From NCBI GenBank assembly GCA_024642625.1, contig JAHEAU010000002.1:1-41909 (forward strand): DNA of 41,909 nt, in the 5' to 3' direction. A program made the translations under genes and the position numbers. Under the pieces are notes generated by a model. It was not told the origin of the DNA, searched no databases, and saw nothing but the letters and a program-made list of their open reading frames with translations. Positions 1 to 41,909 of this stretch are shown piece after piece (position 1 is the stretch's first letter; each line of letters opens with the position of its first letter). Origin of the DNA: Lewinellaceae bacterium (lineage in GTDB: Bacteria; Bacteroidota; Bacteroidia; Chitinophagales; Saprospiraceae).

Positions 1-1268
1 TATCCAGCTCGATCAAAGGTGAGCGCAACCTTCCTGGCCAGTTCTCCCAACGAACCATCCAGGTATCCATAGAAATTTAATAAGATGAGTCCACTTGGAT
101 CTAGACGATTGCCTGCATCTTCAATACCTTCCATAGTCAACATATGACTGGGGGCTGACTCCCCTTTGAACACATCAAATACAATAAGATCATACTTCTC
201 CTTTGAGGTTCGGAGATAATGACGCACATCTACAATGATGATTTTAACCTTCGAAGTATCCAGCCCGAAATAAGTGCGGGCGACATTGGCCAGGCGAGCG
301 TCAATATCTACGGAATGGACCTCAAAGCCATATTTTGATAGTCTTTCTGTAACCATCCCGGCACCCATTCCGAGGACAAGGGCCCGTTGTCCTTTTGGCA
401 AATGCTCACTGATCGTCTGGATGCGTTGTGTATAAGGCCAATAATCTGGCACATCGCTTTTCAAGTTCAAGACGGTTTGCATGGTATGGTTGACAAAGAG
501 TGCCCGAACATTGTAACCGGCATCCGCTGACCATTCCCTGACCTCCATCTGGCCAAGCAGCCCTTCGGATTGGTAAAGCAATGAATCTTCTTTTTTATGG
601 ATATTAATCGATCCGAAGTGTTCAATAACGATCAATACCCACAGTAAGGGAAGCACAAGTATCCACCACCTTTTTCTTCGTAATAACGATAACATGGGCA
701 TCATGGCTAATCCAATACCACCCAAATATGCTGGTGTAGAAACGCCAAACGTGGGGATCAGAAAAAATCCGAACAGGAATGTGGTCAAAATACCACCCAG
801 CGTGGAGATGGCATATACATTCCCGGCCTGGTTGCCCGCTTGTATCCGTTCTTTGGTCAATAGATGGATAATCATGGGTGACACCATTCCCATGCCAAAC
901 AATGGAGGGAGCATAAAAACGCCTAATGATAAAAGGGCTCCCCATTGAAGAGGCAGATGTATCGCCTGATCCATGATCCAATGACTTGTGAGCGGCATTA
1001 TTGAAAAAGCTGTTCCTGACAATGCTAGAGTCCAATACAACTTGACAGGTTTATCCATCAAATGCATCGTAAGTCTCCCTCCAAAAAAGTAGCCTAACAT
1101 CAGTCCGCCAAGGGTAATCCCCAATGCTGCAGCCCACACATAGAGTGAGGTGCCGAAATAGGGAGCGAGCAACTTGGCCCCTACCAGTTCACATCCCATA
1201 ACAGCTCCTCCTTCCAGGAAAGAGAGCAGATAAAAATAGGAACGGCTATTCTGCAAAGATCTCAGCAT
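1..1268 (-). CDS. Fused membrane/spermidine synthase-like protein (3' end outside window)
   Basis: I translated this by hand from the ATG at 1268 leftward; the frame is still open at base 1, so the C-terminus is missing. The first ~200 residues are hydrophobic, with several membrane segments (for example AAALGITLGGLMLGYFFGG), as in bacterial proteins that join an MFS-like membrane part to a polyamine aminopropyltransferase domain. The soluble part has a SAM-type nucleotide loop (VLGMGAGMVTERL), an acidic turn (SVDIDARL) and the DVFKGESAPSHMLT stretch typical of the spermidine synthase fold. Proteins of this architecture often lack proven spermidine synthase activity, so the substrate is unknown. 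The gene is divergent from the YeiH-type gene to its right. Family assignment is good; reaction uncertain. Confidence 0.85.
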   Translation of the reverse strand, partial: MLRSLQNSRSYFYLLSFLEGGAVMGCELVGAKLLAPYFGTSLYVWAAALGITLGGLMLGYFFGGRLTMHLMDKPVKLYWTLALSGTAFSIMPLTSHWIMDQAIHLPLQWGALLSLGVFMLPPLFGMGMVSPMIIHLLTKERIQAGNQAGNVYAISTLGGILTTFLFGFFLIPTFGVSTPAYLGGIGLAMMPMLSLLRRKRWWILVLPLLWVLIVIEHFGSINIHKKEDSLLYQSEGLLGQMEVREWSADAGYNVRALFVNHTMQTVLNLKSDVPDYWPYTQRIQTISEHLPKGQRALVLGMGAGMVTERLSKYGFEVHSVDIDARLANVARTYFGLDTSKVKIIIVDVRHYLRTSKEKYDLIVFDVFKGESAPSHMLTMEGIEDAGNRLDPSGLILLNFYGYLDGSLGELARKVALTFDRAG

Positions 1269-1666
1269 AATCTAAAAATTGGATCGGGTATCACTATCAA
1301 TGGCTTCAATGTAGAAAATTCTCGGAACCCCATCTATGTCAGTCTCAGATTTCTGCAGAATCTAGTCCGTTCCTGGCACATATCAAATTTTGCCTGTTCA
1401 ATGAAGATGACATTGATTTTGTCTTCTTTGCCATTATTAAGTGGTTTGTTTTACCTTCCGAATGTGTCAACTTTTTTAGGCACTATCACGACGAGACCAA
1501 ATGCAAATGAGTACGCAAACGAGAGCTATTTGTCACGTTCAATTGCCAGAATATTGCATAAAGAATTTGTGGCTTTGGATCCAAGGGATTGTCGACAACT
1601 CATAAATACAAGTTTCGTAATCATCATCACACAGGCCGTTTGTGGACTTGGTGTACTTTTACACAT
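1269..1666. other. Intergenic region between divergent genes
   Basis: About 400 bases separate two divergent genes. Short open frames cross it, including one starting at 1401, but none resembles a known protein and they overlap the start of the next gene. It must contain promoters for both directions, but I could not place a convincing -33/-7 pair. Confidence 0.4.
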
Positions 1667-2644
1667 ATGTCTCATTCCTCCTGGTCCAGTCGGTTACCCG
1701 GCATTCTGCTCACCTTGACTCTTGCACTGGTGGCTCTCCTCCTTTCACCTATGATCCCTCGGATGAACGAGGTGCTTCTCGGCTTAATCTTTGGGGTGAT
1801 ACTGGGAAACATCGGATGGCACCCACAAAGAGCTTCTTCCGGAATCGCCTGGACGGGTAAGGAGGTCCTGAATGTAGCTATCATTTTTTTGGGCTTTGGT
1901 ATTTCATTCCAGCATATGGCGGCATTAGGCTCAGGTACACTTTGGGTTTTAATACTCACAATTATCATCATTCTTTTTCTGACCTGGATGCTTGCCAACC
2001 TCTTTGGGTGTCGGACAACAACTGGTTGGTTGGTCGGTTTCGGAACAGCCATCTGTGGTTCATCAGCGATAGCAGCACTCTCTGCATCATTGACAAAAGA
2101 GAAGGAAGATGTGGGCATTGCATTGGCGGTAGTCAATTTAATGGGATTACTCGGCATGCTTGCCTTACCTGCCATTTTAGGTTTATGGCCGCAATCTGAT
2201 ACGCTTTCCGCCACATTGATTGGAGGCACCCTGCATGCCGTTGGTAATGTCGCTGGAGCTGGGTATGCCCTCGGCGATCATATCGGAGATCTTGCGCTCA
2301 CTGTTAAATTGGGTCGGGTGGCTCTTCTTGTTCCTGGTCTGATCTTCTTCAATTTTTTAGCAAATCGTTCGGCACCTTGGCATGATCAGTTGAAACTTCC
2401 TTATTATCTGTGGGGATTTTTAATTGTCGTCACCCTAGTTTCATTTGTTTCTCTACCAGCCGATTTGTTGAGTTTTTTGAAAGATACCGGCAAACTACTC
2501 CTCACAATGGCCATGGTGGCCATAGGCTTGAGCATCCGATTGCAAAAACTCTACAAAACTGGTCGTATTGCACTTGGTTTTGGAGCGATCATGTTCGTCC
2601 TGCAAATCCTGGTGGTTCTTGTTTTAAGTTGGTTGTTGATTTAA
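1667..2644 (+). CDS. yeiH: YeiH/UPF0324 family putative sulfate exporter
   Basis: A 325-residue polytopic inner-membrane protein of the UPF0324 (conserved hypothetical 698, YeiH) family, often annotated as a putative sulfate exporter; transport activity is weakly documented for the family. The signature GTAICGSSAIAAL lies near residues 126-138, and GGTLHAVGNVAGAG follows later, as expected. About ten hydrophobic segments can be seen. An open frame extends upstream to 1589, but that extension is polar, histidine-rich and unlike the family; the ATG at 1667 (MSHSSWSSRLPG) gives the usual length of ~325-340 residues. It stands alone, divergent from the spermidine synthase-like gene. Confidence 0.88.
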   Translation: MSHSSWSSRLPGILLTLTLALVALLLSPMIPRMNEVLLGLIFGVILGNIGWHPQRASSGIAWTGKEVLNVAIIFLGFGISFQHMAALGSGTLWVLILTIIIILFLTWMLANLFGCRTTTGWLVGFGTAICGSSAIAALSASLTKEKEDVGIALAVVNLMGLLGMLALPAILGLWPQSDTLSATLIGGTLHAVGNVAGAGYALGDHIGDLALTVKLGRVALLVPGLIFFNFLANRSAPWHDQLKLPYYLWGFLIVVTLVSFVSLPADLLSFLKDTGKLLLTMAMVAIGLSIRLQKLYKTGRIALGFGAIMFVLQILVVLVLSWLLI

Positions 2645-2811
2645 ATAAGAAAGAGTTAACAGGACGTAAAGAGCGTCATCTAGTCAAGGCCCTATTATAA
2701 ATAGAAACTATGCCCCATAAATGGGTTGAGAAAATAACATCAGCCCCTGACATTATACCTCCATTGGAGGTCAACCCGAATTCCAACGTACACGACAATG
2801 TCCTTAGCCGA

Positions 2812-3414
2812 TTATAATTTCAACCGTATCCCGGCACTCAGATAAAAAATATTATTCTTGGAATTCTGCCCCTCAATCCCCTGAATACTGAGATTTTCAA
2901 ACACGTCTGATAGTCCAAATTGATAATTCAGATCAAAGAAAAAGACCAGAATATCTACTCCGATTCCGGCATTCCACCCAAAAACAGGGGACTTGAAATC
3001 ATCCTTTTTTATTGCCAGTGGGCTGCCTCCATCATCTACCGAGGTCACAAGAGACATACTTGGTCCAGTAAAAATTCGTGAGTTGAAAAAATGATCTGTA
3101 TCAGTATTAAATAACTTATAGCCAACAAGCAATGGAATACTGACCTTGTTCACTTTCAATTTGGACGAGGCTCCAGAATTCGGAACCAGTTTATTTTTAC
3201 TGGACTCATAATGTAGTCCAGGCTGTATATACATACGGCTTCCATACAGGAGATCTACACCAAACGTAAATCCCACCTGGCTTTTAATATCGACATCAGT
3301 AAAGTCTTTCAATGAACTCTTTGTGATGCCTACCACTGGACGTAATTCAAACTGACCGAAAATCAATGTTTGCCCAGCAAAGACAAAGATTAGAAGAGAA
3401 AGTAGCTTTTTCAT
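2812..3414 (-). CDS. Outer-membrane beta-barrel (PorT-like) protein
   Basis: A 200-residue exported protein. Residues 1-20 form a signal peptide (MKKLLSLLIFVFAGQTLIFG), followed by alternating hydrophobic/polar strands and an ending in ...SAGIRLKL, as expected for a small barrel of the PorT/OMP_b-brl_2 group common in Bacteroidota. The tract FELRPVVGITKSSLKDF and the glycine/aromatic-rich strands (GFTFGVDLLYG, QPGLHYES) fit that family. It has only a few bases between its start and the rightward reading frame to its right, so it is probably monocistronic. No ligand or partner can be inferred. Confidence 0.75.
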   Translation of the reverse strand: MKKLLSLLIFVFAGQTLIFGQFELRPVVGITKSSLKDFTDVDIKSQVGFTFGVDLLYGSRMYIQPGLHYESSKNKLVPNSGASSKLKVNKVSIPLLVGYKLFNTDTDHFFNSRIFTGPSMSLVTSVDDGGSPLAIKKDDFKSPVFGWNAGIGVDILVFFFDLNYQFGLSDVFENLSIQGIEGQNSKNNIFYLSAGIRLKL

Positions 3415-3555
3415 ATTGCAATGTTATTTGATAAAAGTAATGTATTCATTGAAATTCAATGGAAGAATGAACTGATGACACCTTTTTTCGCAACCTATTC
3501 TATGACAGCAACGTATCATAGACGAACAGAATTCTGCTTGATCAATCCATCTTGC

Positions 3556-4620
3556 ATGCCCACACTACACCAAACCCTTGTCTTTGTTCTTTTCCTGGCA
3601 AGCAGTTGCTCTCTCGGTCGGTATTCCGGTCCATCGGGTAGCTTTCACGGACTTCTCCCTTGCGCTGATTGCCCCGGGATTGCGTGCACAGTCACGCTCA
3701 ATGCAGATCAAACATGTACTGTAGAAAAGCGGTTCATGGATCGTGAACTTGAACCGACGGTAACGAAAGGAACTTTCCAATACAAACGATCAGGACAACT
3801 CATCCTGTCTGAACCGATACTTGGAATGAACCATCTGCAAGTTGTTGATGAAACTCTGGTCCTGGTAGATGAAACAGGCCAACGGATTCAAACAGATTTT
3901 CCCGAGAGCTATGTATTGACACGCGAAGCACCCGAAGAGGTTCTCTTTAATGATACAGAAGACGTCTTTTTTCGAGCCACAGGAAATGAACCATTCTGGA
4001 TGGTTGAGATCTCGCCTTCCGGTACGATCCATTTTCAGGCTTTAGGGCCAGAAGAAATGAATGTCAATTTCCCTCTGGTCAGTCAGAACCCTTCTGAGGC
4101 AGGAGTATATTATATGTATAGTGGTGCTTCCGGAGATGGCCACATTGAGGTTGTCGCAAACATCGCAGATTGCCTGGATGACATGTCAGGTGAGCAGAAG
4201 ACAAATACAGTAAAGGTCAATATCCAGCTCACAGGTCAAGAAACTCCGCAAGCCTACTCTGGTTGTGGCGCTTACCAGTCCCCATACAATCTGCATGATG
4301 TTTGGGAACTTGTATCGATAGATGATGTCCCTATTCAGCCGAAAGAAAATGGTCAAACACCCTACCTGATTCTGAATGCACTAAATAGTACGATTACCGG
4401 TAGTGGAGGCTGCAATCGCATTAATGCCACCTTCCTCCTCCGTGGCCAAACCTTGACTTTCGGAACATGCATTTCCACCAAAATGGCTTGCCCAAACCTT
4501 GATCAGGAACAAGCGTTCATTTCTGCTATCAGCGAACAAACAATGACAATGAGCATTGACGACGAGCTAATTCTTTCTCAAGGGAAGAGTTCACTCACCT
4601 TTCGCCGAAAACGCAAATAA
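3556..4620 (+). CDS. Lipoprotein with NlpE, COG3650-like and META (HslJ) domains
   Basis: A 354-residue lipoprotein. The ATG at 3556 gives a short signal sequence with lipobox LASSC (Cys18); the open frame continues upstream to 3421, but that part lacks signal character. Three domains follow. The first is an NlpE-type copper-response domain with GSFHGLLPCADCPG at 28-41. The second is a COG3650-like region with ATGNEPFW near 141-148. The third is a META/HslJ domain from about 246 to the end, with GSGGCNR near 282-288 and TKMACP near 308-313. These domains occur separately or in pairs in envelope-stress and heat-shock lipoproteins. A role in envelope homeostasis is inferred; no direct function is known. 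Confidence 0.85.
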   Translation: MPTLHQTLVFVLFLASSCSLGRYSGPSGSFHGLLPCADCPGIACTVTLNADQTCTVEKRFMDRELEPTVTKGTFQYKRSGQLILSEPILGMNHLQVVDETLVLVDETGQRIQTDFPESYVLTREAPEEVLFNDTEDVFFRATGNEPFWMVEISPSGTIHFQALGPEEMNVNFPLVSQNPSEAGVYYMYSGASGDGHIEVVANIADCLDDMSGEQKTNTVKVNIQLTGQETPQAYSGCGAYQSPYNLHDVWELVSIDDVPIQPKENGQTPYLILNALNSTITGSGGCNRINATFLLRGQTLTFGTCISTKMACPNLDQEQAFISAISEQTMTMSIDDELILSQGKSSLTFRRKRK

Positions 4621-4659
4621 AATCTACCCTGGTTTCTGTTCAATCCGTGTTCTGACACG

Positions 4660-4667
4660 TATATTTG
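4660..4667 (+). promoter_or_regulatory. Candidate Bacteroidota -7 element (TATATTTG)
   Basis: TATATTTG matches the Bacteroidota -7 consensus TAnnTTTG and lies 3 bases before the ATG at 4671, which would give a very short leader. A -33 TTTG is only approximated by TCTG at 4635-4638. The position is plausible but unproven. Confidence 0.3.
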
Positions 4668-4670
4668 AAC

Positions 4671-5024
4671 ATGGGAACCTACTTCACCAGCCAGCGATGT
4701 CGATGGATAGCCCGTACCCTGGCCGTGGCGGAATTCTTGCTTTGGGGTGCTTTTTTCATTGAACATTTGACCTGGTTCAGTGAATTGGAATCGGCAATGC
4801 CACCAAAATCAATCTGGTTCCAGCAATTCGCTCATCTTGCCTTTCTGATCGGTTATCTTTCAATCTGGAAATGGGAAAAGTTAGGCGCAATTATCATTCT
4901 TCTTGGTGCCCTTGCTTTCTTTCCTTTTGTGGGAGGACCAAATGCGTGGTGGTTTTTACTCTTCGCAATCTCTCCTGCAATTTTTCTTTTTCTGGCGTGG
5001 AGAAATGAAGAATCTTTATCATAG
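4671..5024 (+). CDS. Small integral membrane protein
   Basis: A hydrophobic protein of about 117 residues with three or four membrane segments: around ARTLAVAEFLLWGAFFIE, FAHLAFLIGYLSIW, LGAIIILLGALAFFPF and WWFLLFAISPAIFLFLAW. It resembles small four-helix DUF proteins of Bacteroidota in size and topology, but I recognise no named family with certainty. The ATG at 4671 sits just after a promoter-like TATATTTG; a TTG at 4665 is an alternative in-frame start. Its TAG stop overlaps the GTG start of the following isoprenoid-synthase-like gene (TAGTG), which suggests translational coupling. Confidence 0.6.
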   Translation: MGTYFTSQRCRWIARTLAVAEFLLWGAFFIEHLTWFSELESAMPPKSIWFQQFAHLAFLIGYLSIWKWEKLGAIIILLGALAFFPFVGGPNAWWFLLFAISPAIFLFLAWRNEESLS

Positions 5025-5965
5025 TGGGCTATTGGCAAACCCTAACTGCTTTGTCCCGCTTGGGATGGACTGTTTATGGTCGGAATGACCGTATGACCCA
5101 GCAATGGGTAAAGCAACACCCAGGGCTTCAGAACCATTATCCGCGCATTCTTCAGTCAACTCGCTTGTCTGCCATTACCACTTCATGGTTTACCACGTTG
5201 AGAGGGAGGCCTGCGACTGAAGTTGAACAAAGAAATGCCTTGCTCCTTGGCGCTATGACCCCCCTTTATGATGACTTGATGGATGAGCATGCCATGACGC
5301 ATGATGAGATTCTAATATCCAGGGAAATGTCAAATCCAGCCCTTCACACTGTGCACTCTATTCTGGATGACCTTCATGCGAATGTCCCTGACAAAACCCT
5401 TTTTGACCGTATCCTCAAGCAGTCGGGCAAGGCTCAGGATGATAGCCTCATGCAAGTAAGGCCCAAAATTCTTTCACCTGAAAAACTGGTGAGTATCACT
5501 GCAGAAAAGGGTGCAGCTTTCACCCTTCTTTATCGGGTCATTCTGGATCATTTTTTGTCCCTAAAAGAGGAAAGAGCTATTTGTACATTAGGGTTTCTTT
5601 TGCAATTAACAAACGACTTTTTTGACGTTTACAAAGATTTAAAAAATGGCCAACAAACTCTTCTGACCATAGATGACAATTTAAATATTGTGCATACTCT
5701 TTGGACTGAAAAACTCGACCTTTTTCATGCCCAATGGTATCATCTTCCTTATGCTGAAAAAGCTATTTACCAATCCCTTAATGAGATTGCTATTATACTT
5801 GGACGAGGGCAGATCGCTCTGGATCGACTTGTGCAACTGGCAGCCACACCTGATGGCCCCTACCGTCCACGAGAATATAGTCGGCAACAATTGATTTGTG
5901 ATATGGAAAGACCTGCGCATCTTTATGCAAGTTTGGTCTGGGCAAATGCCTTTTGTTCAAAATAA
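5024..5965 (+). CDS. Class I isoprenoid synthase-like protein
   Basis: A 313-residue, mainly helical, soluble protein beginning with GTG at 5024, one base inside the preceding stop codon. Two aspartate-rich motifs can be seen: DDLMDE at 83-88, and NDFFDVYKD at 197-205 in the context FLLQLTNDFFDVYKDLKNG. EKGAAFTLLYR lies at 161-171 between them. This order matches trans-isoprenyl diphosphate synthases (FARM and SARM metal-binding motifs), although overall similarity to GGPP/FPP synthases looks low and the usual RRG motif is absent. It may be a diverged prenyl or terpene synthase, or a non-catalytic relative. No other isoprenoid gene lies nearby. The fold assignment is reasonably firm; the product is unknown. 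Confidence 0.6.
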   Translation: MGYWQTLTALSRLGWTVYGRNDRMTQQWVKQHPGLQNHYPRILQSTRLSAITTSWFTTLRGRPATEVEQRNALLLGAMTPLYDDLMDEHAMTHDEILISREMSNPALHTVHSILDDLHANVPDKTLFDRILKQSGKAQDDSLMQVRPKILSPEKLVSITAEKGAAFTLLYRVILDHFLSLKEERAICTLGFLLQLTNDFFDVYKDLKNGQQTLLTIDDNLNIVHTLWTEKLDLFHAQWYHLPYAEKAIYQSLNEIAIILGRGQIALDRLVQLAATPDGPYRPREYSRQQLICDMERPAHLYASLVWANAFCSK

Positions 5966-5974
5966 ATACGCCGC

Positions 5975-6577
5975 ATGAATCCAGATGAAGAAACCATCTT
6001 TTTTGACAGTCCCATTGCCTTTTATAGATGGTTGGAAGTACATCATCTTGACGCCAGGGAACAATGGGTAGGCTACTATAAAAAACATACCGGCAAACCC
6101 AGTATGACCTGGCCCGAATCGGTCGACCAGGCACTCTGCTTTGGCTGGATAGATGGTCTTCGCCGATCCGTAGACGAGGATCGATATCGTATCCGGTTTA
6201 CTCCGAGAAAGCCAACCAGTATTTGGAGCGATGTCAATGTAAAACGGTATGCTGAATTGCTGAAGGAAAACATGATCCAACCTGCTGGCAAAGCGGCTTA
6301 TGCGAGAAAAAAGGCCGAAAAATCAGGGTTGTATTCTTTTGAACAAGACATCAAATCGATCATTTTTCCAAAAGAATTTGAAGACATCTTTAAAAAGGAT
6401 AAACCCGCTTGGATATTTTTTCAACAATTACCTCCATCAATTAAAAAGCCTTCTATCTGGTGGGTGATCAGTGCTAAACAGGATGCCACTCGGTGGAAAC
6501 GATTGGACGAATTAATTCGAAGTAGTGCTGAAGGAAAAAAGGTAAAACATCTCCGACGACCTGGGGAGGATGGGTAA
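5975..6577 (+). CDS. YdeI/OmpD-associated family protein
   Basis: A 200-residue cytoplasmic protein of the YdeI/OmpD-associated (COG4430) family. Characteristic parts are the N-terminal FDSPIAFYRWL, then EQWVGYYKKHTGKPSMTW, VDQALCFGWIDG, RFTPRKPTSIWSDVNVKR and the lysine-rich C-terminal tail. The length matches the family (~190-200). Some members are called bacteriocin-protection proteins from mild resistance phenotypes, but the molecular role is not established. It starts 9 bases after the isoprenoid-synthase-like gene on the same strand, so the two are probably co-transcribed. Confidence 0.85.
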   Translation: MNPDEETIFFDSPIAFYRWLEVHHLDAREQWVGYYKKHTGKPSMTWPESVDQALCFGWIDGLRRSVDEDRYRIRFTPRKPTSIWSDVNVKRYAELLKENMIQPAGKAAYARKKAEKSGLYSFEQDIKSIIFPKEFEDIFKKDKPAWIFFQQLPPSIKKPSIWWVISAKQDATRWKRLDELIRSSAEGKKVKHLRRPGEDG

Positions 6578-6617
6578 TATATTTTGATGAAATGCATAGA
6601 AGTGATTTTTCTCACAA

Positions 6618-6944
6618 GGCAATGAAAAGATCTTGTTGTGCGAGCGGGGTATCCGTTCAAATGAGCAAGCCTATCGAAATACATTTGACATCAACGCTCT
6701 GGTCATGCTCAAAGACAAGACCCACTTGCCTGTCATTGCAGATCCAAGCCATGGCATCGGAGTAAGAGCCTTTGTGGACAAGATCGCCATGGCCTCCGCC
6801 ATTGCCGGAGCGGATGGTGTCATTGTCGAGGTGCATGAGCAACCGGAACGAGCGATGAGCGATGGTCAACAGACCCTCAGCTATCGCGAAGCTGAACAGC
6901 TGTATCAGAAACTGAATGCCATTGCCAAATTGCGCGACGCATAG
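6618..6944 (+). pseudogene. 3' remnant of DAHP synthase (3-deoxy-7-phosphoheptulonate synthase)
   Basis: The reading frame encodes the last ~108 residues of a KDPGal/KDSA-like (type Iβ) DAHP synthase, which catalyses the first step of the shikimate pathway. Recognisable parts are GNEKILLCERGIR, YRNTFDINA, THLPVIADPSHGIG, IAGADGVIVEVH and PERAMSDGQQTL. Full proteins have about 260-350 residues, so the N-terminal two thirds, including most substrate-binding residues, are missing. Homology begins abruptly at 6618 and an in-frame TGA lies just upstream at about 6603. The only possible starts are TTG codons at 6633/6636. I read it as a 5'-deleted pseudogene rather than a functional gene; the remaining 3' part is uninterrupted, so the deletion may be recent. 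Confidence 0.8.
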
Positions 6945-6954
6945 ATCACTGCCT

Positions 6955-6990
6955 AGCAGTCTGTATCTTTCGACGAACGAACGGACTGCT
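6955..6990 (+). repeat. Inverted repeat before the phytase-like gene
   Basis: AGCAGTC (6955-6961) and GACTGCT (6984-6990) are perfect inverted arms around a 22-base loop. It lies between the DAHP synthase remnant and the ATG at 6995. There is no T-run, so it is not a standard terminator; it could affect translation of the next gene. Confidence 0.35.
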
Positions 6991-6994
6991 GTTT

Positions 6995-8041
6995 ATGATC
7001 ACGTATATCCAGACACTTCTGTATCTGATTATCCTGTTTTTGTCGGGGTTTCGTCCGGTTTGTGCTCAGTCAGCCTGGACCAGTAAAGAAGTCAAGATTC
7101 ACACTCTTCCTCCCGATAGCTACAAGGGTATAGATGCTTCCGTGAAAATCGGTGGCCTATCCGGGATCTGTTTTGATCAACGACACGGAGTGTATTATGT
7201 CATTGCTGACAATGCCCCCGGACGGTTTTATAGCCTGACTCTGGACAGCCTGGATGGCACACCAACGATCCATAGTGAAACACGCATCACCTACAGCGAC
7301 GGCCCTGCACCGAAATCATTGGATCCGGAATCGATTCGGATGACCCCAGATGGCGAGACGCTGATATGGACCGACGAGGCCAATTCCACCATCAATTTTA
7401 TGGATTTAAAAGGCCGAGTGAACCGAGTCATCCAGCTCCCTCCAGCATTTCAACCTGGTCAAAAAGGGCAGGGTATTTATGAAAATTCTGGATTGGAAAG
7501 TCTGGCAATTTCTGCAGATGGAACCTTGCTTGTTGTTGCTTGCGAACATATGCTCAAACAGGATGAGGATTGTGGTGCCACCTGGATGCCACCATATCAT
7601 CCAATAAGATTAATCTTCCTCAACATGGCTACAGGACAGATTCTTCATGAATTGCTCTATTACGCACAAAATAGTCATGGCCTGGTGGATCTATTCTGGG
7701 ATGAAGAAGGATACCTTTGGTGTCTGGAGCGATCCTGGTCACCGTTGACCGGAAACGACATTCTGGTTTTTCAAGCTGATTTATCCTCTGCGACGCAGTT
7801 GAAGGACCATCCAAGTCTTTGCGATCTGGATTCGGAGACCATTCATCCTGTCCATACTTCGCTGGTGCATGATTTCCAGGCTGAGCGTAAAAGCGGCATA
7901 CGTCGTCGGTTTGACAACATAGAAGGACTAACTTTGGGTCGCCAACATTCAACATCCACACGGCAGTTAATCTTGGTATCTGACGACAACTTTTCCAATA
8001 GTCAACTTACTGAATTGATTGAAATCTCACTTCGTCGTTAA
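6995..8041 (+). CDS. Exported phytase-like esterase (esterase-like activity of phytase family)
   Basis: A 348-residue exported protein with a signal peptide (hydrophobic to about residue 24, cleavage near VCAQ). The body matches the PF13449 'esterase-like activity of phytase' beta-propeller family: GGLSGICFDQRHGVYYVIADN, PGRFYSLTLD, DPESIRMTPDGETLIWTDE, NSGLESLAISADG, LWCLERSW and a C-terminal DNIEGLTLG...ILVSDDNFSNSQLTE. Members are often annotated as phytase-like or as sugar-phosphate esterases, but activity is rarely demonstrated. It probably acts in the periplasm. No T9SS domain or lipobox is present. Confidence 0.85.
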   Translation: MITYIQTLLYLIILFLSGFRPVCAQSAWTSKEVKIHTLPPDSYKGIDASVKIGGLSGICFDQRHGVYYVIADNAPGRFYSLTLDSLDGTPTIHSETRITYSDGPAPKSLDPESIRMTPDGETLIWTDEANSTINFMDLKGRVNRVIQLPPAFQPGQKGQGIYENSGLESLAISADGTLLVVACEHMLKQDEDCGATWMPPYHPIRLIFLNMATGQILHELLYYAQNSHGLVDLFWDEEGYLWCLERSWSPLTGNDILVFQADLSSATQLKDHPSLCDLDSETIHPVHTSLVHDFQAERKSGIRRRFDNIEGLTLGRQHSTSTRQLILVSDDNFSNSQLTELIEISLRR

Positions 8042-8083
8042 ACCGGAAGACTCCTTACCTTGTTATCCAGAAAACTATCCTAT

Positions 8084-8557
8084 ATGCACACGTTGATTGG
8101 CCAGATGGCCCCGGCTTTTAGCCTCCCAAATCCTGAAAAACAAATCGTTTCTCTTTCTGATTACAAAGGAAAAAAAATAGTCTTACTTTTCTTCCCAGCA
8201 GCTTTCTCCGGTGTATGCACAGCGGAGATGTGTGCTATGCGTGATGATATCTCAGCTTATCAGAATCTGGATGCTCAGGTCTTGGCCATTTCAGTGGACG
8301 GACCATTCACACTTGGAAAATTCCGGGAACTGGAAAACCTCAACTTCCCCCTCCTTTCCGACTTCAACAAAGAAACAGCACAAGCGTATGGCGCCTTCTA
8401 TGACGAATGGATTCTTGGTCTGAAAGGTGTGGCAAAGCGTTCTGCTTTTGTGATTGACGCCGAAGGCATTGTCCGTTACGCGGAAGTCATGGAAAGTGCT
8501 GGTGATCTTCCCAATTTTGAGAAGGTCCGTGAAGCATTGAGTCAATTAGGCGACTAA
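8084..8557 (+). CDS. Peroxiredoxin (AhpC/TSA family)
   Basis: A 157-residue thiol peroxidase that reduces hydroperoxides in the cytoplasm. From the ATG at 8084, the active-site motif PAAFSGVC places the peroxidatic cysteine at residue 45, with a second cysteine at 50 (TAEMC). DEWILGLKGVAKRSAFVIDAEG carries the conserved arginine region. The PxxxSxxC form has Ser in place of the usual Thr, which is known in the family. The spacing of Cys45 and Cys50 resembles atypical 2-Cys or AhpE/PrxQ-like enzymes, but the subclass cannot be fixed. A TTG at 8060 would add 8 residues; the ATG is preferred. Confidence 0.9.
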   Translation: MHTLIGQMAPAFSLPNPEKQIVSLSDYKGKKIVLLFFPAAFSGVCTAEMCAMRDDISAYQNLDAQVLAISVDGPFTLGKFRELENLNFPLLSDFNKETAQAYGAFYDEWILGLKGVAKRSAFVIDAEGIVRYAEVMESAGDLPNFEKVREALSQLGD

Positions 8558-8569
8558 CCCTTATCTTTG
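8537..8569 (+). promoter_or_regulatory. Candidate clpS promoter (TTG ... TATCTTTG)
   Basis: TATCTTTG at 8562-8569 matches the Bacteroidota -7 consensus exactly, with TTG at 8537-8539 about 22 bases upstream. The element lies 4 bases before the clpS ATG, giving a nearly leaderless transcript. It overlaps the end of the peroxiredoxin gene. Confidence 0.4.
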
Positions 8570-8573
8570 CTTT

Positions 8574-8867
8574 ATGAACTGGCAACAGGACAACGAAGAA
8601 ATTCTCCTCGAAGAGACTATTGATATTGGCACCGGTAAGGCTGCCGAGATTCTTGTGTACAACGACGATGTGAACACCTTTGACTGGGTGATCCAATGTC
8701 TGATGGAAATCCTCGACCACTCGAATGAGCAGGCTGAACAACTTTCACTTCTTGTCCATTTCAAAGGCAAAGCTACTGTAAAAACAGGCCCGATCCGCGA
8801 CCTCAAGCCCAAAAAAGATGCTTTGATCGATCGGGGGCTATCAGCGGTGCTGGAGGAAAAGGCTTAA
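8574..8867 (+). CDS. clpS: ClpS, ATP-dependent Clp protease adaptor
   Basis: A 97-residue adaptor that binds ClpA/ClpC-type unfoldases and delivers N-degron substrates. The core ILVYNDDVNTFDWVIQCLME covers the conserved ligand-pocket strand (the NDD and NTFDWV residues), followed by the helix HSNEQAEQLSLLVHFKGKA and the C-terminal RDLKPKKDALIDRGLSAVLE. Length and sequence are typical of Bacteroidota ClpS. It is followed at once by a strong terminator. A second, 5'-truncated copy of its last 64 codons plus the terminator lies at 11479-11725. Confidence 0.93.
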   Translation: MNWQQDNEEILLEETIDIGTGKAAEILVYNDDVNTFDWVIQCLMEILDHSNEQAEQLSLLVHFKGKATVKTGPIRDLKPKKDALIDRGLSAVLEEKA

Positions 8868-8891
8868 GTATAATTACACACGAAAATATAA

Positions 8892-8928
8892 GCGCCCATG
8901 AGCAGGAGATGTTCATGGGTGCTTTTTT
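8892..8928 (+). terminator. Rho-independent terminator of clpS
   Basis: GCGCCCATGA (8892-8901) pairs with TCATGGGTGC (8913-8922), with one wobble pair and an 11-base loop, followed by six T residues. It is a classical intrinsic terminator 24 bases after the clpS stop codon. Confidence 0.85.
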
Positions 8929-8949
8929 ATTGTTCCACTTGAATGTAAA

Positions 8950-9227
8950 TTATTCACCTATACTTTCCATCATCTGAATCAATTCAGCTTGTTTTCTGAC
9001 GGATAATAACTTAATATCGTCGCGCAGGGGTATTTCGAATTTCAATACTTTGAAGTCATTAAGGAACGCTTCCAGATGGACTGATTCCTTTACTTAATTC
9101 CCCCAACAAATGCTTCTAACCAATCTAACCGTACACTTATGCGGTTCCTTATCTTAGAGCAATGTGATACACGACTCTCCGAGGATGTTCGGTCATCTTT
9201 TGTGAACTCTTTTATATACTCAAACAT
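8950..9227 (-). pseudogene. Possible frameshifted small-gene remnant
   Basis: Leftward, an ATG at 9227 opens a 45-codon frame ending at 9090 (...RLDWLEAFVGGIK). An adjoining frame from 9093 to 8950 then reads LEAFLNDFKVLKFEIPLRDD and ends in QAELIQMMESIGE before TAA. The two frames together look like one amphipathic ~90-residue protein broken by a frameshift, but I recognise no family. Codon use and composition in the second frame look protein-like. It could equally be chance; the stretch from 9228 to 9338 shows nothing further. Confidence 0.25.
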
Positions 9228-9338
9228 TTTTAGTACCAACTTATACACCCCTCTTTAAAAACCAGCACATCAAAATTCAAAGCTATAAAGAGTAAAAATC
9301 GACAACTAGGCGGGACAAATGACTAAGTAGATGAATGG

Positions 9339-10421
9339 TTAAAAAGCCCGAACAGCCCGAACTAGAACGCCCCCCTTGCTGAGGGTGAATTGACTACCAT
9401 CGTAGAAGTTCTGGACCCAAGCATCGGAGACATTGAACTCCGTAGAACTCCAGTAGTAGAAATTAACAAAACCTCCGAGCCCATTCAATTTGAGGTTAAC
9501 ATACATCAGATTCATTTCACTTATAGAGGGTAAAAACCAGTCATTAAAGCCGTTTAATACTAAATTATTACACAGCTTCGCTGCAATGCCGGCAGTCGCG
9601 CAATTAGCAACGATAGCTGCAGTATTCACTGCCCCCCAGCCAACATCTGCTCCTGGACCTGATGGTGGAAATGAATTTACATTCGGTGCTCCAGGTATAT
9701 CTGTACCAATACAGCCCCATTGTGCTCCTCCGCTTTGATCTGAGCCTGCGGCTACTAATCCCACATCAGGCATTCCATCGCCATTTAAGTCTTCATTAGG
9801 TCCCGCCAGATAAAAAATAATGCCCCCGGCATGTATATCTCCAATTTGGAGGGGAGGGTCTGCCCATACAGGTAAACCCCCACTCAGTGTCAGAACTTGA
9901 CCGTCGGCGCCTGGCGTCAGCACCTGCCAAGCGCCTGTATTGTAAAAAGCGATAGTACCATCCGTAGGGTTGGTGGGAAGTTCGATTTCATTTGTAGGAT
10001 CAGCATCCTCATCTCCCTCAATGGACTTTTGAGCAACAAAGGAATAAGGGACAGACAAGAGTGGGCTTTTTCCCAGATTAACGTATGGATCTCCCTTAAT
10101 CGATACTTCCACTTGTAATACATGATTCGCGGCCCCCCAATCTATAGTTGGAAAATCACCAACTTGAACCTCCTGGCCCATACCAACTTTTGCATCCACC
10201 AGTCCAAATGCGTTTGAAACCTTAATATGAATCTCCCGATAGATTGTATTGCCTGATGCTATTATGCTCATTTTCAGTTTCATTGGAGTATTTGGGATCG
10301 GGTTTCCATTGGCATCGCGAATAACGGCCTGGTAACTCATTGCCTGAGGTACGCCTTGCGCATAGAGACTCCCACCAACAAGCATACATGAAAGGAATGC
10401 TGTAATTACATGATTTCTCAT
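9339..10421 (-). CDS. Secreted protein with DUF1566 (Lcl C-terminal) domain
   Basis: A 360-residue exported protein. The ATG at 10421 gives MRNHVITAFLSCMLVGGSLYAQ, a good signal peptide; the frame remains open to 10610 but the extension is not signal-like. The N-terminal half (PQAMSYQAVIRDANGNPIPN) is the common Bacteroidota module found in tail-fibre-like or FISUMP-type secreted proteins. A linker (TDGTIAFYNTGAWQVLTPGADG) and a C-terminal DUF1566/Lcl domain follow, with GGIIFYL, NGFNDWFLPSISEMNLMY, YYWSSTEF and RAVRAF. Such proteins are probably surface adhesins or structural proteins; function is not known. It lies downstream of, and probably in an operon with, the T9SS protein at 10505-11308. 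Confidence 0.8.
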   Translation of the reverse strand: MRNHVITAFLSCMLVGGSLYAQGVPQAMSYQAVIRDANGNPIPNTPMKLKMSIIASGNTIYREIHIKVSNAFGLVDAKVGMGQEVQVGDFPTIDWGAANHVLQVEVSIKGDPYVNLGKSPLLSVPYSFVAQKSIEGDEDADPTNEIELPTNPTDGTIAFYNTGAWQVLTPGADGQVLTLSGGLPVWADPPLQIGDIHAGGIIFYLAGPNEDLNGDGMPDVGLVAAGSDQSGGAQWGCIGTDIPGAPNVNSFPPSGPGADVGWGAVNTAAIVANCATAGIAAKLCNNLVLNGFNDWFLPSISEMNLMYVNLKLNGLGGFVNFYYWSSTEFNVSDAWVQNFYDGSQFTLSKGGVLVRAVRAF

Positions 10422-10504
10422 GCTGATTCGGTTTAAGAATACTTTGCACATGAGTATAGGATTTAGATTAGAATTTGATTTACAAATTTCTCCTTGGGAT
10501 AAGT

Positions 10505-11308
10505 TCAATAACCCTCTATTATGGCCATCTTTTGGGTGGACATGCCTTTGCCGATTCGTGAAACCACATAGTACATTTGCCCCGGTTCCAAGTTTAATTC
10601 CATTTTCCAAACTTCAGGCATTTTCCCTTCTTCGAAATATTGCTCCCATACCAGATTGCCCCTACTGGAAAAAATCTCCAGAGCTGCCCTCTCTCCTGCA
10701 GGGTTATCGATACGCAACGTGAATCGACCACAGTTAGGATTCGGATAGATAGTTGTCTTTGCGGCTGAATCTTTGTCGAAGATCACGTATTGAACCTCCG
10801 ATATTTGGGATCCCTCATCCTGGTCTTCTAATCTGAGCCGATAGTAATTATATCCATTCTTAGGCCTGGAGTCGACGAAAAGGTATTTCAGGTATGCATC
10901 GTCTTGACCTCTGCCTTTGATATAAGAGATTGGCTCCCAATTCAAGCAATCCACTGACCACTCAATGGTAAAACCTGAAATGCGGCTTCCCCAATGGGTC
11001 TGCCAATCCAGTTCAACTGCCATTTCCAGTTTGTTTATCCTAAAATCCAGAATTACTCCTGGCTTAGCCAGGAAGGATGGAAAACTTTGTTGATACCCCG
11101 GAGTGATGATGATCGGGCCACCACTCGCAGTACTGGTACTGATCTGCCCGATCGACCAGGATACACTCATATATGGTGTCACACTAACCCCACCATTAGT
11201 GGCAACAAGCTCTAGTTTTGCTGATTGGGTATAGATCTTCCCATAAAGCATACAGCAGAGAATTAGTAACAGGATACTCTTCTGATGGAGTGTGGTTTTA
11301 TTGAGCAT
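10505..11308 (-). CDS. Secreted protein with T9SS C-terminal sorting domain
   Basis: A 267-residue exported protein with an N-terminal signal segment (KSILLLILCCMLYGKIYTQ). The C-terminal ~80 residues form a type A T9SS sorting domain: TIYPNPNCGRFTLRI, ALEIFSSRGNLVWE, then MYYVVSRIGKGMSTQKMAI. The middle (GFTIEWSVDCLNWEPISYI...YYRLRLEDQDEGSQ) is the fibronectin-like module that commonly precedes that domain. It is probably exported through the type IX system and anchored or released at the cell surface. It is followed by the DUF1566 protein after 83 bases on the same strand. Confidence 0.85.
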   Translation of the reverse strand: MLNKTTLHQKSILLLILCCMLYGKIYTQSAKLELVATNGGVSVTPYMSVSWSIGQISTSTASGGPIIITPGYQQSFPSFLAKPGVILDFRINKLEMAVELDWQTHWGSRISGFTIEWSVDCLNWEPISYIKGRGQDDAYLKYLFVDSRPKNGYNYYRLRLEDQDEGSQISEVQYVIFDKDSAAKTTIYPNPNCGRFTLRIDNPAGERAALEIFSSRGNLVWEQYFEEGKMPEVWKMELNLEPGQMYYVVSRIGKGMSTQKMAIIEGY

Positions 11309-11478
11309 AGCCGCTTATTCGATTATAGTTTGATTACATCAGGATGTTAACTTCCACATTATATTTTACACTTAGGTTATCGAAAAGTAGAATAATTTAA
11401 ATGAACAACATATAACTTTTTGAATATTCGTCACTTTTTATTAATTTCAAGAGGATATTCCAATAGAAAACTACTAAA

Positions 11479-11673
11479 GTAAACACCCTTGACTGGTTGA
11501 TCAAGTGTCTGATGGAGATCCTCAACCATTCGAACGAGCAGGCTGAGCAACTTTCCAAGTTTGTCCATTTCAAAGGCAAAGCCACTGTCAAAAAGGGCCC
11601 TATCCGCGACCTCAAACCCAAAAGAAGCCTTATCGATCAGGGATTATTGTCGGTGCTGGAGGAGAAGGCATAG
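11479..11673 (+). pseudogene. 5'-truncated duplicate of clpS
   Basis: Sixty-four codons and a TAG stop are homologous to the 3' part of clpS at 8670-8867: VNTLDWLIKCLMEILNHSNE, QAEQLSKFVHFKGKATVKKG, then LIDQGLLSVLEEKA. The copy has several substitutions and a one-codon deletion (KPKRSLID against KPKKDALID) but remains in frame. An in-frame TAG lies just upstream and there is no start codon. The ligand-pocket NDD residues are missing, so it cannot make a working adaptor. Its similarity continues through the downstream terminator. Confidence 0.88.
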
Positions 11674-11695
11674 GGAATCGAATACTTTAGATATA

Positions 11696-11730
11696 GCGCC
11701 CATTAGCAGGAGATGTTCATGGGCGTTTTC
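11696..11730 (+). terminator. Duplicated clpS terminator (degenerate)
   Basis: CGCCCAT (11697-11703) pairs with ATGGGCG (11719-11725), followed by a T-rich tract broken by one C. The loop is the same as in the clpS terminator at 8892-8928, which shows that the duplication included the terminator. Confidence 0.6.
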
Positions 11731-11740
11731 TTTTAAGTCT

Positions 11741-12316
11741 CTACTCCAAATCATCCAGCAACTCGTACTTGGCCTTAATGAGCTTTGAACGCTTGGGTCC
11801 TGCAGGCTCGGTCACCAACTGCCTTTCGATCTCGATGTGCTTGCTTGTGTAGCTAATAAACAATTCTGTCTTTATGAACTAGGATAGCCATGCTGCAAAA
11901 TCAACCAGCTCCTCCTGGTCCTTGTTGTAATCAAAGTGCTTCACCAAATATTCGTACCCTTCGCCATAAACACCTGTTTGAGGAGCCAACCTGGGTTCTA
12001 GCTGAAGGAAGTAATCTAACAAGTATGCATTCGAACAAAAGGTCTCGATCGCCTTATGTCCTGCTAGTTTGAGTCGTTTTGTCTTAAAGAGGGTCACCGT
12101 CCACTCAAAAAAGAAACTGCCGAAAGCGATATCGTCCTAAAAGTTTTTGTGAAACCAGTTGAAATAACGCAACGCACCAGTATAATCCTGCAATTTCAAA
12201 TACAGTTCTGGTGGCGCGTACCGCAAGCTACGGTTGTCAAAATAGCCTCCAAACATCCGTCGTTCGGCTGCCAGAGCATCCTTGATCCGTTTGATCTTGG
12301 TTCTGATCCGTTCTTC
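11741..12316 (-). pseudogene. Decayed conserved hypothetical gene (TPR-like), interrupted by stops
   Basis: One leftward frame gives about 190 protein-like codons ending in ...AKYELLDDLE, interrupted by TAG at 12137-12139 and TAG at 11879-11881, with TAA at 12317-12319 just upstream of the readable part. Recognisable segments are RIKDALAAERRMFGGYFDNR, LQDYTGALRYFNWFHKNF, FFFEWTVTLFKTKRLKLAGH and EELVDFAAWLS. This resembles a tetratricopeptide-like hypothetical protein family of Bacteroidota in which a KNFPDD context is usual; here P is replaced by a stop. The frame is otherwise unbroken, so decay is by point nonsense mutations rather than by indels. The 5' end is not identifiable. Confidence 0.7.
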
Positions 12317-12319
12317 TTA

Positions 12320-12851
12320 TTTTGGTGTTATTCTTGTACAATTTATCTGCTCAAAGCACCACTATTGGTTAGGTTATTTGCCAGTAAAATAGCTATCAAT
12401 ATTTGCATCTAGATATAATGATAGATGAACACATGCGGCTATATTCATTTGCATATAATTCAATAGTACAAAGTGCTGTTCGAGTATAAATACAATCGCA
12501 TTGAATAGAAGATATCAAATCGTGACTGATTTGGGACCTAGCGTGAAGGATTGAGAGTATAGAGTGGTGGGTATTGCCTGCAGGAAGGGGTCTTAGGCGT
12601 TGGGTATTGGGCAAATATTCCTTGGGCCGAGGGCATAAAACTGATATTATGTTATTTCAAACGATATCTGGGCATTGCGCTTTGACGATACCCCGAGCAC
12701 TCGGGCGGATGTCTGGGCCCGGACTGTAAACGCTTGGGTCCTTTTCAAGAAATAATAAAGGAGATTCAGATCGGCCGGCGGAAAGTATGGAATATGCAAA
12801 GAAAATACTCTGTGAAACTCTGTGTCCACTGTGGTTAATCCTACACCTCCC
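12320..12851. other. Non-coding decay region
   Basis: No convincing gene was found. It contains AT-rich sequence, GGGTATTG/GGCGTTGGGTATTGGGC-like short repeats around 12570-12610, a leftward open frame (12647-12829) without family resemblance, and an ACAGAG-type repeat at 12808-12837. Confidence 0.4.
12808..12837 (-). repeat. ACAGAG-type dispersed repeat
   Basis: On the minus strand the sequence reads AACCACAG-TGGACACAGAG-TTTCACAGAG: three spaced CACAG(AG) units. I recall similar CACAGAG-containing intergenic repeats in many environmental bacterial genomes; that memory is not checked. A single copy is seen in this window. Confidence 0.35.
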
Positions 12852-13040
12852 TCACGGAATCAACACATACTCAATATGAAACCCTACTCTTGGGTGGAAA
12901 ACAGAAGATTGGTCAATCCGGGACTAAAAATCAATGAAGAAAAAGGAGGTTGGAAAGCAGACTGCTTCATCCATATCCTGAATAGGAACACTTTGTTGAT
13001 CCATCCCAAACCGTATCTCCGATTCTTACAGTAAATTACC
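12852..13040 (-). pseudogene. 3' remnant of a paralogue of the barrel gene at 25698-26363
   Basis: The leftward frame reads ESEIRFGMDQQSVPIQD, then FFFID, a TAG at 12924-12926, and FHPRVGFHIEYVLIP before TGA. It aligns codon by codon with EPEIKLGVAQHNVTYRN...FFNFQ...LPSVGFHIGYVLIP at the end of the outer-membrane protein encoded at 25698-26363. Bases 12852-12941 match 25698-25787 closely, and similarity continues to about 13040. The CAA codon of the intact gene is TAG here. Only about 60 codons remain, so this is a dead gene end. Confidence 0.75.
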
Positions 13041-13259
13041 CGTCCAACTATTTACATTCGCTTGCAGACTTTAAGGAGTAATCTCACTAGAAGTGCCAAA
13101 CCATTACCGTATGAATGCAAACCAGCGCATCATCAATCACCTCCCTGCTGATAAATCCATAGTTTGGCCAGACATGAAAAGGAGGAACTATTGGTAGGTC
13201 AACATGTGAAACTTTTTGACCCAATTAACATCACTATTGGATTGGCAAATTGAATAACC
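13041..13259. other. Upstream region of the sensor kinase gene
   Basis: About 220 bases without a gene. The only motif noticed is ATTACCC at 13035-13041, the complement of the GGGTAAT half of the motif seen before the regulator and exoprotein genes. No clear promoter was recognised. Confidence 0.3.
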
Positions 13260-16200
13260 ATGAAGTTGCTTTCCATATTTAACAGAAATAACTACAGCAC
13301 AAATACGGCGTCTGAAGTTTTACCAACTAAGGGAACTTGTCGGCTTTCGATGTTTTTTTTATTCCCTGTAGCAGCTTTTATCCTTCTTCCATTTTCATCA
13401 ATAACTGCCCAGGAACGTATTGGTCCATACATGGCCTACTCTTGGCAGATGGGCCTTTCAGGAGGGTTAAACTCGTCCGTCTGCGACTCCCCGGACGGTT
13501 TTCTTTGGATAGCTACCGGCAATGGGTTGATAAAATTTGACGGGCGGCACTACCAACGAATACTGGCTGGTCCCGCCAGTATACCCGATAATGTTTTGAT
13601 GGATGTAGCCACTTCAGCAGATGGCCGAAGCATTTGGATTGGTTCCTTGCGCAGGGGCGTTGCCCGTTTTGATTTGCAGACACAAAAAATCAGATCCTGG
13701 CCAAAACTCTGGAACCACAACAGCCATGTACAAAGCGTACCCAAAATTCTATGCCTCAATAATGGCCAGGTTTGGCTGGCTACTAAAGGCATGGGACTGG
13801 CTTTGTTCTCTCCACAACTTGACAGCTTCCTGTTTTACACACCGGAGCCACAGTCTTTTTACAACGGCGAACCAGATTTGAGTTACAACGTCAAGGATAT
13901 GACTTCCGACCCATCAGACTCAACCAAAATATGGCTGATTTGCAACAACAAAATTTATCAATTCGACACCCGTTTTCGTGAATTCACGCCCTTCCCTTTG
14001 CCGTCAAAAACCAACATCGCCTTGACAAGTATCGCCCACGATGACAAAGACGGCTTGTGGCTTGGTACCTGGGGCGCCAGCATGTTTCACTACAACATCC
14101 GCAACAAGCGGCTCAATGCATTGCCTTATGTTAATGAAAAAGGAGTTTTGGAAAATGGCATGTTGGCCTTAGATGTAGAACAGCTCAATGACACCACCGT
14201 ACTGTGGGCTTGTGCGCTCAGTGGCTTATTGGAATACAACCCGAAGAGCCGCGTTTTTAAACAGGCGATTCCTTCCTTCAAAATAGACCAATCCTCCGAC
14301 AACAGGGTGGAGTTTGTCTCCATTTCAAAGACAAAAAATGCTGGTGTTTTCATCGGGGCAAAGGGAAATCTTTTTCAGCTTCACCCCTATTATTCCCGGC
14401 TGGGTAGAAGCATCTACCCAGCTCCGTGGGCGCCCCAAAATGAAATTTATACTAACAATGGCGTATTCGATAAAGAATCCAAACAATATATTATTCCAAC
14501 AGCTGGCCCACTCAGTTTATTGGCAGTGGAGCAAAGCAGTTTTTCATCGAAAGCTATACCCGTAAAACAACAGGGACCTGGAAAAGGACTTAAAGATCTG
14601 ACCATGCTGGCCTCCGGAAAAATAATCGCACTTGGCTTTGATGGGAAATTGTTGGAATTAAACGCTGTAAAAAATCTAGTTACACCATTAACTTTAAACC
14701 AAACATTAAACACAGCCATTATTGAAATGAAGGTGGATAAAAAAGGGTATCTCTGGCTCCTCACCAAACAAAATCTATTCAGATATGACCCTGCGACATT
14801 AGCTCCAGTTGACAGTTTTTCGTTCCCCAATTTCGAAAACCCACTCGACAAGCCGTTCAACCTTTTAAATCTCTACCAACTTGAAACAACATCCAAAGGC
14901 CATGCCTGGGTGGGCTCCAACCAGGGTCTTTGGTACGCAGAGCCAGACAAACAAAAATTGGTGCTTTTTCACCCCGAAAACAAAAAAGGAAAATGGCTAA
15001 AAGACAAACTCATCAAATCATTGGCAATAGATGAAGAAGACCGTCTATGGGTAGGTTACAACGGCGATGGCCTGGATATTTTTGACACTAAAAAATTTGA
15101 GCCGGTAAACTGGCCCCAGGGCTCTTCCCTGAACGCACAACAAATGAACGATTTGGCGTGTACGCCCGGTGGTTACGTGCTTGCCCCTACCACCGAAGGA
15201 TTGCTCGCAGTAGACCGGAAAACCCTCGACTGGCAGTTGTTTGGCACCGAAGACGGTCTTTTCAGCCAGTTTATGGATAAAGACGTATGGGCCGCACCAG
15301 ACGGAATGGTATTCATCAATCATGGTACGAGGCTGAATATATTCCATGAGTCAGTTCTCGCAATGAAGCATGAACCGATGAAAGTGAACATCCTGCGCTT
15401 TACCGTCAACAATGTAGCGCAAGATTTATCTCATTTTTCGGATAGTGCCAGTTATCTTTCTCTACCCTTTTCCTCTAATAATATTGCCGTTTCTTACTCG
15501 GCCATGCACTGGTTGTATCCATTTAAAACACAGTACATCTACAGGTTTCGCACCGTAAGTGGACATGGGGAATGGGTCTCCATCGAGGAGCCATTTATTC
15601 AGTTAAATGCGCTCCGGCCCGGTCAATATATAATCGATTTGGCAGCAAAAGGTGCTGGTGGAATCCCAAGCCTACCCAAAGTATTGTACCTTGAAATTCG
15701 CTCACCGTTTTGGGTGAAACCTTGGTTTATTCTGCTTTTTTCGGCCTTATTTGGAGGCCTATTTTATACTCTCTACAGATTTAGATTAAACCAATTACGG
15801 AAACAATTAAAAGTCAGGGACATCATTTCCAAGAACCTGCATGACGACATTGGCTCTTCGTTGAGCAATATCCAAATCCTGACAGAATTGGCAAACCGAA
15901 ACCTCGACAACAGAGAAAAAGCGGACAGCTTTCTTAAACGCTCAGGTGAAGACATTCGACGTATCAGTGAGGCCCTGAGTGAAATCGTTTGGAATGTGAA
16001 CCCAAAATATGATGACTTGCAACATCTTTTTGCAAGAATGAGACGCTATGCCGCAGAATCATTCGAAGGTATGGACATCCAGTACAAACTGGATTTTCCT
16101 GAAGAATCAATCAAACTCAAAATGGGTATGGAGCAACGTCGCGATTTTTATTTAATTTTCAAGGAGAGTATCCATAATTTAGTTAAATATTCTGCTGCCA

Positions 16201-16409
16201 GTCTAGCACAAGTCAACGTAGAAATCCACCAGTATTACATTTTACTGGAAGTGAAAGATAACGGGGTTGGATTTTTGAAAAATAACATAAACAATGGTAA
16301 TGGGCTTATTTCCATGCAACAGCGAGCGGAAAAATGGAAGGGGAAATTTATAATAAATAGTGCTCCTGGCCTTGGAACTTCAGTGCAGCTTTCGATGCCG
16401 TTGAAATAG
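13260..16409 (+). CDS. Hybrid-type sensor histidine kinase with periplasmic Reg_prop propeller and Y_Y_Y domain
   Basis: A 1049-residue membrane sensor. After an N-terminal hydrophobic segment (~31-51, ending in ITAQ) comes a large periplasmic propeller with Reg_prop repeats (DGFLWIATGNGLIKFDG, DGLWLGTWG, EDRLWVGYNGDGLDIFD). A Y_Y_Y domain follows at about 750-815, one membrane helix at about 820-840 (PWFILLFSALFGGLFYTLY), and a HisKA_3-type dimerisation region with LHDDIGSSLSNIQIL, phospho-acceptor His861. The HATPase has its N-box near 967-977 (KESIHNLVKYS) and DNGVGF near 999. There is no fused receiver or AraC domain, so it needs the response regulator encoded 57 bases downstream. An alternative start is Met31 at 13350. 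The ligand is probably a polymer or its breakdown product, by family analogy only. Confidence 0.92.
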   Translation: MKLLSIFNRNNYSTNTASEVLPTKGTCRLSMFFLFPVAAFILLPFSSITAQERIGPYMAYSWQMGLSGGLNSSVCDSPDGFLWIATGNGLIKFDGRHYQRILAGPASIPDNVLMDVATSADGRSIWIGSLRRGVARFDLQTQKIRSWPKLWNHNSHVQSVPKILCLNNGQVWLATKGMGLALFSPQLDSFLFYTPEPQSFYNGEPDLSYNVKDMTSDPSDSTKIWLICNNKIYQFDTRFREFTPFPLPSKTNIALTSIAHDDKDGLWLGTWGASMFHYNIRNKRLNALPYVNEKGVLENGMLALDVEQLNDTTVLWACALSGLLEYNPKSRVFKQAIPSFKIDQSSDNRVEFVSISKTKNAGVFIGAKGNLFQLHPYYSRLGRSIYPAPWAPQNEIYTNNGVFDKESKQYIIPTAGPLSLLAVEQSSFSSKAIPVKQQGPGKGLKDLTMLASGKIIALGFDGKLLELNAVKNLVTPLTLNQTLNTAIIEMKVDKKGYLWLLTKQNLFRYDPATLAPVDSFSFPNFENPLDKPFNLLNLYQLETTSKGHAWVGSNQGLWYAEPDKQKLVLFHPENKKGKWLKDKLIKSLAIDEEDRLWVGYNGDGLDIFDTKKFEPVNWPQGSSLNAQQMNDLACTPGGYVLAPTTEGLLAVDRKTLDWQLFGTEDGLFSQFMDKDVWAAPDGMVFINHGTRLNIFHESVLAMKHEPMKVNILRFTVNNVAQDLSHFSDSASYLSLPFSSNNIAVSYSAMHWLYPFKTQYIYRFRTVSGHGEWVSIEEPFIQLNALRPGQYIIDLAAKGAGGIPSLPKVLYLEIRSPFWVKPWFILLFSALFGGLFYTLYRFRLNQLRKQLKVRDIISKNLHDDIGSSLSNIQILTELANRNLDNREKADSFLKRSGEDIRRISEALSEIVWNVNPKYDDLQHLFARMRRYAAESFEGMDIQYKLDFPEESIKLKMGMEQRRDFYLIFKESIHNLVKYSAASLAQVNVEIHQYYILLEVKDNGVGFLKNNINNGNGLISMQQRAEKWKGKFIINSAPGLGTSVQLSMPLK

Positions 16410-16412
16410 GCA

Positions 16413-16431
16413 GTACCCGAATGGGTAATAG
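16413..16431. promoter_or_regulatory. Repeated GTACCCGAA..GGTAAT motif, copy 1
   Basis: GTACCCGAATGGGTAATAG lies between the kinase stop codon and the regulator start. It contains the inverted arms TACCC/GGGTA around GAAT. A close copy is found at 17119-17136, before the exported-protein genes. It may be a binding site for the response regulator or a small RNA hairpin. Confidence 0.4.
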
Positions 16432-16466
16432 AATATCGTTAACCGATGGCGTAGTTTTACGACCTT

Positions 16467-17105
16467 ATGAGCAAACCAAATTTAGTCCTGTTTGAAGATA
16501 ATGAGCGACTCCGGCAGTCGCTGGAATTATTGCTGACCGACATGAGTGGTTTCGAACTAGTAGGAAGCTATGGTGACTTCACTCTGCTGGACGAGGTATT
16601 CGGCAAAACCAGTCCCAACTTGGCCATGCTGGACATTGATATGCCAGGCATGACAGGTATCGCAGCTGTAAAGATTATCAAAGAGCGCTGCCCTCTTTGC
16701 CGGGTCATGATGTTCACAGTATTCGACGACGACGAACGAATTTTTCAGAGCATCTGCAATGGTGCTGACGGTTATATTTTAAAAAATACCTCTCCCCTGA
16801 AAATCATCAAGGCCCTGCAAGAACTTTCAGAAGGTGGAACGCCAATGAGTCCCTTCATTGCCCAAAAAATATTTCAACATTTCAGACAATCCAGTAAAGC
16901 GTCTGACCATAATTTGACCTTACGAGAACAAGATATTCTGAAACTGCTGGTAAATGGCCACAGCTATAAAATGATAGCCGCTGACTGTCATATCACACTT
17001 GATACCGTCAAAAAGCACCTCAAGAATATTTATACCAAACTGCATGTCAACTGCGGCACTGAGGCAGTGGCAAAAGCGCTCAGGGACAGGATTGTCCCAA
17101 TTTAA
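16467..17105 (+). CDS. NarL/FixJ-type response regulator
   Basis: A 212-residue cytoplasmic regulator. The receiver domain (1-~120) has the acidic pair Glu10/Asp11, phospho-acceptor Asp56 in LDIDMPG, Thr84 and Lys106 in YILKNTS. The C-terminal LuxR-type helix-turn-helix (about 148-207) reads LTLREQDILKLLVNGHSYKM then TLDTVKKHLKNIYTKLHV. It follows the sensor kinase by 57 bases on the same strand and is its obvious partner. The kinase is of the HisKA_3 class that normally pairs with NarL-type regulators. Likely targets are the five exported-protein genes directly downstream; this is inference. Confidence 0.93.
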   Translation: MSKPNLVLFEDNERLRQSLELLLTDMSGFELVGSYGDFTLLDEVFGKTSPNLAMLDIDMPGMTGIAAVKIIKERCPLCRVMMFTVFDDDERIFQSICNGADGYILKNTSPLKIIKALQELSEGGTPMSPFIAQKIFQHFRQSSKASDHNLTLREQDILKLLVNGHSYKMIAADCHITLDTVKKHLKNIYTKLHVNCGTEAVAKALRDRIVPI

Positions 17106-17118
17106 TCTGCTGTGACTG

Positions 17119-17136
17119 GTACCCGAAAAGGTAATT
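17119..17136. promoter_or_regulatory. Repeated GTACCCGAA..GGTAAT motif, copy 2
   Basis: GTACCCGAAAAGGTAATT is a near copy of the motif at 16413-16431 and lies 14 bases after the regulator stop codon, about 180 bases before the first exported-protein gene. Inverted arms TACC/GGTA flank CGAAAA. It is a candidate operator or a short hairpin. Confidence 0.4.
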
Positions 17137-17311
17137 GCGGTGCCCATTTTTACCCCCCATCTTTATCACAGAATTTCGATGTAAAGCTCTTCGAAAATTC
17201 TATTGTCTAAAGTTTCTTACGGACAACAAATTCGACCTACAGTTGCAGACGGCACTTTGTAGTCTTACAGTTCTGTTTGTCATTAAAAACTATTTAGAAA
17301 ACTCATCCACT

Positions 17312-17926
17312 ATGAAAAATGTCTTGAAATTCATCACTCTCCTAAATCTAATTGTCCTATTGAACGTGAACCTTGTTTGGACTCAAAACTTGGTGCCAAA
17401 TCCTCAATTTGAAATAAACCGTACGAGTCCCGCAGGCTATTTGTTCAATAACCCACAGATGGAATGTTACCATTCTGGTTGCCTTGATATGGAAAACCTC
17501 TTTCGCTACTCTCAAGCAGAAAACTGGACACTCTGGCTGTGCACTTTAGCGAATAATGCCTGTGTGATGACTGAATTGGTAAAAACAGCAAGCAATTGCA
17601 TACCAGCGGGGCCCAAAGGGTTGAGTGGCAAAATGATGCATGTTAAAACCACATATAGCGGCATGGGGATAGTGAATTCTGACATTCCGGCAGGAAAGAA
17701 TAAGGTGAAAGTCACTTGCTGGGTGTATGTCGTAAAAGGCAAGATTAATATGGGCTATGGGCCGACTGGTGCATCTGTGGTGAACACCTCCTCCAAAACT
17801 AATTGCAAATGGGAAAAACTAGAAATCACTAAAACAGACTCAAAAAGCTGCAATCAAGTGACGCTGTATGCCGATGCGGCAGATGCCGAATCCTACGTCG
17901 ACGCCGTTTCCGTTATAGTCTTCTAA
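17312..17926 (+). CDS. Exported protein, jelly-roll (carbohydrate-binding-like) fold suspected
   Basis: A 204-residue secreted protein. The ATG at 17312 starts a signal peptide (MKNVLKFITLLNLIVLLNVN, cleavage near VWTQ); the frame is open further upstream to 17135, but without signal features. The mature protein begins NLVPNPQFEI, typical of galactose-binding jelly-roll (CBM-like) domains in Bacteroidota, and ends with VTLYADAADAESYVDAVSVIVF, the usual last strands of such domains. About seven cysteines could form disulfides. It is the first of five exported proteins after the two-component genes, 206 bases beyond the regulator. Function unknown; sugar binding is a guess from fold features. 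Confidence 0.65.
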   Translation: MKNVLKFITLLNLIVLLNVNLVWTQNLVPNPQFEINRTSPAGYLFNNPQMECYHSGCLDMENLFRYSQAENWTLWLCTLANNACVMTELVKTASNCIPAGPKGLSGKMMHVKTTYSGMGIVNSDIPAGKNKVKVTCWVYVVKGKINMGYGPTGASVVNTSSKTNCKWEKLEITKTDSKSCNQVTLYADAADAESYVDAVSVIVF

Positions 17927-17936
17927 ATAAACAATA

Positions 17937-18788
17937 ATGAAAATTATAAAAACGGTAATGGCAGCTATGATGGTAATGTTTCCATTTATTGCCACTTTTA
18001 TCCACGCTCAGGGCTCGCCAGACAGCCGTATCTGCAATTGTTTTGCGGAGCCTGTACCAGATAATTTCATGCGTAGCGCAAAGGCATTTTATGGAAGTGT
18101 CGGCCTTGCTCTCAGCCCGAATATCGTATTGCCACCACAGCAAATGCAGCCAGTGAAATTTGTGCTTCCGGTCATCCACTCAAAACAAAGCTGTAGTTCA
18201 TGGTACAGTATCTACATCACAGATGAGGGTAACCGGAAGGTCTATGAGGCGGCTGGTGCAAACAATGAAATCACCTACACATTTCCTGATTGTGGTAAAA
18301 CCTACACTGTGATGCTGATGGCCTATAGCAAGTCCATCAAAGGTGGTGATGGCAATTGTTCGAGACGACTGAACATCACGGTCAAACCAAAGTGCAACAC
18401 CGCTACTTGCGGGTGTGAAGGAACCGGAAAAAGCGCCCCCTACTCTCTCAGTGGTGAGGTACAATGTAAAGAGCGGGCAGGTGATGAATTCAAATACCTA
18501 TTGAGGTTTGATATTGTCAACAAGTCCGATTGCATCCTAGATATCCAGGCTATTACCATTTTTAATCGGGTAATTGAAGTGCCGCCTTATAGTTTAGCAC
18601 CAAAATCCAATCTGAACGGTGTAACCCTTGGTTTTTCCGCTCCGTCAGGCCTTCCAATCACGGAAACAAAAGCGAAAGTATTGATCAAGTATAGCTTGAA
18701 CGGAAGGCGGTGCAGTGATACGTCGGAGTTGCCTTACAAGCATTGCTTCAATACAAATTTTAACCTGCCAAATCGAAATGGCTTTTAA
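17937..18788 (+). CDS. Cysteine-rich exported protein, unknown family
   Basis: A 283-residue protein with a signal peptide (MKIIKTVMAAMMVMFPFIA, cleavage near IHAQ). The mature part is rich in cysteine (about 14, including CNCF, CNTATCGCEG and RRCSD), suggesting several disulfides outside the cytoplasm. It may contain two immunoglobulin-like halves: the first with CSSWYSIYITDEGN and YTFPDCGKTYTVMLMAYSKS, the second with EFKYLLRFDIVNKSDCILDI. No family was recognised and no T9SS domain is present. It lies 10 bases after the previous gene, so it is in the same operon. Confidence 0.7.
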   Translation: MKIIKTVMAAMMVMFPFIATFIHAQGSPDSRICNCFAEPVPDNFMRSAKAFYGSVGLALSPNIVLPPQQMQPVKFVLPVIHSKQSCSSWYSIYITDEGNRKVYEAAGANNEITYTFPDCGKTYTVMLMAYSKSIKGGDGNCSRRLNITVKPKCNTATCGCEGTGKSAPYSLSGEVQCKERAGDEFKYLLRFDIVNKSDCILDIQAITIFNRVIEVPPYSLAPKSNLNGVTLGFSAPSGLPITETKAKVLIKYSLNGRRCSDTSELPYKHCFNTNFNLPNRNGF

Positions 18789-18795
18789 CCAAATC

Positions 18796-18816
18796 GTGGT
18801 CAAATCTTGACCACGA
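18796..18816. repeat. Perfect hairpin between exported-protein genes
   Basis: CGTGGTCAA and TTGACCACG are perfect 9-base arms around ATC in the 46-base gap between two exported-protein genes. It is followed by A residues, not T residues, so it is not a standard rightward terminator. It may be an operator or an mRNA processing or stability element. Confidence 0.5.
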
Positions 18817-18834
18817 AAAATAAACTTTACAACT

Positions 18835-19920
18835 ATGAAAAGTATGACCCTGATTCGTACAGTATGCCTGGTTCTGACAATCCTCTTTTTTACCCAGCCT
18901 GTATTTTCACAAAATCAACCGACAACAAAAACGAGCAAGCCAGTCAAGGCGTCGGAAGATTTAAATAGAAAATCGGAGGAACTTAATAGGAACTCTGACG
19001 CCATTAATCAGCAGACCCAGCAAACGTCAGCAAACATGCAAGCCACTGCTAATAACGTTAAGGCCATCATTAAGGTTTTCGAACCCATTTTGCGTTTACG
19101 ACTAAAAAAACAAGGGACCACTGCATCCGATGAAGGAAATTCAGGACAAAATGACCAAGCAACATGGCCGACGGAAAACACAGACCAACAACCCCAACAC
19201 GAAGGCGAACAGGATCAGTCAGGGAGTGTTGATTACACCTCTGAAGGAAACTCACAGAATATGGGGAGCCAAGAGGTTTATGCGGAAGATATTCTCGCCG
19301 GCATTCCCATTGTCGCTACTGAGGCTGCTTATAATACTGACGGGACAGCCAACCTCGGCAATCAGAACAACCAGAAATACGGCTGCTATTTGGATATCAA
19401 ACAGGGTGGGATTCTGGATGAAGTAGATGCCTCCAGTCAAACCAGGGCAGTAGACATCATTTTTACTGCTACCGACTATTATGGCTCGGCACCTATGTAT
19501 GCCTTACTTACACCTTCTTATGTCAAAAATGACAATTTCTCAAACTACTTTTTCAGAGGCCCAAAATACAAGGACGCCAACATTCCAGTAAAACAGTGGG
19601 AGAAAGTAAACGAAAGCGAGATTGCTTTGACTAGTCTTACACCTGAGAAATTCGAAAAAATAAAGGACAACAGCCAACTCATGGCCGTGGTCAAACAAGC
19701 TGGTACTTTCAAAGACAAATTTGAAAGCCGCACGAAACTCGACGGCAAGATTCTGGCCATTAAAACAGAAATGGGAGACAGGACCGCCTATGGTTTAATC
19801 TATATCGTTTCGCATTATGGCACAACGGGTGAAAATGGCTACTTGAAAATAAAACTCAAAGTCACAGGTTTCGATGCGAATGGAGACGGGAATGCTGACA
19901 GCTATCTCTATTCAAATTAA
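18835..19920 (+). CDS. Exported protein with coiled-coil N-terminus, unknown family
   Basis: A 361-residue exported protein with a signal peptide (SMTLIRTVCLVLTILFFTQ, cleavage near VFSQ). Residues ~38-80 are a probable coiled coil (KASEDLNRKSEELNRNSDAI then QQTQQTSANMQATANNVKAI). A low-complexity acidic/Gln-rich linker (~95-145) follows, then a folded C-terminal domain of ~210 residues with DILAGIPIVATEAAYN, YYGSAPMYALLTPSYV and FDANGDGNADSYLY. The last phrase resembles a calcium-binding DxNxDGxxD loop. I recognise no named family. It belongs to the exported-protein cluster. Confidence 0.65.
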   Translation: MKSMTLIRTVCLVLTILFFTQPVFSQNQPTTKTSKPVKASEDLNRKSEELNRNSDAINQQTQQTSANMQATANNVKAIIKVFEPILRLRLKKQGTTASDEGNSGQNDQATWPTENTDQQPQHEGEQDQSGSVDYTSEGNSQNMGSQEVYAEDILAGIPIVATEAAYNTDGTANLGNQNNQKYGCYLDIKQGGILDEVDASSQTRAVDIIFTATDYYGSAPMYALLTPSYVKNDNFSNYFFRGPKYKDANIPVKQWEKVNESEIALTSLTPEKFEKIKDNSQLMAVVKQAGTFKDKFESRTKLDGKILAIKTEMGDRTAYGLIYIVSHYGTTGENGYLKIKLKVTGFDANGDGNADSYLYSN

Positions 19921-19974
19921 CCCGATTACATCTATCTAAATGAGTTTATCAATTTATCAAAAACACAAATCATC

Positions 19975-20847
19975 ATGAAAAGCAGTTCAATTTCAGCAGC
20001 CAAAGCCTTCTTAATTCTTGCAATCAGTTTTACTTTTTCAGCCCAAGTTGTTGTTGCTTCAACCATAGAAGTTGTCATTTCAACGGGTGGAGATGATTTG
20101 CGCGGCAATGGCAATGGTGCCTATATAACGGTCAATTTTGCGGATGGGACGGCCTCCCCTGAATATGCCTTGGGAGGCGGTTTTGCTAATAACACCACAA
20201 TAACAAAAACGATCAATTTAGTACCAACTATTACAGATTTGAATCAAATAAAAAATATTGTAATGCGTCACAAAGGGAATCCTCGTCCTGGATTTCCAGC
20301 TGATTCTTATGACAAATGGGACTTAAAAGCATTACAAATCAGTGTTGTAATCAACGGTGCCAAGCAAATACTTATCAACGAATCGGGTAATCCTTTGGTT
20401 CGATTTACAGACAAGTTGCGGAGCAGAATATTTACACCTAAAGGTGTTCAGCCAAAGACTTCCACATTGAAGGTCTTTTTGAATACGGGTTCTGATGACT
20501 TGCGTGGCGGCAATAATGCTTACATGACCGTCAATTATACCAATGGAACGACGTCAAATGAATTTGATTTGGGCGGCGGTTTTGGTCAAAATTCCGTGAG
20601 AACAATACCTGTAAATTTGGGCAAAGAATTGACTACTATTTCTGAAATCAAAAGCATCACCATCCGTCACAACGGTAATCCGCGCTCTGGAAATCCATTC
20701 GACAGCTATGAAAACTGGGATTTACAATCCATCCGTGCCGCCCTCATTTATCCTGATGGCGTGGAACGCAATGTGATCAATCTGAGTGGAAATCCACTGG
20801 TCAGGTACACTGGTGATATGCGTACTAAAACATGGCCTCGAGGATGA
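19975..20847 (+). CDS. Exported protein with two tandem PLAT-like repeats
   Basis: A 290-residue protein with a signal peptide (ending near AQVVVAS) and two homologous ~115-residue repeats. Repeat 1 starts STIEVVISTGGDDLRGNGNG and repeat 2 STLKVFLNTGSDDLRGGNNA. Each continues with a GGGF element, then IVMRHKGNPRPGFPADSYDK or ITIRHNGNPRSGNPFDSYEN followed by WDL, and ends in SGNPLVRFT/SGNPLVRYT. The TGxDDLRGxN opening and the WDL element resemble PLAT/LH2-like beta-sandwich domains, which often bind lipids or calcium; that assignment is tentative. The gene is fourth in the exported-protein cluster, 54 bases after its predecessor. Confidence 0.65.
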   Translation: MKSSSISAAKAFLILAISFTFSAQVVVASTIEVVISTGGDDLRGNGNGAYITVNFADGTASPEYALGGGFANNTTITKTINLVPTITDLNQIKNIVMRHKGNPRPGFPADSYDKWDLKALQISVVINGAKQILINESGNPLVRFTDKLRSRIFTPKGVQPKTSTLKVFLNTGSDDLRGGNNAYMTVNYTNGTTSNEFDLGGGFGQNSVRTIPVNLGKELTTISEIKSITIRHNGNPRSGNPFDSYENWDLQSIRAALIYPDGVERNVINLSGNPLVRYTGDMRTKTWPRG

Positions 20848-20970
20848 AACTTTTATCAAAGATGCTAACCCTTGAAGTACAAACAGATCAATACTTCATA
20901 CTCCGAAGCTACAAGTAAAATTTTGAAACAACCAGCATTGATTATTACTATTCGCTACAAAACAATAAAC

Positions 20971-23931
20971 ATGAAACTCTTCCAATTCACGGTGAATATG
21001 TGCGCCCTATGGTGTATGCTTTTCATATTTAGTCCTCAAGCCCACGCAGATATCTGGCGGATCATGCCCGGCCAAGCGAATGATATTGCCATAGGAGCAA
21101 ATGGTCAAATTTGGGCTATTGGAAATGCGCCTACTGGTGGAGGATTCAATATTGTAAAATGGAACGGAACAACCTGGGAAGCAATTGGTGGAGGGGGTGT
21201 TCGCATTGCTGTGGATCCAAAAGGAATGCCTTGGGTCATAAACAATGGTGGGCAAGTATGGCAATGGAATGGCACAACTTGGGTAGCGAGGACGGCAGCG
21301 GGGGCAGCAACAGATATTGGCATTGGTGCTAATGGCCAAGTGTGGATTGTAACATTATCCAGTACACCTGGTGGCTTTAGACTTCAGAGCTTGATTAACA
21401 ACAGTTGGACTAATATTGACGGGGCTGGCAACCGAATTTCTGTAGGTCCGAATGGCCAACCCTGGATAGTGAACAGCAGTGGCCAAATTTACGAACGAAT
21501 AAATGGAAGATGGGATGAAAAAACTGGTTCAGCTACTGACATTAGCGTTGGTGCGAATGGCGTTGTCTGGGTCATTGGCCGAAATGCAGTAGGGGGTAGC
21601 TTCGGTGTACACAGATGGGATGGGAATTCCAACTGGAATACTGTAGATGGAGGAGGCACACAGATTGCCGTTGACCATTTTGGGCGGCCAATTATCACCA
21701 ACCATTTGAAAGAGATTTACAGGAGGGAATATACCCCGACTACTTTGAGTGCAACACCAAGGGTGATTGCAATGAACATGGATTACTATGCAGCAGGACG
21801 TATATCAGCTATTTGCGTTAATCCCAGTAACCCAAACCACGTTATTGTTTCTGGCGAAACAGGTGGGCTTTTTGAAACGACCAATGCCAGAAGCACTACC
21901 CGGAGTTGGACTCATCTGAGAGATTTCGATGAATTCAGTGTAACCGATATACTTATTTTGCCACTTTCGGACGGTGGGTCAGAGGTCTATGTGACTTGCT
22001 CGGATTCATATAAAAACCCCGCTACCCCAACACCACTTATTTATATGCGAAGCGCCAGCGGAGGTAGAAGTTGGACACGGGTTGGATTTTCCGCCAGCAC
22101 CAATATTGCAAAAGAAATAAGGTCAGCCTATCGTCTGGTAAAAAGCAAAACAGATAATACGATTTACGCCGCTGGAAAATTTGGTATCTTTCAAAAACCT
22201 GAAGGGAGTGCAATTTGGAGTAGACTCGGCATGCCCCCAGGTTCAGGTGTAACCGCATTGGAAGCCATGTCAGATGGTACCTTGATAGTTGGAGTAGAAA
22301 GTGGCCTTTCAAGTGGTGTTTACTATTCTCCTGACAATGGGACGCATTGGCATCCTGCTGTCTGCCCTTCGCCACTCCCCAGCTTCAGAAATTCCATTAC
22401 ACAGCGGTTTGCTCTTAAAGCAGATGCTTCCGGTCAAATCGTTATGTTATCCAAATATACGGGTAGTGGTGTACAGCTTTTCGGGTCTGTAGACTATGGG
22501 CGCAGCTGGACTGCATTTAGAAATCAGTGGGGAACGGGATGGGTCGCATCTAGAATACCAGGAGGAGGTGCAGGAGGTTTCGAAAGTATTTTACCCGTAT
22601 TCAATACAAGTAGGAATCGCTTGGAAATTTACGTCTCAAATGCTGAAAATATATTTTATGGATATTCCAGTGGCACAACTGCACAAGCTGCATTGACCAA
22701 TGCATTAAACAACGCCACATTTCCTTGGCAACCTGGCGTAACCTATTCTGGAGGTGTTGGATTCAACGCCGGGCACGAGGATACCCGACAATTGATATTT
22801 TTGGAAGGGACACCCCGAAAAATGGGAATTACTTCGGATGGGGGTATAAGCTTTCAAAATATAACTAGCGACAATCCAGAAACCTTTCCTTGGGTACTTG
22901 AAAACTCCAACACGGGGCTGAATGCCCTTCAAGCTTACAATGTAACCGGCAGTGGACGGGAGCTTTATTTTGGCACCCAGGACAATTCTTACGGATATAA
23001 TAGTAACGGCGATGGGAGGGTATGGTCGGCAGGCGGTGGCAAGGAAGGGTATGTCTTGAACCGTCAGGGAGTTGGCTATGATAATCCATGGACTTTGTAT
23101 GGACTCCAGGCAAATTTTGGAAAAATGACTGGTAATTTCATAGACGTAAACGATTGCTCACCAGCAGGCAGTCCGGGAAGATGGAATGCACCAACAGGCC
23201 CTGGCCGTGGAATTCCAATTTGGTTTGGAGCTGGAATTTACATTCAGGATGATGGCCCAGCTCCTGGTGGAGGTTCTAGCTGGAAAATTACCTATGACAA
23301 TGGTTGCACTTGGAGCAACATGCCAAATTCTACCTTTCCCAGAGGAGCAGGAGAAAAAGCTTTTTTTTCAAGCACTGCCAACAGCCCCTTCAACATGATT
23401 GTGACACTGAATAATAGCGGTACAACAGTTATTGGCCGCTTTGCTAACCCACTGAATACCGATCCAGCCAATACTTGGCAATATCCATCAATGAGCGGGC
23501 TAACCGGTGGCATTGCTGTCGTTGGAAGAGATTTTCTGACTAATCCAGTATTGGCCGTCAACCCTAATGACCCCCAGCACATGATAGCCTGTGAGTCCAG
23601 TACGGGAAAACTTAAAATCATTAGAGCAGGCAGTAGCACATGGACTGAAGTGAGCACATTTACTGCCGCATACGAAGACAGAGGGCGCTATTCTCTAAAA
23701 AGCACAACTGGAAATGTTGGCATTTGGTCAATTGATTTTTCTCCTTACGATCCACAAATCGTACTATTAGGAACAGTGGCAAGAGGGCTTTTTATCTCTC
23801 GTGACGGGGGCAATAATTGGACACGGTTAAATTTTGAAGGCCTCTTTCAACCAACCGACTTTCACTGGAAATCTCCTCAAGAAGTAATTGTTAGCACCAA
23901 TGCACGTGGACTTTTTAGAATTTCATTCTAA
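20971..23931 (+). CDS. Exported tectonin-repeat / Asp-box beta-propeller protein
   Basis: A 986-residue exported protein. The ATG at 20971 opens a signal peptide (MKLFQFTVNMCALWCMLFIF, cleavage near AHAD); an open frame reaches 20872 but is not signal-like. Residues ~28-255 are about six tectonin repeats, with alternating phrases DIAIGANGQIWAIG, RIAVDPKGMPWVIN, DIGIGANGQVWIV, RISVGPNGQPWIVN and DISVGANGVVWVIG. Tectonin propellers are known lectins of innate immunity and of microbes. From ~260 onward there are BNR/sortilin-type Asp-box repeats (SPDNGTHW, SVDYGRSW, TYDNGCTW, SRDGGNNW), probably a second large propeller. It ends GLFRISF with no T9SS domain. It is last in the cluster. Glycan binding is inferred. 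Confidence 0.8.
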   Translation: MKLFQFTVNMCALWCMLFIFSPQAHADIWRIMPGQANDIAIGANGQIWAIGNAPTGGGFNIVKWNGTTWEAIGGGGVRIAVDPKGMPWVINNGGQVWQWNGTTWVARTAAGAATDIGIGANGQVWIVTLSSTPGGFRLQSLINNSWTNIDGAGNRISVGPNGQPWIVNSSGQIYERINGRWDEKTGSATDISVGANGVVWVIGRNAVGGSFGVHRWDGNSNWNTVDGGGTQIAVDHFGRPIITNHLKEIYRREYTPTTLSATPRVIAMNMDYYAAGRISAICVNPSNPNHVIVSGETGGLFETTNARSTTRSWTHLRDFDEFSVTDILILPLSDGGSEVYVTCSDSYKNPATPTPLIYMRSASGGRSWTRVGFSASTNIAKEIRSAYRLVKSKTDNTIYAAGKFGIFQKPEGSAIWSRLGMPPGSGVTALEAMSDGTLIVGVESGLSSGVYYSPDNGTHWHPAVCPSPLPSFRNSITQRFALKADASGQIVMLSKYTGSGVQLFGSVDYGRSWTAFRNQWGTGWVASRIPGGGAGGFESILPVFNTSRNRLEIYVSNAENIFYGYSSGTTAQAALTNALNNATFPWQPGVTYSGGVGFNAGHEDTRQLIFLEGTPRKMGITSDGGISFQNITSDNPETFPWVLENSNTGLNALQAYNVTGSGRELYFGTQDNSYGYNSNGDGRVWSAGGGKEGYVLNRQGVGYDNPWTLYGLQANFGKMTGNFIDVNDCSPAGSPGRWNAPTGPGRGIPIWFGAGIYIQDDGPAPGGGSSWKITYDNGCTWSNMPNSTFPRGAGEKAFFSSTANSPFNMIVTLNNSGTTVIGRFANPLNTDPANTWQYPSMSGLTGGIAVVGRDFLTNPVLAVNPNDPQHMIACESSTGKLKIIRAGSSTWTEVSTFTAAYEDRGRYSLKSTTGNVGIWSIDFSPYDPQIVLLGTVARGLFISRDGGNNWTRLNFEGLFQPTDFHWKSPQEVIVSTNARGLFRISF

Positions 23932-23942
23932 TTCATTCTAAG

Positions 23943-23970
23943 GCCATCACGGAGCATGCCCCGTGATGGC
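23943..23970. terminator. Hairpin between convergent genes
   Basis: GCCATCACGG (23943-23952) and CCGTGATGGC (23961-23970) are perfect 10-base arms with an 8-base loop, lying between the rightward tectonin gene and the leftward hipT gene. T-runs are weak on both strands, but the position suits a bidirectional terminator. Confidence 0.6.
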
Positions 23971-24005
23971 TGTAAAACCCAAATTTAAACTGGCATTAGA
24001 TAAGT

Positions 24006-24950
24006 TCAAATATCCCCTGAAAACAATCGATCATACCGCACCTCCAACAGGTCAATATACTTTTGCTTCATATCCTCCGATAGAAATGATTGCAGAACTA
24101 AACTCATCAACTCTTCTCTTTTATCCCATAAATTTTCCATTTCAACCTTTATGCTCTGCTGAGTTAAACCCATTCTTTCCTTACCATAGTAATCAAATAG
24201 TAGTTTCCTTGATATTTTCTTTTTTTTACCGCCCAGTGGAAGTGCCATTTCTTCCTCGGCGTTCTTCATAGCGATTGTCGAATTGAGCAAATCGTAGGCC
24301 GGGCTTAACTCGATGAGATCATTCCTCATGATCAAGCTGAAATTTTTCAAATGCATATCCTCATTACCTGTAATGAAGCAGAATAGGACTCTTCGAAATA
24401 ATTTACTCTTCTCCAGTTGCGGAAAAGTACAGTTCTGTTCAAGCACCGGAATTAGCTTCTCCATCGACCAATTGTACTTTGTATCCCGATTATTTTCGGT
24501 CAATTGGGCAAAATCTTCAACATGATATTTTTTATTTCTGCTGTACCGATCAAATCGCTTAATAAAATAACTAAAGCTGCCATCCTTTGAATACAGTAAC
24601 CCCGTGAGTGGCACTTCTATTCCGAATATCTTGGCCATCTTCATGGTCAGATCCTCATTTTCAGAGACCTCGGGAAATAGCCCACTTTGTGGTTTTAATA
24701 TAAATGTGCCACCCTGATCTACAATAGTAAAACACTGATCCTTGACAGAAAGAGAAACACTCAACTTGGGTTGCACGCCCTGAATTGACATTCTACCAGC
24801 TCGATCTGCAGCCTCTCGACGTTGTTCAAGTGCAGTAAACGGGAAATCAATCAATGTCGTTAACCGGGAAGACAAGAGATTCAAACCGCGAGAACTATAG
24901 CGGGCATCATCACATGGTTCATAGGTGATGGGACACTTATTCATTTTCAA
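24006..24950 (-). CDS. hipT: HipA-type kinase toxin, HipT-like (short form)
   Basis: A 314-residue Ser/Thr kinase toxin of the HipA C-terminal family. It starts with the short CPITYEPCDD segment typical of free-standing kinase subunits, then MSIQGVQPKLSV (54-65) as the Gly/Ser-rich loop region, Lys86 in FILKPQ for ATP, FIKRFDR, the catalytic loop GNEDMHLKN (195-203) with Asp198 and Asn203, and Asp220 in AYDLL for metal. Classical HipA has ~440 residues because it also contains the N-terminal subdomain, which here is a separate gene. E. coli HipT phosphorylates tryptophanyl-tRNA synthetase; the target here is not known. Its start overlaps the end of hipS by 14 bases. Confidence 0.88.
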   Translation of the reverse strand: MKMNKCPITYEPCDDARYSSRGLNLLSSRLTTLIDFPFTALEQRREAADRAGRMSIQGVQPKLSVSLSVKDQCFTIVDQGGTFILKPQSGLFPEVSENEDLTMKMAKIFGIEVPLTGLLYSKDGSFSYFIKRFDRYSRNKKYHVEDFAQLTENNRDTKYNWSMEKLIPVLEQNCTFPQLEKSKLFRRVLFCFITGNEDMHLKNFSLIMRNDLIELSPAYDLLNSTIAMKNAEEEMALPLGGKKKKISRKLLFDYYGKERMGLTQQSIKVEMENLWDKREELMSLVLQSFLSEDMKQKYIDLLEVRYDRLFSGDI

Positions 24951-25251
24951 TGATTGAAACAGTAACGGCCCCTACCAAATCTGAACCCGTTATAATCAAT
25001 TGGCTAAAGTAGTCGGTCTTGTCAATTTTGTACTTTTTCAGCAAGCCCTCCAATTGAATCCCTTCTGGTAATAAACCATCAAAAAAGGGAGGAAAATGAT
25101 CATAGTTGTATGATTTTTCCGTTCGTGGCATAGTCAAGGATATGGGAGGACCGATATACCCATCGTCATAGTGAAATTCAAAAGAATGGTCTGCTCTTTC
25201 AATGAGTACCCCTGCAATTTCTTCATGCATTTTTACGAGTGCCTTTCGCAT
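24937..25251 (-). CDS. hipS: HipS-like antitoxin (HipA N-terminal subdomain, stand-alone)
   Basis: A 104-residue protein equal to the HipA N-terminal subdomain 1 (Couple_hipA) as a free protein: FHYDDGYIGPPISLTMP, FPPFFDGLLPEG and GSDLVGAVTV are the family landmarks. In the tripartite HipBST system described in E. coli, HipS rather than HipB is the antitoxin that neutralises the kinase. The 5' end overlaps hipB by 29 bases with the ATG at 25251 (or 8 bases with the ATG at 25230), and the 3' end overlaps hipT by 14, so the three genes are translationally coupled. The role is inferred from synteny and domain content. Confidence 0.85.
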   Translation of the reverse strand: MRKALVKMHEEIAGVLIERADHSFEFHYDDGYIGPPISLTMPRTEKSYNYDHFPPFFDGLLPEGIQLEGLLKKYKIDKTDYFSQLIITGSDLVGAVTVSIIENE

Positions 25252-25465
25252 AGATCTCCATTAAAGGGCTGTTGAATTCGATATCGATATTAAGCGCATC
25301 CAGGATGGCAATGATGGTCACCCATCGCATTGTGTTCTTTCCTTTTTCAATGTCATAGACAGCAGTCTTGCCAACACCCGCCAGATCTGCCAATGCCGTC
25401 CGACTTAACCTGGCTTGCTTCCTGTGGAAGTAGACTATCTTATGCAATTCGTATTTTGCCGCCAT
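25223..25465 (-). CDS. hipB: HipB-like XRE family DNA-binding protein
   Basis: An 80-residue helix-turn-helix protein of the XRE type: FHRKQARLSRTALADLAGVG then KTAVYDIEKGKNTMRW, and IIAILDALNIDI. The ATG at 25465 is preferred; a TTG at 25501 would add 12 hydrophobic residues and coincides with the probable -33 element. In HipBST, HipB binds operators and represses the operon, and can strengthen antitoxin action. Three copies of a TTTACTG-N6-CAGTAAA-like palindrome lie around and upstream of its start, one covering the start codon, which supports autoregulation. Confidence 0.85.
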   Translation of the reverse strand: MAAKYELHKIVYFHRKQARLSRTALADLAGVGKTAVYDIEKGKNTMRWVTIIAILDALNIDIEFNSPLMEIYAKGTRKNA

Positions 25466-25474
25466 GGCAGTAAA
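25455..25474. promoter_or_regulatory. HipB operator candidate 1 (over hipB start)
   Basis: TTTGCCG-CCATGG-CAGTAAA: the same 7-6-7 layout as the two upstream palindromes, with two mismatches in the left arm. It covers the hipB ATG (25463-25465) and overlaps the -7 element, so binding would block transcription start. Confidence 0.5.
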
Positions 25475-25501
25475 TATAATCAAACCTTGCAAAATAGTCA
25501 A
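25471..25501 (-). promoter_or_regulatory. Candidate hipBST promoter
   Basis: On the minus strand TTG (25501-25499) is followed after 20 bases by TATATTTA (25478-25471), a 7/8 match to the Bacteroidota -7 consensus. The transcript would start near the hipB ATG, and the -7 element is overlapped by operator site 1. Confidence 0.45.
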
Positions 25502-25525
25502 TAAATTTTACTTTATCTTCACTTT

Positions 25526-25545
25526 TTTACTGCTATAACAGTAAA
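25526..25545. promoter_or_regulatory. HipB operator candidate 2
   Basis: TTTACTG-CTATAA-CAGTAAA has perfect 7-base arms with a 6-base spacer. It lies about 25 bases upstream of the candidate -33 element. Confidence 0.7.
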
Positions 25546-25592
25546 ATCAAAGCATTTGGCAAATAGACCGCTCTTAACCTTCCCTAAAGAAA

Positions 25593-25620
25593 AAATATTA
25601 CTGCCATAGCAGTAATATTT
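25593..25620. promoter_or_regulatory. HipB operator candidate 3
   Basis: AAATATTACTG-CCATAG-CAGTAATATTT has perfect 11-base arms and the same ACTG-N6-CAGT core as the other sites. It lies about 130 bases upstream of hipB, so repression could involve looping or cooperative binding. Confidence 0.7.
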
Positions 25621-25668
25621 ATCCGGCAAAAGTGCTCCGAAAAAGTACAAACTCTGGAGGGATCAAAC

Positions 25669-25689
25669 ACCCTGATCCCGGAGGAAGGA
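25669..25689 (-). terminator. Hairpin after the leftward barrel gene
   Basis: GGGATCA and TGATCCC are perfect 7-base arms around a 7-base loop, 8 bases past the stop of the leftward gene at 25698-26363. The T-run is poor, so terminator function is uncertain, but it separates that operon from hipBST. Confidence 0.45.
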
Positions 25690-25697
25690 AACTGCCT

Positions 25698-26363
25698 CTA
25701 CGGTATCAACACGTAGCCAATATGAAACCCCACACTCGGGAGGACAACATAAGACTGGCCTACCTCGGATTGAAAATTGAAGAAATCAGTCCTGGGTGCG
25801 AAAACAACGACATCATCCGGATTCCGGTACGTGACATTGTGCTGGGCCACACCCAGTTTGATCTCCGGCTCGATCATAAATCGACGATCCTTACCCAGAA
25901 AGATCATCACACCAAATCGTGCTGTGCCACTCAGGCTTGTCAGGTGACGGTTAACCAAAAAGTATTCGGTATAATTATTCCCCTGTCGCTGCACCCGGTC
26001 ATAATATCGATGCAAAATATCATCAAACCCGAATTCCAGACCGGTATATACAGACGCCCTCCTTCTCTCAACAAAGGCAAACTTCCACCCGATACGCACC
26101 CGGGGACCCTGGTAGCTCTCGCCCTTATCATCAGCAAAAAGCTGTGAATCCAGAATCAGACCCGCAGTCACATCAAATCGGTGATAAGGTGCAAACCGAT
26201 AATCCATCTGAATCCCTGCCGACTGTTTGAATGGAGACACCAACTGCAATAGTTCCATTTTAACCACCAACTCTGGTGGAGAGTCACGCCGATCATCAGA
26301 CACATCCTGCGCAGTCAACAAATGTGCAATCAGGCAGCAAAAAAGACTAGTGATCACCCTCAT
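25698..26363 (-). CDS. Outer-membrane beta-barrel protein
   Basis: A 221-residue exported protein with a signal peptide (MRVITSLFCCLIAHLLTAQ). The mature part alternates amphipathic strands (GIQMDYRFAPYHRFDVTAGL, RVRIGWKFAFVERRRASVYT, FMIEPEIKLGVAQHNVTY) and ends in SVGFHIGYVLIP, as expected for a small 8-10-strand barrel (DUF3575-like). Its start overlaps the stop of the upstream LVIVD gene by 4 bases (ATGA), so it is translationally coupled to it. The 3' end of a dead paralogue occurs at 12852-13040. Function unknown. Confidence 0.75.
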   Translation of the reverse strand: MRVITSLFCCLIAHLLTAQDVSDDRRDSPPELVVKMELLQLVSPFKQSAGIQMDYRFAPYHRFDVTAGLILDSQLFADDKGESYQGPRVRIGWKFAFVERRRASVYTGLEFGFDDILHRYYDRVQRQGNNYTEYFLVNRHLTSLSGTARFGVMIFLGKDRRFMIEPEIKLGVAQHNVTYRNPDDVVVFAPRTDFFNFQSEVGQSYVVLPSVGFHIGYVLIP

Positions 26364-27133
26364 TTTGACATGATTCCAAGTGGCCGAATATCTGTTATGT
26401 CTTGTATATCATAAAAATGAAATTCGGTGTCTGTCGAAACCAGCAACCGATCCTGATAAACGATCAGATCGACAGGATCCTTCACAGGAATGGTCCACTG
26501 CAATTCCTTCAAATCTCCGGGGTCATGGATATCGTATAAAACCACTTCATTCTGTCCGTCATCACACACAAATAACACATCCTCCTTATAACCCAACCCG
26601 TTTGGCCGACTCATCGCATAGGTCCCAATTAATTCAGGATTAGATAAATCATCCACCAGATACACCAGGAGGGCGCTCATCGCATTATTGATTCCACAAA
26701 TATTCTCGATCACTTTTACAGTCGAGAAAACGATCGAATCCTTCACCGACACCGGATCACATCCGCCAAACAGCTGCGCCGGCCGCGTGGTCTCGGAAAG
26801 TAGAACAGGTTTCTCCGGAATTGAAATATCAATGATATACAATCCATTTCTGGAACCGAGATACATGACCCCTTCATAGATCAGTACAGTCTCCAGACCA
26901 TAGTCCAGAACCAGTCGATGTTTTTCTAATGGTTTACCGTCTTGCTGAATGAAGAATGTAACCACCTCATTCGGATTCAAGGAATACATGTACCCATTAT
27001 GGACCACAAATCGAGTCAATGATCCGGACTGCCCTTCGGGTTCTTCATAAAAATCACCAAATGAACAAGCTGCCAAAAAACACATGCCGAGTATGACCAG
27101 CCAATTGACTTTTCCGGTGCTCTTGAGATTCAT
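26360..27133 (-). CDS. LVIVD-repeat lipoprotein
   Basis: An LVIVD-repeat beta-propeller lipoprotein of 257 residues from the ATG at 27133. The signal MNLKSTGKVNWLVILGMCFL is followed by lipobox AAC. Another ATG at 27151 would add six residues. Repeat phrases such as NGLYIIDISIPEKPVLLSET, VVLYDIHDPGDLKEL and EFHFYDIQDITDIRPLG match the LVIVD pattern (LxIxDIsDPxxPxxxG). It lies in a four-gene leftward operon: TonB-like, LVIVD, LVIVD, barrel. These propellers sit on the outside of the cell envelope in Bacteroidota; ligand unknown. Confidence 0.82.
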   Translation of the reverse strand: MNLKSTGKVNWLVILGMCFLAACSFGDFYEEPEGQSGSLTRFVVHNGYMYSLNPNEVVTFFIQQDGKPLEKHRLVLDYGLETVLIYEGVMYLGSRNGLYIIDISIPEKPVLLSETTRPAQLFGGCDPVSVKDSIVFSTVKVIENICGINNAMSALLVYLVDDLSNPELIGTYAMSRPNGLGYKEDVLFVCDDGQNEVVLYDIHDPGDLKELQWTIPVKDPVDLIVYQDRLLVSTDTEFHFYDIQDITDIRPLGIMSK

Positions 27134-27159
27134 AGAGAAGATCCACTTCATAACAATGA

Positions 27160-27747
27160 TTATTGATTTGTTCGACAATTCACCTTTTCCAAATAGACTT
27201 CTTCCCACCCGACAACAGCTCCTCGTTCCGGGTTGACACATTCAAAAATACCTGAGTAATCCGGCGGAAAAAGATAGGGCTCAAATACATTTTTCTGCCG
27301 ATCAAGAACAACGACATTGAATAAATCGGAAATGTCAATGGTGACCAGATCCATCCAGCTGTCGGCATACATGAAATGACCTGTTAGTGTAAATCCACTG
27401 ATCGCCGGTATGCTAATAAATGTCAATCCGACAGGATTGGCCGGATCAGCTACATCAAAAATATGAACGCCTTTTCCCTGATCGACAATAAATAAAAATG
27501 TATCTCGCAAATAGATGCTCCCACTTTGAACAATGGATTGGGGCGGCAAATTTTTTATATTGTAAAATGCATCCCCTTGCACATAGAGAGGTCGCATTCC
27601 ATTTCCTGACCAATGCAGATAGCTGTCATCCTTTTTATAGCACGACAAAGAGCTGATCAAGAGAATACCAAAAAAGAAATAAACCATTTTTTGGACGAAT
27701 GATGAATGAGTTTCACGCATAAAAGAGAAATGATTATTCAGACTCAT
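27160..27747 (-). CDS. LVIVD-repeat lipoprotein (second)
   Basis: A lipoprotein of up to 195 residues. The hydrophobic segment MVYFFFGILLISSLS precedes Cys36 (lipobox LSSLSC style) if the ATG at 27747 is used; the ATG at 27720 (MRETHSSFVQK) is a better signal start. LVIVD-like repeats include GVHIFDVADPANPVGLTFIS and DLVTIDISDLFNVVVLD. It is shorter than its neighbour and probably forms a partial propeller. It begins 17 bases after the TonB-like gene and ends just before the next LVIVD gene, so the three are co-transcribed. Confidence 0.75.
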   Translation of the reverse strand: MSLNNHFSFMRETHSSFVQKMVYFFFGILLISSLSCYKKDDSYLHWSGNGMRPLYVQGDAFYNIKNLPPQSIVQSGSIYLRDTFLFIVDQGKGVHIFDVADPANPVGLTFISIPAISGFTLTGHFMYADSWMDLVTIDISDLFNVVVLDRQKNVFEPYLFPPDYSGIFECVNPERGAVVGWEEVYLEKVNCRTNQ

Positions 27748-27764
27748 TTTTCACGCATTAATAT

Positions 27765-28229
27765 TTACTCTCTCCGGTAAGCCTCCGGCTTGAAATTCAC
27801 CGGAATGGACATGGCGACATTGACTGCTTGTCCATTTTCGATTCCCGGCTTCCATTCCGGCATTGCTTGAATTACACGTAAAGCCTCCTGATCCAGAGCC
27901 TTGAAGCCGCTGGACACCTCGATCTTTGCCTCCTTAATCAGGCCTTTTTTATTGATCACTATACCCACTTGGGCAATACCCCCTTCATTTCGGGCCATCT
28001 CTTCTTGTGGGTAACGAATATTTGAAAACAAATACATCGTCAGTTCCTTGAGGCTACAGGAATAAGCGTTCTCGTCCATTGGATCACACTTGTCAAAGAC
28101 GGGCATTTGAGCAACCCAGGTATAGACAGCCGTATCCTCCTTGATCGGGGTGACCAAAGAAGCTTCTTCTTGTGCAACGACATGCATGGAAGAAATGACC
28201 AGGAAAAGGAGCATAAAAAATCTAAACAT
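27765..28229 (-). CDS. Exported TonB C-terminal-domain protein
   Basis: A 154-residue protein with a signal peptide (MFRFFMLLFLVISSMHVVAQ) and a TonB_C domain over about residues 65-150: IRYPQEEMARNEGGIAQVGI, VINKKGLIKEAKIEVSSGFK, ALDQEALRVIQAMPEWKPG, then NVAMSIPVNF. Unlike true TonB it has a cleavable signal and no proline-rich spacer, so it cannot couple directly to ExbBD; such proteins are common in Bacteroidota and their role is unclear. A paralogue lies at 31782-32270. It heads the LVIVD/barrel operon. Confidence 0.85.
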   Translation of the reverse strand: MFRFFMLLFLVISSMHVVAQEEASLVTPIKEDTAVYTWVAQMPVFDKCDPMDENAYSCSLKELTMYLFSNIRYPQEEMARNEGGIAQVGIVINKKGLIKEAKIEVSSGFKALDQEALRVIQAMPEWKPGIENGQAVNVAMSIPVNFKPEAYRRE

Positions 28230-28290
28230 GCGAAAAGAGTTTAACGCTCAAGTTAGCTTCTTTCCATGCATGAATGCAATCAGCGTCGCT

Positions 28291-29874
28291 TTACCGGACA
28301 ACCTTTACCAGCTTGACTTGCTGATATGAACCACACTGCACGCGGACGTAATACGAGCCGGGGGGATACCCTTCATTGTAGATGTCATAGGTAAACGTTC
28401 CTGTTGGCACATTCCCAAGATTTCTTGATTTGACAACGCGACCCAGTGGATCGAAAAACTCCAGACGGCTCAGTCCGCCCGGACTAACCACCTGCACCTG
28501 AACTCGATCCACCATTGGATTCGGGTAAACATCCACCATCAGCTCTACTTTAGAAGGATCAAATGGATCACTCCATCCGGTACTACAGGTATCCTTGATC
28601 ACTGGCAAACTCTGGAAAGGTTGTAACAGGATTTCGTCAGTAGTCATCGTATTCATACAAAACCATTGGGAGAGGACTGACGCATATACCGAACGAAAAT
28701 CATACTGCATTGGCAAGTTGTCATCCACAGTAACTGTAGAAGGGATAACCGGATTTGTACCGAGAACGCCTGATTCCACCTTGTTTCCAAAAAGAAATAG
28801 TGGCGCTGCTGCGCCGTGATCTGTACCTACACTGCCATTAGAAATCACCCGGCGACCAAACTCCGAAAAGGTCATGCCCAACACCCGATCAGCTTCACCC
28901 AATTGCTCCAGGTCACGCTGGAAGGAAAAGACACCGTCATTCAAGAGCTTCATCAAGTTGGCATGATTTCCAGTGGCCGTGTTACCAGCGACAACCTGCT
29001 CGGCATGGGTATCAAATCCATATAACCCGATCGTATAAATTCTGGTTTTCAGTCCTCCCTTGATCAGCCTGGCGATTGCTTTCAACCCATCCGCCAAATA
29101 GTTTGTTCCTGGAGCCGGATACCCGTTATAGGCATTGCTGCCCAATACATAAGCGTTAACAATACGCTCGGCATAGTCATTAATCTGACCTGTGATCGTC
29201 CGGATATAGGTCAACTCTTCCCCTGCCGGGGTGTTGGGTGCCGGATCGGAGCTCGGATCCACATCTACATTAAAAATATCGGGCGAACTGACATTGAAGG
29301 CCATCTGTGCTGCATCACCCTGGAAAAGAAGGGGCATGTTTACACCGAGTTGAATGGCCAGTGGATCCGGATTATCCTGGTTTGGATATCCGCTAGGATA
29401 ACCCGGGAAATTGGCCTCGAGAAACCGGCCCATCCAGCCACTGTTTATATACTCATCAGCATCGGAAGCGCTGGCCCAAATGTCAGTACTTCTGAAGTGC
29501 GAAAAATTTGGTTGCGGATATCCGACACTTTGAATGATCTGGAGTTTCTTTTCATCATACAGCGTTTTGAATCCGCCCAGTGAAGGATGCAAACCAATCT
29601 GCTTATCAACAATCTTGTGCAATTGACCTTCAGGTAACAAAATATTGCCCCGGGCATTCGCCAAATTACTCATCTGATCCAGAGGGACTACAGTATTCAA
29701 CCCGTCGTTCCCGCCATTCAGGTAAATCAGGACAAGCACATGATCGTTCGGAATTTCCGAATTATTGGCCCCTCGAAGAAAATCCGGTGAAAATGCCTTG
29801 ACAGACAATTTGTCAATCAATGAAGGCATGATGGCAACCGGTGCAACGGATTTAAGAAATTTCCTGCGTTTCAT
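28291..29874 (-). CDS. DUF1501 protein with twin-arginine signal and T9SS sorting domain
   Basis: A 527-residue secreted protein. It starts MKRRKFLKSVAPVAIMP, with a twin-arginine-like RRxFL motif. The DUF1501 (sulfatase-like alkaline-phosphatase fold) body shows LVLIYLNGGNDGLNTVVP, LGLHPSL-like and QSVGYPQPNFSHFRSTDIW motifs, then GMTFSEFGRRVISNGS and GTDHGAAAPLFLFG. The C-terminal ~80 residues are a T9SS domain (VDVYPNPMVDRVQVQV ... GSYYVRVQCGSYQQVKLVKV). It is 39 bases downstream of the DUF1800 gene, the usual pairing. The catalytic role is not established for the family. Confidence 0.9.
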   Translation of the reverse strand: MKRRKFLKSVAPVAIMPSLIDKLSVKAFSPDFLRGANNSEIPNDHVLVLIYLNGGNDGLNTVVPLDQMSNLANARGNILLPEGQLHKIVDKQIGLHPSLGGFKTLYDEKKLQIIQSVGYPQPNFSHFRSTDIWASASDADEYINSGWMGRFLEANFPGYPSGYPNQDNPDPLAIQLGVNMPLLFQGDAAQMAFNVSSPDIFNVDVDPSSDPAPNTPAGEELTYIRTITGQINDYAERIVNAYVLGSNAYNGYPAPGTNYLADGLKAIARLIKGGLKTRIYTIGLYGFDTHAEQVVAGNTATGNHANLMKLLNDGVFSFQRDLEQLGEADRVLGMTFSEFGRRVISNGSVGTDHGAAAPLFLFGNKVESGVLGTNPVIPSTVTVDDNLPMQYDFRSVYASVLSQWFCMNTMTTDEILLQPFQSLPVIKDTCSTGWSDPFDPSKVELMVDVYPNPMVDRVQVQVVSPGGLSRLEFFDPLGRVVKSRNLGNVPTGTFTYDIYNEGYPPGSYYVRVQCGSYQQVKLVKVVR

Positions 29875-29913
29875 CTGCGTGGATCTTATCTGGTTAATGT
29901 TCCCGAGGGGAAT

Positions 29914-31566
29914 TTAGGAAAGGTGATATTCGGCCTGAACCATCATTTCGCGCAGCATGGCGTTCAGTCGGGTGGTCACCGCATTTTTTGCAGTTGGATC
30001 ATTCGGGTTGCCGACATAGGCAAACCACTGTGCGGTCCAGTAAGCATCACCCAATCCTTGAACCAGGAAGGACTTGTAATAGTCTTTGGTCGACTGAGAA
30101 ACTGGCAAACCAAACAACTGAGTGATAGTATCTGCCACCAGAAGATTCGGGTTAGAAGCATCTGCAAGCGCTTCTGCAAACGGAATCGGATCCAGTTTGA
30201 GTAGCACGCCATTCAAATTGTACCCAGCTCCAGTGATCGAGTTGATCAGGATCAGACGTGATGCCATGGTATCTGAATTAATCCAGACACGGTGAAAAGA
30301 TGGGGCTTGATACCAGGCTGGCCATCCTGCAACAATCGGTGGGTCCAGAAGATTTTGACCTGCATTGGCAGCTCCAGAAGCGAGTACTCCCCAAGTCAAA
30401 TACAATGCAAGAGGATCCGGATTGGGACTCGGAAATTCCACTTTGAATTGACGAGCCATACCAAACACAAAATCCAATGGAGACTTGATGACACAGCCCA
30501 TACTCAGTGTATCATAAAAATGCTCACTCTTCAATAACGCATCCAGAACGGGCTTGATCTCATAATTGTTGTCCCGGAAGATCTGGGCCATCGGTTCGAT
30601 TATCGTTGTCTCCACTTCAGGCGTAATCTCGTAGTAGACAAAGAACTGATAGATCTTTCGGCACATATGCAACGATACCTCTGTGGTGTTAAAGATCATG
30701 TTCAACAGATCATCCACTTCATTGGCCCCGGCAGGTCCGATTTTTCCAGTTATGGTTGTGTTCCCATAGAAAGAGGAAAAGGTCTTATTCGTTGTGTCAT
30801 GCTGCGTAAAATCGAAAAAATAAGATATCGGACTTGTGAATGGATTGATCCGATGACCAGTCAATACGCGAGCAGCTGCTTTTACATCTGCTTCTGTGTA
30901 TTTGCTTCCAGGACCTTTCCCCACAGTAAAGAGCTCTTGTAGCTCCCTGCCATAATTCTCGTCTGGTTGAGCTTTTCCGTTCAAATAACCATTGAGGTAT
31001 CGCAGCATGGCGAGATCCAGGGTCATCGTTTTCGTCAGGCTCTTGAAATTGCCCAGACAGTTGGCCTGCAGAGCCGCCAGATAGAAATACATCCCCTGAG
31101 CGATCTGAACGGTATCTGCTTCAACGGCAAAGTGATTATGCCAGAAAAGGGTCATTTTTTCGCGGATGTTCAAATTTCCCTGAAGCATGTGGCCTGCCCA
31201 CCAGGCTTTTAGTGTGTCTGTACGTGCCTGGAAGTATTGAGGAGGAAGCGCAACATTAAATGCAGCATTGACCCAGGTCGTGCCGTACGCACAATCTGGA
31301 TCCGGATCAGCGGGAGTGCTATAAATATTAACCGGTGGACTTGGGACAGGTCCTGAGACATCCAGGATCTGATTGACGGCCCCTTGCATGCCGGCCTGAA
31401 TAAAGGATTCAATCTGATCCGGAGCAAATCCAAACGTAGTCCGCCGAAGTAGATGGATAGCTTGTGTCTCTGTCCACGGACCGGAGTATGGATTGAGGGT
31501 GAGAGGGCCAGAAGCTGCCCGTTGTCGTCGTTGGGTAAGTACCTGGAAAAAAGCTTGACGGTCCAT
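29914..31566 (-). CDS. DUF1800 domain-containing protein
   Basis: A 550-residue protein of the DUF1800 family: AIHLLRRTTFGFAPDQIESF near the start, REKMTLFWHNHFA, NYGRELQELFTVGKG and ARVLTGHRI in the middle, and AGWPAWYQAPSFHRVWINSD toward the end, all characteristic. It lacks an obvious signal peptide, although DUF1800 proteins are usually found with an exported DUF1501 partner. The ATG at 31566 is embedded in a perfect 8-base inverted repeat (31563-31586), which could reduce translation. It probably forms an operon with the DUF1501 gene. Function unknown. Confidence 0.9.
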   Translation of the reverse strand: MDRQAFFQVLTQRRQRAASGPLTLNPYSGPWTETQAIHLLRRTTFGFAPDQIESFIQAGMQGAVNQILDVSGPVPSPPVNIYSTPADPDPDCAYGTTWVNAAFNVALPPQYFQARTDTLKAWWAGHMLQGNLNIREKMTLFWHNHFAVEADTVQIAQGMYFYLAALQANCLGNFKSLTKTMTLDLAMLRYLNGYLNGKAQPDENYGRELQELFTVGKGPGSKYTEADVKAAARVLTGHRINPFTSPISYFFDFTQHDTTNKTFSSFYGNTTITGKIGPAGANEVDDLLNMIFNTTEVSLHMCRKIYQFFVYYEITPEVETTIIEPMAQIFRDNNYEIKPVLDALLKSEHFYDTLSMGCVIKSPLDFVFGMARQFKVEFPSPNPDPLALYLTWGVLASGAANAGQNLLDPPIVAGWPAWYQAPSFHRVWINSDTMASRLILINSITGAGYNLNGVLLKLDPIPFAEALADASNPNLLVADTITQLFGLPVSQSTKDYYKSFLVQGLGDAYWTAQWFAYVGNPNDPTAKNAVTTRLNAMLREMMVQAEYHLS

Positions 31567-31586
31567 TCGATCGTAGTTTCGAATGG
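31563..31586 (-). promoter_or_regulatory. Start-codon hairpin of the DUF1800 gene
   Basis: CCATTCGA (31563-31570) and TCGAATGG (31579-31586) are perfect 8-base arms around an 8-base loop. In the leftward mRNA the second arm contains the ATG (complement of 31564-31566), so the start codon would be paired in a stem. Confidence 0.45.
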
Positions 31587-31678
31587 AAAAATAAGGAAAT
31601 GCAAGTGAAGTTGCTTGGAAAGATAAAAATTAACACCTCGAATTTCAACCTGAAGATTCAAGGTTTCACTTTGTATCA

Positions 31679-31837
31679 ATGAGCAAAAAGCCAAGATCGA
31701 ACCGATATCGACCAGACAGCCTAACGCTGCACCTACAAAAGATTCAGAGAATTCTGAAACCAAGAAGAAGAAACCTGGAAATTAACCCCGATCCTGATCG
31801 ATTGGCGCGTGCTGTAAATCCGGGTGAGTCGCAATGA
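31679..31837 (+). CDS. Possible small basic protein (52 residues)
   Basis: An ATG at 31679 opens a 52-codon rightward frame: MSKKPRSNRYRPDSLTLHLQ followed by KIQRILKPRRR and ending NPGESQ. It is very rich in Arg/Lys (about 13 of 52). TCACTTTG at 31666-31673, a 7/8 match to the -7 consensus, lies 5 bases before the ATG. The last 56 bases run antisense to the end of the TonB-like gene, and the rest fills a 215-base gap. It could be a chance frame; no family recognised. Confidence 0.25.
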   Translation: MSKKPRSNRYRPDSLTLHLQKIQRILKPRRRNLEINPDPDRLARAVNPGESQ

Positions 31838-32270
31838 ATGAGACCGGTATACGATATTCTGAAATGACCTTTCTTCCTCTATGAACAGCGGGCAGCCAAT
31901 GAACACCTGTATCTTTCAATTCCTGCAAAATGCGGATAGCTTCCTGATTCAGCAATGGGTCTACTTTTCTGGATACACGCATCATCTGCATTTGCCCCAA
32001 CGTATCGATGGTTACCGCCACTTCTACTCGTCCTTCAATACCCTTTTTCAAGGCTTCTTCGGGATAGGTCATATGTTCACGTACCCATTTTCGAAGTTGA
32101 CGCACATTACAGTTTTCTCGATACATATCCGGCATATCAACGCATGAAGGCAAGGCCGCTGGAAGATCAGGATTGGAGACAATATAATCTACGCCACGTT
32201 GCGCCGACAATGTCAGACCAACAATCATGAATATAGTGATCCAGAGGATCTGTGAAGTCGCTCTGCTCAT
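31782..32270 (-). CDS. Exported TonB C-terminal-domain protein (second)
   Basis: A 162-residue protein with a signal peptide (ILWITIFMIVGLTLSAQ) and a TonB_C domain: MTYPEEALKKGIEGRVEVAV, TIDTLGQMQMMRVSRKVDPL, LNQEAIRILQELKDTG, then SEYRIPVSF. Both this protein and the one at 27765-28229 lack the proline-rich linker of true TonB, and they flank the DUF1501/DUF1800 pair. The ATG overlaps the ferritin stop codon by 4 bases (ATGA), so expression is coupled to ferritin. Confidence 0.85.
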   Translation of the reverse strand: MSRATSQILWITIFMIVGLTLSAQRGVDYIVSNPDLPAALPSCVDMPDMYRENCNVRQLRKWVREHMTYPEEALKKGIEGRVEVAVTIDTLGQMQMMRVSRKVDPLLNQEAIRILQELKDTGVHWLPAVHRGRKVISEYRIPVSFIATHPDLQHAPIDQDRG

Positions 32271-32788
32271 GCTTCTGAAGCTTCTTCTGCAGCCGCCAGA
32301 TTATTCATAGCAGCTACTTCCTTATCAATGAAATAGAGGCTTTGTGCTCCTGTCCCGATTATCTTGATCTTGTCCAATATCGTGCGCATTAAAGCCTCCT
32401 CTTCCCGTTGTTCGGAAATATACCACTGAAGGAAATTGTGGGTGGTATAATCATCTTCCTCATTGCATAAATCAAGCAACTTGTGGATGGAAGCTGTTAC
32501 CTTTTGTTCATGGCCATAAACTGTAGTGAACATGTCCTGAATAGAGGGAAATTCCAGAGGCGGTTGTTTGATAGCCGGTGTAATTGCAGTACCATCAACA
32601 TCAGAGATATAATGGAAGATACGCATCATGTGCGCACGTTCTTCTTCGCTCTGGCGGTGCATAAATTGAGCACTTCCACCCATTCCCTGACGATCACACC
32701 AAGAAGCCATAGCCAAATAAAGCGATGAAGCATAAGCCTCAAGTTCGATTTGCGCGTTGAGCGCTTCTTCCATTTTCTTCGAGATCAT
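32267..32788 (-). CDS. ftnA: Ferritin (non-haem)
   Basis: A 173-residue four-helix iron-storage protein. Ferroxidase ligands are in place: Glu17, Glu50 and His53 (EEERAHMMRIF), Glu94, Gln127 and Glu130 (SEQREEEALM). The N-terminal phrase MISKKMEEALNAQIELEAYA and the bend region PPLEFPSIQDMF match bacterial FtnA. It oxidises Fe(II) and stores Fe(III) in a 24-mer in the cytoplasm. It is the first gene of a leftward unit with the TonB-like gene; the 320 bases upstream are non-coding. Confidence 0.93.
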   Translation of the reverse strand: MISKKMEEALNAQIELEAYASSLYLAMASWCDRQGMGGSAQFMHRQSEEERAHMMRIFHYISDVDGTAITPAIKQPPLEFPSIQDMFTTVYGHEQKVTASIHKLLDLCNEEDDYTTHNFLQWYISEQREEEALMRTILDKIKIIGTGAQSLYFIDKEVAAMNNLAAAEEASEA

Positions 32789-33108
32789 ATCGATCGTATT
32801 TACTTAGTCTAACAGGAGTGTAAGGTACTTAGTTCAGAGAGAACTTTCAGAATGTCATGGCAACACGCGATTCCTGTTTGACGTTCTTTTGACTAGTGAG
32901 GCCCACTCGATTTACAGAAAGGTGTAGATCGGATGTTCACGGTTCAAAGAGGAAGCGTGTGCTTCTTTTGTCCAACATTCAACGCAAATCACAACAAACC
33001 TTGAATTTCTGACTAGGTAGTCTGTTGCCTATCCCTAACCTTTCAACGCTTCCGAAAGATAACGTGGAACAAGAAACCGGAGCCGTGAACACCATCGTTG
33101 CCTCTGTA
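32789..33108. other. Intergenic region upstream of ferritin
   Basis: About 320 bases between two leftward genes. I saw no gene, no convincing terminator and no Fur-like palindrome. It should hold the ferritin promoter. Confidence 0.4.
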
Positions 33109-34290
33109 TTACCCTAGAAAGGAAATCGCGAAGGCGACTACTGACGCGATCAACCCCCACATAAAAACAGTGTAACACCAACGGAGATATTCATATTTCT
33201 TTGCTAACACAATCCCGAGAAAATAGAGATCCTTCGTCATGGACCGATAGATAAAAATTTCATCCTGGATCAGTTGGTCCACGCCCCATTGATAGTCTTT
33301 CAACTTCATATTGTAGAAGTTGCCAAAAAAAAGAAGGTTTGCCTCCTTATTATGAATGGACTCTATCGTCACTTCACCTTTGGTAATCTTTGGCCTGGTC
33401 GAGAGAGTAGCAAAAATAATTGCGACTAAACAGACAACCAGGAGGAGAATTGTAGGGATGACAAGTGCCTGATTCTCCCCGAATTTGGGAACAAGAGTAC
33501 TCACCGTAATAGACACAATAATGGCATTGATACTCAGCATGATATTCGCCTTGTTGTCGGCGATAGAACTGAGATTTATATGCGTTCGATATGCAGAACG
33601 GAACATCGTTTCTACACCTCGACTCAGCTTCTTTCCTTCTCCCGCAAATTGGCCCCACTCATCAGACACCTGCAGGTCGGAAGCGGGCGAATAAAGCGAG
33701 AGCATACTGTTAAGCTTTTTGATATGCTTTCGTTTCAGCTTACCGTAAAGGCGCTCCGCTTCAGCGGTGTGGTATTTGTGTTTCTCCAGGAAGTGAATCT
33801 CAAAACGGATCCATTCAGATTCGCTCATCACCTTGCTCTGTGAAAGCAGAAATTCCTGGCGCAATTTGCCCGCAAACGTCCAGTATTCAGGCAATCCTAG
33901 ATGACTGAGATCAGCATCGCACATGATGGACTGAAGGCGATTTGCCGGTTGTTGAGGCATTTGTGTGGCCCCGATACAGGCTTCAACTTGACAGATCACC
34001 TCTTCACTGACCTCCTTTGCGGATAGAATCTCTCTGGCAATGGCCTGACTGCGTTTCTCATGACCGGAAGGGCCTTCAATATATCCCTGGTCATGAAACC
34101 ATCCGGCAATTTCCAAGATAGATTTTTCATCCTCTGAAAGATCAGCCTCCTCTGCTAAAAAGCGAAGAGAACTCACCATTTGCTCCGTATGGACCAAATC
34201 ATGAAAACAATAGATTTCTGGCACTCGATTGGGGATCTCACGGCGCGCTTGCTCCTGGCAAAAGGTGACTAATTCCTGCATGGACAACAT
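33109..34290 (-). CDS. HD-domain protein fused to a Pycsar effector transmembrane domain
   Basis: A 393-residue protein. The N-terminal half is an HD metal-dependent phosphohydrolase: His34, His66-Asp67 (GWFHDQGY), GHEKRS (77), then DADLSHLG with Asp127. The C-terminal part from ~225 matches the Pycsar effector TM family (PycTM, DUF5706): ETMFRSAYRTHINLSSIADN, KANIMLSINAIIVSITVSTL, then further membrane helices (ILLLVVCLVAIIFATLSTRP; FMWGLIASVVAFAISFL). PycTM effectors are known from cCMP/cUMP anti-phage signalling, where membrane disruption kills the cell; fused HD forms are common in Bacteroidota and may instead degrade or sense a nucleotide. No cyclase gene is adjacent. Confidence 0.85.
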   Translation of the reverse strand: MLSMQELVTFCQEQARREIPNRVPEIYCFHDLVHTEQMVSSLRFLAEEADLSEDEKSILEIAGWFHDQGYIEGPSGHEKRSQAIAREILSAKEVSEEVICQVEACIGATQMPQQPANRLQSIMCDADLSHLGLPEYWTFAGKLRQEFLLSQSKVMSESEWIRFEIHFLEKHKYHTAEAERLYGKLKRKHIKKLNSMLSLYSPASDLQVSDEWGQFAGEGKKLSRGVETMFRSAYRTHINLSSIADNKANIMLSINAIIVSITVSTLVPKFGENQALVIPTILLLVVCLVAIIFATLSTRPKITKGEVTIESIHNKEANLLFFGNFYNMKLKDYQWGVDQLIQDEIFIYRSMTKDLYFLGIVLAKKYEYLRWCYTVFMWGLIASVVAFAISFLG

Positions 34291-34380
34291 AGGATGGAAA
34301 GTTAGGCCGGAATTTTCAATTTACCGTACCCGAGCAGGAAAAAGAAGAATGTTGACCACTGATCAGGGTCTATTATTGCA

Positions 34381-34758
34381 CTATTCATGGAATCTATTGA
34401 ACCAAATCTTCCCATTTGCTTCATCAAAATACAGATCAATGAAATACTCGCCATCCACTTTTCCTTTGATCCGGATTTCTGTTTGTGTCGGTAGCGTCTC
34501 AATGATTGCATCATTCGCCAGCGCACTTTCCACGCATTCTTGCGCATTCAACCATGCCTCTACAGCGTTGACATTAACCTTCCAGTCTGGATTTGATTGC
34601 GTTTTGGCAATTTCATCAATCAAATTGCCAGCAATTAACAGATCATTTCCATCTATTGATTCACAGAATAGTGACGATTCTTTTTGATCCTGCTTTGTAC
34701 AAGCCGCATTGACAACCAGGGATAAACCCACTGCCAGAAAAAGGAGATTGTGTTTCAT
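34381..34758 (-). CDS. Small lipoprotein, unknown family
   Basis: A 125-residue lipoprotein from the ATG at 34758: MKHNLLFLAVGLSLVVNAAC with a lipobox ending in NAAC (Cys20). The frame is open to 34785, but that extension overlaps the DsbD gene end and is not signal-like. The mature part (IAGNLIDEIAKTQSNPDW, VESALANDAIIETLPTQTEI, YFIDLYFDEANGKIWF) resembles no family I can name. It follows the dsbD gene by 16 bases and is probably co-transcribed with it. Confidence 0.65.
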   Translation of the reverse strand: MKHNLLFLAVGLSLVVNAACTKQDQKESSLFCESIDGNDLLIAGNLIDEIAKTQSNPDWKVNVNAVEAWLNAQECVESALANDAIIETLPTQTEIRIKGKVDGEYFIDLYFDEANGKIWFNRFHE

Positions 34759-34774
34759 GATGCCGTTTTCCTTA

Positions 34775-37291
34775 TTAACGGGCACTCAGTTCTTTTCGTT
34801 GGAGTTTACCCCAGGCCTCTTGACCACATGCAAGGAAAGAGGCAAATTCCGCTACATCCGGCGTGTAACCTACAGGTGAGTTTAACAATCGTCCATCCGG
34901 GCCGATCAGCACATAGTACGGCTGACTGTTGTTGTTAAAGAATTCCGTCTGGAAATGCGCCCATTTGTCACCTGTTCGCCGTAATGTACGCTGTCCTGTT
35001 ACTTTCGAGCTAACAGTTACTTGTTCATCAACCGGGAGTTCGATCTTTTCATCCACATACAAGGAAATGAGAACGTAGTCGTTTTTAATCATTTTATAGA
35101 CTTCTTTCTTTGGCCAGACATGTTCTTCCATCTTGCGGCAATTTACACAGGCATGACCTGTAAAATCGATCATGATCGGCTTATTCATCTTCCGGGCATA
35201 GGCGACTCCTGAATCCAGATCTTTGAAACAGTCCAGATTATTGGGGCATTCCTTGGGGTACAGCCAGCTGTAACCAACTGGAGGCGCCAAACCACTGAGC
35301 AAACCAAGGGATGTGAATGACTGTTTGTCTTCGTCAAACTGGAAGCCGGTCATGAGATAAATCGCGGTGACAAGCGATAAAACACCCAATCCGAGACGCA
35401 CCTTTCCCGGCTTATCATTTGGTGAATCATGAGGAAACTTGATCATGCCAAACAGATAGGCACTCATCGCAAATGCGACCACAATCCAGATGATCAGGAA
35501 GGGTTCAATTTTTAGCAACCCCCAATGTTTGACCAGATCTGCATTACTCAGGAATTTAAATGCCAGGGCCAATTCCAGGAATCCCAAAACCACCTTAACT
35601 GTATTCAGCCACCCACCAGAACGAGGCAGTGTATTCAACCAGCCCGGGAAAGCGGCGAACAAGGCAAACGGCAAGGCCAAAGCAATCCCGAATCCACTCA
35701 TCCCGGCTGTCAACTGCATTGCACCACCGTCAGACGATAACGCACCAGCCAATAAAGAGCCAAGGATGGGGCCTGTGCAGGAAAAGGAAACCAGAGCAAG
35801 GGTGAGGGCCATGAAAAAGATGCCAAAAACACCGCCCACTCCTTCAGCAGAACTCACTTTATTCGTAAAGGACGCCGGCATGGTAATCTCGTAATATCCA
35901 AAAAAGGAAAAAGCAAAAAAGAGGAAGATGACAAAGAAGGAAATGTTCAACCAAATATTGGTCGATATATCATTAAGGATGTCTGGATTCAGACTATCCA
36001 TAACATGGAATGGAATACTCAGCAATAGATAGACAAGGAAGATAAAAAATCCATAGAGCAGGGCATTGATCAAGCCCTTTTTCTTGTCTTTGCTCCCCTT
36101 GGTAAAGAAGCTGACAGTCAGAGGAATCATTGGAAATACACAAGGAGTCAGCAGCGCCAGCAAACCACCAAAAAATCCAAGCAGGAAGATGGTCCACATA
36201 CTCTTCCCTCCTGTTACAACAGAGGAAGTAAATGAGCAGTCATTCACCGGATTCTCTAGATCGACACTGACAAATGGATACGTTTTCCCGATATCACCGA
36301 GTTCACCTTCATCTTCCTTGCCAATATGAATCTTGCCAGCAGCAAAATCAATGGTAAAATCGACCAACTGTGGTGGAAGGCAACGCCTGTCATCACACGT
36401 CATGAATTCAAAATAACCGGTCAACGGTTTGGAAGGATCGGTCACACTGAAGTCCTGTTCAAAGGTGAGGTCTTCCTTGTATTTGACCACTTGCATGTCA
36501 AAGATGGGATCGAATATATCCAATCGATGCTTTCCAGATTCCCGAATGACTCCATTTAATGAAGCCCCCTGTTGGACATCAAAACCAAAATTGGTCGGAA
36601 TGGGACCATCGCCATTGATATCCTTGGAATAGACATACCAGCCTTTATCAATCATGAATGAAAAAACGGCCGTATAGGCTCCTTCTCCGGTTTGTTTCAG
36701 GATGGCTGACCAAGACACAGGTTGTAAAATACCATCACCACCTTCCTGAGGTTCCTGGGTCAGAGCGGCTTCTTCCTCAGGAAGATCTACCGTCATTGTA
36801 GCTGATGCAGGGGCTTCTTCGTTTGATTTGGTTTCTTTGATCTCAAACGAAAAATCGACTTGTTTGGGGGGCAAACAGCGCTCATTATCGCAAGTCATAA
36901 ATTCCAACCAACCTACAATAGGCTTGCTGGTATCTGTTACCTTGACTTTTTGCCTGAATATGACCTCCGTCGTGTATTTGACGACCTCCATTTCGAAGAT
37001 CTTGTCGTATCCCGCATGACGGTCTCCTTCTTCTCGAGTCTTCCCTATCCTGGAATAATGAGAGCCTGGTGTATATTCAAATGAAGTCGGAATTGGACCA
37101 TCACCAATCAACTCCTGAGAGTATATCGTCCATCCCTCATCGATTTTAGCCTTGAAAATCAGTTCATATTCCTGGCCACTCAGTTTCTTGTATGATTGAC
37201 TCCAATGAACCGGGTCAAAAATCTGACCTTGGCTGATCCCATTGACCAGGAAGAAAAAAATGACAACTAAAAATCTGGAGAGGCGCTTCAT
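34775..37291 (-). CDS. dsbD: DsbD-type thiol:disulfide interchange protein with two N-terminal domains
   Basis: An 838-residue electron carrier that passes reducing equivalents from cytoplasmic thioredoxin to periplasmic proteins. After a signal peptide there are two DsbD-alpha-like domains, each with the motif GDGPIPT and a CD(N/D)xRCLPP element (~residues 25-155 and ~185-320). The polytopic DsbD-beta core follows, with LTPCVFPMIPLTV and SFSCTGPILGS (the paired membrane cysteines), then a thioredoxin-like domain with DFTGHACVNCRKME (CVNC). Duplication of the N-terminal domain is unusual. A third, free-standing domain is encoded upstream at 37302-37748. Confidence 0.92.
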   Translation of the reverse strand: MKRLSRFLVVIFFFLVNGISQGQIFDPVHWSQSYKKLSGQEYELIFKAKIDEGWTIYSQELIGDGPIPTSFEYTPGSHYSRIGKTREEGDRHAGYDKIFEMEVVKYTTEVIFRQKVKVTDTSKPIVGWLEFMTCDNERCLPPKQVDFSFEIKETKSNEEAPASATMTVDLPEEEAALTQEPQEGGDGILQPVSWSAILKQTGEGAYTAVFSFMIDKGWYVYSKDINGDGPIPTNFGFDVQQGASLNGVIRESGKHRLDIFDPIFDMQVVKYKEDLTFEQDFSVTDPSKPLTGYFEFMTCDDRRCLPPQLVDFTIDFAAGKIHIGKEDEGELGDIGKTYPFVSVDLENPVNDCSFTSSVVTGGKSMWTIFLLGFFGGLLALLTPCVFPMIPLTVSFFTKGSKDKKKGLINALLYGFFIFLVYLLLSIPFHVMDSLNPDILNDISTNIWLNISFFVIFLFFAFSFFGYYEITMPASFTNKVSSAEGVGGVFGIFFMALTLALVSFSCTGPILGSLLAGALSSDGGAMQLTAGMSGFGIALALPFALFAAFPGWLNTLPRSGGWLNTVKVVLGFLELALAFKFLSNADLVKHWGLLKIEPFLIIWIVVAFAMSAYLFGMIKFPHDSPNDKPGKVRLGLGVLSLVTAIYLMTGFQFDEDKQSFTSLGLLSGLAPPVGYSWLYPKECPNNLDCFKDLDSGVAYARKMNKPIMIDFTGHACVNCRKMEEHVWPKKEVYKMIKNDYVLISLYVDEKIELPVDEQVTVSSKVTGQRTLRRTGDKWAHFQTEFFNNNSQPYYVLIGPDGRLLNSPVGYTPDVAEFASFLACGQEAWGKLQRKELSAR

Positions 37292-37301
37292 ACATCACAC
37301 T

Positions 37302-37748
37302 TTAAGGAAGGTCTACCGTAAATTTTTGGCGGATGGGCGGTAGACACTTTGTTTCATCACAAGTCATATACGTATAACTACCAGAGATGGTTTTGGCACC
37401 CGCTGGTACTCTTACTTGAGAAATAAAGGTAGCCTCTTGGCTGAACTTGACGAGGTGCATTTCGAAAATTGGATCAAACACTTCATGTTTATGGCCATCT
37501 TCCCGCTTACTCAACTGTTTTGCTCCATTCACAAACTCAAATGAAGTTGGAATTGGGCCTTCGTCTGGTGCTAAAAATTGAGAATAGAGGTACCACCCGT
37601 CTTCAATGGCAACATCTGCAATCAGCGAATAGGTCGTTTCATTGACCTTCTCGACACGTAATGTCCATTGTGTTACCTGTTTGACTTGTCCAAATCCGGC
37701 AAAAGGTAATAACAGGAGGAAAGAAAAGATGATGTGGCGATAGTTCAT
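37302..37748 (-). CDS. Stand-alone DsbD N-terminal-like domain protein
   Basis: A 148-residue exported protein (signal MNYRHIIFSFLLLLPFAGFG) equal to one DsbD-alpha-like domain: GWYLYSQFLAPDEGPIPTSF, DGHKHEVFDPIFEMHLVKFS and TCDETKCLPP near the end. It keeps the two cysteines, so it may accept electrons from the membrane DsbD. It ends 10 bases before the dsbD gene on the same strand, so the two form an operon, and it probably arose by duplication of the DsbD N-terminal domain. Confidence 0.88.
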   Translation of the reverse strand: MNYRHIIFSFLLLLPFAGFGQVKQVTQWTLRVEKVNETTYSLIADVAIEDGWYLYSQFLAPDEGPIPTSFEFVNGAKQLSKREDGHKHEVFDPIFEMHLVKFSQEATFISQVRVPAGAKTISGSYTYMTCDETKCLPPIRQKFTVDLP

Positions 37749-37977
37749 GATGTGGTGTTTTCTTATAAGACCTGCAAGTTGCCCGGTTTTCGGGCAGGAA
37801 ACCTCAAATCACCCCTGGATTAACAATACTTTAAACGGTTTGAACGAATCGTACTAGCTATTGCCCGAGGTACAATCTTTCGGATCGAACAACCGATTGA
37901 TATCCATTCTACCTGGGACATTCGACTCCAATCAGATCGTTTAAGCCCATCTTAACTTTGCCTCTGCCTTCAGGCAA

Positions 37978-38964
37978 TCATAACAAATTAATCAACGGAA
38001 AATACTGATAGATGACGACTGCCACGAACAGAAGGAAATGAACCATTTCCGCCCGGGCTGGTCGGAGTCGCGCCATCCATAAACCCATTAGTGCCCCTAT
38101 TGGAATGGCCGTTAACAGAAACTGAGCACATTCGATTTGTGGAACGACCAAGAGTGATGCGAGTGATAGCAAACAAGTCCAATAGAGTACCTGGATATTT
38201 TTTTGGACTTGCATAGTTTCACCCAAAGATACCTTGCTGTATTGGCCAATAACTGTGATCAACAAGATCAGCAAGAGAACCATCTCAATCTGGATTCGCA
38301 ATCCTTCAGGTCCAATGAAATAGGGTGGCCAACTCCAGGAGTATCCAACAAAATCAACAAAACTGCCAGGTGGCTCCATCATATAATAAATCATGCCCAA
38401 CAACCCCCAGGGCAGAGCCAGGCCGATCGCGTATTGGCATAACTCAATCATCCTTCTGCTCCGCATAATACCAATGCCAATCCACCCCAGGAAAATAAAT
38501 ACCAGATAACTTTGAGCTGTCAAAGCGGTCATGCTGATCAGGAAACCAACATTGAAAATGGCCTGAGCGGACTCTTGCTGTTTATAGATTTTGAAAAGTT
38601 GATATATAGCCAATACCAGAAATGTATTTGCAATGACCTCTGGTGTCAAGCCATAAAATTCAGGTGTTGCGGAATAGATAAAAGCAATGAATAACCCTGG
38701 AAACAAAGTGGCCTGAGCGCCCATTCGATATTGATTGACCAGGTAACTCATGACCAACCCCTGTAACCAGATCAATAAAATAGCAACACTTAACCTGGGG
38801 GTTTGATCGTCTGGCAGAATTCCTAATAACCAATCATACACAAAACCACCCTGAGTATTTAACACTACTGGATTGACCATGTAAGCGGGAGCCCAAAGGA
38901 TGACCAAATAGGCCAAAACCAGCAGGTGGATAAAGAGTTGATTGGTGCGAAAAAGTTGGAGCAC
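37978..38964 (-). CDS. Polytopic membrane protein, DUF6427-like
   Basis: A 328-residue inner-membrane protein starting with GTG at 38964, preceded by AAAGGAAG, a good ribosome-binding site, which is uncommon in this window. Nine or ten membrane helices are visible, starting at LFIHLLVLAYLVILWAPAYM. Phrases such as FYGLTPEVIANTFLVLAIYQ, NVGFLISMTALTAQSYLVFI and FVGYSWSWPPYF recall a Bacteroidota membrane family (DUF6427). The role is unknown. It stands alone between the DsbD operon and the ABC-F gene. Confidence 0.65.
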   Translation of the reverse strand: MLQLFRTNQLFIHLLVLAYLVILWAPAYMVNPVVLNTQGGFVYDWLLGILPDDQTPRLSVAILLIWLQGLVMSYLVNQYRMGAQATLFPGLFIAFIYSATPEFYGLTPEVIANTFLVLAIYQLFKIYKQQESAQAIFNVGFLISMTALTAQSYLVFIFLGWIGIGIMRSRRMIELCQYAIGLALPWGLLGMIYYMMEPPGSFVDFVGYSWSWPPYFIGPEGLRIQIEMVLLLILLITVIGQYSKVSLGETMQVQKNIQVLYWTCLLSLASLLVVPQIECAQFLLTAIPIGALMGLWMARLRPARAEMVHFLLFVAVVIYQYFPLINLL

Positions 38965-39019
38965 GGTTATCTTCCTTTAGAACGAAGATACATGGTCACG
39001 GCTGATTGACATCCGTGAT

Positions 39020-40894
39020 TTAGTCTGTTTCCTCGTCGGCAATCGTCATCCACTCCAATTCCTTTTCCTCGATCTGCCCTTGAAGCTGATCGAGCTCCTT
39101 ACTGAGCTGGGTGATTTCATCACCGGGTAAAACTTCGTCTGTAAAACGAGTGTGAATGATCTTTTTGCGCTCCTCCAGCTTGGCGATCTCCTTTTCCAGC
39201 TTGTCCATTTGCCGCTTCTGCTGGTAGGTGATCTTCGACTGAACGCCTTTACGAGGTGCCTCTGTTTTGGGCGGTTCCGGGTCGCGAGCGGCGCGCTCTT
39301 CCCGTTGTTTCTCACGAAGAAAGTTCCTGTATTCTGTATACGTGCCGTTGTAATCACGAATCTTTCCTTCCCCTTCGAAAACAAAGAGGTGATCGACGAT
39401 CTTGTCCATGAAATATCGGTCGTGGGTCACGATGAGAACCACTCCAGGGAAGTCCATCAGATAATCCTCCAGAACATTCAGTGCCAGTACATCCAGATCG
39501 TTTGTCGGCTCATCCAGAATGAGGAAGTTCGGATTGTGCATCAGAATACTCAGGAGGTGGAGGCGGCGACGCTCCCCACCTGACAATTGAGACACGTAGA
39601 CCTGCTGTTGTGGACGGGTAAAGAGGAACCGTTCCAGTAATTGATGTGCGGTGAGTTTTTGACCCTTGTCCAACGGAACAAATTCGGCAATATCACGGAT
39701 CACATCAATGACTCGCTTATCCTCGTCCAGCTGTAAACCGGCTTGGGTATAATACCCGAATACGACTGTGCCACCAATCACGATTTTACCACTGTCCGGC
39801 CTCAATTCCTCGGTCAGCATCTGCAAAAAAGTGGTTTTACCGACTCCATTGGGCCCGACAATCCCGACACGTTCTCCTTTGCGAAACTTGTAGGAAAAAT
39901 GATCCACCAATAATTTATCATCAAATCGCTTGGTGAGATAATGAGCCTCCAGGATTTTACTGCCCAGTCGACTGCCTTTCAGATCGATCTGCAGGTCTTT
40001 GTCAGGTCCCTTTGCAGAAGCTGCCTCCTTGATTTGGTAAAATTTATCAACCCTGCTTTTCGCCTTGGTGCCCCGGGCTGATGGTGACCTGCGCACCCAT
40101 TCGAGTTCGCGAAGCATCAGCTTGCGCAATTTGCCCATCTCTACTTGCTGTGTATCCTCTCGTGTGGTCTTTTTCTCCAGGAAGTCAGCGTAATTCCCTT
40201 TATACTTATAAATCTCTCCCCGATCCAGTTCGACGATGGTATCGCACACATTTTCAAGAAAGTACCGGTCGTGCGTGACAATAAAGATGGTCAAGCCTTG
40301 TTGGCTGAGAAATTGTTCCAGCCATTCGATCATTTCGACATCCAGGTGGTTCGTCGGTTCATCGAGGATCAAAAAGTCAGGATCTTCAAGGATAACTCGT
40401 GCCAGGTCCAGTCGTTTTTGTTCACCACCAGACATTTGACCCACTGTCTTTTCAAGGTCGTGCAAATTCAGTTTGCCCAAGACTTCCTTGATCCGGGATT
40501 CTTTTGCCCAGCCACCCTTTTCGTCCATATCATGCAGGACAGTTTGCATGTCGACATGATGCGGATCTCGATCCATCAATTCCTGATATCGGGCCACCAG
40601 TTTCAAAACTGGATCACCGGTGTTCAGAATCACATCGATGACACGATGTTGTTCTTCGAATTGGGCATCTTGAGTCAGAAAGCCCAGACGAGCATCCGGG
40701 TGTACTGAAACCCTGGCATGTGTACCCTCTGGCAAATCGACACCAGCAGCCACACGCAGTAGTGTGCTTTTTCCTGATCCATTTCGAGCGACTAAGCCGA
40801 CTTTCTGCCCCTTGTTGATATGCAGGCTGACCTGGTTGAAGAGAATCTTCTCACCATACGATTTACTGACGTTGTCGAGTTCCAGATAGGTCAT
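39020..40894 (-). CDS. uup: ABC-F family ATPase (Uup-like)
   Basis: A 624-residue protein with two ATP-binding cassettes and no membrane segments. Site 1 has ARNGSGKST (~37-44), MSGGEQKRLDLA and LILDEPTNHLD; site 2 has GPNGVGKTT, LSGGERRRLHL and LILDEPTNDLD. The linker between them and the C-terminal coiled coil (from about 555: KRQMDKLEKEIAKLEERKKI) are those of Uup, which acts on ribosomes and affects transposon excision in E. coli. The start at 40894 (MTYLELDNV) is chosen over a TTG 9 bases upstream; TACCTTTG, a perfect -7 motif, lies just upstream. Confidence 0.92.
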   Translation of the reverse strand: MTYLELDNVSKSYGEKILFNQVSLHINKGQKVGLVARNGSGKSTLLRVAAGVDLPEGTHARVSVHPDARLGFLTQDAQFEEQHRVIDVILNTGDPVLKLVARYQELMDRDPHHVDMQTVLHDMDEKGGWAKESRIKEVLGKLNLHDLEKTVGQMSGGEQKRLDLARVILEDPDFLILDEPTNHLDVEMIEWLEQFLSQQGLTIFIVTHDRYFLENVCDTIVELDRGEIYKYKGNYADFLEKKTTREDTQQVEMGKLRKLMLRELEWVRRSPSARGTKAKSRVDKFYQIKEAASAKGPDKDLQIDLKGSRLGSKILEAHYLTKRFDDKLLVDHFSYKFRKGERVGIVGPNGVGKTTFLQMLTEELRPDSGKIVIGGTVVFGYYTQAGLQLDEDKRVIDVIRDIAEFVPLDKGQKLTAHQLLERFLFTRPQQQVYVSQLSGGERRRLHLLSILMHNPNFLILDEPTNDLDVLALNVLEDYLMDFPGVVLIVTHDRYFMDKIVDHLFVFEGEGKIRDYNGTYTEYRNFLREKQREERAARDPEPPKTEAPRKGVQSKITYQQKRQMDKLEKEIAKLEERKKIIHTRFTDEVLPGDEITQLSKELDQLQGQIEEKELEWMTIADEETD

Positions 40895-40900
40895 AGGCCG

Positions 40901-40908
40901 CAAAGGTA
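40901..40908 (-). promoter_or_regulatory. Candidate -7 element of the uup promoter
   Basis: TACCTTTG on the minus strand fits TAnnTTTG exactly and lies 6 bases before the ATG at 40894. The transcript would be almost leaderless. No good -33 element at the ideal spacing was seen. Confidence 0.4.
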
Positions 40909-41205
40909 CATCGGGAGGTTTCGCAATGATGACCTTTCATGACTTCTGACCTGAATTTTCTGACCATACCTACCCCAAAACCCCAATTGGTCCTGGTCAA
41001 ATGGACATAAAAAACCCCGCAGTTTACACTGCAGGGTACACGTTGCTTAACGCTTCACTCATTACATTTTCACCAAGGAAAGGGTGCCATGATCTGCATC
41101 CACCTAGGCTTATAACGAAGAGCCCGCTTGTTTAAAAAACGTTGCCTCTTCGCGATAAAAAGTTACTTTTTTATTTTCTGAGAAATGGTGGACCTTTGCT
41201 ACCCT
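40909..41205. other. Intergenic region between divergent uup and EamA genes
   Basis: About 300 bases with no gene. It holds the leftward terminator at 41009-41036. A leftward fragment ending VDADHGTLSLVKM then TAA lies around 41070-41105 but has stops directly upstream, so it is at most a gene remnant. GACCTTTG just before the EamA start resembles a -7 element. Confidence 0.4.
41009..41036 (-). terminator. Leftward intrinsic terminator without an obvious gene
   Basis: On the minus strand CCCTGCAG, a 6-base loop, CTGCGGGG and six T residues make a clear terminator (41036 to 41009). The transcript it ends would come from 41040-41200, where no leftward gene is visible. The T-run is on the minus strand only. 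Confidence 0.65.
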
Positions 41206-41909
41206 ATGGCTGCTGCCCCTACTTATCCCTTCAAAGCCTGGCTGGCACTGGCTGCAGTGTGCGTCATTTGGGGAACCACCTATCTTGCCAACAAAGTGGG
41301 TGTCAGTTATGTGCCACCCTTACTTTTTTCAGCCCTTCGGCAGATCATCGCTGGCGTTCTGATCCTGAGCTGGTTTTTGTCAAGAGGTTCTATACCCTGG
41401 CAGGACAGGGGCTATTTACGCTTTCAAGCTGGCATTGGGTTTTTTATGTTGTCGATCGGAAATGGCTTGAGTCTGGTGGCCCTTCGCTTTCTGGAATCGG
41501 GCATAACAGCCTTGTTTTCCGCTTCCTTGCCCATTGTCATTGTCGTATTGAATGCAGTGATGCGCAGTGACGACAAACCCACTCGAAACGGGATACTGGG
41601 CATTTCACTCGGCATGATCGGGATTGTGTTTATGAGTTGGGAGGAGCTCCGAATATCTACGGATACCAGTTATATCTGGGGCCTTCTCTTCCTTTTGATC
41701 GCGATGACAGGTTGGGCTTATGGCTCGCTCAAATCCAAGACCAAAACCTGGACCTATCCAGTCCTTTTAAATGCTGGTATCCAAATGTTGGCCGGTGGAA
41801 GTCTGACGCTAATCTTTAGTGTGCCTCTGGAGGATTGGACTACAACCCGATGGACTCTGGACGTCAGCTGGGCTATGGTTTATCTGGTCTTCATGGGTTC
41901 TCTGATCGC
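41206..41909 (+). CDS. EamA/DMT family transporter (partial)
   Basis: A drug/metabolite-transporter family (EamA) protein whose 3' end is outside the window; 234 codons are present. The first repeat has WLALAAVCVIWGTTYLANKV and FSALRQIIAGVLILSWFL; FMLSIGNGLSLVALRFLESG and LPIVIVVLNAV continue the EamA pattern, and the second EamA repeat begins at about 151 with YIWGLLFLLIAMTGWAYGSL. It moves small metabolites across the inner membrane; substrate unknown. The ATG at 41206 is chosen; another in-frame ATG at 41185 precedes the GACCTTTG element, which supports the later start. Confidence 0.9.
   Translation, partial: MAAAPTYPFKAWLALAAVCVIWGTTYLANKVGVSYVPPLLFSALRQIIAGVLILSWFLSRGSIPWQDRGYLRFQAGIGFFMLSIGNGLSLVALRFLESGITALFSASLPIVIVVLNAVMRSDDKPTRNGILGISLGMIGIVFMSWEELRISTDTSYIWGLLFLLIAMTGWAYGSLKSKTKTWTYPVLLNAGIQMLAGGSLTLIFSVPLEDWTTTRWTLDVSWAMVYLVFMGSLI

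What the first reader, a model, noticed from the sequence alone, without database searches (positions are those of the whole stretch)
13260..23931. Sensor kinase, NarL regulator and five exported proteins form one block
Seven same-strand genes over 10.7 kb have short gaps: a Reg_prop/Y_Y_Y sensor kinase, its regulator and five signal-peptide proteins (jelly-roll-like, cysteine-rich, coiled-coil, double PLAT-like, tectonin/Asp-box). None of the five has a T9SS domain and no degradative enzyme is present, so this is not a standard polysaccharide-utilisation locus. It may be a dedicated surface-recognition or matrix system switched on by an external signal. What is seen is the gene order and exported character; the joint function is inference.
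Basis: partly seen in the sequence, partly recalled or inferred. Interest (0 to 1): 0.75.

Follow-up and report, generated by a model that had tools for sequence, protein, structure and literature searches.

The report
Regulator-controlled cassette of exported proteins
A bacterial sensor and its regulator sit beside a set of exported proteins; one of these, of unknown structure and without a match in the protein-family catalogues searched, lay near a sensor-regulator pair in all 18 loci found, while its neighbours are swapped for other binding proteins, peptidases or pore-former-like proteins.

Summary
In detail: seven same-strand genes, 13260-23931: a Reg_prop/HisKA_3 kinase, a NarL-type regulator and five proteins with export leaders. 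Two start codons need correcting. The block is accessory: the four same-genus genomes searched gave no match to A-D. It is still not a chance string of genes. Protein C (18835-19920) has no Pfam or NCBIfam model, yet in all 18 full C loci found (window included) it lies 0.8-4 kb from a histidine kinase with its regulator. The C tree splits once by regulator type (8 NarL, 10 LytTR), while the sensor switches between propeller and TPR three times. B was found only beside C, D is a double PLAT-like fold, and E, a tectonin propeller, also occurs alone. Elsewhere the exported slot holds C39, astacin or M19 peptidases, LGFP repeats, a ricin-type lectin or CDC-like proteins. All eight NarL-type loci have a palindrome at fixed spacing from a TAnnTTTG-type box in the kinase-regulator gap; seven of eight have a second, less perfect copy before exported genes. 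Best reading: an autoregulated two-component switch driving a conserved exported core (C, often B) plus exchangeable cargo. Surface location and purpose remain inference.

The parts
13260..16409 (+). Sensor histidine kinase, 1049 aa: Reg_prop propeller repeats, weak Y_Y_Y, a transmembrane stretch (by eye), HisKA_3 and HATPase_c
   Evidence: (Reg_prop 48.2, HATPase_c 32.3, HisKA_3 25.0 bits)
16414..16428 (+). Candidate operator 1, inverted repeat TACCC-N4-GGGTA in the kinase-regulator gap
   Evidence: one of two exact matches to TACCCGAANNGGTAA in the own genome; the only composite of operator plus -7 box in the window
16452..16459 (+). -7 box TAGTTTTA, 36 nt after the operator arm start
   Evidence: consensus TAnnTTTG from two passages of PMC9723704
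16467..17105 (+). NarL/LuxR-type response regulator, 212 aa
   Evidence: (Response_reg 60.1, GerE 51.6 bits)
17120..17134 (+). Candidate operator 2, TACCCGAAAAGGTAA (imperfect palindrome), before the exported genes; a weak -7-like CATCTTTA at 17158-17165 was seen by eye at the same spacing but not by the pattern
   Evidence: 13 of 15 bases shared with operator 1, reached by 3 of 400 shuffled gap pairs
17312..17926 (+). A: exported 204 aa protein, 8 Cys in the reading, no family; start corrected from 17135
   Evidence: no Pfam family above cut-off; besides own, one weak relative in 148 genomes (G128, 31% over residues 66-201)
17937..18788 (+). B: exported Cys-rich 283 aa protein, unnamed family found only beside C
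   Evidence: 39-48% identical to B of L045-L048; own only of 148; 1 of 324 genomes around Niastella, itself a C locus; no B in the 13 other C loci
18794..18816 (.). 10-pair hairpin between B and C, without a T run on the + strand
   Evidence: listed for the - strand
18835..19920 (+). C: exported 361 aa protein with N-terminal helix-like part, variable linker and conserved C-terminal domain of about 200 residues; the invariant member of the cassette
   Evidence: 18-row alignment A6; 18 of 18 near a two-component pair
19975..20847 (+). D: exported 290 aa protein, two copies (48% identical) of a PLAT/C2-like domain
   Evidence: AlphaFold model of the second copy, mean pLDDT 76.5; Z up to 11.9 to PLAT domains
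20971..23931 (+). E: exported 986 aa protein, N-terminal tectonin propeller plus Sortilin-like repeats; start corrected from 20872
   Evidence: (Tectonin 59.9 bits); tectonin 2, PDB 5fsb, E 8.6e-11; full-length 44% homologue alone in G035
23936..23977 (.). Hairpin directly after E, possible end of the transcript
   Evidence: inverted repeat I8 (arms 81% complementary, no spacer)

Best explanation
An autoregulated two-component switch controls a cassette of exported proteins with a fixed core and exchangeable cargo. The propeller of the kinase senses something in the periplasm or outside (inferred). The phosphorylated NarL-type regulator binds an inverted repeat about 42-44 bp upstream of the predicted transcription start of its own gene, and a poorer copy before the exported genes, raising its own level and switching the cassette on (sites found by sequence comparison; binding and activation inferred). 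The products cross the inner membrane by Sec and are cleaved by signal peptidase I (inferred from their leaders). C is the invariant product and B an accessory tied to C; D (two PLAT domains, lipid- or protein-binding by analogy) and E (tectonin propeller, glycan-binding by analogy) are this genome's cargo, in place of the peptidases, lectins, LGFP proteins or CDC-like proteins of relatives. C follows the regulator type and not the sensor type, so it is more likely the regulator's main output than a co-sensor. Most likely use: acting on envelope or surface glycans and lipids of another cell, or on a polymer the cell meets.
For: Linkage: C is 765-3,969 nt from a histidine kinase in 18 of 18 full loci. 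With measured kinase densities (8 genomes) and the highest of them assumed for the other 10, the product of chance values is 10^-19.5; the loci share ancestry, so this overstates independence. Domains: all 13 TPR kinases and all 10 LytTR regulators are Pfam-confirmed; GerE was checked in 5 of 8 NarL-type regulators, the other three being close in sequence to them. Tree: regulator type changes once on the C tree, support 100/100; sensor type (17 rows, L006 left out) three times. Operator: a strict composite (CAT/ATG or CCC/GGG arms, N4, then TAnnTTT[AG] 33-38 nt on) occurs 9 times in 339,410 nt (both strands) of the eight NarL-type sources; eight are the eight kinase-regulator gaps, one each. 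With the tested locus left out, matrices from kinase-regulator sites rank the regulator-cargo gap site 1, 2, 6, 2, 2 and 17 among 28,776-42,044 positions in six relatives; the reverse test gives 5, 3, 1, 2, 2, 2. Cargo exchange. D fold. Tectonin in E.
Against: The matrix from relatives does not recognise the window's two sites (best ranks 2,080 and 1,744 of 83,786); they are argued from position, geometry and repetition, and G071 has the same CCC-N4-GGG form. With one mismatch allowed, the window's pattern has 6 matches in the own genome against 18 for the reversed-pattern control, so only the two exact matches count. Operator 2 is imperfect; by the pattern, a -7 box at the expected place follows the second copy in only 2 of 7 loci, L046 and L067. 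G071 has no such site before C, which there lies upstream of the kinase. The training positions came from sampling both gap types together, and the composite was drawn partly from the loci it was counted in. No expression, binding or localisation data. C could not be modelled (pLDDT 38.9). A and E are not conserved parts; the four same-genus genomes gave no match to A-D.
Confidence: 0.62

Rival explanations
1. An antagonism or predation kit: C (with B) is a conserved accessory of a weapon system, for example a carrier, anchor, activator or self-protection factor, and the cargo acts on neighbouring cells. The window's PLAT and tectonin proteins would be the target-binding part.
For: Four of ten LytTR-type loci carry CDC-like proteins: Pfam Thiol_cytolysin in L068 (25.1 against 25 bits) and L071 (27.9), with L070 and L074 similar to L068 by BLASTP at 2e-27 and 1.5e-33. 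L071 also has a ricin-type lectin; others carry astacin (L069), C39-like peptidases (L047, L048, L049) and M19 (L067). Bacteroidota CDCLs kill related bacteria and are proteolytically activated (PMC11169675, abstract and outline only).
Against: The window itself has no toxin or peptidase family. Both Thiol_cytolysin hits are close to the cut-off, and L070 and L074 have no Pfam family. Peptidases and lectins also serve feeding. No immunity gene was looked for.
Confidence: 0.3
2. C is a co-sensor or feedback regulator that binds the periplasmic part of the kinase and reports the state of the cassette.
For: Each C lies near one two-component pair; C is the part kept when sensor and cargo change.
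Against: Sensor type switches three times on the C tree while regulator type changes once, unexpected if C must fit the sensor domain.
Confidence: 0.15
3. An ordinary sugar-sensing locus: a Reg_prop kinase detects oligosaccharides and induces glycan-binding proteins for nutrient capture, with enzymes encoded elsewhere.
For: Hybrid two-component systems regulate polysaccharide use in Bacteroides (starts of abstracts; that these carry Reg_prop sensors is recalled); tectonin and E's weak glycosylhydrolase-like hit.
Against: No SusC/SusD and no CAZyme family in the block; 13 of 18 C loci have TPR kinases; cargo elsewhere includes peptidases and pore-former-like proteins.
Confidence: 0.15
4. Seven unrelated genes that happen to lie on one strand beside a two-component pair.
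For: Four same-genus genomes gave no match to A-D; the E homologue stands apart in G035.
Against: 18 of 18 linkage, shared operator, B and D-type domains recurring with C.
Confidence: 0.05

Closest known systems
NarL/LuxR-type and LytTR-type two-component systems
   Same: Kinase plus DNA-binding response regulator side by side, with a palindromic site that suggests autoregulation (shown here for the NarL type only)
   Different: Linked to one unnamed exported family (C) across both regulator types and across sensor architectures
Hybrid two-component / Reg_prop-controlled polysaccharide utilisation loci of Bacteroidota
   Same: Reg_prop (and weak Y_Y_Y) sensor beside exported binding proteins
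   Different: Kinase and regulator are separate genes; no SusC/SusD, no CAZyme family, no T9SS tails in the block
PLAT/LH2 (C2-like) domains of lipoxygenases and pancreatic-type lipases
   Same: Predicted fold of the D domain, Z up to 11.9
   Different: No Pfam PLAT match by sequence; here two copies alone in one exported protein, and joined to other domains in relatives
Tectonin lectins (PDB 5fsb, tectonin 2)
   Same: E residues 26-216 match by sequence, E 8.6e-11
   Different: Joined to a long Sortilin/Asp-box-like region in a bacterial exported protein
CDC-like proteins (CDCL) of Bacteroidota
   Same: Some C loci of relatives carry Thiol_cytolysin-type proteins
   Different: None in the window; C, B and the regulator link were not compared with the published CDCL loci

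Membership tests
Two-component system, NarL/LuxR type | HisKA_3 plus HATPase_c kinase | tested here: met
   HisKA_3 25.0 (cut-off 24.0), HATPase_c 32.3 (26.4)
Two-component system, NarL/LuxR type | Receiver plus GerE DNA-binding domain next to the kinase | tested here: met
   Response_reg 60.1, GerE 51.6; 57-nt gap
Two-component system, NarL/LuxR type | Phosphotransfer and DNA binding | not testable with these tools
   needs biochemistry
Polysaccharide utilisation locus | SusC/SusD pair and CAZymes in the block | tested here: not met
   no such family in the seven proteins
Hybrid two-component system | Kinase and regulator fused in one protein | tested here: not met
   separate genes
T9SS cargo | C-terminal sorting domain | tested here: not met
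   A-E: none at E up to 1 in Pfam or 0.1 in NCBIfam; the same kind of scan finds below-cut-off Por_Secre_tail matches in nearby genes 10505-11308 and 28291-29874
PLAT/LH2 domain | PLAT fold | tested here: met
   predicted model of the second D copy
PLAT/LH2 domain | Match to the curated Pfam family | tested here: not met
   no PLAT hit for D at E up to 1
Tectonin | Curated Tectonin domain | tested here: met
   59.9 bits against 30
C family of this report | C-terminal domain similarity and a histidine kinase within 4 kb | tested here: met
   18 of 18; in L074 the regulator is 6.2 kb away; a 19th hit (G686, N-terminal coiled coil only) was excluded and has no pair in the 19.5 kb read
CDC-like antibacterial locus | Thiol_cytolysin/CDCL protein in the locus | tested here: not met
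   none in the window's seven proteins; present only in relatives

The most novel reading that the evidence does not exclude
C defines an undescribed class of Bacteroidota export cassettes: a two-component pair of changeable sensor and regulator type, bound to one invariant exported protein family that serves as shared carrier, anchor or activator for exchangeable effectors (pore-former-like proteins, peptidases, lectins, PLAT and tectonin binders), deployed against other cells.
Probability: 0.3. Interest if true: 0.82.

Novelty: new variant of a known kind. Interest (0 to 1): 0.62.

Why it matters
It turns an unremarkable string of hypothetical proteins into a testable regulon: one unnamed exported family, near a two-component pair in all 18 loci found, with a candidate operator of fixed position. 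If C is the shared handler of swappable effectors, it would be a marker for finding more secreted weapons or feeding tools in poorly known Bacteroidota, and the operator would reveal what each sensor controls.

Tried and rejected
AlphaFold for C with 8 aligned sequences failed (mean pLDDT 38.9), so no fold claim is made; the cap left no second try with the later 18-row alignment. A PDB sequence search with the B alignment returned mainly short repeat matches to designed 'Pizza' propellers, with no stretch passing on its own except one weak hit (E 1.8); discounted. A had no PDB match up to E 5. The matrix from relatives did not find the window's operators; kept as evidence against. The sigma-70-type promoter scan was near its shuffles (33 found, mean 27.3, sd 5.7) and is the wrong promoter type for this phylum. 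A scan for exact 6-7-nt palindrome arms gave a hit in only some gaps. The G103 hit to D (37% over 54 residues) was looked at once and the G128 hit to A not at all. The C hit in G686 was dropped as coiled coil only. The iterative D-domain search took in weak first-round hits from a small set (whole-protein E 1e-5 to 4e-4); its far members (341-353 aa proteins of L045-L048, the 551 aa protein of L047) are tentative. Literature: searches listed no paper whose title or abstract start describes this system; only open-licence PMC papers are searched, so this is weak evidence of absence. Papers seen: PMC11169675 and PMC5837995 abstract and outline; PMC9723704 two passages; all others listing only. 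NarL heptamer knowledge and lipoprotein rules are recalled, not tested.

Full report
What is there. The window holds seven + strand genes from 13260 to 23931 with short gaps. The kinase (1049 aa) has Reg_prop repeats, HisKA_3 and HATPase_c above cut-off and a below-cut-off Y_Y_Y. The regulator (212 aa) has receiver and GerE domains. Five proteins follow, called A-E here. A and E need their starts moved to 17312 and 20971, where leaders begin that look like signal peptides. A-D have no family above cut-off in Pfam or NCBIfam; E has a tectonin domain and below-cut-off Sortilin similarity. None has a T9SS tail in those scans or a lipobox by a simple pattern. No signal-peptide predictor was run; by eye the leaders of A, B and C end in T-Q, A-Q and S-Q, as the Bacteroidetes Q-rule for signal peptidase I substrates would have it (PMC5837995, abstract). 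So the proteins are very likely exported, but nothing here places them on the surface. A hairpin follows E.

Where the genome sits. The window is contig 66 of a 3.6-Mb draft genome. G071, of the same family by the tool's labels, holds a 23,202-bp contig that matches in length and ORFs the contig titled uncultured Saprospiraceae (L049), so the window is most likely from Saprospiraceae (inference).

How conserved. In 148 genomes, the own one counted, at E 0.001: A in 2 (own, weak G128), B in 1 (own), C in 2 (own, G071), D in 2 (own, a 54-residue match in G103), E in 28, of which one besides own is full length (G035, 44%) (for E at most five candidates per genome were scored). The kinase at E 1e-60 is in 2 (own, a partial match in G028). 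The four same-genus genomes have no match to A-D; two of them show short E matches. G035 has no match to B, C or D, and no kinase model hits within the 28 kb read around its E. The block is therefore accessory, and E at least can live apart.

C as the anchor. A scan of named genome contigs with C found six loci, one of them G071's own contig. A class sample of 395 genomes gave G258 besides own. A sample of 324 genomes of the family of the Niastella genome gave 12 with a match: the known one, ten new, and one (G686) that matches only the N-terminal coiled coil. Reading the neighbourhoods, all 18 full C genes, window included, have a kinase and a regulator nearby: kinase 765-3,969 nt away, regulator 24-6,192 nt away, by longest reading frames; the kinase is on the same strand in 11 and divergent in 7. 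G686 has no pair in the 19.5 kb read. The chance product is 10^-19.5, with the caveats that the loci are related and that kinase density was measured in only 8 of 18 genomes. Domain labels were confirmed in Pfam for all 13 TPR kinases, the four propeller kinases, all 10 LytTR regulators and 5 of 8 NarL-type regulators.

Which part C follows. In a tree of 18 C proteins, the 8 beside NarL-type and the 10 beside LytTR-type regulators separate with support 100/100, one change. The sensor (17 rows; G071 left out, its kinase having neither type) changes three times between TPR and Reg_prop propeller. C thus keeps company with the regulator type and not the sensor type, which favours C as the regulator's main product over C as a partner of the sensor.

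B and D. B is found in the window and L045-L048, each time near C, and in none of the 13 other C loci; in the sample of 324 it occurs once, in the known C locus. The D domain, two copies here, has a predicted PLAT/C2-like fold (mean pLDDT 76.5) with Z up to 11.9 against lipoxygenase PLAT domains and clostridial alpha-toxin C-terminal domains, and up to 9.8 against lipase domains. A shared fold shows no function. D-type domains recur in L046 and L050 clearly, and in L045, L047 and L048 tentatively.

Exchangeable cargo. Relatives carry in the same slot Peptidase_C39-like proteins (L047 just below, L048 just above, L049 well above cut-off), DUF7452 (L049) and LGFP (L053); Peptidase_M19 (L067), astacin with LGFP (L069), LGFP (L072), TIG repeats (L069), a ricin-type lectin joined to a Thiol_cytolysin match (L071), and a Thiol_cytolysin match at the cut-off (L068). 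L070 and L074 have no Pfam family but resemble L068 and L071 by BLASTP. Two LytTR loci (L075, L076) show C next to the pair with no further exported gene recognised, and a Cys at the leader end that suggests a lipoprotein (by eye).

The switch. In the kinase-regulator gap of all eight NarL-type loci lies an inverted repeat with 3-nt arms and a 4-nt spacer, CAT/ATG in six and CCC/GGG in the window and G071, followed 35-37 nt after the arm start by TAnnTTT[AG]. This strict composite occurs nine times in 339,410 nt (both strands) of those eight sources: eight are these gaps; the ninth is in G071 at L006:7076-7121 (-), before a further gene. The TAnnTTTG box lies at -12 to -5 (PMC9723704 passages), which puts the repeat centre near -42 to -44, the usual place of an activator that overlaps the promoter (established knowledge; inference here). 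In six relatives a like repeat also lies between the regulator and the exported genes: matrices trained on one gap type and tested on the other, with the locus left out, rank it 1-17 among 28,776-42,044 positions (L050's cargo site was not used for training, and the training positions came from sampling both gap types together). That sampling scored 276 against 159-170 in 8 mononucleotide shuffles. By the pattern a -7 box at the expected place follows the cargo-side copy only in L046 and L067; L045, L047, L048 and the window have near misses by eye, L050 none there. In the window the second copy at 17120 shares 13 of 15 bases with the first; 3 of 400 dinucleotide shuffles of the two gaps reach that, and these are the only two exact matches to the shared pattern in the own genome, although with one mismatch the pattern (6) is rarer than its reversed control (18). 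Against: the relatives' matrix does not see the window's sites, and G071 lacks a copy before C.

Verdict. The better description is a regulator-controlled cassette with C (and often B) as core and swappable exported cargo. Regulation is supported by comparison but untested; surface location and purpose are open. Given pore-former-like proteins and peptidases in relatives, action on other cells is the boldest reading not excluded; for this copy, with PLAT and tectonin proteins, binding is all that sequence supports.

Noticed in passing
window 24006-25251 (- strand): HipA-like gene in two overlapping ORFs: HipA_C (158 bits) and Couple_hipA (82 bits), directly after the block.
   Followed up: partly
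window 11309-13259: 1.95-kb stretch upstream of the kinase without a listed ORF of 100 aa or more, G+C 41.5% against 44.0% in the block.
   Followed up: no
window 28291-31566 (- strand): DUF1501 and DUF1800 proteins side by side; the DUF1501 protein has a below-cut-off Por_Secre_tail match, as does 10505-11308.
   Followed up: no
L006:7076-7121 (- strand): A ninth composite operator plus -7 box in G071, before a small gene downstream of the regulator; may extend the regulon.
   Followed up: partly
L075:8751-9464 and L076:9386-10186: Short C proteins with a Cys at the leader end, likely lipoproteins, next to a LytTR pair: the smallest form of the cassette seen.
   Followed up: partly
L068:10497-12509, L070:5071-7098, L071:6537-8693, L074:10667-12595: CDC-like proteins next to C in LytTR-type loci, one joined to a ricin-type lectin.
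   Followed up: partly
L050:9168-9920, L047:11785-12543, L047:10896-11741, L067:10685-11326: Another recurring exported family in these loci; Pfam scans found no family for L050, L067 and one L047 copy and only below-cut-off hits for the other.
   Followed up: no
window 16467-17105 against the regulators of L045-L050 and L067: The recognition-helix region differs between the window (TVKKHLKNIY) and relatives (TVRSHIKKIY or similar), alongside the different operator arms.
   Followed up: partly
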